Assembly (NCBI GenBank): GCA_016934985.1
Contig: JAFGRU010000030.1
Coordinates: 1 to 54,498 of the forward strand
DNA from: Deltaproteobacteria bacterium
GTDB lineage: Bacteria > Desulfobacterota > Desulfuromonadia > Desulfuromonadales > JAAYDE01
DNA length: 54,498 bases
Direction: 5' to 3'
The notes below the pieces were generated by a model that saw only the letters and a program-made list of their open reading frames with translations, did no database searches and was not told the origin of the DNA. The position numbers were made by a program, and so were the translations under genes. Positions within the stretch are counted from its first letter, which is position 1. Every line of letters begins with the position of its first letter. Positions 1-54,498 of this stretch are shown here, in pieces.

Positions 1-14
1 GAATAATAACATAA

Positions 15-815
15 TTTACTAATAAAATCAGCTGTTTAATAATATTCGCGAGAAGTTTTTACGATTGTATTCTCACGGATTCAGGTAACAGGAAAGATGG
101 TGAAGTTTATATTCGATGCGAGAAGGTTGAAAACACTATATGTGTCTTCGTTGACGACAGCGGCTATGGCATACCGGAAGCAGAACTCGAAGAGATTTTC
201 CAGCCCTTTCACCGCATTAAAAACACTAAAGTCATCACCGATGGGGCAGGAGTAGGACTAACGGTTGCCAGGCAGCTTGTTGAATTAATGGAAGGCCGGA
301 TCAGTGTGAAAAGCGAGGAAGGGGTGGGGAGTCAATTTTGTCTGGAACTGCCTGCCATTGCAGCCCTGGAGGCAAAACCGGAGGAAGAGACTTATCCGGA
401 CCATTCCCAAACTACCGCTGGAAATAACCGCAAGGTCCTCTATATTGAAGACAACGAAGCCAATCTAAAGCTCGTCAAAAACATTTTAAAAAAAATCCCG
501 GAAGTCATTTTGTTTTCAGCCGCATCCGGAGAGCTGTGCACGGAATTGGCCATGGCCCATGAGCCCGACCTGATTCTTCTGGACATCAATCTGCCGGGCA
601 TGGACGGTTATGAGGTGCTGGCAACCCTGCGCAAGCATCAGGAGACCCGGGACATCCCAGTAATTGCCGTAAGTGCCAACGCCCTGCCCAACGACATCAA
701 GCGGGGTCTGGATGCGGGTTTTTGTGACTATATCGCCAAGCCTTTCAATCTATCCACGTTTATCAAATGCATAACGAAACATCTTCCCAAACGTAACGCC
801 GACACACCGTCCTGA
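15..815 (+). pseudogene. 5'-truncated hybrid sensor histidine kinase (ATPase end plus receiver domain)
   Basis: This open frame has no plausible start: an in-frame stop lies at 12-14 and the first ATG is at 288, inside the kinase ATPase domain. Recognisable homology begins near base 87. It contains a G1 box (DDSGYGIP), an F-box-like segment (EIFQPFHRI) and a G2 box (GAGVGLTVAR), but the N box, the dimerisation/His domain and any sensor region are missing. A full receiver domain follows (about 140-260 from the frame start), with the acidic pocket IEDN, the phospho-acceptor Asp in LLDINLPGMDG and the conserved Lys in AKPF. Bases 1-86 are AT-rich and do not encode the missing part in any frame I tried. 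It is probably a remnant of a hybrid kinase cut by a rearrangement. A free-standing receiver expressed from the ATG at 288 is possible but unsupported. Confidence 0.6.
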
Positions 816-849
816 AACGATACCCTGAAAAAAGTATCTTTCGAATGGG

Positions 850-3480
850 CTAATTGACCGACTCGCGCTGGTAGATGAGGCGTGGATTGCTCTTGAAGAT
901 GCCGAACGTCGCCCGGGCAGCCGGGTTGTTGTCGTGAGTACCGTCTCCATCCCAATCGAATTTCAACCAATCCTGGCCGCTCAGATCGAGATCGATATCC
1001 GCCCAGCCGTCCCCGCCGCTGCCCGGCGCGGAAAACAGCAGCGCCCCCTGGCCATTGGCAAAATTGCTTGATGACAGGGTCGCGGTCGTGGCGGCTGAAC
1101 CGTTGATGCGGATGGGTCCGGTTCCAGCCACCGTCTCTTCCACACTGGTCAATGTCAACATGCCAGCATCCCAGATCGTGCAACTGTCGTCGGTGTTGGT
1201 GACAAAGCTGGTTCCGTTAAAATATTGAATCGTGGCTGGTACCGGCAGGTTTAACAATTCCGAGCCGTAGGCATTTTCCAGGGCCAGCCTGCCATAGCGC
1301 ATGGCCTTGCCATTCTCGAAAGCCATACCAAATCCTAAGGTCGGAAGGCCGAAACGAGCCGGATTGGCCGCATAGACAATGCCGTCACTGTCGGCGACGT
1401 TGATCTCCAGGCTGATTTCCGCATCGAAATCAGCTTCGGGGCCCCCCCGGGAGAAACGCATTCCGCCCCCGGAACTGAAGGTCAATGTCCCCGTACCGGT
1501 GCCGGTATTTTCGGTAATGACCGGGTCGGAGGAAGGGACCAGACTCTGATCCAGGGTTCCGCTCATGACACTGTACTGTTTGCCACTCAAACTGGCGTTG
1601 GTGATTTTCCACCATTCACCGGTATAATTCACGGTTGTGACATTTTGTTTGTTTTTTGCGCTTACAGTGATAACCGGCTGGGTTGTGTAGTCGAAAACCT
1701 GGCCGATATAGGTGAAGTTTCCACTACTACAGCCGGTCCCGAATTCAGGGGTGTTAAGAGAAACCGCAAAATGGTGAGGAGTGAAGCGGCCCACTACCGG
1801 ACTGGTGCCGCTGACGTCTACGCCCGGGGCAAGATAATCCCCGGCCAGGGCCCGGATGGTCATGGTGCCGACCTCGCTGTATTGCAGGTTGTTGAGAGTC
1901 GCCACGCCGTTGGTAAAGGAAGCCGCCGCAACAGTGCCGTTGCTAAGCGTGCCAGAACCGGGATTGAATGGCGCTACAGCTGTCAGGCTGGTGTCCCAGG
2001 CAAAATTAGGGGTAACGGTACCATCGCTGCAGACCGCCTTGACCTCGGACTGAAAATCTTCGCCCGCCGGCCAATATGGCTCGCCACTTGAGGTTGAATT
2101 GTCAAGGGAGTTAATTCCATCGCTCGTGGCGCTGACTTCAAACCCAGCAGGACTTACAACGAAAGCATCGCTGCCCAGCATTACCAAGTCAGCCTCATCA
2201 CCGCTTCCTTCATAGCGGGCATTGAGGGTCAGCTGGCCGGCATCCCGATAATTCAAAGCAAATGTGGCCGAGGCCGTGGCGTTGAAGTTGAGATTGACAT
2301 TCGTGCCGGGCAGAGCCGTTGCCAGCGCAGAACCGTTCAAATTGAGCGATCGGCTGCCCGAGGCAGGCAGAACGTAATCCGACCAGAAGTTAAGGGTACG
2401 GCTGGTTCCGGCAAAACCCTCATAGCCGACACATGCCTGAGTGGTAGCATCCATGCGTACCGCCTGAATGGTGACGGCGCTACTGTCCTGACAAGCGGTA
2501 AGGGTTGCGACGTCAAAGATAAAACCCGTTTCGTGATATTCCAGGGTGCAATCGCCGCCGCTCCCTCCCTCATAACACTGGTAAGGATTTATTGCAGTTA
2601 AAGAAGAGGAACCGATTCCCAGGGTCAGGGTTCCCGGTGTGGTATCTCGCAACCACAAGCTTGCGCTGCCGCCACTGAAAGTTTGGGTGCTCCCCCCCAG
2701 CCAACCGGCAGGGCTAAGGGTCAAACTAACCTCGCCGGTATAAAGAGAGGTGCAATCAGGATTCAGACAGGCCCGGACCGTCACTTCTTCGGGCTGGCAG
2801 GTCAGAGCATGGCCGTCATGCTCGATGCGGAAATGGTCGAGGGTGGCACCGGCAGTGTCATCGTTGCTCTCACCCTCGGTTGCATCACATTCCTGCCAAA
2901 GCTCCGCCCCATCAGGCTTTGTGCAGATATCCTCGGTGGCATTGTGAAGGTCAACTGTGCTGCCGCACTCTTCAGGCACTATCCATTTAAATTTGTCGTC
3001 ATTGCCGTTGCCGACATAATAATAAAGGTAATCGACAACATAATCCGACCAAGAATATCCCGTGGCCAAAAGAATATCACCGCGGTTTTTATCAAAAAAA
3101 TTTTTATTTCCGAACAAACTCTCCGGTATGGTGATAAAGGCGCCCGCGGGAATCGAGCCGGCATAACCTTGGAGACTTGTTTCGCTCCCTCCCGAATGAA
3201 GAATTATATCAGCTGAGGACGACAAATAGACGCTATCGTAGCCATAAAAAAGTCGCCACGCGCCTATTGTCGCGGCACTGGGAATATCCTGAGCGACGAA
3301 AAGTTCAATATATCCGTAACAACCGTTACAGGTCTGGATTTCGTTAATCCGGACAGCCCTCTGCCAGGTGTCGCTGCAGGACACATCGGGCTTAAAAAAG
3401 ACTCCAAGAGATTCAGCCCGCTCCGGCAAACTTCCCATCGTCAAAAGCAATAGCATCAGCCAGATGGCAGTTTTTCTCAT
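850..3480 (-). CDS. mshQ: MshQ-like large MSHA pilus-associated protein (DUF6701 type)
   Basis: Last gene of the pilus locus, about 876 residues. A signal peptide is visible (MRKTAIWLMLLLLTMGSLPERAES). The ATG at 3480 is preferred because an AGGGA lies about 9 bases upstream; an in-frame TTG at 3507 overlaps the mshP stop but has less support. The body is rich in Gly, Ser, Thr and Asn, with repeated beta-strand-like stretches and scattered Cys pairs. This fits the DUF6701/MshQ family, which ends MSHA operons in Vibrio and Shewanella. The N-terminal part (FVAQDIPSAATIGAWRLFYG) looks like a small extracellular beta domain. It is probably exported and associated with the pilus tip or the outer membrane; its exact role is unknown in the family. 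The call rests on position and composition. Confidence 0.75.
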   Translation of the reverse strand: MRKTAIWLMLLLLTMGSLPERAESLGVFFKPDVSCSDTWQRAVRINEIQTCNGCYGYIELFVAQDIPSAATIGAWRLFYGYDSVYLSSSADIILHSGGSETSLQGYAGSIPAGAFITIPESLFGNKNFFDKNRGDILLATGYSWSDYVVDYLYYYVGNGNDDKFKWIVPEECGSTVDLHNATEDICTKPDGAELWQECDATEGESNDDTAGATLDHFRIEHDGHALTCQPEEVTVRACLNPDCTSLYTGEVSLTLSPAGWLGGSTQTFSGGSASLWLRDTTPGTLTLGIGSSSLTAINPYQCYEGGSGGDCTLEYHETGFIFDVATLTACQDSSAVTIQAVRMDATTQACVGYEGFAGTSRTLNFWSDYVLPASGSRSLNLNGSALATALPGTNVNLNFNATASATFALNYRDAGQLTLNARYEGSGDEADLVMLGSDAFVVSPAGFEVSATSDGINSLDNSTSSGEPYWPAGEDFQSEVKAVCSDGTVTPNFAWDTSLTAVAPFNPGSGTLSNGTVAAASFTNGVATLNNLQYSEVGTMTIRALAGDYLAPGVDVSGTSPVVGRFTPHHFAVSLNTPEFGTGCSSGNFTYIGQVFDYTTQPVITVSAKNKQNVTTVNYTGEWWKITNASLSGKQYSVMSGTLDQSLVPSSDPVITENTGTGTGTLTFSSGGGMRFSRGGPEADFDAEISLEINVADSDGIVYAANPARFGLPTLGFGMAFENGKAMRYGRLALENAYGSELLNLPVPATIQYFNGTSFVTNTDDSCTIWDAGMLTLTSVEETVAGTGPIRINGSAATTATLSSSNFANGQGALLFSAPGSGGDGWADIDLDLSGQDWLKFDWDGDGTHDNNPAARATFGIFKSNPRLIYQRESVN

Positions 3481-3503
3481 CTTCAAATCCCTATTTTTGG
3501 CTT

Positions 3504-3911
3504 TCAAGGCCCGGTAACCTTAGTTTCCAGGCGACGGGAGACATAATCCTCATTTCCATAAGTCCCCGATTCCGCCAGGGCAGCAAGACGGTAGACGTGG
3601 TAGGTATTGCCCCCTTCGCTAAAACCCTGTCTCTGACAGGAGACGGTGACTGTAAAACCGGTTCCCGGAACGGTAAAACTGTTGCCGGCATCACACCCGC
3701 CGGCAACAACCCGGGCAATCCCCCATTCAATGCCGCTGTTTGCGGCCTGATAACCTCGCGCTCCTCTTACAGCAAGGGCAGAATTCATACTCTGAACTGT
3801 CGTCATGGACAGCAGATAACTGCCGAGGACAGCCAGCCCGAGAAGAATAAAAAGGGCGACGATGAGGGTGAATCCCCTCTCCCGGTTAGCCGTATGAAAA
3901 ACTTTGATCAT
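3504..3911 (-). CDS. mshP: MshP-like pilus assembly protein
   Basis: 135-residue protein with an N-terminal prepilin-like hydrophobic segment (RGFTLIVALFILLGLAVLG). Position +5 lacks the usual Glu, which is typical of MshP/PilX-type minor components. The rest is a small globular domain with two Cys (GGCDAG, SCQRQ) that could form a disulfide. The start ATG overlaps the mshO stop in an ATGA arrangement, so the two are probably translationally coupled. It probably helps initiate or cap the pilus in the inner membrane and periplasm. Identification is by position between mshO and mshQ and by the N-terminus. Confidence 0.75.
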   Translation of the reverse strand: MIKVFHTANRERGFTLIVALFILLGLAVLGSYLLSMTTVQSMNSALAVRGARGYQAANSGIEWGIARVVAGGCDAGNSFTVPGTGFTVTVSCQRQGFSEGGNTYHVYRLAALAESGTYGNEDYVSRRLETKVTGP

Positions 3912-4714
3912 GGCGCGCTACTCACATGAACCTGATGCAACAGAGTGATCCGCTCGCCGCCTTTTGTCATGGCAAGCTCAATGGTGAGCAATCCAACCCG
4001 CTGGCTGGTCCCCGGCGCATAGGAGAACTGACAGCTGGCAACATTTTCAGCAATCAGATCGCCGTTCCCGGATGGGAAAACGATCGACTGCACAACGTTG
4101 TAGCCGTAGTTATGGTGGCGAACCAGGGTGCCGGAGGCGCTGTGGAAAACGTAGCTCACCGGCCCGTCAAGAACAAAAAAACGCTGATAGGGCGAAGCCA
4201 ATGGGAATAGAAAAGCAGGATTGAGAACGATGTGATCGACGCTGCTGCCGTTTCCGATAACGGCCCGGTTGTCGCCAACATAGGCATTGCCGACATTGCC
4301 CGAGGGGGCGAGATTGTAGACCGCCAGTTCCCGCCCCGCAGGCGGTGCCGCCCGTAGAGAGCCAAGGACGTCGAAACCACTGTCGGCTGTTGTCATATCC
4401 AGAATGTCGCCCGGCGGCGCCGCCCGGTAGCGGCCGCCGTCGCTGGTGCTGATAAATTCCAGGGCCGCCCCTCCGGAAGTAATACGAATGCTGTTGGGCA
4501 AACCTCGCCGGACATCGCGCTGCATGCGGGACAAGACAGTTTCCGCCGTATCGACCAGTTCACCCCGCCGTTCGGCACCCAGAAAACCCTCGATCGGTTT
4601 GTAAACAAAGACCAGGGACATCGAGGCCAGAATGCCGACCAGGGTCATTACCAGAACCAGTTCCACCAAGGTGAAACCGAGCTGATTAGGAATTCTGCCG
4701 CTCAAAAAATTCAT
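3908..4714 (-). CDS. mshO: MshO-like minor pilin (PilW/PilJ type)
   Basis: 268 residues. A type IV prepilin N-terminus is clear: a short leader ending in Gly, then FTLVELVLVMTLVGILASMS with Glu at +5, so a prepilin peptidase should cut before Phe. The following region (TAETVLSRMQRDVRRGLPNS) is the amphipathic helix seen in PilW/MshO proteins. It overlaps mshP by four bases (ATGA). No strong ribosome-binding site is seen ahead of the ATG. An 87-base gap separates it from mshD. It is a minor pilin of the MSHA-type pilus. Confidence 0.8.
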   Translation of the reverse strand: MNFLSGRIPNQLGFTLVELVLVMTLVGILASMSLVFVYKPIEGFLGAERRGELVDTAETVLSRMQRDVRRGLPNSIRITSGGAALEFISTSDGGRYRAAPPGDILDMTTADSGFDVLGSLRAAPPAGRELAVYNLAPSGNVGNAYVGDNRAVIGNGSSVDHIVLNPAFLFPLASPYQRFFVLDGPVSYVFHSASGTLVRHHNYGYNVVQSIVFPSGNGDLIAENVASCQFSYAPGTSQRVGLLTIELAMTKGGERITLLHQVHVSSAP

Positions 4715-4801
4715 GCAAAAGCTCTATTCGGCCAATGCCATGGGTAAGGGCGACCAAGGATAGCGTTGCCATTCCATCCCAAACTACTGGTTTTTATCCC
4801 G

Positions 4802-5260
4802 TCAATAGTCGGTCCGGTACCCTCGCAGGTTCATGGAAAAACCGTGACGATGGGTGACCTTCACATCCACCCGCCAGGCGCTTACGGCCGGCAAACCCAA
4901 AGTGTCTGCTGCCACAACCACGTCCACCGTATAATCGTTTAACCCGACAAGTGCGTTGAACTGGTTGCGCGCCCCGACGTCGTGCAGACCGTTGTAATCA
5001 GCAACATTGTCGAAGTTCGGCCGGCCTGACTCAGCCACACCGTCGGGGTCACTGTAAGGTTTGAGAAGGATCTCCTCGAGATAGGACTCGGCAATAGCCA
5101 AAGCCTGGTGCTGAATTAAAGGATCGGAGCTGTGAAGAATGGTCACATTCAAGAGCAGAAGAACACCTGACAGTGCCACCGATATGACAACCATTGAGAT
5201 AACCAGCTCGACAAGGGTCAGGCCGCGCTGACTGCGAAGGTCCGGTCTTGGCAATTTCAT
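4802..5260 (-). CDS. mshD: MshD-like minor pilin
   Basis: 152 residues with a prepilin leader and the mature start LTLVELVISMVVISVALSGV, with Leu in place of Phe at +1 and Glu at +5. The motif QALAIAESYLEEIL after the hydrophobic helix is typical of PilV/MshD minor pilins. The start overlaps the mshC stop (ATGA), so the two should be coupled. A short, probably disordered Asp/Gly-rich loop (YSDPDGVAES) follows. It is a minor subunit that should join the initiating complex at the inner membrane. Confidence 0.8.
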   Translation of the reverse strand: MKLPRPDLRSQRGLTLVELVISMVVISVALSGVLLLLNVTILHSSDPLIQHQALAIAESYLEEILLKPYSDPDGVAESGRPNFDNVADYNGLHDVGARNQFNALVGLNDYTVDVVVAADTLGLPAVSAWRVDVKVTHRHGFSMNLRGYRTDY

Positions 5261-5733
5261 GGCGTTTTGATAAACCCCGTTTCGCCAATAACATTCAGGC
5301 TGAGATCGCCTCCAACAGTGATGGTAAAATCGGTCGTTGCTCCAAAAACATTGCGAGCGCGTCCCATGGCATCAAAAATAAGTGTCGAATTGCTCAAGCT
5401 GATGCCTGCCGGCGGGGTTTCGGAATAATTTCCGCCTTTCCCGGGATGGGTCACCGGCAAATTAAAAGCACTGCTGCCATCGCACGATTGCCGGCGATAT
5501 AAATCGACCCCCGCCCCCGAGGTCCGGACGCGGATTTCACACCCTTCTGCCAATGCGAGCTTCTGGCCGTAGCGAAGCGCCGAGGCCACCTCGTTGCAAT
5601 ACCCTTTTTTCTGGAGCGATCCGGTATCGAAGAATTTAGGCATGGCAACAACCGATAGAATGCCAAGAAGAACCAGAACGATGACCAATTCCACAAGGGT
5701 AAAGCCGGATTGTTTTGAGGGCGGGAAGGCCAT
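5257..5733 (-). CDS. mshC: MshC-like prepilin (GspH/FimT type)
   Basis: 158 residues. The leader MAFPPSKQSG is followed by FTLVELVIVLVLLGILSVVA, a canonical class IIIa prepilin signal. Later, EVASALRYGQKLALAEGCEI matches the GspH/FimT pattern of a pseudopilin helix followed by a beta sheet. Two Cys around CEI and SCDGS may form a disulfide. A GGAG lies 7 bases ahead of the ATG. It sits downstream of the terminator that follows mshA, so its level probably depends on read-through from mshA. It is a minor pilin. Confidence 0.8.
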   Translation of the reverse strand: MAFPPSKQSGFTLVELVIVLVLLGILSVVAMPKFFDTGSLQKKGYCNEVASALRYGQKLALAEGCEIRVRTSGAGVDLYRRQSCDGSSAFNLPVTHPGKGGNYSETPPAGISLSNSTLIFDAMGRARNVFGATTDFTITVGGDLSLNVIGETGFIKTP

Positions 5734-5785
5734 TTATCACTCCAGACGACAGGAGGAACGGTTGAAAAGTAAATTAATTAGGGCT

Positions 5786-5822
5786 AAAAAAAAGAGGCCC
5801 GGAGATGCGGGCCTCTTTTCTG
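5786..5822 (-). terminator. Terminator or attenuator after mshA
   Basis: The hairpin arms AGAGGCCCG and CGGGCCTCT are followed on the minus strand by a T-rich run. It lies between the mshA stop and mshC. It would let the major pilin be made in excess over the minor pilins. Its symmetry with A and T runs would also stop plus-strand transcripts. Confidence 0.85.
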
Positions 5823-5869
5823 CTCGAAGTCAAGCCAGGGGAACTATCGAACTCAGCCCTGAATGATTT

Positions 5870-6256
5870 TTAGTTGATACCGATAATCGTTGCATCAGCC
5901 GTCGCACTACCATCGGTCTGGGTAACGGTACATGTTTTAGCCTGCCCATCAACCAGGACATTACCCGCTGTAGCATCGAGAGTGTAGCCGTCGGGAATGC
6001 CCCCTTGAAGAAGAACCGTTGCAGCAGCACTGCAAGTCAGGTCTGCCGTTTTTTCCCCTTTAGTGGCGTCTACGGCACGACCCGCGTAGTTGACAGCGCT
6101 GGCCGAGGAAATACCTGCCACAACACCCTGCAATGCAGCATCCTTGGCTTCGGCTCTCAGATCGATGAACTTGGGCACCGCCACGGCCGTGAGGATACCC
6201 AGAATAACAATCACCATAACCAATTCAATCAGTGTAAAACCCTTCTCGTTGCGCAT
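5870..6256 (-). CDS. mshA: MSHA-type major pilin
   Basis: 128-residue prepilin. The ATG at 6256 is chosen because a GGAGG lies 7 bases upstream; an open frame continues to 6334 but has no support. The leader is MRNEKG, and the mature protein starts FTLIELVMVIVILGILTAVA with Glu at +5. The segment VPKFIDLRAEAKDAALQGVV is the MshA/MshB signature. Two Cys (LTCSAAA and AKTCTVT) should form the C-terminal disulfide loop. It has its own GG-N10-GC promoter upstream and a strong terminator downstream, as expected for the major structural subunit. Only one MshA/MshB-type gene is present here, whereas Vibrio has two. Confidence 0.88.
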   Translation of the reverse strand: MRNEKGFTLIELVMVIVILGILTAVAVPKFIDLRAEAKDAALQGVVAGISSASAVNYAGRAVDATKGEKTADLTCSAAATVLLQGGIPDGYTLDATAGNVLVDGQAKTCTVTQTDGSATADATIIGIN

Positions 6257-6323
6257 CGAATGTTCCTCCAAAGCCTGATGTTTTTTTGACAAATTTTTTG
6301 GTTGTCTCTTTGGTTTTATTAAT

Positions 6324-6343
6324 ATTGCAAACATCAGACCAAC
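6324..6343 (-). promoter_or_regulatory. Candidate sigma-54 promoter of mshA
   Basis: Read on the minus strand, TTGGTCTGATGTTTGCA has the invariant GG (6340-6339) and GC (6328-6327) separated by exactly 10 bases, with TTGC at -12. The predicted start near 6315 leaves a leader of about 60 bases before the mshA ATG. Sigma-54 control of major pilin genes is known in Geobacter and Pseudomonas. Confidence 0.6.
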
Positions 6344-6363
6344 TTTTTAAACCTCTTTATTTA

Positions 6364-7590
6364 TCAACCTTTTACCACTGAATAGAGGTTCCAGATGGGC
6401 AAAAACACTCCGAGAGCCATGATCAGAACCAGGACTCCGAGAAAGAGAATCAGTATCGGTTCAATGGCACCTGTCAACCGCTTTAAATCGTAGGCCACTT
6501 CCCGCTCATAGAATTCGGCCACATCCTCCAGCATGGTATCCAGTTCGCCGGTCTCCTCGCCGACGGCCATCATCTGCAACACCACCGGGGTAAAAAGGTC
6601 AGAACCCAAAGCGCTGTTGGTCAGGGTCTCGCCCCGCTCGATACCATTGCGTACGAAGCTCAGGCGCGACCCGACAAAAGCGTTGCCGACCGCTCCAGCG
6701 GTCAGGGCGAGAGTCTGAATGACCGGGATACCAGATTTAAAACCCATGGAAAAGGCCCGCGCGAAACGGATCAGGGCGCACCTCAGCAGAATACTGCCGA
6801 TAAGAGGAAAGCGCAGTTTATGCTTGTCCCAGTTCAGGCGCCCTGTTTCTGTCTGTAGATAACGCAGCCAGGCCACTACGGCTGTCACCATTAAAAAAAC
6901 CATAAAATACCAATAGTTGACAATAAAATCGGAGGTGCCGATAATGATCCGGGTGGCAAGGGGCAATTCGGCGTTGAACTGCTCGAAAACTTTTTTAAAA
7001 GTGGGAATCACCAGCACACTGAGGATTCCGATGGCGAAAAATATGGCAACAACCACGGCCAGGGGATAACGCAGGGCCGCTTTCATCTGATCCGCGGTTT
7101 CCTTCTCCTGCTCAAGATAGCGGCTGACCTGCAGAAACGCTAGCGGGGTCTGCCCTGAATTCTCCCCGACCCTGACCATGCTGATCAAAATCTGAGGAAA
7201 AACCTTCGGATGCAACGACATGGCGTCGGCAAGACCACGCCCGGATTCGAGGCTTTCGATCATGGCGTGCAGAGTGTCCGCAATAAGGGGATTTCTGGTT
7301 GTCGAGGACAGGCCGTTAAGTGCTCGGATCAAGGGAATTCCGGCCTTGGTCAGGGAATACATCTGGGAGCAGAAAAAAATGAGCTCTTCCTTTTTGACCC
7401 TGCGCGGCAAAATGTCAGAGAGATTTTTTTGCCCCAGGCTCTCAACCTGCTTCCCGGCTTCTTCAATAACCAGCGGGACGATGCCGCCGGCCTGCAGCTG
7501 GCCGGCCAGAGCCTCGGCAGATGGGGCTACCTGTTCGCCTTCAAGAAGGTGGCCGTCAACTGCCCGGCCTGAATAACGAAAATTCGGCAC
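6364..7590 (-). CDS. mshG: MshG, inner-membrane platform protein (GspF/PilC family)
   Basis: 408 residues, the usual length for GspF/PilC proteins. The N-terminus (MPNFRYSGRAVDGHLLEGEQ) has the typical pattern Y-x-(G/A)-x-x-x-x-G. Two T2SSF repeats follow, each with the F-S-L-x-x-G-I-P type signature (FCSQMYSLTKAGIPLIRAL and FARAFSMGFKSGIPVIQTL), and there are about three membrane helices, including one at the C-terminus (PILILFLGVLVLIMALGVFL). The start is GTG at 7590, with GAGG 5 bases upstream. It forms the platform on which the MshE ATPase acts to polymerise pilin. Confidence 0.9.
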   Translation of the reverse strand: MPNFRYSGRAVDGHLLEGEQVAPSAEALAGQLQAGGIVPLVIEEAGKQVESLGQKNLSDILPRRVKKEELIFFCSQMYSLTKAGIPLIRALNGLSSTTRNPLIADTLHAMIESLESGRGLADAMSLHPKVFPQILISMVRVGENSGQTPLAFLQVSRYLEQEKETADQMKAALRYPLAVVVAIFFAIGILSVLVIPTFKKVFEQFNAELPLATRIIIGTSDFIVNYWYFMVFLMVTAVVAWLRYLQTETGRLNWDKHKLRFPLIGSILLRCALIRFARAFSMGFKSGIPVIQTLALTAGAVGNAFVGSRLSFVRNGIERGETLTNSALGSDLFTPVVLQMMAVGEETGELDTMLEDVAEFYEREVAYDLKRLTGAIEPILILFLGVLVLIMALGVFLPIWNLYSVVKG

Positions 7591-7700
7591 TTAAACCTCA
7601 AGTAACTGTTCAGCATGATGGCCCTGCAGCGCCATGGGATAGGTGACGCAAGGCCAATCACCAGCAGAGTGAATAACTTACAACCTCAAAAACCAAGTTT

Positions 7701-9422
7701 CTATGATGCAACACTGAATTTTTCATCAACCTGGCCGACCAGACGGATAACCTCGGCCAGGCTCGTTGTTCCGTCCAAAGCACGCCTCATGCCACCCTGC
7801 AAAAGGGATTGATAACCGGGACGTCCTTTAACTTCGCGGCTGAAAAGGGCTGTGTCCCCTTTTCTCAAGGCATCGGCAAGGACCTCATCCATTTCGAGAA
7901 TTTCAAAAATGCCGACCCGGCCCCGGTAACCGGTATTATGGCACTGGGAGCAACCTTCACCCTTCCGGAACTGCTGTTTTTCCCCCTCTTCACCCATAAC
8001 CGATTGCAACCAGATGAGTTCGGCCTCCACGGGGACTACCGACCGGGCGCAGTTCTGACAGACCTTCCTGACCAGGCGCTGGGCAATGATTCCGCGCAGC
8101 GAACTGGCGACCATGTAGCCTTCGGCCCCCATATCAAGAAAGCGAATGGCGGTACTGACGACATCGTTGGTATGCATGGTGGAAAAGACCAGATGGCCGG
8201 TCATGGCGGCGCGAAGGCCGATTTCCACAGTTTCCTCATCACGCATCTCCCCCACCATGATGATATCGGGGTCATGCCGCAGGGCGGTGCGCAAAACACC
8301 GGCGAAGGTCAGGTTGATACGGGCGTTGACCTGGACCTGGTTGATTCTCGGCAGACAGTATTCAATAGGGTCTTCGACCGAAATAATTTTGCGTTCCGAA
8401 CGGTTGAGTTCCTCCATGGCCGCGTAGAGGGTGGTCGTTTTCCCGCTGCCGGTGGGGCCGGTCACGAGAACCATCCCCTGGGGAGCATTGATAAGGTTGC
8501 GAAAACGCCGCAGGTCACCTTCACTCATGCCGAGGTGTTCCATGCCGAAACGGTCGCCGGAATGATCCAGCAAACGCATAACTACCGCTTCACCATAAAA
8601 AAGGGGCATGGTGGAAAGACGGACATCGATGCTTTTGCCCTGGACCTTGACATTGAAACGGCCGTCCTGGGGGAGGCGTTTTTCCGAAATGTCCAAGCCG
8701 CTCATGAGCTTGAGGCGTGAAACCAGAGCGCCGGCGATGCGTTTTTCGTTCATCACCTGTTCATGAAGAATACCGTCCACCCGCTGGCGGATGCGCAGGG
8801 CGTTTTCATCCGGCTCGATGTGAATGTCCGAAGCTCCGGCCATTACAGCGTCCTCGAACAGGGTCCTCAAAAGCCGGACCACCGGCGCGTTCTCCATTTC
8901 CGAATCAGCCTTCAGATCGGAAAGATCAACGCCGCCGACGGAGAGCTCTTCACTTAACTCTGTCGCCAGGCTGACAATCTCGTCGGTTCGCCGATAATAA
9001 GTATCTATGGTGCGGAGCAGGTCGGTTTCGCGGACAACGGCCAGCTCGATGGGTTTTTTGAGAATCTTCGCCAGGGCGTCATAAGCAAAAAGATTGTTGG
9101 GGTCGGCCATCCCCACGAGAAGTTTTTCCGGATATTCCTTGAGGACAATAGCGCGAAAGCGACGTGCATAGGTTTCAGGAAGGAGCTGCACCGTCTCCGG
9201 AGTAAACTGGTAATGATTGAGGTCGACATAGGTGATGCGCAGCTGTTCGGCGAGAAATTCCAGAAAATCCTTGGAGCTCAGATAGCCAAGTTCAATCAGT
9301 GTATCACCAAGCTTGGAACCGGTTTCCAGTTGCGTCTTTAAGGCTGTCTGCAACTGCTTGTCGGAAATGATACCGTTATGAACCAGCAACTCGCCAATAC
9401 GTATTTTTTTACGCGCGATCAT
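7701..9422 (-). CDS. mshE: MshE, pilus extension ATPase with c-di-GMP-binding MshEN domain
   Basis: 573 residues. The N-terminus holds two tandem MshEN-type 24-residue motifs (about 8-31, starting RIGELLVHNG, and 37-60, starting KLGDTLIELG). In Vibrio cholerae MshE these bind cyclic di-GMP. The secretion-ATPase core has Walker A GPTGSGKTT (about 322-330), an Asp box, Walker B around DIIMVGEMRD (386-395) and a His box. The C-terminal zinc site has four Cys in two pairs (CQNC and CSQC). An AGGGG-type ribosome site precedes the ATG. It powers pilus assembly with MshG. The 210-base leader upstream carries a long hairpin. Confidence 0.92.
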   Translation of the reverse strand: MIARKKIRIGELLVHNGIISDKQLQTALKTQLETGSKLGDTLIELGYLSSKDFLEFLAEQLRITYVDLNHYQFTPETVQLLPETYARRFRAIVLKEYPEKLLVGMADPNNLFAYDALAKILKKPIELAVVRETDLLRTIDTYYRRTDEIVSLATELSEELSVGGVDLSDLKADSEMENAPVVRLLRTLFEDAVMAGASDIHIEPDENALRIRQRVDGILHEQVMNEKRIAGALVSRLKLMSGLDISEKRLPQDGRFNVKVQGKSIDVRLSTMPLFYGEAVVMRLLDHSGDRFGMEHLGMSEGDLRRFRNLINAPQGMVLVTGPTGSGKTTTLYAAMEELNRSERKIISVEDPIEYCLPRINQVQVNARINLTFAGVLRTALRHDPDIIMVGEMRDEETVEIGLRAAMTGHLVFSTMHTNDVVSTAIRFLDMGAEGYMVASSLRGIIAQRLVRKVCQNCARSVVPVEAELIWLQSVMGEEGEKQQFRKGEGCSQCHNTGYRGRVGIFEILEMDEVLADALRKGDTALFSREVKGRPGYQSLLQGGMRRALDGTTSLAEVIRLVGQVDEKFSVAS

Positions 9423-9480
9423 CTCTCACCCCTTTCGGACACAAAAATATGTTGAAACTATTTATTTTGTTGCCTGATTG

Positions 9481-9537
9481 CCTGGCTTCACCCGTTTCAA
9501 GAGTCGAGAGCCATTGATCGCCCAAAACGGGGCCAGG
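9481..9537 (-). promoter_or_regulatory. Structured leader hairpin between mshL and mshE
   Basis: The arms CCTGGC and GCCAGG, plus the inner arms CCCGTTT and AAACGGG, form a 13-base-pair stem with a four-base bulge and a 27-base loop. There is no T run after it, so it is not a simple terminator. It lies 59 bases ahead of the mshE start, in the slot where mshM and mshN sit in Vibrio. It could be an mRNA processing or stability element, or part of a regulatory RNA; I could not match it to a known riboswitch. Confidence 0.45.
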
Positions 9538-9632
9538 TCTTTTATTGCTGCTTTGCTTCGAAGGCCGGACTATTTAGAGATCGGGTAAGACGACTTTGGT
9601 TGAACGGGCTAACAAGGCAATAAGTTACAAGT

Positions 9633-11348
9633 TTACCAGTTTTCCGGCCAAAAGGAGTTCATGCGTTCAAATCGCTCCCGAGAGGGGTCCATGACCTGCT
9701 GCCAGCCCTGATCGGCACTCACCACCAGGGGCCGCAGGAGGATAACCAGTTCACTCTTTTTGGACACCATCCGGGTGTGACGGAAGACGTGGCCCAGCAC
9801 CGGAATATCTCCCAGAATGGGGACCGAGGCTGTCTCTTTTTTGTAGCTGTCCTTCATCAGCCCGCCGATGACTACGATCTGACCACTTCTGGCCCGCACC
9901 ACACTGTCCGACTCGCGCACCGTACTGAAAGCCAGTGGCAGGCTCTGCTCCTCCCCGTCGACGGTGATGTTCTTAACCTGATCGACCACCTCGCTGACCG
10001 TGGGATGGATATGGAGTGTGACATTACTGCGGGAATCGATCTGAGGTGTTACGTCGAGGGCAATACCGGAAAAAAATGGTGTCAGGGTAATATCGGAAGA
10101 GGTCGAGGACGTGGTGCCGGTAACTGTGTCACTCGAAATATCGGTGACGAAAAACTCGTCGGAACCAACCTTGATGACCGCTTTCTGATTGTTGACCGTG
10201 GCGATTCTGGGGCTGGAGAGAATCTGGACGTCGCCCTGCGACTGCAGAAGTTCGACAAAAGCGGTAAAGTCGTCGAGATTCAAGGCCAGGCTGAAAACGC
10301 CGCCAAACGCGGAGGTTGTGGTTCCCGAAGGCAGGGTTGCCACCAAATCCCCGGTATTACCGACGATGTCAGAGACACCGTCGGAAAAGATGGTCCCGCC
10401 GCCAGTCTGGCCGGCCAGGATGGTCTTGTCGTCCCCTGGTTCGCCCAAAGCGGCCCAGTTGATCCCCGACTGAAAACCGTCATTGAGCTCGACCTCGAGG
10501 ATTTTGGCTTCCAGCACCACCTGGCGCTGGAGATGCCCCTGAACGGCGCTCAGATAAGACTCTATTTCCTGGAGTTCCGCAGGCAGAGCCCTGACCACCA
10601 CGAGGCCGGCCTGAGGCTGAATGATAAAAGTGCGCCCATCGGAAGCAGGCAGGATAGTCCTCAGCCCAACTTCCAGGTCCTTCCAGAAGTCGGCCAGGGA
10701 CTCCGAATCAATACGGCTGCCGGAAACCATGTTAAAATTCTGGCCGTCACCGCTTTGAACATCATTCGACTTATTGACCTGGCTGATCTGGCCGGAACTG
10801 ACCCGGGTCTGGGACACGCCCTTGCGCACCATATTCAGATAGTTGACCTCAAAGGCCCGGGTGCGCAGACCGGCGGGTAGAACCTGGTAGCCGATGGGCG
10901 TGCGCCGGTAATCAAAACCGAAGTTGCTCCTCGCCACCTCGAGAACTTCAGAAATTGTCACATTCTTCAGAATCAGGGAAATATCTCCCTGAACATCGGG
11001 ATGAACAACCATGTTGCTCGGCGTCCCCTCTACCAGGCTCATGAAAAATTCCCTTGCCGGTGCCCGGTTGGCGTTGACATTAAAGCGTTCCTCAGGCAAG
11101 AGAGATTTTTGGCGCAGTGGAACAGCCTTCTCCTCTGGCGCATCAACTGCCTTGACTTCCTGATCCGTCATTTCCACCGGGGTTGTCTCCGTGGATGCAG
11201 CAAAGGTGTCACCAATGGTCTGTCCGAGATTCTTCTTGGCCGGGACGCCACGGGGTGCCAAACCGCAACCCGCAAAAAAGACTATTAACAGGGCAACCAA
11301 AGACGCCCGGAAAGTATATCCAAAAAAAATTGTTTCTATTTTTTTCAA
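9633..11348 (-). CDS. mshL: MshL, outer-membrane secretin of the MSHA-type pilus
   Basis: 571 residues. It has a lipoprotein signal peptide (LIVFFAGC), with Cys as the probable lipidated residue. A secretin N domain follows ([19 protein letters not shown]), and then a secretin core ending with the family signature [19 protein letters not shown] and [11 protein letters not shown]. The start is TTG at 11348, overlapping the mshK stop (TTGA), with GGAGGGA about 8 bases upstream. It forms the outer-membrane pore for the pilus. The middle of the protein is Ser/Thr/Gly-rich, as in other MshL proteins. Confidence 0.9.
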
Positions 11349-11734
11349 GGCAGCGTCCCTCCGGAGGGGTGAATTTTCTTAACAGCCGCGCCAGCGGCAT
11401 GAAGCCAGTGTGAAGAATTACCATAACGCAACTCAACCGCTCCCCCTTTTATGGTCATAATCTCTGCTCCGTCAAGAGTTTCTCCCTTTTGATAAATATG
11501 GCCGTTAATAATAGCGAGGGAGCGCCTGGGCGAGATCAAAGTCGAGGACAGGTGCCACTCCTGAAAATGGAAGGGCGCTTTGGATGCAAAACCTGTAGAA
11601 TTTGCGAGCTTAGGCTGGGTTGGGTCTTGAATTTTTTCTTCTGAAGCAAACGCGATCTGCTTTCCGCCAAATAAGGCGCCAGCAGAAAAAACAATAATCA
11701 GCAGTATTAAAGTCAGTCTTATTTTATTAAACAT
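11345..11734 (-). CDS. mshK: MshK-like pilus assembly protein
   Basis: 129 residues starting at the ATG at 11734, which has GGAGGT five bases upstream and overlaps the mshJ stop. It has an N-terminal signal or anchor ([18 protein letters not shown]), then the short motif DPTQP seen in MshK and PilP proteins, and then a small beta domain with [15 protein letters not shown]. This motif type is also found in GspC-like periplasmic connectors. It probably links the inner-membrane complex to the MshL secretin. The overlaps with mshJ and mshL argue for strict co-translation. Confidence 0.8.
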
Positions 11735-12392
11735 TGGGCACCTCCTTAGCCGGAGACAGGGTGTGCACCTTGAGAACAAAACGGCTGAAGGGATGTTCGA
11801 CAACCCGTAGCTCCAGATCATCCCAGAATAAAACAAGGGACGAATTTTCGACCCGCTGCAGATATTCGAGAAAAGCCATGAAGCTTCCTTCCAGCTCGAT
11901 TTCAACAGACTGGCGAACCAAAGCGGGGTTTTTGCTTCCGGGCACAGCCCCGGAAAATGCGTAGGGCTCGAGCTCGCCTTTTTTTACTTCAATGACACGC
12001 AGACCGCTATTCTGCTGCAGCAATTCCTGGAGAAGCCTGGCCGGCTCCTGGCGAGCGGTAAATTCATCCTCCATTTTTCGCAACTGCAGATCGATCTCCC
12101 GATTTTTCCGGCGGAGGGCATCAAGTTCACTTCTGATTTTTAGGGCCGGGTCTTGTAATGACTTGTTTGTTTTGGAATTCAGTTCAGCCTGATAGACCAT
12201 GAGTTCCGAGAAAGCTTTATCCGACACAATGCGCACATCCCTGCGATGCTTTTCCTGGGGAGCGAAAAGAAAAATTTCCATGACAAAAAAAATGATTGCC
12301 ATCACAACAAGAGTGCTTAGAATCCGCTCCCTGGGGGACAATTGGCTCAAACAGCTATTCAGTTGTGCCAAGCGCCTTTTTGGCTCGATCAT
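11727..12392 (-). CDS. mshJ: MshJ-like (PilO-type) pilus assembly protein
   Basis: 221 residues. A single membrane helix lies near residues 24-44 (LVVMAIIFFVMEIFLFAPQ). A coiled coil follows (SELDALRRKNREIDLQLRKMEDEF), and then a C-terminal ferredoxin-like fold (VEIELEGSFMAFLEYLQRVE). This is the PilO/GspM architecture, and the gene sits in the MshJ position. The start overlaps the preceding PilN-like gene (ATGA). It should form an inner-membrane alignment complex with the PilN-like and PilM-like proteins. Confidence 0.8.
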   Translation of the reverse strand: MIEPKRRLAQLNSCLSQLSPRERILSTLVVMAIIFFVMEIFLFAPQEKHRRDVRIVSDKAFSELMVYQAELNSKTNKSLQDPALKIRSELDALRRKNREIDLQLRKMEDEFTARQEPARLLQELLQQNSGLRVIEVKKGELEPYAFSGAVPGSKNPALVRQSVEIELEGSFMAFLEYLQRVENSSLVLFWDDLELRVVEHPFSRFVLKVHTLSPAKEVPNV

Positions 12393-12994
12393 GGGGATTT
12401 CTCCGGTGCGGTTTCGAGAAGAAAGCTAACCCTGTCCCCATCTTTCTCAGTGTTTTGAATCAAAATTCTGGCTGCGGCCAAACCCGTGAATCCTTCCTGA
12501 CGAGCAAGTTTCTCAGTAAAGAGGGAAACTTGCCAAGGATGCAGGGCCATGCCTTCCAGAACGACATCCCGGCCGGCCTCCCGGACCTCGATGCGGGTCA
12601 GCCACAAACCCTCAAGGCCGGATCGGCCCAAGGTTTCCAGATAGCGGGAAAAGCCATGCTGACTTCTATCTTTCAGCCCCGCCATTTTCTTCAGCAGAAC
12701 GCTTTTGTCGCCGACAACAGCTTTAATTCGGGTGAGTTCCTCCTGCAAAAGGGTGTTTCCCGTCGTTGGTTCGGCATGATCTTCGACTTTTTTCAGGGCC
12801 TCGAGAATTTCAGCCTTGCGATTTTGCAGGTAATGGTAGCGCTCATCCAGGGAACCGGCCTGCCATTGGCTGATCCCAAAGAGAACAAGCAGAGCGAACA
12901 ACCCCGTTGCTAAAGCCACACCCATGGTAGAGGGAGGAAAGGGGTCTTTTTTTTCTTTCAGGCATTCCTGATAAAGATTGATCTGTTGAATCAC
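12389..12994 (-). CDS. PilN-like pilus assembly protein (second MshI-type protein)
   Basis: 201 residues. It begins MIQQINLYQE, close to the INLLP-type motif with which PilN contacts PilM. One membrane helix follows (VALATGLFALLVLFGISQW), then a coiled coil and a fimbrial-assembly domain (GLEGLWLTRIEVREAGRDVVLEGMA cut here for length into LEGLWLTRIEV and VVLEGMAL). It overlaps mshI and mshJ by four bases each. In Vibrio the matching gene is usually called mshI2 or left unnamed. It works with the PilM-like and PilO-like partners. Confidence 0.8.
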   Translation of the reverse strand: MIQQINLYQECLKEKKDPFPPSTMGVALATGLFALLVLFGISQWQAGSLDERYHYLQNRKAEILEALKKVEDHAEPTTGNTLLQEELTRIKAVVGDKSVLLKKMAGLKDRSQHGFSRYLETLGRSGLEGLWLTRIEVREAGRDVVLEGMALHPWQVSLFTEKLARQEGFTGLAAARILIQNTEKDGDRVSFLLETAPEKSP

Positions 12995-13965
12995 GCAGCC
13001 TCCGCCATTCCTCTCAGGGCTCCGCCAATGGCGGTAAGACAGCGAGCCTGAAGAGAAGGAGACAATTGGGAATTACTGCCAAAAAGTTCAATAGTATCCA
13101 ACGGTCTGACATTGATGCTGAGGTTTCTTGCAAAAAACGGAATTAATTCAGGATGTTCTTCCTCCATAGGTGCGACAACCAGATGATTGATGCCGGAAAG
13201 GTTGAAACCGCTTTCAAAATAATCGAGAGAGCGTTGGATCTCCAAGACCAGTTTTTCAAGATGGTGGTTGCCTAAACCGTTCTCATCAAAAAGTACTTTT
13301 CCATCCTCACCTGCGTTGGAAACAAACATTTGGTTGAGACCGAAATTGATTTTGCGGACCAGGTATACAGCCGCATCCCGGATAAGAAGAATCAGGCCGC
13401 TGCTTTTCTGAAGGCAAAGAAGGGCCAGCCCTTCCCTGGCTTCGGGAAGCCGGGAGCCGATGTTTCTCAGAACCATTTCCGGAATATCTACCGCAGCGAC
13501 ATCCAGTCTGGCATCCCTGAGCAGCCCGACCTGTCCGAGAATGGTTTCCTTGGGGGAAGCCACCACAAACGCGATGCGATTTTTTCTGAAACCAGCTTTG
13601 GGGACCAGAAAAACATCGAGCACCGCCTCATCCACATCATAATTAAGCAGGTCCTTGACCTGCCAACGGACAGCAGAGCGAATCTCTGCCTCTGGTACTT
13701 CCGGCGGTTCTACCTGCAGAAGTTGATAGTTGCCTGGATCCAGAATAGCCACACAATCAGCATGGGGGAAATTTTTACGGCGGCTCACCATCTTCAACAG
13801 ATCGACAGCTTCACGAAGGTCCTGATAGGGGAAGAACTCTGCATAATGAAGGTTCAGAGCGGAGTTCTTCAAACGTTCGACATGAGCGATACTCACACCG
13901 TCGGACTGCAACGAAATACCTACCGAACCACGGGGAAAACTGAAAGTTCTTTTAAAAAACTCCAC
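12991..13965 (-). CDS. mshI: MshI, PilM-like cytoplasmic actin-fold protein
   Basis: First gene of the pilus operon. The GTG at 13965 is preferred because GGAAGTGAG lies just upstream, giving a 324-residue protein; an upstream TTG at 14010 is less likely. The N-terminus (RGSVGISLQSDGVSIAHVER) is the start of the actin-like ATPase fold. VRWQVKDLLNYDVDEAVLDV matches PilM/MshI proteins, and LEIQRSLDYFES is their C-terminal helix. It should bind the N-terminus of the PilN-like protein encoded next. Confidence 0.82.
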   Translation of the reverse strand: MEFFKRTFSFPRGSVGISLQSDGVSIAHVERLKNSALNLHYAEFFPYQDLREAVDLLKMVSRRKNFPHADCVAILDPGNYQLLQVEPPEVPEAEIRSAVRWQVKDLLNYDVDEAVLDVFLVPKAGFRKNRIAFVVASPKETILGQVGLLRDARLDVAAVDIPEMVLRNIGSRLPEAREGLALLCLQKSSGLILLIRDAAVYLVRKINFGLNQMFVSNAGEDGKVLFDENGLGNHHLEKLVLEIQRSLDYFESGFNLSGINHLVVAPMEEEHPELIPFFARNLSINVRPLDTIELFGSNSQLSPSLQARCLTAIGGALRGMAEAA

Positions 13966-14049
13966 TGCGATCTCACTTCCAGAAAAATTAATGAGGGCCA
14001 GAATTTTCAAAAAGTCAATTTTTTGATTTTTTGATCCGTTAGATCATAG

Positions 14050-14067
14050 AGCAATAAAGAAGCCAAG
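14050..14067 (-). promoter_or_regulatory. Candidate sigma-54 promoter of the pilus operon
   Basis: Minus-strand TTGGCTTCTTTATTGCTC has GG (14064-14063) and GC (14052-14051) spaced by exactly 10 bases, plus TTGC at -12. It lies about 85 bases ahead of the mshI GTG. A second site of the same type precedes mshA. Confidence 0.5.
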
Positions 14068-14387
14068 CTCTTTAATTTAAAAGGAAAGTTGTAAATTGAG
14101 GGCAGGATTGAAAACCGGCAAAGCAAAAACAAAAAAAATGAAAACAGCAAAAAATGATTTTTTAATGAAAAACTTTTCTAACCGTTTTATCCAAAAGGTT
14201 CGCGACAGCCACAAAAAAAAGGATTTACTCCTTAAAAGGTGGAATTCAGGTTCGGTCTGTCCATGGAGTCATTTTTTAAAAGAGAATAAGGCAAAAGGGT
14301 AATCCTCGCTGTTTAGCCAACAACCAAAAAAGCGATCAGATTTGATTCGCTGATGGAGAAATAATGAAAAAAAGGTCAGAATTTTGA
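14068..14387. other. AT-rich intergenic region between recJ and the pilus operon
   Basis: This gap contains the recJ terminator near its right end and the upstream part of the pilus promoter region. A 68-codon Lys-rich open frame on the plus strand (14096-14302) has no ribosome site or recognisable motif and looks like chance. Nothing else is evident. Confidence 0.6.
14326..14351 (-). terminator. Terminator of recJ
   Basis: On the minus strand, AGCGAATCA and TGATCGCT form an 8-base-pair stem with one bulged A and a four-base loop, followed by six T. It separates recJ from the pilus operon. Confidence 0.75.
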
Positions 14388-16229
14388 CTATTTGGCCGGT
14401 GGGGAAAGGTTTTTTTTTGTTTTTCCAGATGTGGACTCGAGACCTGTTATCTGCAGCTGCACACTTTTTTGTCCGCGAAAATAATTCGCGTTCAGACGGT
14501 AAACCAGGGTCAGGGAACTACCTGGGGCCACATCCACAGAAGCGGCAGCGGACTCTTGGGCATTGAACCAAATAGCTGGAACCCTGCAGCCATCTTTTAT
14601 GAGCCCCAGCCGCAGATGCTTTCCTCCACCGACGGTCTGGCAGGAGGCAACCTCGAAATCTCCTTTCAGCATGGGCGAGGGAAAATCCTTGCCCCAGGGA
14701 TCGAGAGTGTTGAGAATATCCAAAGTTTCAAGGGTTAGCAGCTCGGCTGGCCAGTCCCCATCCACCCAAAGGGCAGGACGCAGGGGAGCAGTCCCCAATT
14801 GAGCCACAACTGCTGCCTCGAACGCCTCTTCAAAACGGGGAAAATCCTCAATGGCGACGGTCGCTCCGGCCGCCCCTTCGTGCCCCCCGAAACCACACAA
14901 AAGACCGGGATAGCGATCAGCCACCCATTGCAGGGCCTCGCGGACATGAAAGCCCGGGACCCCTCGGAAACTGCCTGTGGCCAATGGCCGAGCGTTTCCC
15001 GGGACAGGGTTTTCATCAACCCCTCTTGCGCCCCGCCCTTTGGGAGCAAACAAGGCAGCGGGCTTGCCGAAAGCCTCAGCCAGACGGCTGGCAGTGATGC
15101 CGTGCACGCCACTGTGGCCGTCGTCGAAATAAAGCACCAGGGACTGACCGCTCATCCTGATCGCCTGCTGGAAAGCCTGCTCACGCAACTCCCGCTCGAT
15201 GGACTGGCGCATGCGGTTTTCCCCTTTTAAAAAGTCCCACTGTTTTTCAGCTTCCAGCCGGTCGCCGGCCAGGAGAAAGCGTAATCCCGCTTCAGGCCAG
15301 TCCAGGCGCCCGCAAGCCGCCACCGGTGGCGCAAGGCGAAACGCAACAGTTTCGGCCGTGACCGGCCCCTCCACATCGGCACAGAAAACCTGCCAGGCAG
15401 CTCGTTTTTTTTCGTTGAGAAGCGCCAGGCCATATTTGACCAGGGCTCGATTGGTCGGACTCCGGTCAGGCCGCAAAGCCACGCAATCGGCTACCGTAGC
15501 CACGGCCACCAGGTCGACCAGCCCGGCAAGACTGGGAATGTCTTTTCTAATTCCCGTTTCAACAAGGCGGCTTCGAATCTTGGCCATGAGCAGAAAAGCA
15601 ACGGCTGCCCCGCAGATATTGGGATCGTAGTCAGCATCGGCACGGGTCGGATTAATAACCGCATAGGCTGAGGCCGGTGGCCCCTCTTTGGGCAGGGCAT
15701 GGTGATCGGTAACGATGACATCGCGCCCGGCTGCGGCAAGGCGGGCAATGCGCTCCTCGTCGCTGCTTCCCTTGTCAGCAGTAATGACCAGGGTGGCATC
15801 GGTAGCGAGAATCCTCTCCAGGACTGCCTCGGTCAGGCCATAGCCCTCGTTCAGGCGGTGACTCGTTACCACGCCAAGCAAATTCCCCGCGACTCCGAAA
15901 TATTCGGTGAAAGCCTGCCAAAGAACCGCCGCCGAGGCTGTGCCGTCGAGATCGTGGTCGCAGGTGAAGATAATCTCCTCACCATCGGCAATGGCCCGCA
16001 CACACCGTTCAACAGCTTTGTCTAAACCGGGGATCCTGGCTGGGTCCGGGATGGCGGATAACGCCGGCCTCAGAATATCCTCCCAGCCAACCGGCTCCTC
16101 GAGGCGCCGGGCGAGAAGATCCGCAAGCCAGTCCGGTGTCCCTTCCTTTAGAAGAGACGCATGGACCTTTTCATTGATAGGGCGAACTTGAATTATGGGA
16201 GATGGCAAAGGGATGGTTTCAACAAGCAT
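14388..16229 (-). CDS. recJ: RecJ, single-stranded-DNA-specific 5'-3' exonuclease
   Basis: About 613 residues from the ATG at 16229, with AAAGGA about 13 bases upstream; an in-frame TTG at 16253 is the alternative. The DHH phosphoesterase motifs are present: DHDLDGTASAA, ITADKGSSD and the DHH triad in VTDHHALP. The DHHA1 domain has GGHEGAAGATV, and a C-terminal OB-like domain ends in a basic tail (KTKKNLSPPAK). The enzyme trims 5' single strands in recombination and mismatch or base-excision repair. Length fits the family. It stands alone between the pilus locus and a TetR gene, with its own terminator. Confidence 0.9.
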   Translation of the reverse strand: MLVETIPLPSPIIQVRPINEKVHASLLKEGTPDWLADLLARRLEEPVGWEDILRPALSAIPDPARIPGLDKAVERCVRAIADGEEIIFTCDHDLDGTASAAVLWQAFTEYFGVAGNLLGVVTSHRLNEGYGLTEAVLERILATDATLVITADKGSSDEERIARLAAAGRDVIVTDHHALPKEGPPASAYAVINPTRADADYDPNICGAAVAFLLMAKIRSRLVETGIRKDIPSLAGLVDLVAVATVADCVALRPDRSPTNRALVKYGLALLNEKKRAAWQVFCADVEGPVTAETVAFRLAPPVAACGRLDWPEAGLRFLLAGDRLEAEKQWDFLKGENRMRQSIERELREQAFQQAIRMSGQSLVLYFDDGHSGVHGITASRLAEAFGKPAALFAPKGRGARGVDENPVPGNARPLATGSFRGVPGFHVREALQWVADRYPGLLCGFGGHEGAAGATVAIEDFPRFEEAFEAAVVAQLGTAPLRPALWVDGDWPAELLTLETLDILNTLDPWGKDFPSPMLKGDFEVASCQTVGGGKHLRLGLIKDGCRVPAIWFNAQESAAASVDVAPGSSLTLVYRLNANYFRGQKSVQLQITGLESTSGKTKKNLSPPAK

Positions 16230-16405
16230 TTTAAGTTCAGCGTCCTTTCCCAAATCAACGACCGGATTGATTTTAAAAAATTATCTGTGAAGGTAGCACG
16301 ATCAGATTGGAAACAAAAGAAGCTCCCATGCATATTTTTTTGAATAATGCCTGCATAAAAAGGACAAAGCAAAAAGTTTCAGTATCTGGGAAAAACAAAT
16401 TTTTA

Positions 16406-16422
16406 ATGAGCAAACACTCAGT
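16406..16422 (+). promoter_or_regulatory. Second, weaker TetR operator-like site
   Basis: ATGAGCAAACACTCAGT shares the CACTCAGT half-site with the better palindrome at 16499-16516, but its left half is imperfect. It lies upstream of the tetR promoter. Confidence 0.35.
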
Positions 16423-16466
16423 AAAAAACCTTAAAAAATTTTATTTTTTGCCAAAAAAAAGTATTC

Positions 16467-16494
16467 TTGACATTTCTGAAGAAAGATATATAAA
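16467..16494 (+). promoter_or_regulatory. Sigma-70-type promoter of the TetR gene
   Basis: TTGACA at 16467-16472 and TATAAA at 16489-16494 are separated by 16 bases. The expected start near 16501 falls inside the palindromic operator. Confidence 0.75.
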
Positions 16495-16498
16495 TTTT

Positions 16499-16516
16499 AC
16501 TAAGTGAACACTCAGT
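16499..16516 (+). promoter_or_regulatory. Palindromic operator, probably for the TetR protein
   Basis: ACTAAGTGAACACTCAGT is a two-fold repeat (ACTaAGTG-AA-CACTcAGT) with a single mismatch between arms. It covers the predicted transcription start of tetR, the usual place for an autoregulatory TetR site. A matching half-site, ACTGAGT, occurs at 17110-17116 between tetR and the transporter operon. Confidence 0.65.
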
Positions 16517-16537
16517 CACAAACCCCGGGATTTTTCT

Positions 16538-17107
16538 ATGGCACAAAAAACTGATACACGCTCCTCCATTCTCCAGGCAACCCTGGAGTTGATTGCTGAA
16601 AAAGGATTTCATGGATCACCTACGTCCATGATTGCTGACCGGGCAGGGATAAGCGTCGGCACTATATACTGCCATTTCAAAACTAAGGACGAATTGATCC
16701 ACGCCTTGCACGAAGAGCTTGAGGGAAAGCGCAGAACCGTCATTCTTAAAGGCTACTCTGAAGATCTTCCTTTCGGAGAACGTTATTTTCATCTTTGTCG
16801 CAATACCTATCACTACCTGATGGAAAATCCTCTGGAATTTCGCTTTATGGAGCAATATTCCTATTCTCCTTATGGCGTGTGTAATTTACGGCAGAAATTG
16901 GATAGTTATGTGGAACCTTTCCATGCCCTTTTCAAGCTGGGGATAGAACAACAAATTATTAAGAAACTTCCCTTGATGCTGCTGTTCGACCTGACCTTCG
17001 GGCCCATGATTAATGCCATTATGGACCATAATTTAGGGTTATTGACTCTTGAGGAGGCTTTGATAGAAGAAGCCATAGGCGCAACATGGGATGCGGTAAG
17101 AAGGTAA
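16538..17107 (+). CDS. TetR/AcrR family transcriptional regulator
   Basis: 189 residues. The N-terminal TetR domain is typical: ILQATLELIAEKGFHGS, then the helix-turn-helix MIADRAGISVGTIYCHFKTK. The C-terminal ligand domain (YFHLCRNTYHYLMENPLEFR) resembles the general AcrR/FadR-like group and does not by itself name a ligand. It lies directly upstream of the transporter and oxalurate-type genes in the same direction, and a palindrome covers its own promoter. I infer autoregulation and probably control of the downstream operon. The inducer could be oxalurate or a related ureide; this is a guess from context. Confidence 0.85.
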   Translation: MAQKTDTRSSILQATLELIAEKGFHGSPTSMIADRAGISVGTIYCHFKTKDELIHALHEELEGKRRTVILKGYSEDLPFGERYFHLCRNTYHYLMENPLEFRFMEQYSYSPYGVCNLRQKLDSYVEPFHALFKLGIEQQIIKKLPLMLLFDLTFGPMINAIMDHNLGLLTLEEALIEEAIGATWDAVRR

Positions 17108-17229
17108 AAAGACTGAGTTACTACTATACACTTTCGAAATTTTTTCAATAAAGCATGGAGCGCATCACACTCAAATTTTCAGCCTGTCATTTCCAAAAAC
17201 AAGGCGGTTTCTAACAAAAGGAGATCAAA

Positions 17230-18258
17230 ATGAACGAGATTAAAAAAACACGGGAACATCGTTCCGTCCTGAGAAGGTTCACAGTATTGGCGATGGTTTC
17301 AGCTTTTATTTTTGGTCTTACGACCATGTCCATGGCTATTGAACTGAAATTCCATCATGACTTGCCGGAGGACAGCGCCCAGCACCTGGCAGCCGAAAAA
17401 TTCAAAGCGGCCGTGGAAAGCCGCACCAATGGAGAAATCCAGGTCAAGATCTTTCCCAACAACGCATTGGGAGACGATGTCGAGGCTACCCAACAGATGC
17501 AATTCGGCGCCCTGCAGGGAGCGATTATTCCCACCGCAAAGCTGAGCAATTTTGTGCCGGCGCTGCAATTGGTCGACCTGCCCTTTCTGTTTCCCTCACC
17601 GCAGGTTGCACACCAGGTTCTGGACAGTGAAGTAGGCGACAAGCTTCTGGCAACCCTGGACAAAGTCGGCCTCAAAGGGGTCACGTTCTGGGAAAGCGGT
17701 TTCAAGCAGTTCACCTGCAACCATCCCATCCAGGAGCCGGCAGATTTCAAAGGCTACAAAGTCAGGGTAATGCAAAGCCCGATCATCATGGAACAGTTCA
17801 AAGCCCTCGGGGGCAACCCGGTGCCGATCGCTTTCGGGGAGACCTACAACGCCCTTCAGCAAAACGTCGTCTCATGCCAGGAGAACCCCCTGGTTTCGAT
17901 CACCAAGATGAAATTTTACGAAGTCCAAAAGAACCTGATTATCAGTAACCATGCCTACCTCGGGTACGCTTTCGTTTTCAGCAAAGTCTGGTTCGATGGG
18001 CTGAAGCCTGGACAACAGAAAATTCTTGTTGATGCGGCGCGCGAGATGACGAATTTCGAACGCGAGGAGACCGCCCGGCGCGAGGAAGGCTACGTCAAGA
18101 CGATTACCGAGAGCGGAACCAAAGTCAGCAAGCTCACTCCTGAGCAAATTGCAAAATTCCAGGAAGCGACTCTTTCCGTTCATAAAAAGTTTGCCAAACA
18201 GATCGGCCAGGACCTGATGGACGCTTTTTATCAGGAGATCAAAAAGGCCAGCAAGTAA
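17230..18258 (+). CDS. TRAP transporter solute-binding protein (DctP family)
   Basis: 342 residues with a cleavable signal peptide (FTVLAMVSAFIFGLTTMSMA) and a mature start near IELKFHHDLPEDSAQH. DctP hallmarks are FPNNALGDD, the region around YNALQQNVVSCQENPL, and the long C-terminal helices. The conserved carboxylate-binding Arg is expected in YKVRVMQSP. AAAGGAG precedes the ATG. It binds an organic anion in the periplasm and delivers it to the DctQ/DctM membrane proteins encoded next. From the downstream enzymes I infer oxalurate or a similar ureido acid as the substrate, but sequence alone cannot show this. Confidence 0.9.
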   Translation: MNEIKKTREHRSVLRRFTVLAMVSAFIFGLTTMSMAIELKFHHDLPEDSAQHLAAEKFKAAVESRTNGEIQVKIFPNNALGDDVEATQQMQFGALQGAIIPTAKLSNFVPALQLVDLPFLFPSPQVAHQVLDSEVGDKLLATLDKVGLKGVTFWESGFKQFTCNHPIQEPADFKGYKVRVMQSPIIMEQFKALGGNPVPIAFGETYNALQQNVVSCQENPLVSITKMKFYEVQKNLIISNHAYLGYAFVFSKVWFDGLKPGQQKILVDAAREMTNFEREETARREEGYVKTITESGTKVSKLTPEQIAKFQEATLSVHKKFAKQIGQDLMDAFYQEIKKASK

Positions 18259-18274
18259 CATTTTGGAATTAGCG

Positions 18275-18303
18275 GGCGGCAGCACCGCAAGGAGGCTGCC
18301 GCC
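18275..18303 (+). promoter_or_regulatory. GC-rich hairpin between dctP and dctQ
   Basis: GGCGGCAGC and GCTGCCGCC form a perfect 9-base-pair stem with an 11-base loop. No T run follows. Such hairpins after binding-protein genes usually protect the upstream mRNA and raise the amount of binding protein over the membrane subunits. Confidence 0.6.
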
Positions 18304-18353
18304 TGTTATCAGAGCACTCTCGATCTAATAGCAACAATCGACATGGGGGAATA

Positions 18354-18854
18354 ATGTCAAGTCTGGACAGAATCCTTTCTCACGCGGAAGAATTTTTACT
18401 GGGAATTCTTTTGGCCTCGGCGTCTCTGGTTCTTTTTGCCAACGTCGTCGCCCGCTACGTCTTCAACTGGGGATTCCCCTGGGCAGAGGAATTGGTTCGT
18501 TACGAAATTGTCTGGATGGTTTTTCTGGGAGGGAGTGCCGCTGCACGCCAGGGGCTCCACATCGGGGTCGATATTGTGGTCAAATTCGCCCCGCTTCCTT
18601 TGCGCAAAACCACGGAAGCATTGATCAATCTGATTTCTCTGGTCTTTTGTCTCCTCGTTCTCTTTTACGGCGCCAAGCTGATTATCCAGACCCGTATGTT
18701 CGGACAGGTCAGCCCCGCTCTTCAAGTCCCCATGTGGCTGGTTCAATTGGCCATACCCGTCGGTGGAGGGTTGATGGCGCTGCGGTTCGCCCAGCAGTTA
18801 TGGCACGTTTTCAGGGGTGAGAAGATGGAAGCTCATCCCGAAAGTTTAGGGTAA
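18354..18854 (+). CDS. TRAP transporter small permease (DctQ family)
   Basis: 166 residues with four hydrophobic helices. The first two flank the DctQ pattern VFANVVARYVFNWGFPWAEE (written here as its 20 residues from the family core, with Leu before Phe), followed by LVRYEIVWMVFLGGSAAARQ. The length is normal. GGGGGA precedes the ATG, and the gene ends six bases before dctM. It joins the large permease in the inner membrane and is needed for sodium-driven uptake. Confidence 0.88.
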   Translation: MSSLDRILSHAEEFLLGILLASASLVLFANVVARYVFNWGFPWAEELVRYEIVWMVFLGGSAAARQGLHIGVDIVVKFAPLPLRKTTEALINLISLVFCLLVLFYGAKLIIQTRMFGQVSPALQVPMWLVQLAIPVGGGLMALRFAQQLWHVFRGEKMEAHPESLG

Positions 18855-18860
18855 AAACAT

Positions 18861-20144
18861 ATGATAACAGCATTTTTTTTCCTTCTTGCCATTTTCCTCG
18901 TTGTCGGGGTGCCGATTTTTATCGCCCTTGCAGGGTCAGTCATGGGAGCGATGCTTCTGGGAGGAAGCCTCCCCCCGGCCATCATCATAGAGCGGCTGTT
19001 TGCAGGTCTCGATAAATTTGCCCTGATGGCGATCCCGTTTTTCATCCTGACCGGCAACCTCATGAATGTCGGAGGACTCTCCCGCCGAATAGTCAATCTC
19101 GCCAACCTTCTGGTCGGCCGCTTCAGGGGGGGGATGGGAATGACGGCCGTCTCCTCAAGCATGTTCTTCAGCGCCATCTCGGGGTCCGCCCCCGCGACCG
19201 TTGTTGCCGTCGGTTCCCTGCTGTACCCGGCACTCAAGAAAAACGGTTACAACAAACCGTTTTCCATCGGGGTCATCATCGCCTCCGGCTCCATCGGTAT
19301 TATCATTCCTCCGAGTATCGTCATGATTGTCTACGCGGCTGTCACCGGCGTTTCCGTAGGCGCCCTTTTCATGGCCGGGGTAGGCGCCGGTTTGCTTTAC
19401 GGCTTATGCTTCCTCCCCTATTGTTATTACATTGCCCGCCGGGACAAGGTCGAGCGCATGCCTCCGCCCACCAGAGACCAGCTTTGGGTAGGACTCAAGG
19501 ATTCCTCCTGGGGCCTGGGGGTTCCGATTGTCGTCCTGGGCGGAATTTACATGGGCGTTTTTACCCCCACCGAGGCCGCCGCAGCTTCAGTTGTTTATTC
19601 CCTGTTCGTATCGGGATTCATCTACCGTGAAAAAAGCTGGGGACAACTCTTTGATTCCATCAAATCCGCCGCCATTACCACTGCCCAGGTTATGATCATC
19701 CTTTCGGCAGCTTCGGTACTGTCCTGGTTCCTCACCAGCCAGGGCCTGGCGCTAACGATTGCCGATTCGGTGCTGTCCCTGAGTTCCAATCCGTATCATG
19801 TCTTCTTCCTCATCAACATTACGGTTCTGATTGTCGGGATGTTTCTGGATGCCGCTTCCATCATGGTCATTCTTGCGCCCCTGTTTTACAAAATCGGTAT
19901 GCAGATCGGCATCAACCCCATCCATCTCGGGGCCGTCTTGACGGTAAACGGCGCCATCGGCATGTTTACTCCGCCGTTCGGGTTGAATCTGTTCGTGGCC
20001 AGTTCCCTCGGGGATGTGGACTATCTGCAGGCCGTGCGCGGCTCCGCCCCTTTCATCGTGCTGGCGTTGCTTGCCCTGGCTCTGTTGACCTACCTGCCGG
20101 CCATCAGCATGTGGCTGCCGCGCATGGTTTACCCAGGGGTGTGA
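18861..20144 (+). CDS. TRAP transporter large permease (DctM family)
   Basis: 427 residues with about twelve membrane helices, which is the full family length. Family segments include AIPFFILTGNLMNVGGLSRR, SAISGSAPATVVAVGSLLYP, SIGIIIPPSIVMIVYA and NGAIGMFTPPFGLNLFVASS. No clear ribosome site is seen. It starts six bases after dctQ and is probably translated by coupling. It is the transporting subunit of the importer, and it is followed closely by the carbamoyltransferase-type genes. Confidence 0.92.
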   Translation: MITAFFFLLAIFLVVGVPIFIALAGSVMGAMLLGGSLPPAIIIERLFAGLDKFALMAIPFFILTGNLMNVGGLSRRIVNLANLLVGRFRGGMGMTAVSSSMFFSAISGSAPATVVAVGSLLYPALKKNGYNKPFSIGVIIASGSIGIIIPPSIVMIVYAAVTGVSVGALFMAGVGAGLLYGLCFLPYCYYIARRDKVERMPPPTRDQLWVGLKDSSWGLGVPIVVLGGIYMGVFTPTEAAAASVVYSLFVSGFIYREKSWGQLFDSIKSAAITTAQVMIILSAASVLSWFLTSQGLALTIADSVLSLSSNPYHVFFLINITVLIVGMFLDAASIMVILAPLFYKIGMQIGINPIHLGAVLTVNGAIGMFTPPFGLNLFVASSLGDVDYLQAVRGSAPFIVLALLALALLTYLPAISMWLPRMVYPGV

Positions 20145-20183
20145 TAAGGAAATCATGAAAGTTGTTCTCGAAAGGAAAAACTG

Positions 20184-21620
20184 ATGAATAATAATCATCC
20201 ATCGAAACTGTTAACCGAACCACTGCATGTGGTCAACATCGGGCTCAAGGCATTCGCCGACAATCTTGAAGCACAACAGGTGCCGGTTGTCCAGGTCGAT
20301 TGGGTACCCCCCGCAGGAGGAAATACGGAAATAGCCTCCCTTCTGGCAAAACTGGAATCAGGGCCGATAAAAGAAAAAATCAACCGAGCAAACAAAGAGG
20401 CATTAGCGCGCATGCTTTCCGCCGATCCGGTTCTGATCGATGTAGTGCCGGCAAATGAGGCAATTCCGACACTTGGTGATCGCATGATCCTCCATGCCGG
20501 GCCTCCCGTCGGGTGGGAGCGCATGTGCGGGCCTATGAAAGGAGCTGTTGCCGGTATCGCCGTTTTTGAGGGCTGGGCTGAAGATCTGATTACTGCCGAG
20601 CGGATGGCTGCGGCCGGTGAATTTGCTTTTCATCCCAATCACCACTTCGGGGCCGTTGGTCCCATGACTGGGATGACGACACGCAGTCAGCCGGTTCTGG
20701 TCATTGAAAATAAAAAATTCGGCAATCGCGCCTACTGTACCATTAACGAAGGTCTTGGCAAGGTCATGCGCTTTGGCGGCAACGATGAAGAAGTCCTCGA
20801 CCGACTGCGCTGGATCCGTGACGAGTTCGGGCCCGCTTTGGGGAGGGCCATCCGCAGCACCGGTGGGATTCCCCTTAAAAACCTCTTAGCGAGGGGGCTT
20901 TCCATGGGCGATGAAATGCATCAGCGCAACGTAGGATGTTCCGGGCTGATACTGCGCCAATTAGCACCGGCCCTGGCTAAAACGGCTGATGATCTGAGTG
21001 CTCTGGAACGCAGTCTGGCCTTCATGGGCGGCAATGATCAGTTTTTCCTCAATATCGCCATGGCCATGGGCAAAGCCATCATGGATCCGGTTGCAGGGAT
21101 AGAAAATTCTTCCGTCGTAACCGCCATGTGCCGCAATGGAACGGACTTCGGTATCCGGGTCAGCGCCACCGGCGACGAATGGTTCACCGCACCCGTGGAA
21201 ATGCCCAACGGACTGTATTTTCCGGGTTTTTCGGAAAAAGATGCCAACCCGGATATGGGGGATTCGGCAATTGTCGAAACCATCGGTTTGGGCGGATTTG
21301 CAATGGGCGCCTCTCCTGCAGTAGCGGGATTTGTCGGCGCCGGGGTGGCCGCAGACGCCGCTAATTTCACACGGGCCATGACCGAAATCACCGTCGGAGA
21401 AAATCCCGAGTGGACCATCCCGGCCATGGATTATCTGGGGGTTCCCACCGGTATTGATATCCGTCTTGTTTTGGAAACCGGGCTGGCTCCGACCATCAAT
21501 ACCGGCATCGCCCATAAAAAACCGGGTGTCGGCCAGGTGGGCGCAGGTGTCGTCCGCGCCCCGCAGGCTTGCTTTGAAAAGGTTCTTGTTGCTTTTGCCA
21601 GAACGGTAGGTGTCGGATGA
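20184..21620 (+). CDS. DUF1116 protein, AllG/YlbE-like subunit of oxamate (oxalurate) carbamoyltransferase
   Basis: 478 residues of the DUF1116 family, which includes Escherichia coli YlbE (AllG). Characteristic stretches are VVQVDWVPPAGG near the N-terminus, PVGWERMCGPMKGAV, FHPNHHFGAVGPMTGMTTRS, GNDQFFLNIAMAMGKAIMDP and TGIAHKKPGVGQVGAGVVRA. The first of these is the motif shared by all DUF1116 proteins. AAAGGAA precedes the ATG. The stop overlaps the FdrA-like start in ATGA form. In E. coli, FdrA, AllG and AllH together form the oxamate carbamoyltransferase that converts oxalurate and phosphate to oxamate and carbamoyl phosphate. The same three families are adjacent here, so I infer the same reaction. 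Confidence 0.82.
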   Translation: MNNNHPSKLLTEPLHVVNIGLKAFADNLEAQQVPVVQVDWVPPAGGNTEIASLLAKLESGPIKEKINRANKEALARMLSADPVLIDVVPANEAIPTLGDRMILHAGPPVGWERMCGPMKGAVAGIAVFEGWAEDLITAERMAAAGEFAFHPNHHFGAVGPMTGMTTRSQPVLVIENKKFGNRAYCTINEGLGKVMRFGGNDEEVLDRLRWIRDEFGPALGRAIRSTGGIPLKNLLARGLSMGDEMHQRNVGCSGLILRQLAPALAKTADDLSALERSLAFMGGNDQFFLNIAMAMGKAIMDPVAGIENSSVVTAMCRNGTDFGIRVSATGDEWFTAPVEMPNGLYFPGFSEKDANPDMGDSAIVETIGLGGFAMGASPAVAGFVGAGVAADAANFTRAMTEITVGENPEWTIPAMDYLGVPTGIDIRLVLETGLAPTINTGIAHKKPGVGQVGAGVVRAPQACFEKVLVAFARTVGVG

Positions 21621-23119
21621 AAAAAGTCATTGTCAATCAAGTCAAAACTGGATTTTATTTGGACTCGGTGGCCCTGATGCGATTTTCCCGTACCATCGCA
21701 GGCATGGACGATGTGGAAGAGGCCGCTCTCATGATGGGGACCCCTTCCAACAAAAAAATCATGACAGAAGCCGGCATTCTCGGTCCGGAAGGGGAAAAGG
21801 CATCGGGTGGAGATCTTATTATCGGCATTCGGGCAGCACATCAGGCGGCGGCTGACAAGGCTCTGGCAGAATCCATAAATCTTCTCGAACAATCCGCTGT
21901 TACCCGTAAAAAAGGGGAAACATGGCGGCCTCGGACACTTGCCGCCGCCCTTAAATCGGATTCGACTATCAACCTGGCGCTGATTTCAGTGGCTGGTGAG
22001 TTTGCAGCAGCAGAAGCCCGGAAAGCGCTTCACCAGGAATTGAATGTCATGATTTTCAGTGACAACGTCCCGGTGGGGGAAGAAGTCGCCCTGAAAAATG
22101 AAGCCAGGGAACTGGGTCTGCTGGTGATGGGACCCGATTGCGGGACAGCTATTATCAATGGGGTGCCCCTGGCCTTTGCGAACCAAGTAAAACGTGGAGG
22201 CGTTGGCATTATCGGCGCGTCCGGAACCGGAATCCAGGAAGTCTCCTGCCTGATCAGCCAGGGAGGCGGAGGTATTTCCCAGGCCATCGGCGTCGGAGGA
22301 CGCGACCTCAAGAAGGAAGTTGGCGGCATTTCCACCCTTATGGCGCTTGAAGTCCTGGAAGCCGACCCGGCAACCCGCCATATCGTTTTAATCTCCAAAC
22401 CGCCGGCAGCGTCCGTCGCGGAAAGCATCCTGGCCCGAATCAAGGAAAGCCGGAAAAATTTCACCGTCTGTTTCCTTGGGGCATCCGGTCTGGAACTACC
22501 CAACAATGCGGTTTTTTCTTCGACCCTGAAAGCCGCTGCGGAATCCGCCCTCGGGGGAACTTCGATCTCGACCGGTTTTCTGCCGGACCAAGCCGCCGCT
22601 TCACCCCCGAAAGGGAAAAACTCCGTGTTGGGACTTTTTTCAGGCGGGACCCTTTGTTCTGAAACTCAATTCATTTTTCGCGAAGCCGGCGAATCCATAA
22701 ATTCCAATGTTCCGATACCGGGCGTGTCCAAGCTCGAAGGAATCCCCAAGGGACATTGTTTTATCGATTTCGGCGATGACGAATACACCCAAGGGCGACC
22801 CCATCCGATGATCGATCCCACGATTCGCGATGAGGCCCTCGTGAAAGCATTGAGCAACCCGGATGTCGGCGTTATTCTGATTGACGTAGTGATCGGATAT
22901 GGAGCTCATAACGATCCGGCCGGACACCTGGCATCAGTCCTGCCCCCCCGCCGGGCCGACAACCCCCTGGTCATTGCTTCCGTCACAGGGACCGACCTGG
23001 ATATCCAGAATCGCGCCTCTCAGGTCAGGACGCTGGAAGAAGCCGGGATCCTGGTTGCCCCTTCGAATGCCGATGCGGCGCTTCTGGCCCTAGCCTGTCT
23101 CAAGCGTAAAGGAGGATAA
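21617..23119 (+). CDS. fdrA: FdrA-like acyl-CoA-synthetase-fold protein, subunit of oxamate (oxalurate) carbamoyltransferase
   Basis: 500 residues. The N-terminal FdrA-specific region (MKKVIVNQVKTGFYLDSVAL, then VEEAALMMGTPSNKKIM) precedes a CoA-binding-like Rossmann domain (ELGLLVMGPDCGTAIINGVP; GVGIIGASGTGIQEVSCLIS) and a ligase-like domain (SVLGLFSGGTLCSETQFIF; DPTIRDEALVKAL). The conserved phospho-His of succinyl-CoA synthetases is not seen, as expected for FdrA. It is somewhat shorter than E. coli FdrA (about 555 residues). It overlaps the DUF1116 gene by four bases and precedes carbamate kinase by three, so the set is one translation unit. It probably provides the catalytic scaffold for oxalurate phosphorolysis. 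Confidence 0.82.
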   Translation: MKKVIVNQVKTGFYLDSVALMRFSRTIAGMDDVEEAALMMGTPSNKKIMTEAGILGPEGEKASGGDLIIGIRAAHQAAADKALAESINLLEQSAVTRKKGETWRPRTLAAALKSDSTINLALISVAGEFAAAEARKALHQELNVMIFSDNVPVGEEVALKNEARELGLLVMGPDCGTAIINGVPLAFANQVKRGGVGIIGASGTGIQEVSCLISQGGGGISQAIGVGGRDLKKEVGGISTLMALEVLEADPATRHIVLISKPPAASVAESILARIKESRKNFTVCFLGASGLELPNNAVFSSTLKAAAESALGGTSISTGFLPDQAAASPPKGKNSVLGLFSGGTLCSETQFIFREAGESINSNVPIPGVSKLEGIPKGHCFIDFGDDEYTQGRPHPMIDPTIRDEALVKALSNPDVGVILIDVVIGYGAHNDPAGHLASVLPPRRADNPLVIASVTGTDLDIQNRASQVRTLEEAGILVAPSNADAALLALACLKRKGG

Positions 23120-23122
23120 GCC

Positions 23123-24100
23123 ATGTCCCCATTATCTGCAAAAATGGAGATACCGGACCGGGTACTCGTTGCCATCGGAGGAAATGCCACCCACCCTGAA
23201 AACATCTCCGGCACCTCCGACGAGCAGAAAATAATTGCGAAAAATTCAGCCAAGGCGCTCCTCCCGCTCATGCTGCTGGATAACGAACTTGTGATCACCC
23301 ATGGAAACGGTCCGGTCGTAGGCAAAATCATGATGCGCCAGGCCCTGACCAGGGAGCACATTCCACCGATGTCCCTCGACATCTGTGTGGCTCACAGCCA
23401 GGGGGGAATTGCCTATCTTCTCATGCAAGCCATGGAAAATGCCTTGCGTGAAACTGGAAGCCCCAGGCATGTGGCCTGCCTGTTGACCCAGGTTGAAGTC
23501 GACCCTGACGATCCCGCTTTCCAGAACCCGACCAAACCGATAGGACCGTTTTTCAGTAAAACGATGGCTGAAAAGATTGGCAAGGAACTGGGTTGGCTTA
23601 TGAAGGAGGACGCGGGTCGCGGTTGGCGTCATATGGTGCCGTCGCCAAAACCCCGTCATATCTGTGACATTTCCCTGGTGCAGGCTCTTGCCCAGCGAGG
23701 AACGGTAGTCATTGCCGGCGGTGGCGGCGGTATCCCCATTGTCCGGGGCCCGAAAGGGGTAAGGCACGGGGTCGAAGCAGTTATCGACAAGGATCTCACC
23801 TCAGCTCACATGGCCAATGTTCTGGGGATCGAGGTTCTGATGATTCTTACCGCGGTTCCCAAGGTGGCGATTCATTTCGGGAAACCGGAACAACAGGAAC
23901 TGGACCGCGTGACATTGTCCGAACTGCGCGCCTACCGCGACGAGGGTCATTTCCCTGCAGGGAGCATGGGCCCGAAAATCGATGCGGCCATCCGTTTCCT
24001 CGAAGGTGGGGGGAAGCGGGCCATCATCGGCCGTTTGGAAGAGGCGATGGATGCCCTGTCAGGTGTTACCGGCACCCAGATTTACAGCGATGAACCCTGA
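23123..24100 (+). CDS. Carbamate kinase
   Basis: 325 residues of the amino-acid-kinase fold. Motifs include VAIGGNATHP at the nucleotide site, THGNGPVVGKIMMRQ, SQGGIAYLLMQAMEN, VIAGGGGGIPIVRG, the VIDKDLTSAHMANVLG lysine segment and FPAGSMGPKIDAAIRFLEGG near the C-terminus. AAAGGAGG lies ahead of the ATG. The enzyme converts carbamoyl phosphate and ADP to ATP, CO2 and ammonia. Next to the FdrA/AllG/AllH genes it matches the role of E. coli AllK (YbcF): harvesting ATP from oxalurate cleavage. The next gene starts inside its last codons. Confidence 0.93.
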   Translation: MSPLSAKMEIPDRVLVAIGGNATHPENISGTSDEQKIIAKNSAKALLPLMLLDNELVITHGNGPVVGKIMMRQALTREHIPPMSLDICVAHSQGGIAYLLMQAMENALRETGSPRHVACLLTQVEVDPDDPAFQNPTKPIGPFFSKTMAEKIGKELGWLMKEDAGRGWRHMVPSPKPRHICDISLVQALAQRGTVVIAGGGGGIPIVRGPKGVRHGVEAVIDKDLTSAHMANVLGIEVLMILTAVPKVAIHFGKPEQQELDRVTLSELRAYRDEGHFPAGSMGPKIDAAIRFLEGGGKRAIIGRLEEAMDALSGVTGTQIYSDEP

Positions 24101-25037
24101 CAATCCATATCCAATTCGCTTTCAGGCCCTCAAAATGGGGGCAGCAGCAGCCCGCGTTCTCACACGATCCGGGCAAGGGTATGTGAATGCGGTTTTCAAG
24201 CGCTGCTTTTATTGCGAAATTAACGATAATTTTATCTGTATTGGCTCTCCCACTTTGGGCATGTGCCCATTGAATGTCACCACCTCCATGCCGGAGGGTG
24301 ACATTCGTGTTTTTCCAGGACTTGTTACAGGCATGGCGGTGAGAGTTTGCGGAGATTATGTGAGGATAGGGGGCGAGCGCTTTCTCCTTAAAACGGATGG
24401 AGGGGGAGTGTGGCTTCCTCCTCCCCCTTCCGCAACAGATCCGCAAAAGATTAAATCCGGCCTGAACGCATTGGAAAAGGTCGCCGCTCCTCGGCTTCCG
24501 AAGGATGGCTTGGGTCGGTTTATCGATACCTTTCCTTTCCCGACTTTGAGAACAGAACCCGTTTTAACGCAAGCTGCCTGGCCATTGAAGCGTTTGCAGG
24601 GCTGGCTTCGGCAATCCCTGGCCGATCCGCAAAATATCCAGGATCCGGATATTTTCTCCTGGAAGAGGCTGTTGGGACTAGGGCCGGGTTTGACTCCGTC
24701 AGGTGATGATCTGGTTGGCGGAGTCATGCTTGGACTTCACAGTTTGGGGTGTTTCCCCATTATAAAAACGTTGTCTTCTGCAATCACTCAGGTTCTAGCT
24801 GAAAGCACCAATCCGATCAGCGCCGCCCATTTGCGGTGTGCAATGGAAGGAACAGGAAGTAAAACTGCCCATTCGGCCATCAACGCCATATTATCCGGTA
24901 ACCGGAAAGAAATATCTCAAATCCCCGTGGATATTGAAAAAATTGGTCATACATCGGGTTGGGACATGCTGGCCGGTATCGTGATTGTTTTCCGCCTCTG
25001 GCTGGAATCTGCGGAGGCCTGCCAATCGGCAGCCTGA
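24090..25037 (+). CDS. DUF2877 protein, AllH/YlbF-like subunit of oxamate (oxalurate) carbamoyltransferase
   Basis: About 315 residues from the ATG at 24090, which overlaps the carbamate kinase stop; the frame is open further upstream, but only inside that gene. The family hallmark LGPGLTPSGDDLVGGVMLGL is present at about residues 190-210. It is followed by STNPISAAHLRCAMEGTGS and a C-terminal helix (GWDMLAGIVIVFRLWLES). DUF2877 proteins include E. coli YlbF (AllH), the third partner of the FdrA-AllG complex. Here the kinase gene sits between the FdrA-like gene and this one. The N-terminal third has low complexity and two Cys-containing turns (RCFYCEIND). Confidence 0.8.
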   Translation: MNPDNPYPIRFQALKMGAAAARVLTRSGQGYVNAVFKRCFYCEINDNFICIGSPTLGMCPLNVTTSMPEGDIRVFPGLVTGMAVRVCGDYVRIGGERFLLKTDGGGVWLPPPPSATDPQKIKSGLNALEKVAAPRLPKDGLGRFIDTFPFPTLRTEPVLTQAAWPLKRLQGWLRQSLADPQNIQDPDIFSWKRLLGLGPGLTPSGDDLVGGVMLGLHSLGCFPIIKTLSSAITQVLAESTNPISAAHLRCAMEGTGSKTAHSAINAILSGNRKEISQIPVDIEKIGHTSGWDMLAGIVIVFRLWLESAEACQSAA

Positions 25038-25088
25038 CACAACTTGGCTATAAACCAGGAACTTTGAAAAATGAAAGGAGTCTCAGAC

Positions 25089-26681
25089 ATGCTGCACACA
25101 GTCCAGTCTTTTCGGGGCATGGTAACGGCATCCCATCATCTGGCGGCAAGGGCCGGGTTGCGGGTTCTGGAGGATGGTGGCAACGCCATCGAGGCCATGA
25201 TCGCCGCAGCCAGCACGATTGCCGTCGTCTATCCGCACATGAATGCGCTGGGCGGGGACAACTTCTGGCTGATTCACACGCCCGGAGGAGAGGTGACCGG
25301 GATCGACGCCTGCGGCGCGGCTGCCGGCAGGGCCGACATCGCTTTTTACAAAAAGCAAGGGTTCGATGCCATCCCCAGCCGTGGGCCGTTGGCCGCACTG
25401 ACTGTCGCTGGAGCAGTTTCAGGCTGGGAGGAGGCTTATCGCTTCAGCAAAGAAAAATGGGGCGGTCGCCTGCCTCTTTCCCGTATCCTTGAAGATGCCA
25501 CGTTTTTGGCACGGGATGGATTCGCCGTGACCCGGACCCAGGCAGCCAACACGAGCGGGAAACTGGAGGAATTGAAAAACGTGCCAGGCTTCGCTTCAAC
25601 CTTTCTCCCCGAAGGTCAGCCCCCTGCCGTCGGATACCGTTTCCGCCAACCGGCCCTGGCCGAAACTTTAAAAGTGCTGGCCGAAAAAGGTCTCGACACC
25701 TTTTATCGGGGTGACTTGGCACGTGCCATTGCCGCCGAACTGGAGGCCGCCGGCTCCCCCATCACTCTCGCCGACCTCGAAAGCCATCGGGCACTGCGCC
25801 TCAAGCCGCTGACCGTGGAAGTGGCCGGACACAGAATTTTCAACATGCCGCCGCCTACCCAGGGGCTGGCTTCCCTGATTCTGCTGGGCGTGTTCGATCG
25901 GCTCGGAGTCAAAGAGGCAGAAGGTTTCGATTTTGTTCATGGTCTGGTGGAATCCACCAAAAGAGCTTTCCGAATCCGCGACCGTTATGTCACCGATCCT
26001 CACTACATGAAAGCTGACCCAAAGTCTTTCCTGACTTCTGAAAAACTGGATGCACTGGCCGCCGAAATTTCCATGAAAACAGCCTTACCCTGGCCCGAAG
26101 CTGCCGCGCCCGGCGATACCGTCTGGCTCGGGGCTGCGGACAGCGAAGGTCGTGTTGTCAGCTTTATCCAAAGCATTTATTGGGAATTCGGTTCGGGAGT
26201 GGCACTGCCCGAAACCGGCATCACCTGGCAGAACCGCGGGGTCAGTTTCAGCCTCGACCCCTCTCATCACAACTGCCTGAAGCCCCATCGTCGCCCCTTC
26301 CACACCATCCAACCGGCGCTGGGGCATCTCAATGACGGTCGGGTCATGGCTTACGGTACCATGGGTGGCGAGGGCCAGCCCCAGACCCAGGCCATGGTCT
26401 TTGCCCGGCACGTGCTTTTCGGCCAGGAACTGCAACAGGCGGTTTCTGCACCACGCTGGCTGCTCGGAAGAACCTGGGGCGCCAGTGCAACAAATCTTCG
26501 CATCGAAAACCGGTTTGCGGCAGATGTTTTAGCAGCGTTGAAAAATGCCGGCCATGATGTCGATGTTATCAGCGACTTCGACGAGGTCATGGGACATGCA
26601 GGCGCCGTAGTTTTCCATCCTGACGGTTTGATTGAAGGCGCCGCCGACCCGCGCGGGAATGGACTTCCGGCAGGATTTTAA
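25089..26681 (+). CDS. HpxW-like Ntn-hydrolase, probable oxamate amidohydrolase (gamma-glutamyltransferase family)
   Basis: 530 residues from the ATG at 25089, with AAAGGAG 8 bases upstream; an ATG at 25071 lies ahead of that site. The fold is that of gamma-glutamyltranspeptidase: GMVTASHHLAARAGLRVLED, then GGNAIEAMIAAAST. The self-cleavage and catalytic Thr is predicted at about residue 344, in GDTVWLGAADSEG. In true transpeptidases this motif is TTHxxVxD; the single Thr before a hydrophobic residue matches HpxW of Klebsiella, which hydrolyses oxamate to oxalate and ammonia. There is no signal peptide, so the enzyme is probably cytoplasmic, unlike exported transpeptidases. It follows the DUF2877 gene and would use the oxamate made by the preceding enzymes. 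Confidence 0.8.
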   Translation: MLHTVQSFRGMVTASHHLAARAGLRVLEDGGNAIEAMIAAASTIAVVYPHMNALGGDNFWLIHTPGGEVTGIDACGAAAGRADIAFYKKQGFDAIPSRGPLAALTVAGAVSGWEEAYRFSKEKWGGRLPLSRILEDATFLARDGFAVTRTQAANTSGKLEELKNVPGFASTFLPEGQPPAVGYRFRQPALAETLKVLAEKGLDTFYRGDLARAIAAELEAAGSPITLADLESHRALRLKPLTVEVAGHRIFNMPPPTQGLASLILLGVFDRLGVKEAEGFDFVHGLVESTKRAFRIRDRYVTDPHYMKADPKSFLTSEKLDALAAEISMKTALPWPEAAAPGDTVWLGAADSEGRVVSFIQSIYWEFGSGVALPETGITWQNRGVSFSLDPSHHNCLKPHRRPFHTIQPALGHLNDGRVMAYGTMGGEGQPQTQAMVFARHVLFGQELQQAVSAPRWLLGRTWGASATNLRIENRFAADVLAALKNAGHDVDVISDFDEVMGHAGAVVFHPDGLIEGAADPRGNGLPAGF

Positions 26682-26800
26682 ATTTTCAAAAAGTGAGAAA
26701 AAGTTTTAAATTTGTAACTGTTCAGTGTGTCATTCCAATGCCTCGCATCGCCCATTCCAAGGGCCGCTCAAAAAACACCAGCCCTTATCCGGGTCCAAGC

Positions 26801-26839
26801 AAAAAGCCCCGCCGGTATCAAAACCGACGGGGGCTTTTT
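26801..26839. terminator. Bidirectional terminator between the oxalurate-type operon and secF
   Basis: AAAAAGCCCC with GCCGGT, and ACCGAC with GGGGGCTTTTT, form a strong stem with A and T runs on opposite sides. It can end the plus-strand operon and the minus-strand yajC-secD-secF transcript. Confidence 0.9.
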
Positions 26840-26881
26840 GCAAGAACAATTAAAATCACTCGATGACTTGCACTTTTTCCA

Positions 26882-27820
26882 TCAGGTACTCTTTGTTGCC
26901 GGCTTCCCTCCTGCTGCCTTACCCTTTTTCTGGCTGTACTCCTCCCAGAAGATAAGCAGCGGGCTGGCCACGAAAATGGAGGAATAGGTACCGATCAGAA
27001 TCCCGACCAGCAGGGCAAAGGCAAAGTTGTTGATCACCCCGCCGCCGAAAATGAACAGGGCCAGGACCACGACCAGGGTTGTGAAGGACGTCATCAAAGT
27101 CCTGGAAAGGGTTTCGTTGATACTGCGATTGATGATGAAGGGGAACGTCTCCTTGTGGTATTTCCCCATGTTTTCCCGGATGCGGTCATAAACGATAATA
27201 GTGTCGTTGAGGGAATAGCCGATTATGGCTAGAAAAGCCGCAATAACCGGCAGGTCTATCTCCCGCCCGAAAAGAGAGAAAACCCCGAGGGTGACCAAGA
27301 CATCGTGGATCAGGGCAACGATAGCACCAACCGCGAAACGGAATTCGAAACGCCAGGTGACATAGATGAGAATCCCGATCATGGCATAACAGATGGCCAG
27401 CAGGCCTTTCTGGCGCAGGTCCTTACCGACCTGGGGGCCGACCATTTCGGCACGGCGCATTTCTACCTTGCCGCTGCCGTAGTGATTTTCCAAGGTTTCC
27501 AGGATTTGCTGGCCGAGCCCTTCGATTTCTGTTTCCGTGGGGGTTCGCACCAGAAATTCGTTCGGCTCGTCACCAAACTGCTGGACCGTAACGGTCCCCA
27601 TTTTCAGGTCTTTCAGGGCCCCCTTGATGTCGGCCGCCTTGGTCGATTCCGTGAATTTCAACTGCACCAGGGTTCCGCCGGCAAAATCGATGCCGTAATT
27701 CGGCCCCCCTTTGAGGACCAGAGAAACGAGCCCGATCAGGATCAGAATCGCGGAGAACACCACGGCCAGTTTACGCTTGCCGATGAAGTCGATATTGATA
27801 TCTGTTTTTATTAGCTGCAT
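26882..27820 (-). CDS. secF: SecF, protein translocase subunit
   Basis: 312 residues with six membrane helices and the SecD/F signature GGPNYGIDFAGGTLVQLKF near the N-terminus. Later come AIIGYSLNDTIIVYDRIREN and RSINETLSRTLMTSFTTLVV. AGGAGA precedes the ATG. It starts ten bases after the secD stop. With SecD it uses the proton gradient to help preproteins leave the SecYEG channel on the periplasmic side. Confidence 0.97.
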   Translation of the reverse strand: MQLIKTDINIDFIGKRKLAVVFSAILILIGLVSLVLKGGPNYGIDFAGGTLVQLKFTESTKAADIKGALKDLKMGTVTVQQFGDEPNEFLVRTPTETEIEGLGQQILETLENHYGSGKVEMRRAEMVGPQVGKDLRQKGLLAICYAMIGILIYVTWRFEFRFAVGAIVALIHDVLVTLGVFSLFGREIDLPVIAAFLAIIGYSLNDTIIVYDRIRENMGKYHKETFPFIINRSINETLSRTLMTSFTTLVVVLALFIFGGGVINNFAFALLVGILIGTYSSIFVASPLLIFWEEYSQKKGKAAGGKPATKST

Positions 27821-27830
27821 TCCCGTCTCC

Positions 27831-29429
27831 TTATACGCTCAGCTGCTTGATATGACGTTTTTCCAGGAAATAGTCGAAAATCATCCTGGCAACAAACGTG
27901 GCGGTAAACAGAGAGGAAACGATACCAATTGAAAGCGTCACCGCAAACCCTTTGACTGGTCCCGTACCGAACTGGAAAAGAACCAGGGCCGCAATGAGCG
28001 TCGTGACGTTGGCATCAATGATGGTCACAAAAGCCTTGGCGAAACCGGATTCCACCGCCAGCCGTGGCGACTGCCCACGCCTGAGTTCTTCGCGAATGCG
28101 CTCGAAAATGAGGACGTTGGCATCAACGGCCATCCCCACCGTGAGAACGATCCCTGCAATCCCGGGCAGAGTGAGGGACGCCTTGAACATGGTCAGCATG
28201 GCCATGATAAAGAGAATGTTGAGAGTAAGAGCGACATTGGCCACGATGCCGGACATGCGATAATAAACCACCATAACGGCGATGACGAGAAAACCGCCGA
28301 TAAGGATGGAAAGAATCCCCTGGTTGATGGAATCCCGGCCCAGGGAAGGACCGACCGTACGGTCTTCAAGTATTTTTACCGGCGCCGGCAGGGAACCGGC
28401 CCTCAAGACAATGGCCAGATCCTGGGCCTCCTGTTCGGTGAATGAGCCGCTGATCATGGCACTGCCGCCGGCTATCCTCTCCCGGATATTGGGCGCGGAA
28501 TAGATCGTGTCATCGAGGATGATGGCCAGTCGTTTGTTGACGTTGGCAGCGGTGATCTGTTCAAAACGTTTGGCACCCAGGGCGTTGAAATCAATGGACA
28601 CATAGGGCTCGTTAAATTGGCTGCTGATGCGCACCTGGGCATCGGAGAGAAGATCACCGGTCAGGACAGTCTGAGCATAAACGACTATAGGGGTTTCCGT
28701 AGCAGCCCCGGTTCGGTGGTTGACCTTTTTCTCATAAAGGAGCTGGGTCCCCTCGGGCAGAATTCCATTTACAGCATCTGGGATGGAGACTCCTTCTGCC
28801 ACCAGCTTGAATTCCAGGCGTGCGGTCTTGCCGAGTAAAGCAATCGCCCGCTTCGGGTCTTTAACCCCCGGCAGCTGAATGAGAATACGGTTGCCGGTCT
28901 GGCGCTGCAGCACCGGCTCGGAAACACCGAACTGGTCAACCCTGTTGCGCATGGTTTCCAGAGCCTGACGAACGGCATAGTCCTTGATTTGATCGATCTC
29001 CGCAGCTTTCAGACGGAAAATTTTCTGGTCATAGCCGCCATCCTGGCGGTCCGGCATCATTTCCATACCGGGGAAATTCTTCTCAAAAAAGGTTATTATG
29101 TCTTTCCCGGCGACCTCATCGTAAACGGTGACGCCAACACTCTCCTCACCGACACGCCGAACCCTTTTGAAAATAACGTCCTCTTCCTTGAGAAGGCTCT
29201 CGGTTTCATCGGCAATACTGTCAAGCCGACTTTCCACAGCCTTGTCAACCTCCACCCCCAGCACGAGATGAATTCCACCCTGAAGGTCAAGACCCAGATG
29301 GATCGGGTCAAAGGCTTTTTCCCACCATCCTGGCAGGCTGCCTTTTAAAAACGTCGGCCCGAGTGAGATTAGGGAAACGATTATGCAGCAGAAGACGATA
29401 ATCACCCTGATCTTGAGGTGTTTGGACAT
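27831..29429 (-). CDS. secD: SecD, protein translocase subunit
   Basis: 532 residues. It has an N-terminal helix, the motif HLGLDLQGGIHLVLGVEVDK, a large periplasmic P1 domain with LETMRNRVDQFGVSEPVLQR and QLPGVKDPKRAIALLG, then AGSLPAPVKILEDRTVGPSL and five C-terminal helices with GMAVDANVLIFERIREELRR. The length is usual for Geobacter-type SecD and a little shorter than E. coli. GGAGA lies upstream. It sits between yajC and secF in the standard order. Confidence 0.97.
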   Translation of the reverse strand: MSKHLKIRVIIVFCCIIVSLISLGPTFLKGSLPGWWEKAFDPIHLGLDLQGGIHLVLGVEVDKAVESRLDSIADETESLLKEEDVIFKRVRRVGEESVGVTVYDEVAGKDIITFFEKNFPGMEMMPDRQDGGYDQKIFRLKAAEIDQIKDYAVRQALETMRNRVDQFGVSEPVLQRQTGNRILIQLPGVKDPKRAIALLGKTARLEFKLVAEGVSIPDAVNGILPEGTQLLYEKKVNHRTGAATETPIVVYAQTVLTGDLLSDAQVRISSQFNEPYVSIDFNALGAKRFEQITAANVNKRLAIILDDTIYSAPNIRERIAGGSAMISGSFTEQEAQDLAIVLRAGSLPAPVKILEDRTVGPSLGRDSINQGILSILIGGFLVIAVMVVYYRMSGIVANVALTLNILFIMAMLTMFKASLTLPGIAGIVLTVGMAVDANVLIFERIREELRRGQSPRLAVESGFAKAFVTIIDANVTTLIAALVLFQFGTGPVKGFAVTLSIGIVSSLFTATFVARMIFDYFLEKRHIKQLSV

Positions 29430-29515
29430 GATCTACGCTATCTCCTTTGGGAATGAATACAATTTGGTCGGCACGAAAAAGGAAGAGAGAAACGTTCCAG
29501 TTCCTGCCGAGCAGG

Positions 29516-29848
29516 CTATTGTTTTTCCTGGGTTGCTTCTTTCTGAGTACTGACAATCGATGAACGGTTGAATTTCATCCGCACGCCGCTGGCCACTTCC
29601 AGCGTGATGACATCATCCTGGAGCGCGGCCACCTTGCCGTGGAGCCCCCCGGCAGTGACAACCTGATCGCCGATTTTCAATGCCTCGAGAAGCTGTTTAT
29701 GCTGTTTAGCCCTTTTTTGCTGAGGGCGGATGAGCAGAAAGTAAAAAATTCCGAACATGACAACCAGCATGACGATGGTTTCATATCCCGGACGTCCCCC
29801 CGCCTGACCCGCAGCGGTGTTGGCCATTGCATATGCTTCAGATACCAT
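29516..29848 (-). CDS. yajC: YajC, accessory subunit of the Sec translocase
   Basis: 110 residues from the ATG at 29848, with a perfect AGGAGG 8 bases upstream; the open frame runs further but without support. One membrane helix (IVMLVVMFGIFYFLLIRPQQ) is followed by the family motif KRAKQHKQLLEALKIGDQVV and a beta-rich cytoplasmic tail (GGLHGKVAALQDDVITLEVA). It is encoded between tgt and secD, the standard arrangement. Confidence 0.95.
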   Translation of the reverse strand: MVSEAYAMANTAAGQAGGRPGYETIVMLVVMFGIFYFLLIRPQQKRAKQHKQLLEALKIGDQVVTAGGLHGKVAALQDDVITLEVASGVRMKFNRSSIVSTQKEATQEKQ

Positions 29849-29998
29849 AGAATTAACCTCCTGGCTGTAATGGATAGTACTCCGACGCAACCGACTGAAA
29901 GTCGAATATCGTCAACTTTATAACAGAATTTAAAACAAAAAAAAAATTATCTTGGCCCTTTTTACCAACTTTTTGGGAAAAACCCTGTTTTTAAGACC

Positions 29999-31690
<1,692 letters not shown>

Positions 31691-31757
31691 TCCGCTTCAG
31701 TTGCGGTATAAGGGAATTGCACTTAACACTTAAAACTTTCAACTTAAAACTGTTTCA

Positions 31758-32873
31758 TCAAATAATCAGCATACAGTCGCCATAGCTGAAAAAGCGAAAT
31801 TTCTCTGCAACGGCCTGCCGGTAGGCCTCCAGCACCAATTCCCTGCCTGCAAAAGCTGAAACCAGCATAAGCAGGGTGGACTGGGGCAGATGGAAATTGG
31901 TAATCAGGGCATCTACCATGCGGAAGCGGAAACCTGGCCGGATGAAAAGCCGTGTGCTCCCCTCCATTGCCCGCAAACGCCCCTGGTCATCAAGGGCCGA
32001 CTCCAGAGTACGGGTTACCGTGGTCCCCACTGCAAAGACCCGTCTTCCCTCCGCCTTGGCCTGATTGACCGCGGCCGCCGTAGCCGTTGAAACGGCAAAA
32101 AATTCCTCGTGCATCTGATGTTCGGCAAGGTTGTCGACCCGCACCGGAAGAAATGTCCCCAAGCCAACGTGCAGGGTGAGACTGCAGACCTCAACCCCGC
32201 GGGCAGTGAGTTCCTGCAGCACCTCGGGGCTGAAATGGAGACCGGCCGTGGGTGCGGCCACGGCACCGCGGCTGGCTGCGAAAATGGTCTGGTAGCGCTC
32301 ACGATCGAGCCCCAGGTCCTCACGCCGGATATAGGGCGGCAGGGGAATATGACCGACCTTTTCCACGACATCGAGGAACTCGCCGTCACATTCGAAAAGG
32401 ATCTCTTGAAACGGGTGCTCGCCCTCTCCGACAACGGTAGCCCGGATTTTTTCACCCAAGAATATCCGCTGGCCAGGCTTGAGCCTTTTTGAGGCGCGGG
32501 TCAGGCAACTCCATTCTTCCGCCTCGCTGTTCTTGCGCGTAACCAGAAAAACCTCAACCCGCCCGCCCGTCCCTTCTTTGGTACCCAGGAGCCGGGCCGG
32601 AATGACGCGGGTATCGTTGACCACCAGAAGATCGCCAGGACGGAATTTATCGGTAATCTTGGAAAAGTGAGCGGTTTGGACGGCACCATCGGCACGGCCC
32701 ACGACCATGAGGCGCGAATCTCCACGCCGCGCAGAAGGATGCTGGGCTATCAACTCCGGCGGAAGGTGATAGTCGAAATCTTCCAGCGCCAGGGTTTCTC
32801 CCTGTGCATTGCCACTAGGGGACTTCGCAGGAGAATCCGGAGCGGCTGCCTTTGCCACCCTAGCCTCGGACAA
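31758..32873 (-). CDS. queA: QueA, S-adenosylmethionine:tRNA ribosyltransferase-isomerase
   Basis: 371 residues as drawn. The core begins at LEDFDYHLPPELIAQHPSAR, so about 30 residues of N-terminal extension (Ala/Ser/Pro-rich) are unusual. The start is uncertain: TTG at 32873, GTG at 32858, or a site closer to the core. Family motifs include DLLVVNDTRVIPARLLGTKE, HIPLPPYIRR, YQTIFAASRGAVAAPTAGLH and TNFHLPQSTLLMLVSAFAGR. It adds the ribosyl moiety of SAM to preQ1 in tRNA, the step after Tgt. It overlaps the DUF2065 gene upstream. Confidence 0.93.
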   Translation of the reverse strand: MSEARVAKAAAPDSPAKSPSGNAQGETLALEDFDYHLPPELIAQHPSARRGDSRLMVVGRADGAVQTAHFSKITDKFRPGDLLVVNDTRVIPARLLGTKEGTGGRVEVFLVTRKNSEAEEWSCLTRASKRLKPGQRIFLGEKIRATVVGEGEHPFQEILFECDGEFLDVVEKVGHIPLPPYIRREDLGLDRERYQTIFAASRGAVAAPTAGLHFSPEVLQELTARGVEVCSLTLHVGLGTFLPVRVDNLAEHQMHEEFFAVSTATAAAVNQAKAEGRRVFAVGTTVTRTLESALDDQGRLRAMEGSTRLFIRPGFRFRMVDALITNFHLPQSTLLMLVSAFAGRELVLEAYRQAVAEKFRFFSYGDCMLII

Positions 32874-33045
32874 GATAAACCACCAGTAAGCCCGTCAGCA
32901 TCATGGACAGTCCGTAAAAGCGCAGAGTCTTGTCCGGCAGAATAAGAAGCTGGCTGAACAGTTTTTTGATTTTGGACGGCGACAGGAACCAGGGAATTCC
33001 CTCAACAATCAACACCACGCCGAGTATGGTAATCAGGTACTCCAT
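32860..33045 (-). CDS. DUF2065 small membrane protein
   Basis: 61 residues from the ATG at 33045 (MEYLITILGVVLIVEGIPWF), which matches the start of DUF2065 proteins. Two membrane helices are separated by a basic loop containing SPSKIKKLF. It lies between argC and queA, and its end overlaps the possible queA starts. The function is unknown. E. coli YjeT belongs to the same family. Confidence 0.85.
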   Translation of the reverse strand: MEYLITILGVVLIVEGIPWFLSPSKIKKLFSQLLILPDKTLRFYGLSMMLTGLLVVYLVRG

Positions 33046-33085
33046 AACAATCAATCCAATGGTCAGACGATGGCAAACCGTGCCG

Positions 33086-34126
33086 TCATGGGAATAGCGG
33101 CAGGATATCGAGGCCAAGGGTCTCTTCAAACCCTTCCATGAGATTCATATTCTGAACGGCCTGGCCGGACGCCCCTTTGACCAGATTGTCGATAGCCGAC
33201 ACGACAATGACCCGACCGGTGCGGGGATCGCAGACCAGCCCGACGTCACAGAAGTTGCTCCCCCTGACGGCTGCCACATTGGGCAATCGGCCCGCAGGGA
33301 GAACCCTCACAAAAGGCTCATCCCGGTAAAATTCACCGAACACCTCGAGAAGTTCCTCGGTGGTGCAAGAGCGGGTGAGTTTGGCGTAAGAGGTCGAGAG
33401 GATACCACGGTTGATGGGTAGAAGGTGAGGAGTGAAATTGACGCGGACCTCTGCGCCGAAAAGATCGCCCAGAACCTGCTCGATTTCGGGGGTGTGACGG
33501 TGGCTGCCGACACCGTAAGCTTTAAAACCCTCGTTGACCTCGCAGAACAGGGTATTGATCCCCACCGAGCGGCCGGCACCGGTCGCCCCGGACTTACTGT
33601 CGATGATCAGGGTCTCCGGATCGATCATTTTATCCCGCGCCAACGGCGCCAGAGCGAGTACCGCACTGGTCGGGTAACATCCGGGGTTGGCCACCAGACG
33701 CGCCCCCCGGACCCTTTCCCGGTACAGCTCGGGGAGACCGTAGGCCGCTTCCGGAACGAGTTCCGGGCTGGTGTGGGTCTGATACCACTGCTCATAGACT
33801 TTGATGTTCTGCAAACGATAGTCGGCTGAAAGGTCAATGACTTTTTTGCCGGCCTTGAGAAAGCCGGGCACCACTCCCATGGCAGCTTTGTGCGGCAGGG
33901 CGGTAAAAACGATGTCCGCCTTGGCGGCAACCTTCTCGACATCCAAAGTTTCCAGCGGGACAGGAATTCTATCTAATAGGGAAGGGAAGGATTTGCTGAC
34001 AGGTTCGCCGATATCCTCCAGGGAAGTCAGGCACGTTATCTCGGCCCGGGGATGGTTGAAAAGGAGCCTCATCAGCTCAATGCCGGTATAACCACCGGCA
34101 CCCACAATCGCAATGCGGCGGGTCAT
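33086..34126 (-). CDS. argC: N-acetyl-gamma-glutamyl-phosphate reductase
   Basis: 346 residues. The NADP-binding Rossmann motif [15 protein letters not shown] is at the N-terminus. The catalytic Cys is in [14 protein letters not shown], and [11 protein letters not shown] and [19 protein letters not shown] follow. A GGGGG lies before the ATG. It reduces N-acetylglutamyl phosphate to the semialdehyde in arginine synthesis. It follows rplM-rpsI in the same direction, as in Geobacter relatives. Confidence 0.97.
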
Positions 34127-34142
34127 GGTGTAGTACCCCCTT

Positions 34143-34178
34143 CAAAAAGAAGACAGGAAACCAGACCGGTTTCCTGTC
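34143..34178 (-). terminator. Terminator of rplM-rpsI
   Basis: GACAGGAAACC and GGTTTCCTGTC form a perfect 11-base-pair stem with a five-base loop. On the minus strand it is followed by TTCTTTTT. It lies between rpsI and argC. Confidence 0.88.
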
Positions 34179-34244
34179 CTCATGTTGAACAAGCACAGAT
34201 ATATGGATAAACCTGAAAAAAGAAACAGTCGTAAGGCGATAAAA

Positions 34245-34637
34245 TCAGCGCTTGGAAAACTGGAATCTGGCACGCGCTGCCCGACGTCCATATTTCTTTC
34301 TCTCCTTGACGCGACTGTCGCGGGTCAGGAATCCGGCTTTTTTCAGAACCGGGCGCAGGTCGGGGTTGTACACGAGCAAAGCCTTGGAAATACCATGCTT
34401 GATCGCACCGGCCTGACCGGTGTGGCCGCCGCCGCAAACGTTAACGGAAATATCAAATTTTCCTATGCTCTCGGTAAGCTCCAAGGGCTGGTCGATGAGC
34501 ATTTTAAGAATTCCTCTCCCAAAATAATCATCAAGCGGCAGGCGGTTGACGGTAATGTTTCCGCTTCCGGGCTGGAGCCAGACACGGGCAATAGAGGTTT
34601 TCTTCTTGCCGGTAGCGTAAAAACTCTGTTCTGCCAT
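34245..34637 (-). CDS. rpsI: 30S ribosomal protein S9 (uS9)
   Basis: 130 residues, full length. It shows [20 protein letters not shown] near the start, [20 protein letters not shown] in the middle and the basic tail [19 protein letters not shown] with the final Lys-Arg that contacts the P-site tRNA. GGAGA precedes the ATG. It is encoded downstream of rplM in the universal pair. Confidence 0.98.
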
Positions 34638-34658
34638 CGGTTTTCTCTCCTAAATTGA

Positions 34659-35087
34659 TTAAATAGTCAAAGCCTGGGGTTTTTGGGCCTCGTGGGGATG
34701 ATCACTGCCACGATAAACCTTCAGCTTTTTGAACATCTGGCGTCCCAGTTTGTTTTTGGGAAGCATTCCTTTGACAGCAATGCGGATCACCTCTTCCGGC
34801 TTTTCTTCCAGAAGTTTGCCCGCGCTGGTGGAGCGAATGCCGCCCGGATAACCGGAATGACGATAATAAAATTTATCCGTCAGCTTCTTGCCGGTCAGGT
34901 GAACCTTGTCGGCATTGATGACGATAACGAAGTCACCGGCATCCACATGATTTGCATAGACGGCCTTATGTTTACCCCTGAGAACCCGGGCAATCTCTGT
35001 GGCGGCACGGCCAAGGACCTTATTCTGGAGATCGACGACATACCAGCTTCTGTCGATATCCGCCGTGGGGACTATTTGCGTACTCAT
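34659..35087 (-). CDS. rplM: 50S ribosomal protein L13 (uL13)
   Basis: 142 residues from the ATG at 35087, with AGAGG six bases upstream; this is exactly the E. coli length. Motifs are [48 protein letters not shown] and [20 protein letters not shown]. It is the first gene of the rplM-rpsI operon. Confidence 0.98.
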
Positions 35088-35234
35088 CAAAACCTCTCTT
35101 CTATCTCAAGCGCTTACAAGCTGTGGAAAAAGCGTAACGAACAAGAACATCTAACGAAAAAAAGGCTTCTTGTCAAGGCAATTTTCTCGCCGAACGAATT
35201 AATTCGCCCCTGCCGGATCAATCGCCCCTCAAGA

Positions 35235-35263
35235 CAAGACATCTGCGCATCTTGCGTTATAAT
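35235..35263 (+). promoter_or_regulatory. Possible promoter of the small HTH gene
   Basis: A perfect TATAAT lies at 35258-35263, with AAGACA at 35236-35241 sixteen bases upstream. The leader would be about 50 bases. The -35 box is weak. Confidence 0.45.
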
Positions 35264-35321
35264 TATATACGATAGAACGGTTTTTCCCAGCCAATCTCTG
35301 CCATAGAGGAGAAAAGAAGCC

Positions 35322-35513
35322 ATGTCTCTTGGAAAAACTTGGTATTCACCTCTCGAAGCCAGTCATAAGTTCGGCGTTTCCAAGGCTCTCATCCTCAACT
35401 GGGTCGATGAAGGCCTGGCACGTTCGGAGAGAAAAAGAGGAAAAGTAGTTCTGGTCAATGGCGATGACATCCAGCTTCTGCTTGAAGACATAACCCTCCG
35501 GCAAAACGGCTGA
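35322..35513 (+). CDS. Small helix-turn-helix protein (MerR/excisionase type)
   Basis: 63 residues. WYSPLEASHKFGVSKALILN is a winged-helix DNA-binding segment of the kind in excisionases and MerR proteins, followed by a basic wing (ARSERKRGKVVLVNGDDIQL). GGAG precedes the ATG. It sits alone between rplM and the DAHP synthase gene, with a TATAAT box upstream and a terminator downstream. Targets are unknown. It is too small to contain an effector domain. Confidence 0.75.
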   Translation: MSLGKTWYSPLEASHKFGVSKALILNWVDEGLARSERKRGKVVLVNGDDIQLLLEDITLRQNG

Positions 35514-35549
35514 ATGCCTGGAACCATAACCTCATTTCTCAACTTTTCA

Positions 35550-35577
35550 GAAAAAGGGACAAAAAGTTCCCTTTTTC
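35550..35577. terminator. Bidirectional terminator between the HTH gene and the DAHP synthase gene
   Basis: GAAAAAGGGA and TCCCTTTTTC form a perfect 10-base-pair stem with an eight-base loop. Its right arm overlaps the stop codon of the DAHP synthase gene on the minus strand. Confidence 0.8.
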
Positions 35578-36652
35578 AAAGTGGGCGTCCGCCCATCTCC
35601 TTCAGTTTTTCGCGGGCATAACGGAGCATTCTCTCGGTATCTTCCCAGCCGACACACTTATCAGTGACCGACACACCATATTCCATGGCGGCCGGATCGG
35701 AAGATATTTTCTGATTACCGGGCTTCAGGTTGCTCTCTATCATCAGCGCAGCGATAGATTTGTTGCCTGCAGCAATCTGCTCTAAAACATTAAGCAGCAC
35801 CTCTTCCTGACGTTCGTGATTTTTGAAAGAGTTGGCGTGGCTGCAGTCGACCATGATTCCTTTGGGTAATCCGGCTTTCTCCAGAAGTTTTTCGGTTTGC
35901 TCGATATCCTCAGGGAAATAATTGGGGTTATCGCTGCCGCCGCGCAGCACGATGTGAACGTCAGGGTTGCCCTTGGTTTTCACGATGGCCGTCCGGCCTT
36001 CCCGATTGATGCCCAGAAAAGTATGCGGGTGCAGGGCCGAACCGATACCGTCTATGGCAATCTGCAGGGAACCGTCGGTACCGTTTTTAAAACCAACGGG
36101 GAAGGAGGAGCCGCTGGCCAACTCTCTGTGGGGCTGGGACTCGGTAGTCCGGGCGCCGATGGCGCCCCAGCTGATAATGTCGGAAAAATAAGGGGGTGTG
36201 ATCGGATCGAGAAGCTCGACCGCAACCGGAAGTTTCAGGGCCGTAATGGAACAGAGGAGTTGGCGGGCGATGCCCAGACCTTTGGAAATCTGATGGCTGC
36301 TGTTCAAATCCGGATCGTTGATCAGGCCTTTCCAGCCGATAGTGGTGCGGGGTTTCTCAAAATAGACCCGCATCACAACGGCAATCTGATCTTCGATCTC
36401 CCGGCTCAAACGGCTGAGCCGCCCTGCATAATCTAGCGCCGCGACCGGATCGTGAATGGAGCAGGGACCTACCACCAGCATGAGCCGCTTGTCCCGGCCG
36501 GAAAGGATATCGATGATTCGGTTCCTCGAATTGGCTACAAACTCCGCATCCTCTTCCGACAGGGGGAAAACCTGAATCAGGTCTGCGGGCGCAATAATCG
36601 GGGTCAGGCCGCTGACATGCAGGTTGTCAGTACGTGGTCTGATTTTGTTCAT
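35576..36652 (-). CDS. 3-deoxy-7-phosphoheptulonate synthase (DAHP synthase, type I AroFGH class)
   Basis: 358 residues, matching AroF/G/H. Motifs are LMLVVGPCSIHDPVAALDYA (metal Cys), RVYFEKPRTTIGWKGLINDP, SWGAIGARTTESQPHRELAS, VGFKNGTDGSLQIAIDGIGS, GIMVDCSHANSFKNHERQ and the C-terminal DKCVGWEDTERMLRYAREK. It condenses phosphoenolpyruvate and erythrose 4-phosphate, the first step of aromatic amino acid synthesis. I cannot tell from sequence which amino acid inhibits it. Confidence 0.96.
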   Translation of the reverse strand: MNKIRPRTDNLHVSGLTPIIAPADLIQVFPLSEEDAEFVANSRNRIIDILSGRDKRLMLVVGPCSIHDPVAALDYAGRLSRLSREIEDQIAVVMRVYFEKPRTTIGWKGLINDPDLNSSHQISKGLGIARQLLCSITALKLPVAVELLDPITPPYFSDIISWGAIGARTTESQPHRELASGSSFPVGFKNGTDGSLQIAIDGIGSALHPHTFLGINREGRTAIVKTKGNPDVHIVLRGGSDNPNYFPEDIEQTEKLLEKAGLPKGIMVDCSHANSFKNHERQEEVLLNVLEQIAAGNKSIAALMIESNLKPGNQKISSDPAAMEYGVSVTDKCVGWEDTERMLRYAREKLKEMGGRPL

Positions 36653-36807
36653 AACGAAAACCTTTCAAATATTATTTTGAAAAAGGGTGTTATAGTAGCA
36701 ATTGACAGGGCATTATTCCAGAGAATTTTTCGATGCCTGAAACCCCGGCGGATTTCTTCCTGAAGCAGAAAACGCTTTTTTTTAACCTCTCAGGCCTTTT
36801 AAACCGT

Positions 36808-36835
36808 TTGACAGGCTTCGGAGGTTCTGTATAAA
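36808..36835 (+). promoter_or_regulatory. Sigma-70-type promoter of the yggT-divIVA-yggU operon
   Basis: TTGACA at 36808-36813 and TATAAA at 36830-36835 are separated by 16 bases. The expected start near 36842 leaves a leader of about 70 bases before the yggT ATG. Confidence 0.72.
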
Positions 36836-36910
36836 ATTCAGGGTCAGCATTTCTTATTAATTTTATTTTAACAAACAGGTCTTTTTTCAGCATCTGCACA
36901 GGAAGGTCCA

Positions 36911-37204
36911 ATGATCGTACGGGAAATCATTCTGGCTCTGGCCCAAGTCGTTGATCTGGTTTTTACCCTCTACATTTTTATCATTGTCGCACGCGCCATT
37001 CTTTCCTGGGTCAATCCCGACCCCTACAACCCCATCGTTCGTTTTCTCCACAGTGCCACTGATCCGGTTTTGTACAAAATTCAACGCTGGGTACCCATGA
37101 CTTTCGGCGGCATCGATTTCTCCCCCCTGGTACTCCTGGTAGCGCTCACTTTCCTCCAGCGGGTCATCCATGCCGTTTTTATCCAACTGGCAAGTTCTTT
37201 TTAA
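36911..37204 (+). CDS. YggT family membrane protein
   Basis: 97 residues with two hydrophobic segments. The YggT signature is clear: FIIVARAILSWVNPDPYNPI, then FLHSATDPVLYKIQRWVP. GGA lies ahead of the ATG. It is encoded upstream of a DivIVA-domain protein and a DUF167 protein, a trio common in deltaproteobacteria and similar to the sepF-yggT-divIVA cluster of Gram-positives. It may help position envelope or division proteins. Confidence 0.92.
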   Translation: MIVREIILALAQVVDLVFTLYIFIIVARAILSWVNPDPYNPIVRFLHSATDPVLYKIQRWVPMTFGGIDFSPLVLLVALTFLQRVIHAVFIQLASSF

Positions 37205-37222
37205 ACAACAGAGGGATTGTCT

Positions 37223-37924
37223 ATGGAAATCACTCCCATTGATATTCAACAGTATCAGTTCAAAAACCGTTTCATGGGATATGAAAAGACCGGCGTCGAC
37301 CAGTTTCTGGAAAAAGTGGCCGAACAACTGGAGAACCTCCACCGGGAAAATCAGGAGCTGAAGGAGAACCTGGCCCGGACCCGGCAATCCCTGGAAGATA
37401 TGCGCCAGACCGAATCAACCCTGAAGGAGGCCCTGCTGACAACTCAGCAGGTCACCGACGGCCTCAGGCAAAACGCTCGCAAGGAAGCCGAACTGATCGT
37501 TGAGGATGCGCGCCTGAAGGCGGGAAAAATCGTCAGCCAGGGAGAGCAGCGGCGCGTGGAGTTGATCGAACAGATCCAGGAGATCAATCGGCAGAAGCTG
37601 GTGTTTGAAACCAACCTCAAAAGCCTTATCGAAAGGCATCAGCGCATGCTGGCCGAAACCGATTGGCCTCAAATTCCGGAAGCCTTAATGGTTGTGGAGA
37701 GACCTCTGGCGGGTAAATTTCCGAGCGCAGATGGCATTCTCGCAACCGATGAGGAAAACCTTGAGCCAGAGGCAAATGAAACATTTGAAGAGATGAATGA
37801 GGAAATTGAAGAGCCAGGTGAAGAAGGTAAAGAAGCTGAAGAAGATGTAAAAAAAGAAGACGAAGAAGAGGACAGGGAAGCGTCCGAAACGACCAGGGAA
37901 TTCAACCGGGAATGGGATGTCTGA
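37223..37924 (+). CDS. DivIVA-domain protein with long acidic tail
   Basis: 233 residues from the ATG at 37223. The N-terminus (ITPIDIQQYQFKNRFMGYEK, TGVDQFLEKVAEQLENL) is the DivIVA membrane-curvature-binding segment. A long coiled coil runs to about residue 140. The last 60 residues are strongly acidic (repeats of Glu with Lys and Asp) and probably disordered. This tail is unusual compared with the short C-terminus of typical DivIVA proteins. It overlaps the next gene by eight bases. A role at cell poles or the division site is inferred from the family. Confidence 0.88.
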   Translation: MEITPIDIQQYQFKNRFMGYEKTGVDQFLEKVAEQLENLHRENQELKENLARTRQSLEDMRQTESTLKEALLTTQQVTDGLRQNARKEAELIVEDARLKAGKIVSQGEQRRVELIEQIQEINRQKLVFETNLKSLIERHQRMLAETDWPQIPEALMVVERPLAGKFPSADGILATDEENLEPEANETFEEMNEEIEEPGEEGKEAEEDVKKEDEEEDREASETTREFNREWDV

Positions 37925-38219
37925 TTTTCTCACCATCCGGCCGGACGGGGTTCTGCTCCAGATTCTGGTCCAACCACGAGCCAGCAAAAACGAAATAGTC
38001 GGCCCGCAGGAAGGTGAGCTGAAGGTAAGACTGACCTCCCCTCCGGTTGAAGGAGCGGCCAACGAACTGTGCCGGCAATTTTTCGCCAAGCAGTTGCGCC
38101 TTCCCAAGCGCGATATCACCATCGTCAGCGGTGAAAAATCACGCCACAAACGACTCTGCATAAAAACCGATCAGCCCAAAGCCGTCCGCGATTTTCTGCT
38201 CAACCGCACATCCAAGTAA
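37917..38219 (+). CDS. DUF167 family protein (YggU)
   Basis: 100 residues. ILVQPRASKNEIVGPQEGEL, then KVRLTSPPVEGAANELCRQF, and IVSGEKSRHKRLCI are the family core. The start overlaps the divIVA stop. The structure in E. coli is a small alpha-beta protein; the function is unknown. Confidence 0.94.
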   Translation: MSDFLTIRPDGVLLQILVQPRASKNEIVGPQEGELKVRLTSPPVEGAANELCRQFFAKQLRLPKRDITIVSGEKSRHKRLCIKTDQPKAVRDFLLNRTSK

Positions 38220-38241
38220 CGTCTTTCCCCTTGCAGCCGGT

Positions 38242-38493
38242 TTACAAAAAATCGATATCCTTTTTGTGCAACCCCGCCGAATAGTTGAAAAGGAACCCGA
38301 CCAGCCCGACCCCCATCCCGGCCGCGCCCTTGAGAACCGCCTGGGTCATGCCCATCTTGAATTCGATGTTGGTAACGGCCAGATCCGCGACCTCCCGGTA
38401 GAGGAAAAAAGCCTTGACGAAAAAGTATAGAGCCCAGGCCATGAATGCATAGCCCGCTATCTTATAGACAATAAATTTGGTTCTCGGTTCCAT
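38242..38493 (-). CDS. Small hypothetical membrane protein
   Basis: 83 residues, not recognised. Two hydrophobic segments (AGYAFMAWALYFFVKAFFLY and VLKGAAGMGVGLVGFLFNYS) are separated by a polar region. It converges with yggU, with a 22-base gap. No ribosome site stands out. Codon use and the open frame look like a real gene, but no function can be named. Confidence 0.6.
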   Translation of the reverse strand: MEPRTKFIVYKIAGYAFMAWALYFFVKAFFLYREVADLAVTNIEFKMGMTQAVLKGAAGMGVGLVGFLFNYSAGLHKKDIDFL

Positions 38494-38635
38494 TACCGCC
38501 CTTCCCTGATGCCAAACGAGCCGAAAAACTGATTGCCCTATCTCCGTTTCTTGATCTTTTTTTTACCTTGCAGTATAAAGGCATGTTTCTCAGCCCTTGT
38601 CAAATTTTTCGACTTGCCGGAAAACTTAAAAAGCC

Positions 38636-39535
38636 ATGAATTCAACCATTCTCAGGGCAAATGCCCTGCTTTTGCTCGTCGCCTTCATCTGGGGATCAAC
38701 CTTTGTCGCCCAACGTATGGGAATGGACCATGTCGGCCCTTTTACCTTTAACTTTGTCCGCTTTCTTCTCGGCGCTCTCTTCCTCGCGCCTTTTGCCTGG
38801 AAAGCTCTGCGAAACCCCGCCGAGATATCGGAGGGGACTATCAAATTTTCCCTCATGGGATCGTTGCTGGCCGGAACCATGCTTTTTGCCGGCATCAATC
38901 TCCAGCAGATCGGACTGGTTTCCACCACCGCCGGAAACGCCGGTTTCATTACCGGGCTTTATGTGATTCTGGTACCGATAATAGGTTCAGCCTTCGGCAT
39001 GCGGACCAGAACCGGGGTCTGGATAGGCGCCCCCCTCGGCTTGGCGGGCACCTATCTGATGAGTGTTTCCGACACGCTGAGTTTCGCTGCCGGCGACGGC
39101 TGGGTTCTGGCCGGGGCCTTTGCCTGGGCCGGGCATGTCCTCGTCATCGGTTGGCTGTCGCCCCGCATGAAGTCCTATCTCCTGGCCTTTGGTCAGACCG
39201 CGGTCTGCGCCCTGTTGAGCTTTGCCGCCGCTCTGACCCTGGAAACCATGCGTATCGATGATATCCTGGCAGCTGCTTACCCTCTTCTTTTCAGCGGCGT
39301 GGTGACAACCGGGATCGCATTTACCCTGCAGGTCATTGCCCAAAAGCATTCGCCGCCCGCCCATGCCGCCCTCATCATGCAGCTGGAAACCGTCTTTGCC
39401 GCATTGGCGGGCTGGATTCTGCTCGGGGAAATCATGACTTCAAAAGGGATACTGGGGGCGGGATTGATCCTGTCCGGTATGCTTATCGCCCAGTTCTGGG
39501 GACTTGCGGGCCGGGTACCAGTCGAGTCACCCTGA
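38636..39535 (+). CDS. EamA/DMT-superfamily exporter
   Basis: 299 residues with ten predicted helices in two EamA repeats. Typical segments are LLLVAFIWGSTFVAQRMGMD at the start, FVRFLLGALFLAPFAWKAL, and in the second half AHAALIMQLETVFAALAGWI with LLGEIMTSKGILGAGLIL. It probably exports a metabolite; the substrate is unknown. It is not obviously linked to the neighbouring genes. Confidence 0.9.
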   Translation: MNSTILRANALLLLVAFIWGSTFVAQRMGMDHVGPFTFNFVRFLLGALFLAPFAWKALRNPAEISEGTIKFSLMGSLLAGTMLFAGINLQQIGLVSTTAGNAGFITGLYVILVPIIGSAFGMRTRTGVWIGAPLGLAGTYLMSVSDTLSFAAGDGWVLAGAFAWAGHVLVIGWLSPRMKSYLLAFGQTAVCALLSFAAALTLETMRIDDILAAAYPLLFSGVVTTGIAFTLQVIAQKHSPPAHAALIMQLETVFAALAGWILLGEIMTSKGILGAGLILSGMLIAQFWGLAGRVPVESP

Positions 39536-39648
39536 ATGAGGGGAAGAGTATCAAAATAATGGTTTTCTCCGTTGCAAATTTACTTTTAAAAATGTTAAGT
39601 TCCATTTGCGAAAAGAAATAATTCTTTAAAGTTTACAAGGAGGATAAA

Positions 39649-40410
39649 ATGTTCAAAAAAATCGCTTTAATTGTCCTTGCTGCAACTCTTGCTTTCAGCT
39701 TCACTATTTGCCCGTTACAGGCGGAAGCCAAGGAAGTGGTTATCACTTTTGCCACAGACGCCACCTGGCCGCCCATGGAATTTGTCGATGCCAATAAAAA
39801 CATTGTCGGCTTCTCCATCGACTACATGACCGCCGCCGGCAAAGAAGCCGGATTTACACCAAAGTTCATGGCCGTAGCCTGGGACGGCATCTTCGCCGGG
39901 CTCGATGTTACCAAATACGACGCCATCTCTTCCTCGGTCTCCATTACTGAAGAACGCAAGAAAGTCATGGATTTCAGCGAACCTTACTTCCAGGTTCGCC
40001 AGGCCCTGATCGTGGAGAAGGACTCCACCGTTAAAGACCTCAAAGAACTGGTTGGCAAAAAGGTCGGCTCTCAGATCAGCACCACCGGTACTTTTGCCGT
40101 GAAAGCGGTTGATGGCGTCATTTCCAAAACCTACGATGAAGTCGGCCTGGCCATCGAAGACCTTTATAACGGCCGCATTGCGGCTGTTGTCTGCGACGAC
40201 CCGGTTGCCGCCAATTACGCCCTGCAGAACGACAAATACAAATCCGCGCTCAAAATTTCCGCCGTTATCGAAGGGGGCGAAGCCGAATATTACGGAATAG
40301 CTGTCAAAAAAGGGAACCAGGAAGTCCTTGACCTGATCAACAAAGGAATCCAGGCGGTTAAAGCCAAAGGCCTGGACAAAGAATTCCAGAAAAAGTGGAT
40401 CGGCCAATAA
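39649..40410 (+). CDS. Polar amino-acid ABC transporter, substrate-binding protein
   Basis: 253 residues with a signal peptide (IALIVLAATLAFSFTICPLQA) and the SBP_bac_3 fold: FATDATWPPMEFVDANKNIV, VGFSIDYM, KYDAISSSVSITEERKKVMD and the Arg-containing ligand loop FQVRQALIV. GGAGG precedes the ATG. It is followed by a terminator-like hairpin and then the permease and ATPase genes. The sequence resembles glutamine and basic amino-acid binders, but the ligand cannot be fixed from it. Confidence 0.92.
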   Translation: MFKKIALIVLAATLAFSFTICPLQAEAKEVVITFATDATWPPMEFVDANKNIVGFSIDYMTAAGKEAGFTPKFMAVAWDGIFAGLDVTKYDAISSSVSITEERKKVMDFSEPYFQVRQALIVEKDSTVKDLKELVGKKVGSQISTTGTFAVKAVDGVISKTYDEVGLAIEDLYNGRIAAVVCDDPVAANYALQNDKYKSALKISAVIEGGEAEYYGIAVKKGNQEVLDLINKGIQAVKAKGLDKEFQKKWIGQ

Positions 40411-40428
40411 ATTCTAATTAAATTATAG

Positions 40429-40466
40429 AAAGGCCCGGAATGAAGAAACATCCGGGCCTTTTTTTA
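40429..40466 (+). terminator. Attenuator between the binding-protein and permease genes
   Basis: AAAGGCCCGGA and TCCGGGCCTTT form an 11-base-pair stem followed by a run of T. It lies inside the operon and should reduce permease and ATPase expression relative to the binding protein. An open frame starting at 40440 begins inside the hairpin and is not the real permease start. Confidence 0.88.
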
Positions 40467-40478
40467 CATGGCGGCTTT

Positions 40479-41276
40479 ATGGCGAAAAACGTATCCCAAA
40501 AAAAAGTTGATATCGATATCGGCGACGGCGCGGCGATCCCGACCAAAGATGACAAGGGTCTGGTCTCCGCCTGGCGTCTTTCTTTTATCGGCGCTGTGGC
40601 GGCTTTCCTCTACCTCATCATCTTTCACCAGGAACCTTACCTCCGCATTGTAAAATTCATTCCGGATGGCGTGCTGGTAACCTTCGAGGTAACCTTTGCC
40701 TCCATCTCCCTGGCTCTCGTTATCGGATTGATCACGGGACTCGGCCGCATATCCAGCAACAAATACATCAATCTGGTGGCCTCCACCTATGTGGAAGTGG
40801 TCAGGGGAATCCCCCTGCTCGTTCAGTTGTTCTACCTCTACTACGCCCTGGGACAGTTCGTCCTGGTCCCCGACATACTGGCGGCCATACTTGCCATGAG
40901 CTTCTGCTACGGAGCCTATATGGGAGAGGTTTTCCGGGCCGGCATCGAAGCAATCGACCCCGGTCAGAGCGAAGCCTCCATGTCCCTCGGATTCAACAGC
41001 CGTCAGACCATGTTTTACGTCATCCTGCCCCAGGCCCTGAGAACCATTCTGCCGCCGGTGGGCAATGAATTCATCGCCCTGCTCAAGGACACCTCTCTGG
41101 TTTCAATTCTGGCGGTATCCGACCTGCTGCGGCGGGGAAGAGAGTTCGCCTCGGAAAGTTTCATGTACTTCGAGACCTATACCATGATCGCCATCGTTTA
41201 CCTGATCATTACCCTGATTCTTTCCAAACTTGTCGGCATGATGGAAGAAAGGATGGGAAGTTATGGGCAACGCTGA
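40479..41276 (+). CDS. Polar amino-acid ABC transporter, permease
   Basis: About 265 residues from the ATG at 40479. After a hydrophilic N-terminus it has the HisM-type membrane domain: [59 protein letters not shown] (the EAA loop) and [20 protein letters not shown]. The end overlaps the ATPase gene by 14 bases. It forms a homodimer or a pair in the inner membrane. Confidence 0.93.
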
Positions 41277-42003
41277 GCCGATTATCCAGATCAGAAACGT
41301 CTCCAAATTTTTCGGAACCCTCAAGGCCCTCGACGATGTCTCCCTCGATATCGAACAGGGCGAAAAGGTCGTTGTAATCGGCCCCAGCGGCTCGGGCAAA
41401 AGTACCCTGCTGCGCTCCATCAACCAGCTCGAAAAGATCAACCAGGGACATATCATCGTGGATGGAGAAGATATCAGTGATGAGAAGAATGATATCAACA
41501 AAATCCGCATGGAACTCGGCATGGTGTTCCAGAGTTTCAATCTTTTCCACCACAAGAATGTCCTCCACAACCTGACCCTGGCGCCAATCAAGCTTAAAAA
41601 AATTCCCAAAAAAGAAGCCGAAAAAACAGCTCTCAAACTGTTGGAAAAAGTCGGCATCGCGGAAAAGGTCGACAGCTACCCGGCCCAGCTTAGCGGCGGC
41701 CAGAAGCAGCGCGTGGCCATCGCCCGGGCTCTGGCCATGAACCCGAAAATCATGCTTTTCGACGAGCCGACCTCGGCCCTCGATCCGGAGATGATCGGCG
41801 AGGTACTGGCTGTTATGGTTAATCTTGCCAAGGAAGGTATGACCATGGTCGTCGTTACCCATGAAATGACCTTTGCCCGTGAGGTGGCTGACCGCATCGT
41901 TTTCATGGACGAGGGGAAAATCATCGAGGTGGGCACGCCCAAACACTTCTTCGAGAACCCCGAGCACCCGCGCCTGCAAAAATTTCTCGATCAGATCTTG
42001 TGA
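41263..42003 (+). CDS. Polar amino-acid ABC transporter, ATP-binding protein
   Basis: 246 residues. Walker [10 protein letters not shown], signature [17 protein letters not shown], Walker [16 protein letters not shown] and the switch His in [17 protein letters not shown] are all present. It matches GlnQ/HisP-type ATPases in length and sequence. It completes the importer with the two preceding genes, and a strong terminator follows. Confidence 0.96.
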
Positions 42004-42063
42004 CAACCCGGCTGAAGCAAACAGCTTGTCGCAGATTTTCATATTTTCATTGCTGTTCCATTT

Positions 42064-42098
42064 AAAATCCCCCGCTATATCAATAGCGGGGGATTTTT
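42064..42098 (+). terminator. Terminator of the amino-acid transporter operon
   Basis: AAAATCCCCCGCTAT and ATAGCGGGGGATTTTT form a long stem with flanking A and T runs. It can act on both strands. Confidence 0.93.
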
Positions 42099-42154
42099 GT
42101 TTTGCACGGTTTTCCCTTCAAATACAAATTGCTCATGTATTTCCCCGTTTAGAG

Positions 42155-42194
42155 TGGCCGGGGTTGCGCCTCCCGACGGCGCCTTACGTCTTGG
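42155..42194. repeat. Partial copy of the tgt-queA repeat arm
   Basis: TGGCCGGGGTTGCGCCTCCC, followed by GACGGCGCCTTACGTC, resembles one end of the inverted-repeat element at 31180-31690. It marks the left edge of the accessory island. Confidence 0.5.
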
Positions 42195-42245
42195 CAAACG
42201 ACCTGTTTAAGGACTAAATTTTGTCATATCAAAAAAAGGGGGCCT

Positions 42246-42521
42246 ATGAAATTCTCTCGCCAGATCAAACCCATCAGCTACCTCAAGGCACATGCCGCTG
42301 AAATCGTGCGTAACCTGGAAAAACAATGCGACCCCTTGGTAATTACGCAGAACGGGGAAGCCAAAGCCGTCATACAGGGCATCGAAAGTTACGAACAGCC
42401 CCAGGCGACCATGGCCATGCTGAAAATTCTGGCCCTCGGGACCCGGCAGAGCGAGGATGGCAAAGTCCGGACCGCCGCCGACGTCATCAAAGGGCTGCGT
42501 GAAAAGAGGGAAACCGGCTAA
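42246..42521 (+). CDS. Phd/YefM-family antitoxin
   Basis: 91 residues. ISYLKAHAAEIVRNLEKQCD and PLVITQNGEAKAVIQGIESY are the Phd/YefM DNA-binding fold. A G-rich ribosome site (GGGGG) precedes the ATG. The stop overlaps the toxin start by one base (TAATG). It should bind the toxin and repress the operon. Confidence 0.92.
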   Translation: MKFSRQIKPISYLKAHAAEIVRNLEKQCDPLVITQNGEAKAVIQGIESYEQPQATMAMLKILALGTRQSEDGKVRTAADVIKGLREKRETG

Positions 42522-42847
42522 TGGCATTCCCGGTATTCCTGACCGACGACGCAGCTCGCGATCTGGAAGATTTATACAACTTCATCGAACTGCACGATGC
42601 ACCGGAAAAAGCGGGCCATGTCCTCGAACAGATTGAACAGGCTTTCAGCCGCCTGGCCGAAAACCTCTACAGGGGACCCCGCCCAAAGGAATTGCTGGCC
42701 ATAGGCCTCCGGGCGTATCGAGAAATTTTTTTCAAGCCCTATCGCATCATTTACCGGGTCATGGTCGAAAAGGTCTACGTTCTTGTCATTGCCGATGGTC
42801 GTCGGGACATGCAGACATTGCTGCAGAGACGGCTGCTGCAGGCTTGA
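42521..42847 (+). CDS. RelE/ParE-superfamily toxin
   Basis: 108 residues. LTDDAARDLEDLYNFIELHD at the start, GPRPKELLAIGLRAYREIFF and YRIIYRVMVEKVYVLVIADG are the RelE/ParE core. The C-terminal GRRDMQTLLQRRLLQA is typical of the family. Whether it cuts mRNA or targets gyrase is not clear from sequence. It is paired with the Phd-type antitoxin. Confidence 0.92.
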   Translation: MAFPVFLTDDAARDLEDLYNFIELHDAPEKAGHVLEQIEQAFSRLAENLYRGPRPKELLAIGLRAYREIFFKPYRIIYRVMVEKVYVLVIADGRRDMQTLLQRRLLQA

Positions 42848-42926
42848 AAGTCAGATGAACCTGCCCGCCCCTTTTGCGCAGAAACAAAACCTTCCAACCT
42901 AAAGCTTTTTAACATCTGGGTAAGGC

Positions 42927-43397
42927 CTACTCGTACTCCTCATCATATTCATCATCGTAGTCTGGGTATTGCGGGGGAGATTCCCCAACCGATTTGACCA
43001 ATTTGATAATTTTTTTCTTGTCCTTCACTTCATCGACTTTTACGACCAGAACCCTGTGCCACCAGTCATCCCCAAAATCAAACAGGTAGTGAAAAACATC
43101 TTTTTCCTGCAAGCCGGCATCACCGATCAGGGTCCGGGACGTCGACAGTTTCTTTTTCCCATAGCCCATATCTTCGAGGTTCATGGGGTGGGTTATTTCC
43201 GGGGAGCTGTAAATACTTCGAGTATTCTTGGTATCTTTCCGGGTGATGAAAAATGAGTAGAGGTGTTCGTCATAGCGATCGAAGGCTTCAAAAATCGCTT
43301 CATGCAAATCATCAAAGGTGCAGTTTTCCGTTACCTCAAATTCGCGATACAGCTTGGGAAACCCCATTATTGAAACCTTGAGATTATATTTTTTCAT
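42927..43397 (-). CDS. pRiA4b ORF-3 family protein
   Basis: 156 residues. NLKVSIMGFPKLYREFEVTE, FDDLHEAIFEAFDRYDEHLY, and FHYLFDFGDDWWHRVLVVKV are the family's typical segments. The last 15 residues are nearly all Asp, Glu and Tyr. The family is common in plasmids and genomic islands; its function is unknown. It lies between the Phd/RelE pair and the restriction locus. Confidence 0.9.
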   Translation of the reverse strand: MKKYNLKVSIMGFPKLYREFEVTENCTFDDLHEAIFEAFDRYDEHLYSFFITRKDTKNTRSIYSSPEITHPMNLEDMGYGKKKLSTSRTLIGDAGLQEKDVFHYLFDFGDDWWHRVLVVKVDEVKDKKKIIKLVKSVGESPPQYPDYDDEYDEEYE

Positions 43398-43452
43398 TCA
43401 ATTTTCCTTTTGCCTGTCACTTTTTGCACGAACTGAATTTCTGATTTTTCGC

Positions 43453-43761
43453 TCAAACCTTTTCCGCCAATTGTGCCGCCAAACCTTCATAGTCCCCCAA
43501 ATGCGCGCGCATCAGACTCTTCCATAGTCTGCCGTGATTGGGCACGAAAAAGTGCAGCAATTCATGGACGATGACGTAATCCCAAAGCTCGGGTTCGAGA
43601 TCGAGAAGTTCCGCGTTGAAATTCAGATGGCCCTTGGTTGACCAGGAGGCCCACTTGTTGCTCATGGGTCGGATACCAAGCCAGGCGACCTCGACCTCAA
43701 GCTTGTCTGCCCAGTAGCGTACCCGGGCCTTGAATTCATTCTTTGGGGACTGGACATCCAT
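43453..43761 (-). CDS. YgjP-like (DUF45) metallopeptidase, short form
   Basis: 102 residues from the ATG at 43761, with AAGGTGGG upstream; the start overlaps the end of hsdR. It has the zinc-binding HELLH in DYVIVHELLHFFVPNHGRLW and the preceding SNKWASWSTKGHLNFNAELL, both typical of the YgjP family. Full YgjP proteins are longer, so this is the catalytic C-terminal part only. Short versions occur at the end of type I restriction operons. Its substrate is unknown. Confidence 0.85.
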   Translation of the reverse strand: MDVQSPKNEFKARVRYWADKLEVEVAWLGIRPMSNKWASWSTKGHLNFNAELLDLEPELWDYVIVHELLHFFVPNHGRLWKSLMRAHLGDYEGLAAQLAEKV

Positions 43762-43765
43762 AAAA

Positions 43766-46687
43766 CTAAATACGACCCACCTTTTCCAGCAGAGTGAAAA
43801 GTTCATCCACCAACGTCGTGACTCGATCCAGATCGTCCGATTCCGCAAAAATGGCAAAGGTCACTTTCTGGCGCAGTTCTCGGAGAGAACTCTCACTTTT
43901 TCGCCAATTGGGATATTCAATAAATGCCGCCTTGATCCTCCGGCTGACATCCTCGGCTTTTTTAATTTCGGCGTCAAGCAACGTTCGGTAAACAAAATAA
44001 GTCAGGCCGTCAAAACCCTTCTCTGCCTGTTCCTTTTTCCTTTTTTCATTCGCCTCGACCTCCTTCAGAAGCTCTTCCAGGGCTTCGGCCGTACTGAGTT
44101 GCCGATCCTCGAAACTGGCCTGAACTGCTTTGGCACGCTCCGCCATGGCAATCAGGTAGGGGTCGTCACTGGCTTCCTCAGCCTTCTTCTCGATGCTCTT
44201 GATCAGGTTGATGACCTTGGTGCCGTCACTGCCCTCTTTTTTTTTGATCAGTTCAATGGTGTCGGCATTGATCTCGACAAACTCTTCAACGTCGTCGATG
44301 CCGTAGGTGGCGATGCGCTCCTGAACGAGCATGTTGGTCTTGTGCTGGAAATCCCGGTCGGCATAAACCCGTTTGGTGTACTGCTTGCGCACAACATGAT
44401 AGATCGCCGACAGGGTGCCGTAATAATCGATAAAAGGTCTGAGAAAAGCATCGGGCGAGATGATTTCATAGAGCATCTCGATTTCCTTGTATTCCTTGAA
44501 AAACTCCTTGCGGCGTTCAGGGTCACGGAAATGTTCGACCAGGGCATCGACATCCTTGTCGTCGAAATTGCGTTCGATCAATCCGAGATATTCAGGTGCT
44601 TTCTGCTCCATCTTGTCCTTGAAAAGCGCCTTGAGAAGTTTAAGGTCCTTGACCACCGCATTGATCTCGTCGCTGTCAAAGGCCAGGGCCTTTTCCAGTT
44701 TGTCGAAGATGCCGACAAAATCGAGGACAAAACCGTGAGGCTTGACCATTTCGGCCTCTTCGTTCTCGTAGGGGCGGTTCACCCGGGCGATAGCCTGCAG
44801 AAGGGTATGATCGCGCATCGGCTTGTCCAGATACATGGCATACAAGACCGGCGCATCGAAACCGGTGAGGAGCTTTTCCGTGACAATGAGGATCTTCGGC
44901 TGCTGATTCAGTTTGTTGAAACTTTTGCGGATCTGGCGCTCTCTCTTCGGGTCGAGGTGAAACTCCTTCAGAAGCGCGGAATCGTTGTTATTCCCGGTAT
45001 AAACAACCTCGGAATATTCCGGCGGCAGGAATTCATCCAGGGCGTGCTTGTAATAAGCGCAAGCCTCGCGGTCCACGCCGACGAGAAATGCCTTGTATCC
45101 CAGCGGTTCGACATTTTCCCGGTAATGTTCGGCCACAAAGCGGGCAACCTGGCGGATACGCTCCTTGCCCTTGAGGAAGTTCTTCAAGTTGACCGCCCGT
45201 TCAAGAATCTTGTTCAGCTCATCGATATCGGCAACACCCTCGGCTTCGGCCAGCGACAGGAACTCCTTGTCCAGAGTTTCGTGGGGCACCAGCATCTCAT
45301 TCGGGGCCAGGTTGTAATAGAGGGGCAAGGTGGTTCCGTCCTCGATGCTGTCAGCGATGGAATATTTGTGCAGGTAGCCCTTGTCATCCTCGCAACCAAA
45401 GGTTTTGAAGGTTCCCCGCCCGTAGGCGGTTTTGTCCACCGGGGTGCCGGTGAAACCGATATAGGTGGCGTTGGGCAGACCGGCCATGAGGAAGTTGCCG
45501 AGATCGCCGCCGGTGGTACGGTGGGCCTCGTCGATCAGGACATAAATATTGGAGCGGGTGTTGATATCCGCTGGCATGTCACGGAACTTGTGGATCATGG
45601 TAACGATGATGCCCCGGTAATCGTCGCGCAACAGCTTGTTCAGGGTGGAGATGCGGTCGGCGTGTTCCAGATTGCCCAGGCCCAGCGCCGCCAGGTTCTT
45701 GAGAATCTGGTCTTCCAGCTCATTGCGGTCGATCATGAGCAGGATGGTCGGCTTATCCGCCTTTGGAGCTTTGAACAGCAACTCCGCAGTCTTGATCATG
45801 GTAAAGGTCTTGCCGCTCCCCTGGGTGTGCCAGACCAGGCCCCGTGTACGCTTCGGTTCCAGCGCCCGCTCCACAACCTTTTCTACGGCCCCGGTCTGAT
45901 GCTGGCGCAGAACGTACTTGTGCAGCTCCTCGTCCTTTTCGGCAAAGACGATGAAATCCTTGAGGAAGCCAAGAACCTGCGGAATGGCGCAGAAGCTCTT
46001 GATTTTTGCTTCCAGTTTGCCGACCTCTTCGTGCTTCCAGTTGAAGATATTCCGGCGCACCGTGTTCCAGGTCACCCCGTAAGAAAAACCGATGGCGTCG
46101 GTGGCGGTAAAAACCTGCTCAGGCACAAAGAGTTCCGGTGTCTCGCGATGGTAACGGCGAATCTGGTCGATTCCCAGGGCAATGGCCTCGTCTTTCGTGG
46201 CGTTCTTGCACTCGATGACCAGCACCGGGATGCCGTTGATGAGGAACACGACATCCTCGCGGGTGCCGTAATGGCCGTTGTGGCAGGCAAACTCCTCGGT
46301 AACTTCGAAGATATTGTTTTCAGGGGTTTTGTAGTCGATCAGGATCAGATCGCGCTCGCGGCTTTCCTCATGGTCGAGGTATTTGCCCCGGTTGCGCAAA
46401 TGGTCGATGAACTCGCGGTTGCCGTAGATGTCGGCATGAAAGTGGCGGAACCTGCCGAGCAACGCGCCTTCGGCGTCGCTGTAGCGGGGATTGAATTCAC
46501 GGACCTTGGCATCCAGCAGATCATCGAAAAAGAGCGAGGCCCCCTTGGCCCGGTCCTGCGGCGGCACATCAGCATCGAACCCGCGCCGCGCTTCGGCCTC
46601 TTCACGGGGCACAAATGTCCAGCCGATGTCCTGGGCGTATTTCAGGATACGGGATTGGACGGTTTTGTGTTCGCCGGGTGTTGGCAT
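43766..46687 (-). CDS. hsdR: Type I restriction enzyme, restriction and translocation subunit HsdR
   Basis: 973 residues from the ATG at 46687, which overlaps the upstream stop as TGATG and has AAGGTGGA nearby. The N-terminal nuclease domain has the PD-ExK core at NGIPVLVIECKNATKDEAI. Helicase motifs follow: Walker A in HTQGSGKTFTMIKTAELLF, the DEAH-type motif IDEAHRTTGGD, GFTGTPVDKTA, and a later motif VI region (QAIARVNRPYEN). The C-terminus is a coiled coil that should contact the methylase. The gene appears intact. A long open frame exists on the opposite strand but is a shadow. Confidence 0.96.
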   Translation of the reverse strand: MPTPGEHKTVQSRILKYAQDIGWTFVPREEAEARRGFDADVPPQDRAKGASLFFDDLLDAKVREFNPRYSDAEGALLGRFRHFHADIYGNREFIDHLRNRGKYLDHEESRERDLILIDYKTPENNIFEVTEEFACHNGHYGTREDVVFLINGIPVLVIECKNATKDEAIALGIDQIRRYHRETPELFVPEQVFTATDAIGFSYGVTWNTVRRNIFNWKHEEVGKLEAKIKSFCAIPQVLGFLKDFIVFAEKDEELHKYVLRQHQTGAVEKVVERALEPKRTRGLVWHTQGSGKTFTMIKTAELLFKAPKADKPTILLMIDRNELEDQILKNLAALGLGNLEHADRISTLNKLLRDDYRGIIVTMIHKFRDMPADINTRSNIYVLIDEAHRTTGGDLGNFLMAGLPNATYIGFTGTPVDKTAYGRGTFKTFGCEDDKGYLHKYSIADSIEDGTTLPLYYNLAPNEMLVPHETLDKEFLSLAEAEGVADIDELNKILERAVNLKNFLKGKERIRQVARFVAEHYRENVEPLGYKAFLVGVDREACAYYKHALDEFLPPEYSEVVYTGNNNDSALLKEFHLDPKRERQIRKSFNKLNQQPKILIVTEKLLTGFDAPVLYAMYLDKPMRDHTLLQAIARVNRPYENEEAEMVKPHGFVLDFVGIFDKLEKALAFDSDEINAVVKDLKLLKALFKDKMEQKAPEYLGLIERNFDDKDVDALVEHFRDPERRKEFFKEYKEIEMLYEIISPDAFLRPFIDYYGTLSAIYHVVRKQYTKRVYADRDFQHKTNMLVQERIATYGIDDVEEFVEINADTIELIKKKEGSDGTKVINLIKSIEKKAEEASDDPYLIAMAERAKAVQASFEDRQLSTAEALEELLKEVEANEKRKKEQAEKGFDGLTYFVYRTLLDAEIKKAEDVSRRIKAAFIEYPNWRKSESSLRELRQKVTFAIFAESDDLDRVTTLVDELFTLLEKVGRI

Positions 46688-47127
46688 CAATCCACCTTCT
46701 TTTGGTTCACGCGGAGACGCGAAGATGCGGAGGGATCAAGATTGTTGACGATACGATGAAGCCCTTCCTTGAGGGTGGGGGCACCGAAGTTTATCAGCAG
46801 ACCTACGGGGAGTTTCATCAAGCGGAGATAGGTCAGCAACTGCTTGGAATGAACAGGAGCGACTTTTTCCACGGATTTCAGTTCAACCAAAACTTGATTT
46901 TCAACCAAAAGATCAATCCGAAATCCATCGTCAAACCGAATGCCGTCATACTCGAAACAGACCGGCTTTTGGCGTTCGACCACCAAACCACGCCTGATTA
47001 AAATTTCTGCAAGCAATCTCTCGTAGACACTTTCCAGCAAGCCCGGGCCCAGATCCATGTGCAGTCTGACCGAAGCATCGACAATTTCTCCGGTGATATC
47101 ATCTAGCACTCTCATGTTTTTTGTCAT
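46687..47127 (-). CDS. GxxExxY family protein
   Basis: 146 residues. The family motif lies in GPGLLESVYERLLAEILIRR, and a nuclease-like segment with D-x-L and the E-x-K Lys follows in FRIDLLVENQVLVELKSVE. The last residues (PSASSRLRVNQKK) are encoded by the dispersed palindromic repeat that also occurs nearby. Two ATG codons (47127 and 47115) compete as start. It sits between the SEC-C gene and hsdR. The function of the family is not established. Confidence 0.88.
   Translation of the reverse strand: MTKNMRVLDDITGEIVDASVRLHMDLGPGLLESVYERLLAEILIRRGLVVERQKPVCFEYDGIRFDDGFRIDLLVENQVLVELKSVEKVAPVHSKQLLTYLRLMKLPVGLLINFGAPTLKEGLHRIVNNLDPSASSRLRVNQKKVD
46706..46750. repeat. Dispersed palindromic repeat, copy 1 (inside the GxxExxY gene)
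   Basis: TTCACGCGGAGACGCGAAG, followed by ATGCGGAGGGATCAAGATT, forms one arm of the element. It encodes the C-terminus of the GxxExxY protein. The same left end is found in copy 3. Confidence 0.7.
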
Positions 47128-47141
47128 CCCGGTAGGTTAGG

Positions 47142-47262
47142 CTCACGCGGAGGCGCGGAGGAAAACCATTTCGATTTCACGCTTTTCTCCGTGCCCTCCG
47201 CGTCTCCCCGTGAGTCTTGACTTTCAGCATTTTTTGGACATATTCGGTGCAACAAATTTTTA
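47142..47262. repeat. Dispersed palindromic repeat, copy 2
   Basis: CTCACGCGGAGGCGCGGAGG at the left and CCTCCGCGTCTCCCCGTGA at the right pair as an inverted repeat around a 30-base centre. A downstream tail (GACTTTCAGCATTTT, later CATATTC) is shared with copy 3, so the two are direct repeats of about 120 bases. Confidence 0.75.
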
Positions 47263-47554
47263 ATTGCGTGAAGCTCTTTTTAACGACATAAAACCAACCC
47301 ATGCTTTACGTAGTTAAAAAGAATATTGCCTAATTCACTTTTAACCATCGTGCACACCATGATTACATGTAAAATTTTATGGTGTTTTTTAACATAATTT
47401 CAGTTCATGTTAGTTTGCTTAACATGTTTCAGATTTTATGAATCGGGTTATTCAACCAGCAACTTCAGGTAGTTATAATTGATAAAATAAAGCTCTTTGC
47501 TTTTTTTGATGCTGCTGAGAGTTCCGATTTCAACGAGCCTCTTAAGGCGGTTAG
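47263..47554. other. AT-rich segment between two direct repeats
   Basis: This stretch is much richer in A and T than its surroundings. It contains a truncated open frame with a winged-helix-like end (47448-47555, minus) and a second short frame on the minus strand that reads MVKSELGNILFNYVKHGLVL. No complete gene is seen. It looks like the remains of a foreign gene trapped between repeat copies. Confidence 0.55.
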
Positions 47555-47555
47555 T
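47448..47555 (-). pseudogene. C-terminal remnant of a winged-helix protein
   Basis: About 34 codons reading LKRLVEIGTLSSIKKSKELY and ending FINYNYLKLLVE before a stop. The pattern resembles the C-terminal winged helix of Fic-type or similar accessory proteins. The reading frame is cut on its 5' side by repeat copy 3, which places a stop codon directly in front of it. The family assignment is tentative. Confidence 0.4.
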
Positions 47556-47673
47556 TCACGCGGAGGGCCGGAGATGCAAAGGGATAAAGATTCCTCTCAT
47601 GGTTTTCTCCGCGTCTCCGCGTGATGCTCGACTTTCAGCATTTTGGGAACATATTCCGGTGCCACAAATTTTC
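47555..47673. repeat. Dispersed palindromic repeat, copy 3
   Basis: Left arm TTCACGCGGAGGGCCGGAG (related to copy 1) and right arm CTCCGCGTCTCCGCGTGA surround a 35-base centre. The shared tail ends at the stop codon of the SEC-C gene. Confidence 0.75.
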
Positions 47674-49189
47674 ACTCATACAATTTTAAATCTTCAAGAC
47701 GTATTTCGACATCCCAGTCTTCACAATCCGTTGCCTTTTCGCGCGCCTGCAACAGCAGTTCACGTGCACGATCAATATCTGGGCGCAGGTTGTAACGCCA
47801 GGCATCCTCGCTCAATATCTCGGCAAGAGCAACATAACCCCGGGCGGAATTGGGCTGCAGTTCTATTATTTGCGTCAACACTGAAAAGGCTTCTTCCGGG
47901 CTTCCGAGGGCCAGGAGGAGACTGGACCTTGTCCCCATGAAAAAACACTTCAGTTGCAGATTCATTGCGGGGAAACGTCCCTCGGCCTGCCGGCAAAATT
48001 CCAGGCCGTTTTGAGCCGCAACACTATTACGTTCAAAGTTCTCTTCGAGAATGAGCAGATAATCCTGCAGCCAGTTGCTGAAGAAATCGCAACTGGCGAA
48101 CAACTCGTTGCATTCCTCCCTGTCAGGAGCCTGTACGCTTTTAGGGAGAATAATTTGGGCTTCCCGCCAACCCTGCCACCAACAGGTTAACGCTTTGTGG
48201 GGCCAATCTTGTTCAAGGTAATAATACCCGGCGGCGATCCATTCATCAGCAAGGTTCAGCAGATCGCCATCCTCCGGCGTTTCCTCTGAGGAAGGAATAT
48301 CCTTCCGGTCAATGCAGCATTTTTTGTACTTTTTCCCGCTGCCGCAGGGACAGGGCTCATTTCGCCCAATTTTTGCGGTTTTGGATTGCGATCGCCGCCG
48401 CGCCGCCCGTGGTTCCTCTAACAACTCCATTGGATCAGGTTCCGGCAGATTGTCCTTTTCGACCCAGTTCCGGGCAAAAAAGCTTATCTCACGGGCCGTG
48501 TCAAAAACCGCTGTTTTTTCCCGCCATGCCGTCAGGCTTCCCTCACCCGAAGGACCGCTTAATGCGCTTTTTATTTCTTCAAATGACTGAAATCCGGAAT
48601 CCGTCCAACCATGTTGATAGGCGCTCTTGATCAACGGCAGGGCTGTCTTGATGTGAAGCCTCTCGGCCATTGATGCGGCGGCATCCCAGATATGGGAGGG
48701 CCGCCGTTCCAGCCGCCGGGCCAGCAGGTCGGCGCAGTATTGTTCCGCCTCTTCGCGCGCATAAGTCCCGGCAACAACCAGATTCACCAACGCCATTAAA
48801 GCTTGCGAGCGGGCATATTCATTGACCGTTTCGTCTTCGACCAGTGCCTTCAGTGCGTCGATGCGGCCGCCACAGGTCCGCGCCAGCATCTGATTCATAT
48901 CTTCAGTCAGGATGTCGCCGATCAGGGTATCGAGCAGCAGGTTCGGCAGGCGGAGAATTCGGACATAGCGTTCAAAGGCCGCCTCGCACTGCATTTCCGC
49001 ACACAGATAAAGCGCGTAAAGAAACAGAGCAGAGCCATCTTCTTCCAAAGGCTGGTCAATGCGCTGGTCCATTTCCGTCAGCAATACCGGCTCGGCGTCA
49101 TGCCAGTTGTTGCGGATGATTTCCAGCGCATCCGCCGGAACTTTGGGTTGAAAGGGTCTTAATTGGTCCAGTGCCTGTTCAAGTGTCAT
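47672..49189 (-). CDS. SEC-C motif protein with helical repeats
   Basis: 505 residues. A central SEC-C zinc motif (KIGRNEPCPCGSGKKYKKCC, about residues 270-290) is flanked by alpha-helical regions. The N-terminal part resembles a helical-repeat scaffold, and the C-terminal part has TPR-like helices (ARGYVALAEILSEDAWRYNL). It lies between hsdS and the GxxExxY gene on the same strand. SEC-C motifs usually bind zinc and mediate contacts with proteins or RNA. No enzymatic domain is visible. A link to restriction is inferred only from location. Confidence 0.82.
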   Translation of the reverse strand: MTLEQALDQLRPFQPKVPADALEIIRNNWHDAEPVLLTEMDQRIDQPLEEDGSALFLYALYLCAEMQCEAAFERYVRILRLPNLLLDTLIGDILTEDMNQMLARTCGGRIDALKALVEDETVNEYARSQALMALVNLVVAGTYAREEAEQYCADLLARRLERRPSHIWDAAASMAERLHIKTALPLIKSAYQHGWTDSGFQSFEEIKSALSGPSGEGSLTAWREKTAVFDTAREISFFARNWVEKDNLPEPDPMELLEEPRAARRRSQSKTAKIGRNEPCPCGSGKKYKKCCIDRKDIPSSEETPEDGDLLNLADEWIAAGYYYLEQDWPHKALTCWWQGWREAQIILPKSVQAPDREECNELFASCDFFSNWLQDYLLILEENFERNSVAAQNGLEFCRQAEGRFPAMNLQLKCFFMGTRSSLLLALGSPEEAFSVLTQIIELQPNSARGYVALAEILSEDAWRYNLRPDIDRARELLLQAREKATDCEDWDVEIRLEDLKLYE

Positions 49190-49217
49190 GGCGATCTTCC
49201 CATTGATTCCGGTTGGA

Positions 49218-50432
49218 TTAATTCAAATTTGGCAACTCGATATCGTGAACGCGGATTTTCGCTGTCATCAGTTCGTGCAGAAGTGTGCGGAAAAGGTCTT
49301 GAAGTGCATTGGAATTTGAAGCAGCCAAATCACGTTTTTTATCAAGCACCTCAAGACTAGCCACAATTTCACTTTGCTCACTTTTAGACGGGAGCGGAAT
49401 AAACATTCGCTTAACGGCCCCAACATTGAAATGTTGTTGCGCCAACCCAATTTTCCCTGCAAGAACTTGTAGTTTCGCAGCATTGGAGTTAAAAAACCGG
49501 CTCAAAAAATGACTCTGAAGTTTTAAAGCGTCAGGCCGAACGATTATCAGATCTATGCAATTGCATTCATTAAACTCTTTTGGGACCACACACGAGGTCC
49601 CAGGATAGCCGGTTCTGACCATTAAAATGTCCCCGGCTAATAATTTAGATTTCAGGACCAGCCCGTTGTTGGCTTTTTTAGAGATATAGACGATTGGTTC
49701 AAATTGAAGTCGATCTTCTCTTACGTTTTGTGAGCGGAAGGCTGGGACTCCTTCAGCAACGTAATAGCTTGAAGGTTTTACAACAATTCCAACCGTAATT
49801 TTTTCACAGACTTCCTCGCATGGTAAAACCTCCCAACTCTCCGGCACCAACCCGATCTCCGTTTCCTTCTGCGGCTCACCCCTCAACCCTTCGGTGAAAA
49901 GCTTTTGCATGAGGGCTTTTTTCAGTTCGGTGGTGGTCTGAATAATCCGCTCCTGTTCTTCAATCGCCTTTTGCACCGTCGAAAGAACGTGGGCGATCTT
50001 TTTTTGTTCGGGGAGCTCGATACCCGCTTCATTTATAGGCAATTCACTCAGTTGCGATTTATTGATAGCTTTAAAAATTGCCCCAGAACCAAGGTTGTCG
50101 ATATATGACTCAATCTTGCGCAAATAAAAGTATAAAAAATCCCGATCAATATTCTTGGCTTGAATGGCGGCAATTCCACGACCAATACATGATTTTTCTT
50201 TGCAAAGATTTGTTGTTCCAACTGGAGCGCGAACCGACATTAGAATATCGCCAGCTTCAGCGAGTTTTTTTGGCTCAGTACAATATGTTCTTGGCGTTGG
50301 GTACTTAGCGCCAAAATCGGTTTTCCCTTGGTAGAATGGCAAGCCTTTGCCATTTTCATTGTAGGAAGAGGATGGCGGAGATTGTCCCATCACAATCTCT
50401 GCAACGCTACAAAGTTTTATGCTGCCACTCAT
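49218..50432 (-). CDS. hsdS: Type I restriction enzyme, specificity subunit HsdS
   Basis: 404 residues from the ATG at 50432 (MSGSIKLCSVAEIVMGQSPP). There are two target-recognition domains, each followed by a conserved coiled-coil helix: LPEQKKIAHVLSTVQKAIEE (centre) and LPSKSEQSEIVASLEVLDKK (C-terminus). The second domain begins at WEVLPCEEVCEKITVGIVVK. The start is not certain, because the same frame stays open to 50558 through a run of seven G. It determines which DNA sequence the methylase and nuclease recognise. Confidence 0.92.
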   Translation of the reverse strand: MSGSIKLCSVAEIVMGQSPPSSSYNENGKGLPFYQGKTDFGAKYPTPRTYCTEPKKLAEAGDILMSVRAPVGTTNLCKEKSCIGRGIAAIQAKNIDRDFLYFYLRKIESYIDNLGSGAIFKAINKSQLSELPINEAGIELPEQKKIAHVLSTVQKAIEEQERIIQTTTELKKALMQKLFTEGLRGEPQKETEIGLVPESWEVLPCEEVCEKITVGIVVKPSSYYVAEGVPAFRSQNVREDRLQFEPIVYISKKANNGLVLKSKLLAGDILMVRTGYPGTSCVVPKEFNECNCIDLIIVRPDALKLQSHFLSRFFNSNAAKLQVLAGKIGLAQQHFNVGAVKRMFIPLPSKSEQSEIVASLEVLDKKRDLAASNSNALQDLFRTLLHELMTAKIRVHDIELPNLN

Positions 50433-50473
50433 ACCCCAATTTTCTCCAATATTTCCTTCACCGCCACATCCGC

Positions 50474-50480
50474 CCCCCCG
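50474..50480 (-). repeat. G7 homopolymer upstream of hsdS
   Basis: Seven G on the minus strand lie inside an open frame that runs on into hsdS. A one-base change would switch to a frame reading GADVAVKEILEKIGV that stops at the hsdS start. Such tracts can vary in length during replication. Confidence 0.5.
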
Positions 50481-50484
50481 AATT

Positions 50485-50595
50485 TCAATCTTCGCCAACC
50501 CCATACCTCTCCATCCTCTCACGCACCACCAACTCCCGCTCCCGTTCGATTTCGGCACGCAGTTCTTCCTCGCTGAGCAGATTGAAGCGAATCAC
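50485..50595 (-). CDS. Possible small ORF coupled to the zinc-ribbon gene
   Basis: 36 residues beginning at a GTG that overlaps the upstream stop as GTGA. It reads FNLLSEEELRAEIERERELV, then RERMERYGVGED, a highly charged helix. No family recognised. AAGG lies nearby upstream. It may be a real small protein, or the decayed tail of a larger gene. It is located between the zinc-ribbon gene and hsdS. Confidence 0.35.
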   Translation of the reverse strand: MIRFNLLSEEELRAEIERERELVVRERMERYGVGED

Positions 50596-50858
50596 TCCTC
50601 AACCTTGATCGTTACAGCGGTCCCACATGCCGGACAGACAAAGTTCATCTCATCAACCTCCCTAAACCGCAGCCCGCTATCTACCTGCGCAAAGTCATCC
50701 TTTTGATAAACCACCAGGAATCCCTCGCTGGTCACGTCCTCCCACAACCCACAGGCAGGACATTCCAATAGGTCACGATCTTCGACGAACAGCCCAATCG
50801 ACCGAGCCTGGCGTTTGGCCTCCTGTAACCGGCGAACGGCCGAATGCAGATTTTCCAT
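50592..50858 (-). CDS. Small zinc-ribbon protein
   Basis: 88 residues from the ATG at 50858, with AAGGG five bases ahead; an ATG at 50873 is also possible. Two CPAC motifs (LLECPACGLWEDV and MNFVCPACGTAVTI) form a likely zinc ribbon. An N-terminal helix (NLHSAVRRLQEAKRQARSIG) precedes it. Similar small proteins occur in restriction loci, but the function is unknown. Confidence 0.75.
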   Translation of the reverse strand: MENLHSAVRRLQEAKRQARSIGLFVEDRDLLECPACGLWEDVTSEGFLVVYQKDDFAQVDSGLRFREVDEMNFVCPACGTAVTIKVEE

Positions 50859-50894
50859 GTCACCCTTTTTCATACCTTCGCCACGCTTAAGATT

Positions 50895-51257
50895 TTAATC
50901 ACGGCTGGATTTACGGCGCTTTGTGTCATACGATTCCGAAGTCTCGGCAACATGCGCATCCGCGTTGTTTTCGATCAGTTCGAAAATCACGCGTACCCGT
51001 GCATGCAGGGCCTCGGCAACCCGGCGCAGCATGCTGAGCGAATGTCCTTCATAGCAGGCAGACTCCAGGCGGCTGATCTGTTGCTGGGAAGTGTTAAGAA
51101 GTTTTGCCAGATCTTTCTGGGAAAGTCCGGCCTGTTGGCGCAGAGCGGCGATCTGCAACCCCACGTCCCAAGCTTCGCCGGCACGCTCGAAACGGGCGGC
51201 AAAGTCGGGGTCTTGCAACTGCTCTTCAAGGTAGTGATCGAAATTGGTCTTTTTCAT
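50895..51257 (-). CDS. HigA-like antitoxin (XRE-type helix-turn-helix)
   Basis: 120 residues from the ATG at 51257, overlapping the toxin stop (ATGA). The helix-turn-helix is IAALRQQAGLSQKDLAKLLN, followed by TSQQQISRLESACYEGHSLS. The N-terminus (FDHYLEEQLQDPDFAARFER) is typical of HigA/MqsA-like partners of HigB. It is the second gene of the pair; the toxin comes first, as in higBA operons. Confidence 0.92.
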   Translation of the reverse strand: MKKTNFDHYLEEQLQDPDFAARFERAGEAWDVGLQIAALRQQAGLSQKDLAKLLNTSQQQISRLESACYEGHSLSMLRRVAEALHARVRVIFELIENNADAHVAETSESYDTKRRKSSRD

Positions 51258-51613
51258 GGGCACTCCCGCTTCTGCCAGTCGCGCATCCGTTCCCTGGCGG
51301 TGGCCAGATCGCGGGCCGGAATGGTCTGTCCCTTGTTGCGAATGGCGTGCACGGCCACGATGCGGCGTTTCCTGACGAAAAACCACAAAATCCGGGTATT
51401 GAGCTTACCGACATGGCGCAGCTCGAACAACCCGTCGCCAAGCACCTTGGATAACGGTTCCCGGTGATACTGCCGGTTGCGCAACTTTGCCAGCCCGGCA
51501 AGAACCGCTGCAAAATCATCCGGATCACTGGCTTTCAGCTCATCCAGAAACTGACGGACAGGCGATACCCCACTTTCCGTCTCATAAAACTCTACACTGA
51601 ATTCCATAGCCAT
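51254..51613 (-). CDS. HigB-like toxin (RelE/Gp49 family)
   Basis: 119 residues. FSVEFYETESGVSPVRQFLD, then HREPLSKVLGDGLFELRHVG and RILWFFVRKRRIVAVHAIRN are the Gp49/HigB core. The conserved Lys and Arg residues in RKRRIV fit a ribosome-dependent mRNA interferase. A perfect palindrome lies just ahead of the ATG. The pair sits between hsdM and hsdS, interrupting the usual methylase-specificity order. Confidence 0.92.
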   Translation of the reverse strand: MAMEFSVEFYETESGVSPVRQFLDELKASDPDDFAAVLAGLAKLRNRQYHREPLSKVLGDGLFELRHVGKLNTRILWFFVRKRRIVAVHAIRNKGQTIPARDLATARERMRDWQKRECP

Positions 51614-51616
51614 TCA

Positions 51617-51632
51617 ACATCAAATTTGATGT
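51617..51632 (-). promoter_or_regulatory. Palindromic operator ahead of higBA
   Basis: ACATCAAATTTGATGT is a perfect 16-base palindrome that ends four bases before the toxin ATG. This is the expected binding site for the HigA-like antitoxin. Confidence 0.65.
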
Positions 51633-51696
51633 GCCCCGCCTTCTCATCCAAAGACCTGCCGGGTTGCCGCAGACTAATCCCGCAAACAGGGGTGCA

Positions 51697-51735
51697 TGGT
51701 TTTCTCCGCGCCCTCCGCGTCTCCGCGTGAGGGAA
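51697..51735. repeat. Dispersed palindromic repeat, copy 4 (right arm)
   Basis: GGTTTTCTCCGCGCCCTCCG, then CGTCTCCGCGTGAGG, matches the right arm of copies 2 and 3. It lies between higB and the end of hsdM. Confidence 0.7.
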
Positions 51736-51758
51736 AAGGGTCCGGCATCAAACATAGA

Positions 51759-53360
51759 TCAAAAACCGATTTTCCCCAGAATCTCCTTCAACGCCGCATC
51801 CGTCTCCCGCGCCTCGGCCTCGATCGCCTCCAATTCCGCCACGATCTCGGCAATGGGCCGGTAGGTTTCAGCCTCGCCGGTGTGAATGTAGCGGCTGGGT
51901 GAAATGTTGTAGTCGTTTTTCTTCAACTCGTTGTGCTCTACAATACGGCTAAATTTATCCTCTTCCTTCCAGTGCAGAAGGGCGTCGGCAATGCACGAGA
52001 TTCCGTCGTCGGGGATGTAGTTTTTCGGGTCGCCTTTATCAAAAATCCGGCTGGCGTTTACAAGCAAGACCTTCCCCTGTCTATCCTTGGGTTTGGCTTT
52101 GTTGAGGAAAAGGACGATGCCCGGCGCGGAGGTATTGTAGAAGAGGTTTTCCGGCAGGTAGAGAACGCTCTCGATGAGGTCGTTGTCGGCGAACCACTGG
52201 CGTACGGATTTTTCCTTGTTGGTTCCGGCATTGCCCGAGCCGCGCGATGCCGCGCCGGTGTCGAGAACCACGGCGGCCCGGCCTTTGTCGTTGAGGCTGG
52301 CGTGCATATGCTGCACCCAGCCCCAGTCGGCGGAGGATTTGCCGGGGAATCCGGCTCCTGAAGGGAAACGGTCGAACTCGTCGTTGTCGTAGTCCTTTTC
52401 CGTGAACCAGTCCTGGTTCCACATGGGATTGGCGACTACCCGGTCGAAGGTGCGGAGCCTGCCGTTCCTGCGGAACTTGGGATTCTTGAAGGTGTCGCCG
52501 ATCTCGATTTCCCCTTCCATGTCATGAATGATCATGTTCATGTTGGCCATGGCCCAGGTGTCGGCGATGTACTCCTGGCCAAAGAGCTTGAGCGGCGCGT
52601 ATTTCGATTTGCTGCGCAGGCTCATTTTCTCTTCCATGGCGATCTCGCATTTGATGAGCAGGCCGCCGGAACCGCAGCAGGGGTCGTACACCTCCATCCC
52701 CGGTTCGGCGTCCATCACTTTGGCCATGATCATGCCGACTTCCTTGGGGGTGTAAAACTCGCCCGCACTTTGGCCACCTCCCTCGGCAAACTTGCGGATC
52801 AGGTATTCGTAGCTCTTGCCGATAATGTCCGGCTCCACATCCTTCAGGCCGAGACGCTTGGTGCTGATGGCCTCGATCAAATTTGAAAGGCGGTCGTCGT
52901 CGAGATCGCGCTGGCCGTGGGTGGTGGCGTTGAAATCGACCCGGTCGATGATCCCCTGCAACAGGGGATTTTCTTTGGCAATGGCCCGCATATGGCTGGT
53001 GACGCGCTCGCCCTCGCCGACCTGTTCGGAATCGTTCTTCGAACGCTTGCGAATAACTGCCCAGACCGGTTCATCGGGATTATCCGGAATCAGCGGCAGA
53101 AAAAAACGCACCATCGCCTTCTTCTTGTCTTTGGCCTTATGCCAGTCGAGCTTGACCAACTGGAAAGCTTTCGAACGTGACCCGACCTCTGCGGCAATGC
53201 GGTTCAACTCATCATCAAACACGTCGCACAGCCGCTTGGTGAAGATCAGCGGCAGGATATAGTCTTTGTATTTCGGGGCATCCTTGGCCCCGCGAATGGA
53301 ACACGCCGCATCCCATATCCAGGACTCGAGGGACTTGGAATTGTTTTCAGGTTTCGCCAT
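51759..53360 (-). CDS. hsdM: Type I restriction enzyme, methyltransferase subunit HsdM
   Basis: 533 residues from the ATG at 53360. The N-terminal bundle (LESWIWDAACSIRGAKDAPK) precedes the N6-adenine methylase domain. Motif I is VYDPCCGSGGLLIKCEIAME and motif IV is VVANPMWNQDWF, a variant of the usual NPPF found in a subset of HsdM proteins. The region AGEFYTPKEVGMIMAKVMD is the family signature. It methylates adenine in the HsdS-defined site. It is the first gene of the island on this strand. Confidence 0.95.
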   Translation of the reverse strand: MAKPENNSKSLESWIWDAACSIRGAKDAPKYKDYILPLIFTKRLCDVFDDELNRIAAEVGSRSKAFQLVKLDWHKAKDKKKAMVRFFLPLIPDNPDEPVWAVIRKRSKNDSEQVGEGERVTSHMRAIAKENPLLQGIIDRVDFNATTHGQRDLDDDRLSNLIEAISTKRLGLKDVEPDIIGKSYEYLIRKFAEGGGQSAGEFYTPKEVGMIMAKVMDAEPGMEVYDPCCGSGGLLIKCEIAMEEKMSLRSKSKYAPLKLFGQEYIADTWAMANMNMIIHDMEGEIEIGDTFKNPKFRRNGRLRTFDRVVANPMWNQDWFTEKDYDNDEFDRFPSGAGFPGKSSADWGWVQHMHASLNDKGRAAVVLDTGAASRGSGNAGTNKEKSVRQWFADNDLIESVLYLPENLFYNTSAPGIVLFLNKAKPKDRQGKVLLVNASRIFDKGDPKNYIPDDGISCIADALLHWKEEDKFSRIVEHNELKKNDYNISPSRYIHTGEAETYRPIAEIVAELEAIEAEARETDAALKEILGKIGF

Positions 53361-53366
53361 TATCAA

Positions 53367-53684
53367 ATTCTCAATTTATGGGTAATCTGCAATTAAACTT
53401 ATGAAAAAAAACCGCTATCTGGCTAAATCCATATAGCGGTTTGGGTGTGAATCATATGACCCTTTCTCAACTTTAGACAAACATTAAATCTTTCATAAAG
53501 TACTCCTGTTGCCCGCAAGTATCAAGAAAAAGCAGGCAATTATAAAAAGGGGGAACCAAAGGGCTCAGGGCCTGCGTCGCCTATAGCCTCGTCATGAAAG
53601 CCCTGGAGCGGGCGGCTGGCATTGTTTACAAAAAAATCGGAAAGAGATCCGGCAGGAAGGACGATACTATTGTGCTTTGGGATT
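53367..53684. other. Intergenic region between hsdM and thiE
   Basis: This gap holds the thiE terminator near 53404-53442. Between 53560 and 53701 a short plus-strand frame reads MKALERAAGIVYKKIGKRSG without a ribosome site, and it runs into the end of thiE; I take it as chance or decayed coding. No recognisable gene or RNA is seen. Confidence 0.55.
53404..53442 (-). terminator. Terminator of the thiM-thiE transcript
   Basis: On the minus strand AAACCGCTAT and ATAGCGGTTT form a stem that is followed by a run of T. It lies about 240 bases after the thiE stop. Confidence 0.75.
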
Positions 53685-54308
53685 CTAACCGGAGACCATA
53701 AGGGCCGTTTTAAGCTGCCGCGCAACCTCCTCGGGTTTTTCCGCCCGGCAGATAGCTGAAACCACTGCGATGCCGTGCACGCCGGTAGCAATGACGGCAT
53801 CAAGGTTGGACTCATTGATGCCGCCAATGGCGACGACCGGCAGCGAGGTATTGCGCAAGGCCCAATGCAAGCCGTCGATCCCCCATGCTTTTTTGGTATC
53901 CGTTTTTGTCGGGGTGCTGAAAATGGCGCTCAAACCAATATAGTCGACCGGCAGGGAGTTGGCTTCATGCAGTTGTTCGGCATCCTCGATGGACAACCCT
54001 AACAGCTTTTCATTCCCGAGCAGATGCCGCGCAACAGGGGCCGGCATGTCGCTCTGCCCCAGGTGAACGCCGTCAGCATCGACCGCCAGGGCGACATCGA
54101 CCCGGTCATTGATAATCAGGGGGACATGTTCCCCTCTCAGCACTTCTTTCACTGCGGCGGCACGCTCGATAAAGGCGCGCACATCACCGTGCTTTTCGCG
54201 CAACTGAACCATGGTGACACCACCCTTGACGGCGAGTGAGACGACACGGGTCAGGGTTTCCAAATCGTGGTTGTCATCGGTAACCAGGCATAAACGGTAA
54301 GGATTCAT
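53685..54308 (-). CDS. thiE: Thiamine-phosphate synthase
   Basis: 207 residues from the ATG at 54308, with AAAGGA nine bases upstream. Motifs are GVTMVQLREKHGDVRAFIER, PLIINDRVDVALAVDADGVH, HLGQSDMP, IGLSAIFSTPTKTDTKKAWG (pyrophosphate loop) and PVVAIGGINESNL. It joins HMP pyrophosphate and thiazole phosphate. It begins 13 bases after thiM. Confidence 0.95.
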   Translation of the reverse strand: MNPYRLCLVTDDNHDLETLTRVVSLAVKGGVTMVQLREKHGDVRAFIERAAAVKEVLRGEHVPLIINDRVDVALAVDADGVHLGQSDMPAPVARHLLGNEKLLGLSIEDAEQLHEANSLPVDYIGLSAIFSTPTKTDTKKAWGIDGLHWALRNTSLPVVAIGGINESNLDAVIATGVHGIAVVSAICRAEKPEEVARQLKTALMVSG

Positions 54309-54321
54309 CCAGGCATTTCCT

Positions 54322-54498
54322 TTAAATGGATGGCAAGCATTCCAGCTTGATTCTGGCACGGAGGGTTTCGGCATCCAGGCGATAGAGGGTATCGAGAATG
54401 TTTACCTGCAGGCTGCCCGGCCCCTGGGCGGTCTCGGCGGCGATTTCCCCTGCGATGGCGAATACGGCGGCGGCCGCCAGGCCGGTCTCTTCGCCAAC
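54322..54498 (-). CDS. thiM: Hydroxyethylthiazole kinase, C-terminal end (runs off the window)
   Basis: The last 58 residues only. [20 protein letters not shown], then [20 protein letters not shown] matches the C-terminus of ThiM. The stop lies 13 bases ahead of thiE. The enzyme phosphorylates hydroxyethylthiazole, supplying ThiE. The rest of the gene lies beyond the right edge. Confidence 0.85.

What the first reader, a model, noticed from the sequence alone, without database searches (positions are those of the whole stretch)
16406..26681. Compact operon for oxalurate breakdown with its own TRAP importer and TetR control
Seen: TetR gene, TRAP transporter (DctP/Q/M), DUF1116, FdrA-like, carbamate kinase, DUF2877 and an HpxW-like Ntn-hydrolase in one direction with overlaps or short gaps. 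Known: in E. coli FdrA, AllG (DUF1116) and AllH (DUF2877) form the oxamate (oxalurate) carbamoyltransferase with carbamate kinase downstream; HpxW of Klebsiella hydrolyses oxamate. Inference: the operon imports oxalurate, cleaves it to oxamate and carbamoyl phosphate, gains ATP, and finishes oxamate to oxalate and ammonia. No allantoin or allantoate enzyme is present, so the cell would use oxalurate directly. I do not know of a described TRAP-linked version with HpxW attached.
Basis: partly seen in the sequence, partly recalled or inferred. Interest (0 to 1): 0.8.

Follow-up and report, generated by a model that had tools for sequence, protein, structure and literature searches.

The report
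Operon for scavenging and burning oxalurate
A bacterium likely related to Desulfuromonas carries one compact gene cluster that would import oxalurate, a late product of purine breakdown, and likely split it for ATP and ammonia, with an added last enzyme predicted to finish off the oxamate that E. coli leaves as waste; in many other proteobacteria the same core genes sit beside an enzyme that likely makes oxalurate.

Summary
In detail: nine genes on one strand (16538-26681), TetR, DctP-DctQ-DctM, AllG, AllF (FdrA), carbamate kinase, AllH, HpxW-like Ntn hydrolase, with short gaps or overlaps. In 32 of 80 related loci the AllG set lies near a ureidoglycine-glyoxylate aminotransferase-like gene (HpxJ-like, an oxalurate-forming family), in 23 directly upstream; 39 of 80 carry the HpxW-like gene. 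The last enzyme is 56.0% identical to HpxW (PDB 5hft), 28.6% to E. coli gamma-glutamyltransferase, and lacks the latter's substrate-binding residues. Searches of the host genome (90% complete) for HpxJ, allantoate amidohydrolase and allantoinase found none, so import is the likely entry. TRAP-plus-HpxW versions also occur in Mesorhizobium and Aurantimonas loci, so the layout recurs. AllG groups with mostly alphaproteobacterial rows, and the cluster lies between recJ and secF, neighbours in one same-family genome: likely lateral gain. Not shown: any activity, the DctP ligand, the fate of oxalate. Related sets with other partners mean that other substrates exist in the family. Best filed as a new variant joining the E. 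coli All and Klebsiella Hpx routes.

The parts
16409..16424 (+). first copy of operator-like repeat AGNNAACACTCAGTNA
   Evidence: 2 exact matches in the window, 0.03 expected; role as TetR site inferred
16467..16496 (+). promoter-like site TTGACA-18-TAAATT upstream of TetR
   Evidence: consensus match only (7 found in the region, 6.3 expected by chance)
16503..16518 (+). second copy of the operator-like repeat, just downstream of the promoter-like site
16538..17107 (+). TetR-family regulator (189 aa)
   Evidence: TetR_N 2.1e-16, TetR_HI_0893_C 8.3e-19
17230..18258 (+). TRAP solute-binding protein DctP (342 aa)
18354..18854 (+). TRAP small permease DctQ
   Evidence: 1.4e-36
18861..20144 (+). 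TRAP large permease DctM
   Evidence: 1.4e-118
20184..21620 (+). AllG (DUF1116) subunit of predicted oxamate carbamoyltransferase; residues 5-57 match the C-terminal tail of FdrA
   Evidence: AllG 2.1e-89; tail match 3.2e-10; PDB 3clq 5.3e-122
21617..23119 (+). AllF (FdrA-like) subunit
   Evidence: PRK06091 496.8 bits (cut-off 433); PDB 3dmy 2.3e-89
23123..24100 (+). carbamate kinase (AllK role; NCBIfam subfamily PRK12352)
   Evidence: PRK12352 345 bits (cut-off 266); arcC equivalog 347.9, just under its cut-off 358.25
24090..25037 (+). AllH (DUF2877) subunit, 315 aa
   Evidence: AllH 2.7e-21 (scanned from base 24081); start chosen
25071..26681 (+). HpxW-like Ntn hydrolase, predicted oxamate amidohydrolase; likely start 25089 (530 aa), predicted self-cleavage before Thr350 (536-aa numbering)
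   Evidence: 56.0% identity (293 of 523) to PDB 5hft, titled 'Crystal structure of HpxW'

Best explanation
This is one predicted operon, likely laterally acquired by a bacterium probably related to Desulfuromonas, that would take up oxalurate through its TRAP transporter, likely phosphorolyse it with an AllF-AllG-AllH complex to oxamate and carbamoyl phosphate, would make ATP from the latter with its carbamate kinase, and is predicted to hydrolyse the oxamate to oxalate and ammonia with an HpxW-type enzyme. Shown by the calls: the genes, their order, their families, the closeness of the last enzyme to HpxW, the repeated linkage of the same core to an oxalurate-forming type of aminotransferase and to HpxW in other bacteria, and no hit for three upstream purine enzymes in the host genome. 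Inferred: transcription as one unit, all activities, the TRAP ligand, TetR control through the two repeats at 16409 and 16503, lateral gain, and the fate of the oxalate. Net balance if correct: oxalurate + ADP + Pi + H2O gives oxalate + 2 NH3 + CO2 + ATP.
For: Families and order. E. coli AllFGH is the purified oxamic transcarbamylase and allK its carbamate kinase (PMC11326118, abstract and discussion read). In 80 loci encoding AllG relatives of 62-80% identity: AllF in 76, carbamate kinase 62, AllH 63, HpxW-like (50% identity or more) 39, HpxJ-like (55% or more to the L014 gene) 32, HpxK-like 18; of the 36 loci with 9 kb on both sides, HpxW-like in 28, HpxJ-like in 13. HpxJ-like lies within 400 bases upstream of AllG in 23 of 80. 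That aminotransferase (L014) matches ureidoglycine-glyoxylate aminotransferase 3nnk with 526 bits and PucG 3isl with 456, against 284 for the next entry, an alanine-glyoxylate aminotransferase; ureidoglycine aminotransferase leads to oxalurate (PMC5270733 passage). HpxW-like enzyme: 56.0% to 5hft, 36.4% to 2nlz, 31.9% to 2i3o, 28.6% to E. coli GGT; 90 aligned residues shared with 5hft alone against 18 with 2nlz alone and 22 with 2i3o alone; Thr nucleophile kept, residues at the GGT positions R114, D433, S462, S463 are C, V, H, T. HpxW releases oxalate and ammonium from oxamate (PMC5270733 passage). Own genome: best HpxJ hit 24% identity, 82.8 bits; no HpxK match; the allantoinase hit lies beside aspartate carbamoyltransferase- and carA-like genes and looks like dihydroorotase (read by eye).
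Against: Identities of AllF/AllG/AllH/carbamate kinase to E. coli All (41/51/31/38%) and to the uncharacterised Yah set (42/45/32/48%) do not decide between them. The AllG family keeps other company too: YahJ-like amidohydrolases in 18 of 80 loci, isochorismatase-type hydrolases in pathogenic E. coli (PMC12928451, PMC3349570 passages) and a 'cysteine hydrolase' in Peptoclostridium, so the family may serve more than one carbamoyl substrate. 27 of 80 loci show neither HpxW nor HpxJ, some of them cut by contig ends, but 8 of the 36 long-flanked loci lack HpxW and 23 of 36 lack HpxJ. NCBIfam has no model over cut-off for the HpxJ-like protein, and the HpxK-like protein, though over cut-off as allantoate amidohydrolase there, is nearer in the PDB to an N-carbamoyl-L-amino acid hydrolase. 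The TRAP version lacks HpxJ, so its substrate rests on analogy. One search had no positive control. No formyl-CoA transferase match and no oxalyl-CoA decarboxylase over cut-off in the host genome.
Confidence: 0.75

Rival explanations
1. The operon handles another N-carbamoyl acid: the AllFGH-like complex transfers a carbamoyl group from a relative of oxalurate, and the last enzyme cleaves the resulting amide, as may be the case for the uncharacterised YahEFGI set.
For: The carbamate kinase is closer to YahI than to AllK (48% against 38%), AllG carries the N-terminal tail domain as YahG does, and the wider family sits with YahJ-like or isochorismatase-type hydrolases.
Against: The nearest relatives in the AllG tree (12-row group, support 99/88) have HpxJ-like genes in 8 of the other 11 loci, and the last enzyme is HpxW-like at 56%; HpxJ and HpxW bracket oxalurate and oxamate.
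Confidence: 0.15
2. The TRAP transporter imports a precursor or a different acid (for example a dicarboxylate or another ureide), and oxalurate arises inside the cell.
Against: Queries for HpxJ, HpxK and allantoinase found no true match in the host genome, and in L032 and L050 the TRAP genes directly precede AllG where 23 other loci carry HpxJ-like genes. The genome is only 90.38% complete, and AllD and AllE were not searched.
Confidence: 0.2
3. The last gene is an ordinary gamma-glutamyltransferase unrelated to the pathway.
For: Pfam and NCBIfam name it only as gamma-glutamyltranspeptidase-like, and TIGR00066 scores it just under its cut-off (334.3 against 357.85).
Against: Residues at the positions of E. 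coli R114, D433, S462 and S463 are C, V, H and T; 39 of 80 AllG-family loci carry this enzyme.
Confidence: 0.05

Closest known systems
E. coli allFGHK operon (oxamic transcarbamylase and catabolic carbamate kinase; PMC11326118)
   Same: AllF, AllG, AllH and carbamate kinase together; predicted oxalurate phosphorolysis with ATP gain.
   Different: Order G-F-K-H here; FdrA's C-terminal tail sits at the N-terminus of AllG; no allantoin genes beside it; own TRAP importer; HpxW-like enzyme added, where oxamate is called a dead-end byproduct in E. coli (PMC12535856 passage).
Klebsiella Hpx urate pathway (HpxK, HpxJ, oxalurate amidohydrolase HpxY, HpxW; order recalled)
   Same: HpxW-type last step at 56% identity; in relatives also HpxK- and HpxJ-like genes.
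   Different: Oxalurate would be cleaved by phosphorolysis with ATP gain instead of plain hydrolysis; HpxJ and HpxK not found here.
allFGHK in comammox Nitrospira and ammonia-oxidising archaea (PMC12625717, passages)
   Same: allFGHK without upstream purine genes, proposed use of oxalurate made by others.
   Different: There linked to biuret or triuret genes and a nucleoside-type ABC transporter; the main text holds no word beginning with TRAP and names HpxW once, in a tree legend.
TRAP-AllG-HpxW loci of Mesorhizobium xinjiangense (L032) and uncultured Aurantimonas (L050)
   Same: HpxW, DctP, DctQ, DctM, AllG, AllF, carbamate kinase in a row, AllH in L050 (the L032 contig ends after the kinase).
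   Different: HpxW comes first there and last here; L050 has, by eye, another TetR-type gene on the opposite strand before HpxW.
E. coli yahEFGI (function unknown)
   Same: Same families, and the tail domain on the AllG-type subunit.
   Different: No TRAP or HpxW; YahJ amidohydrolase next to it.
Rubrobacter ureidoglycine carbamoyltransferase with carbamate kinase (PMC4016543, passages)
   Same: Works alike: a purine-ureide carbamoyltransferase feeding carbamate kinase.
   Different: A single-gene enzyme of the aspartate carbamoyltransferase family, acting on allantoate.

Membership tests
AllFGH oxamate carbamoyltransferase | AllF, AllG and AllH all encoded together | tested here: met
   AllG 2.1e-89, AllH 2.7e-21, FdrA model 496.8 bits over cut-off
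AllFGH oxamate carbamoyltransferase | linked catabolic carbamate kinase | tested here: met
   PRK12352 345 bits, cut-off 266; gene 3 bases after AllF
AllFGH oxamate carbamoyltransferase | closer to E. coli AllFGH than to the paralogous YahFGE set | tested here: inconclusive
   identities 41/51/31% against 42/45/32%; one search leaves both E. coli rows outside on long branches
AllFGH oxamate carbamoyltransferase | transfers carbamoyl between oxamate and phosphate | not testable with these tools
   needs purified protein
HpxW oxamate amidohydrolase | GGT-fold Ntn hydrolase with N-terminal Thr after self-cleavage | tested here: met
HpxW oxamate amidohydrolase | closest solved relative by sequence is HpxW | tested here: met
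   56.0% to 5hft against at most 36.4% to the other three compared
HpxW oxamate amidohydrolase | hydrolyses oxamate | not testable with these tools
   needs assay
gamma-glutamyltransferase (EC 2.3.2.2) | gamma-glutamyl-binding residues R114, D433, S462, S463 (E. coli numbering, recalled) | tested here: not met
   C, V, H, T at these columns (the neighbouring column of D433 holds S, so no Asp there either)
TRAP transporter | DctP, DctQ and DctM genes together | tested here: met
TRAP transporter | carboxylate-binding arginine of the binding protein (role recalled) | tested here: inconclusive
   R179 is invariant in 55 aligned sequences; that it is the canonical arginine is judged by motif and recall only
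TRAP transporter | binds oxalurate | not testable with these tools
   one search gives folds, no ligand
Complete Hpx or All allantoin pathway | allantoinase, allantoate amidohydrolase and HpxJ or AllD/AllE present | tested here: not met
   allantoinase, HpxK and HpxJ queries in a 90.38%-complete genome (without positive control); AllD and AllE not searched genome-wide

The most novel reading that the evidence does not exclude
Oxalurate is a traded metabolite: a TRAP transporter dedicated to oxalurate feeds a complete, ATP-yielding oxalurate-to-oxalate route in bacteria that make no oxalurate themselves, the importer having taken the place that the oxalurate-forming HpxK-HpxJ genes hold in proteobacterial relatives.
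Probability: 0.55. Interest if true: 0.65.

Novelty: new variant of a known kind. Interest (0 to 1): 0.5.

Why it matters
If true it names an importer family for oxalurate, closes the step that E. coli leaves open (oxamate as a dead-end byproduct), and joins two separately described purine routes (All and Hpx) into one that conserves ATP. It also makes testable the idea that late purine breakdown products pass between microbes, already proposed for nitrifiers on the strength of allFGHK without upstream genes (PMC12625717 passages). The HpxJ linkage gives a substrate argument for AllFGH outside enterobacteria that does not rest on 31-51% identity alone.

Tried and rejected
Sequence distance to the E. 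coli All or Yah sets did not decide the substrate; the AllG tree leaves those rows on long branches that the tool warns about. Reading the ligand from DctP: the model is good (pLDDT 93.3) but TRAP proteins of different ligands lie close in Z and the titles are cut before the ligand. Oxalate use: formyl-CoA transferase no match, oxalyl-CoA decarboxylase two matches below cut-off. DctP relatives on plasmids: none at 1e-70. Composition as a sign of transfer: GC of the operon 0.543 against 0.525 in the rest of the window, not telling. Mobile-element signs: no tRNA in the window, and the longest exact repeat shared by the two flanks is 10 bases. Considered and dropped: ordinary GGT (residues); allantoinase in the genome (the hit looks like dihydroorotase in a pyrimidine cluster).

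Ten literature searches, none showing a TRAP-linked AllFGH/HpxW operon: (listings; open-licence PMC only). Hicks and Ealick 2016 (HpxW) was not held and was not read; it is known here from a citing passage and the PDB title.

Full report
What is there. Nine + strand genes run from 16538 to 26681 between recJ (14388-16253, - strand) and the secF-like gene (26882-27820, - strand, named by its neighbours and length). Order: TetR, DctP, DctQ, DctM, AllG, AllF, carbamate kinase, AllH, HpxW-like. Gaps are 122, 95, 6, 39, -4, 3, -11 and 33 bases (51 if the last gene starts at 25089). Pfam places all nine over a cut-off. One transcript is likely but untested.

Upstream signals. Two exact copies of AGNNAACACTCAGTNA lie at 16409 and 16503, where 0.03 matches are expected in the window. 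The second follows a promoter-like TTGACA-18-TAAATT (such sites are no more frequent in the region than by chance). TetR control through them is inferred.

The carbamoyltransferase. E. coli AllF-AllG-AllH were purified as oxamic transcarbamylase, with allK as carbamate kinase (PMC11326118, abstract and discussion read). Here AllG matches PDB 3clq at 5.3e-122 and AllF matches FdrA 3dmy at 2.3e-89. The tail of the FdrA profile (positions 503-554) is found at the N-terminus of AllG, as in YahG: a small domain that ends AllF in E. coli and begins AllG here.

Identity alone does not settle the substrate: against E. coli All the values for F, G, H and kinase are 41, 51, 31 and 38%, against Yah 42, 45, 32 and 48%.

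Context does more. A scan of named species genomes with AllG gave 312 relatives, of which the best 80 were kept, mostly Alphaproteobacteria by title. Counted over all 80 (cut-offs: HpxW-like 50% identity, HpxJ-like 55% and HpxK-like 45% to the L014 genes, YahJ-like E 1e-8): AllF 76, carbamate kinase 62, AllH 63, HpxW-like 39, HpxJ-like 32, HpxK-like 18, YahJ-like 18, DctP 2. Of the 36 with at least 9 kb on either side, 28 carry HpxW-like and 13 HpxJ-like genes. 27 of 80 show neither HpxW nor HpxJ. Within 400 bases upstream of AllG stands HpxJ-like in 23, another allantoate-amidohydrolase-like gene in 6, AllH in 6, YahJ-like in 4, DctM in 2, HpxK-like in 2, nothing recognised in 34, contig end in 3.

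L014 shows the full row: HpxK-like, HpxJ-like, AllG, AllF, kinase, AllH, HpxW. Its HpxK-like protein is over NCBIfam's cut-off for one allantoate amidohydrolase model, though its best PDB match is an N-carbamoyl-L-amino acid hydrolase. Its HpxJ-like protein matches ureidoglycine-glyoxylate aminotransferase 3nnk with 526 bits and PucG with 456, the next with 284, while no NCBIfam model reaches its cut-off. Ureidoglycine aminotransferase leads to oxalurate, and HpxW releases oxalate and ammonium from oxamate (PMC5270733 passages). So in relatives with AllG up to 80% identical, the likely maker of oxalurate and the likely consumer of oxamate flank the complex predicted to turn one into the other.

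The importer. DctP is a good TRAP binding-protein model, R179 is invariant in 55 aligned sequences, the ligand is not told. TRAP genes directly before AllG, with HpxW upstream of them, occur in Mesorhizobium xinjiangense (L032; the contig ends after the kinase) and Aurantimonas (L050). In the protein searches, DctP and HpxW relatives share longest-contig lengths in three cases (56,683; 232,616; 12,549, the best 120 rows of each), which fits linkage but does not prove it.

Host. The tRNA-guanine transglycosylase of the window is nearest, among the listed proteins that bear names, to Geothermobacter, Geoalkalibacter and Desulfuromonas (70-76% identity); on this one protein the host is taken as related to Desulfuromonas. 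AllG is found in 6 of 395 genomes sampled from its phylum, the window's own included. In the AllG tree (40 rows, 37 of them hand-picked) the window falls in a 12-row group (99/88) whose other 11 rows are Pseudomonadota, nine alphaproteobacterial by title or family and two Granulosicoccaceae; 8 of the 11 have HpxJ-like genes in the locus, while the four other phylum rows lie elsewhere. In one same-family genome recJ (67% identity) lies about 120 bases from secF (L096); the two other same-family genomes show no recJ in the shorter stretches held. Of 23 best secF loci from other genomes 10 show recJ within 1.5 kb (32-67% identity), 13 none in the stretch held. The operon therefore likely entered between recJ and secF by lateral transfer; composition does not show it.

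Own genome (90.38% complete): HpxJ query, best 24%; HpxK query, nothing, without positive control; allantoinase query, one 30% hit that looks like dihydroorotase beside pyrimidine genes and one short one; formyl-CoA transferase, nothing; oxalyl-CoA decarboxylase, only below cut-off. Import is the likely source of substrate, and the fate of oxalate is unknown.

Against. The wider family also keeps other company: isochorismatase-type hydrolases in extraintestinal E. coli (PMC12928451, PMC3349570 passages), a 'cysteine hydrolase' with xanthine permeases in Peptoclostridium, and YahJ-like amidohydrolases in 18 of 80 loci. A second substrate is therefore likely somewhere in the family; the close relatives argue for oxalurate here. 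No activity has been measured.

Verdict. A recurrent combination of known parts that none of the ten literature searches listed under Tried and rejected showed as described: a new variant, moderately interesting, directly testable.

Noticed in passing
window 20196-20354 (AllG residues 5-57): A tail domain that ends FdrA/AllF in E. coli begins AllG here and in YahG: a small domain that has moved between two subunits of one complex.
   Followed up: partly
L010, L019, L022, L027, L031, L056, L087 and Bradyrhizobium/Afipia loci: YahJ-like (cytosine-deaminase-type) amidohydrolases accompany the AllG set in 18 of 80 loci, several with ABC transporter genes recognised by eye; a ring-opening step that yields oxalurate is a guess.
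   Followed up: no
L075, L078, L080, L083, L085, L089: Bradyrhizobium loci carry a second AllF (41-42%) and AllG (45%) pair just downstream of the first set.
   Followed up: no
L065, L067, L069, L070: Afipia loci carry a second, more distant HpxW-like gene (40-42%) after carbamate kinase.
   Followed up: no
plasmids collection: AllG relatives (under 60% identity) occur on 166 plasmid-collection records, 96 of them Escherichia and 131 typed conjugative (some records are of chromosome size); one Klebsiella plasmid carries an E. coli type allantoin region (L121).
   Followed up: partly
window 47672-53366: A DUF1186/SEC-C protein (47672-49189), a type I restriction specificity protein (49218-50558) and an HsdM-type N-6 DNA methylase (51759-53366) lie on the - strand.
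   Followed up: no
window 43730-46759: A 1009-aa open frame without any Pfam match at 1e-5, facing an antisense frame of 974 aa that was not scanned; not clear which, if either, is coding.
   Followed up: no
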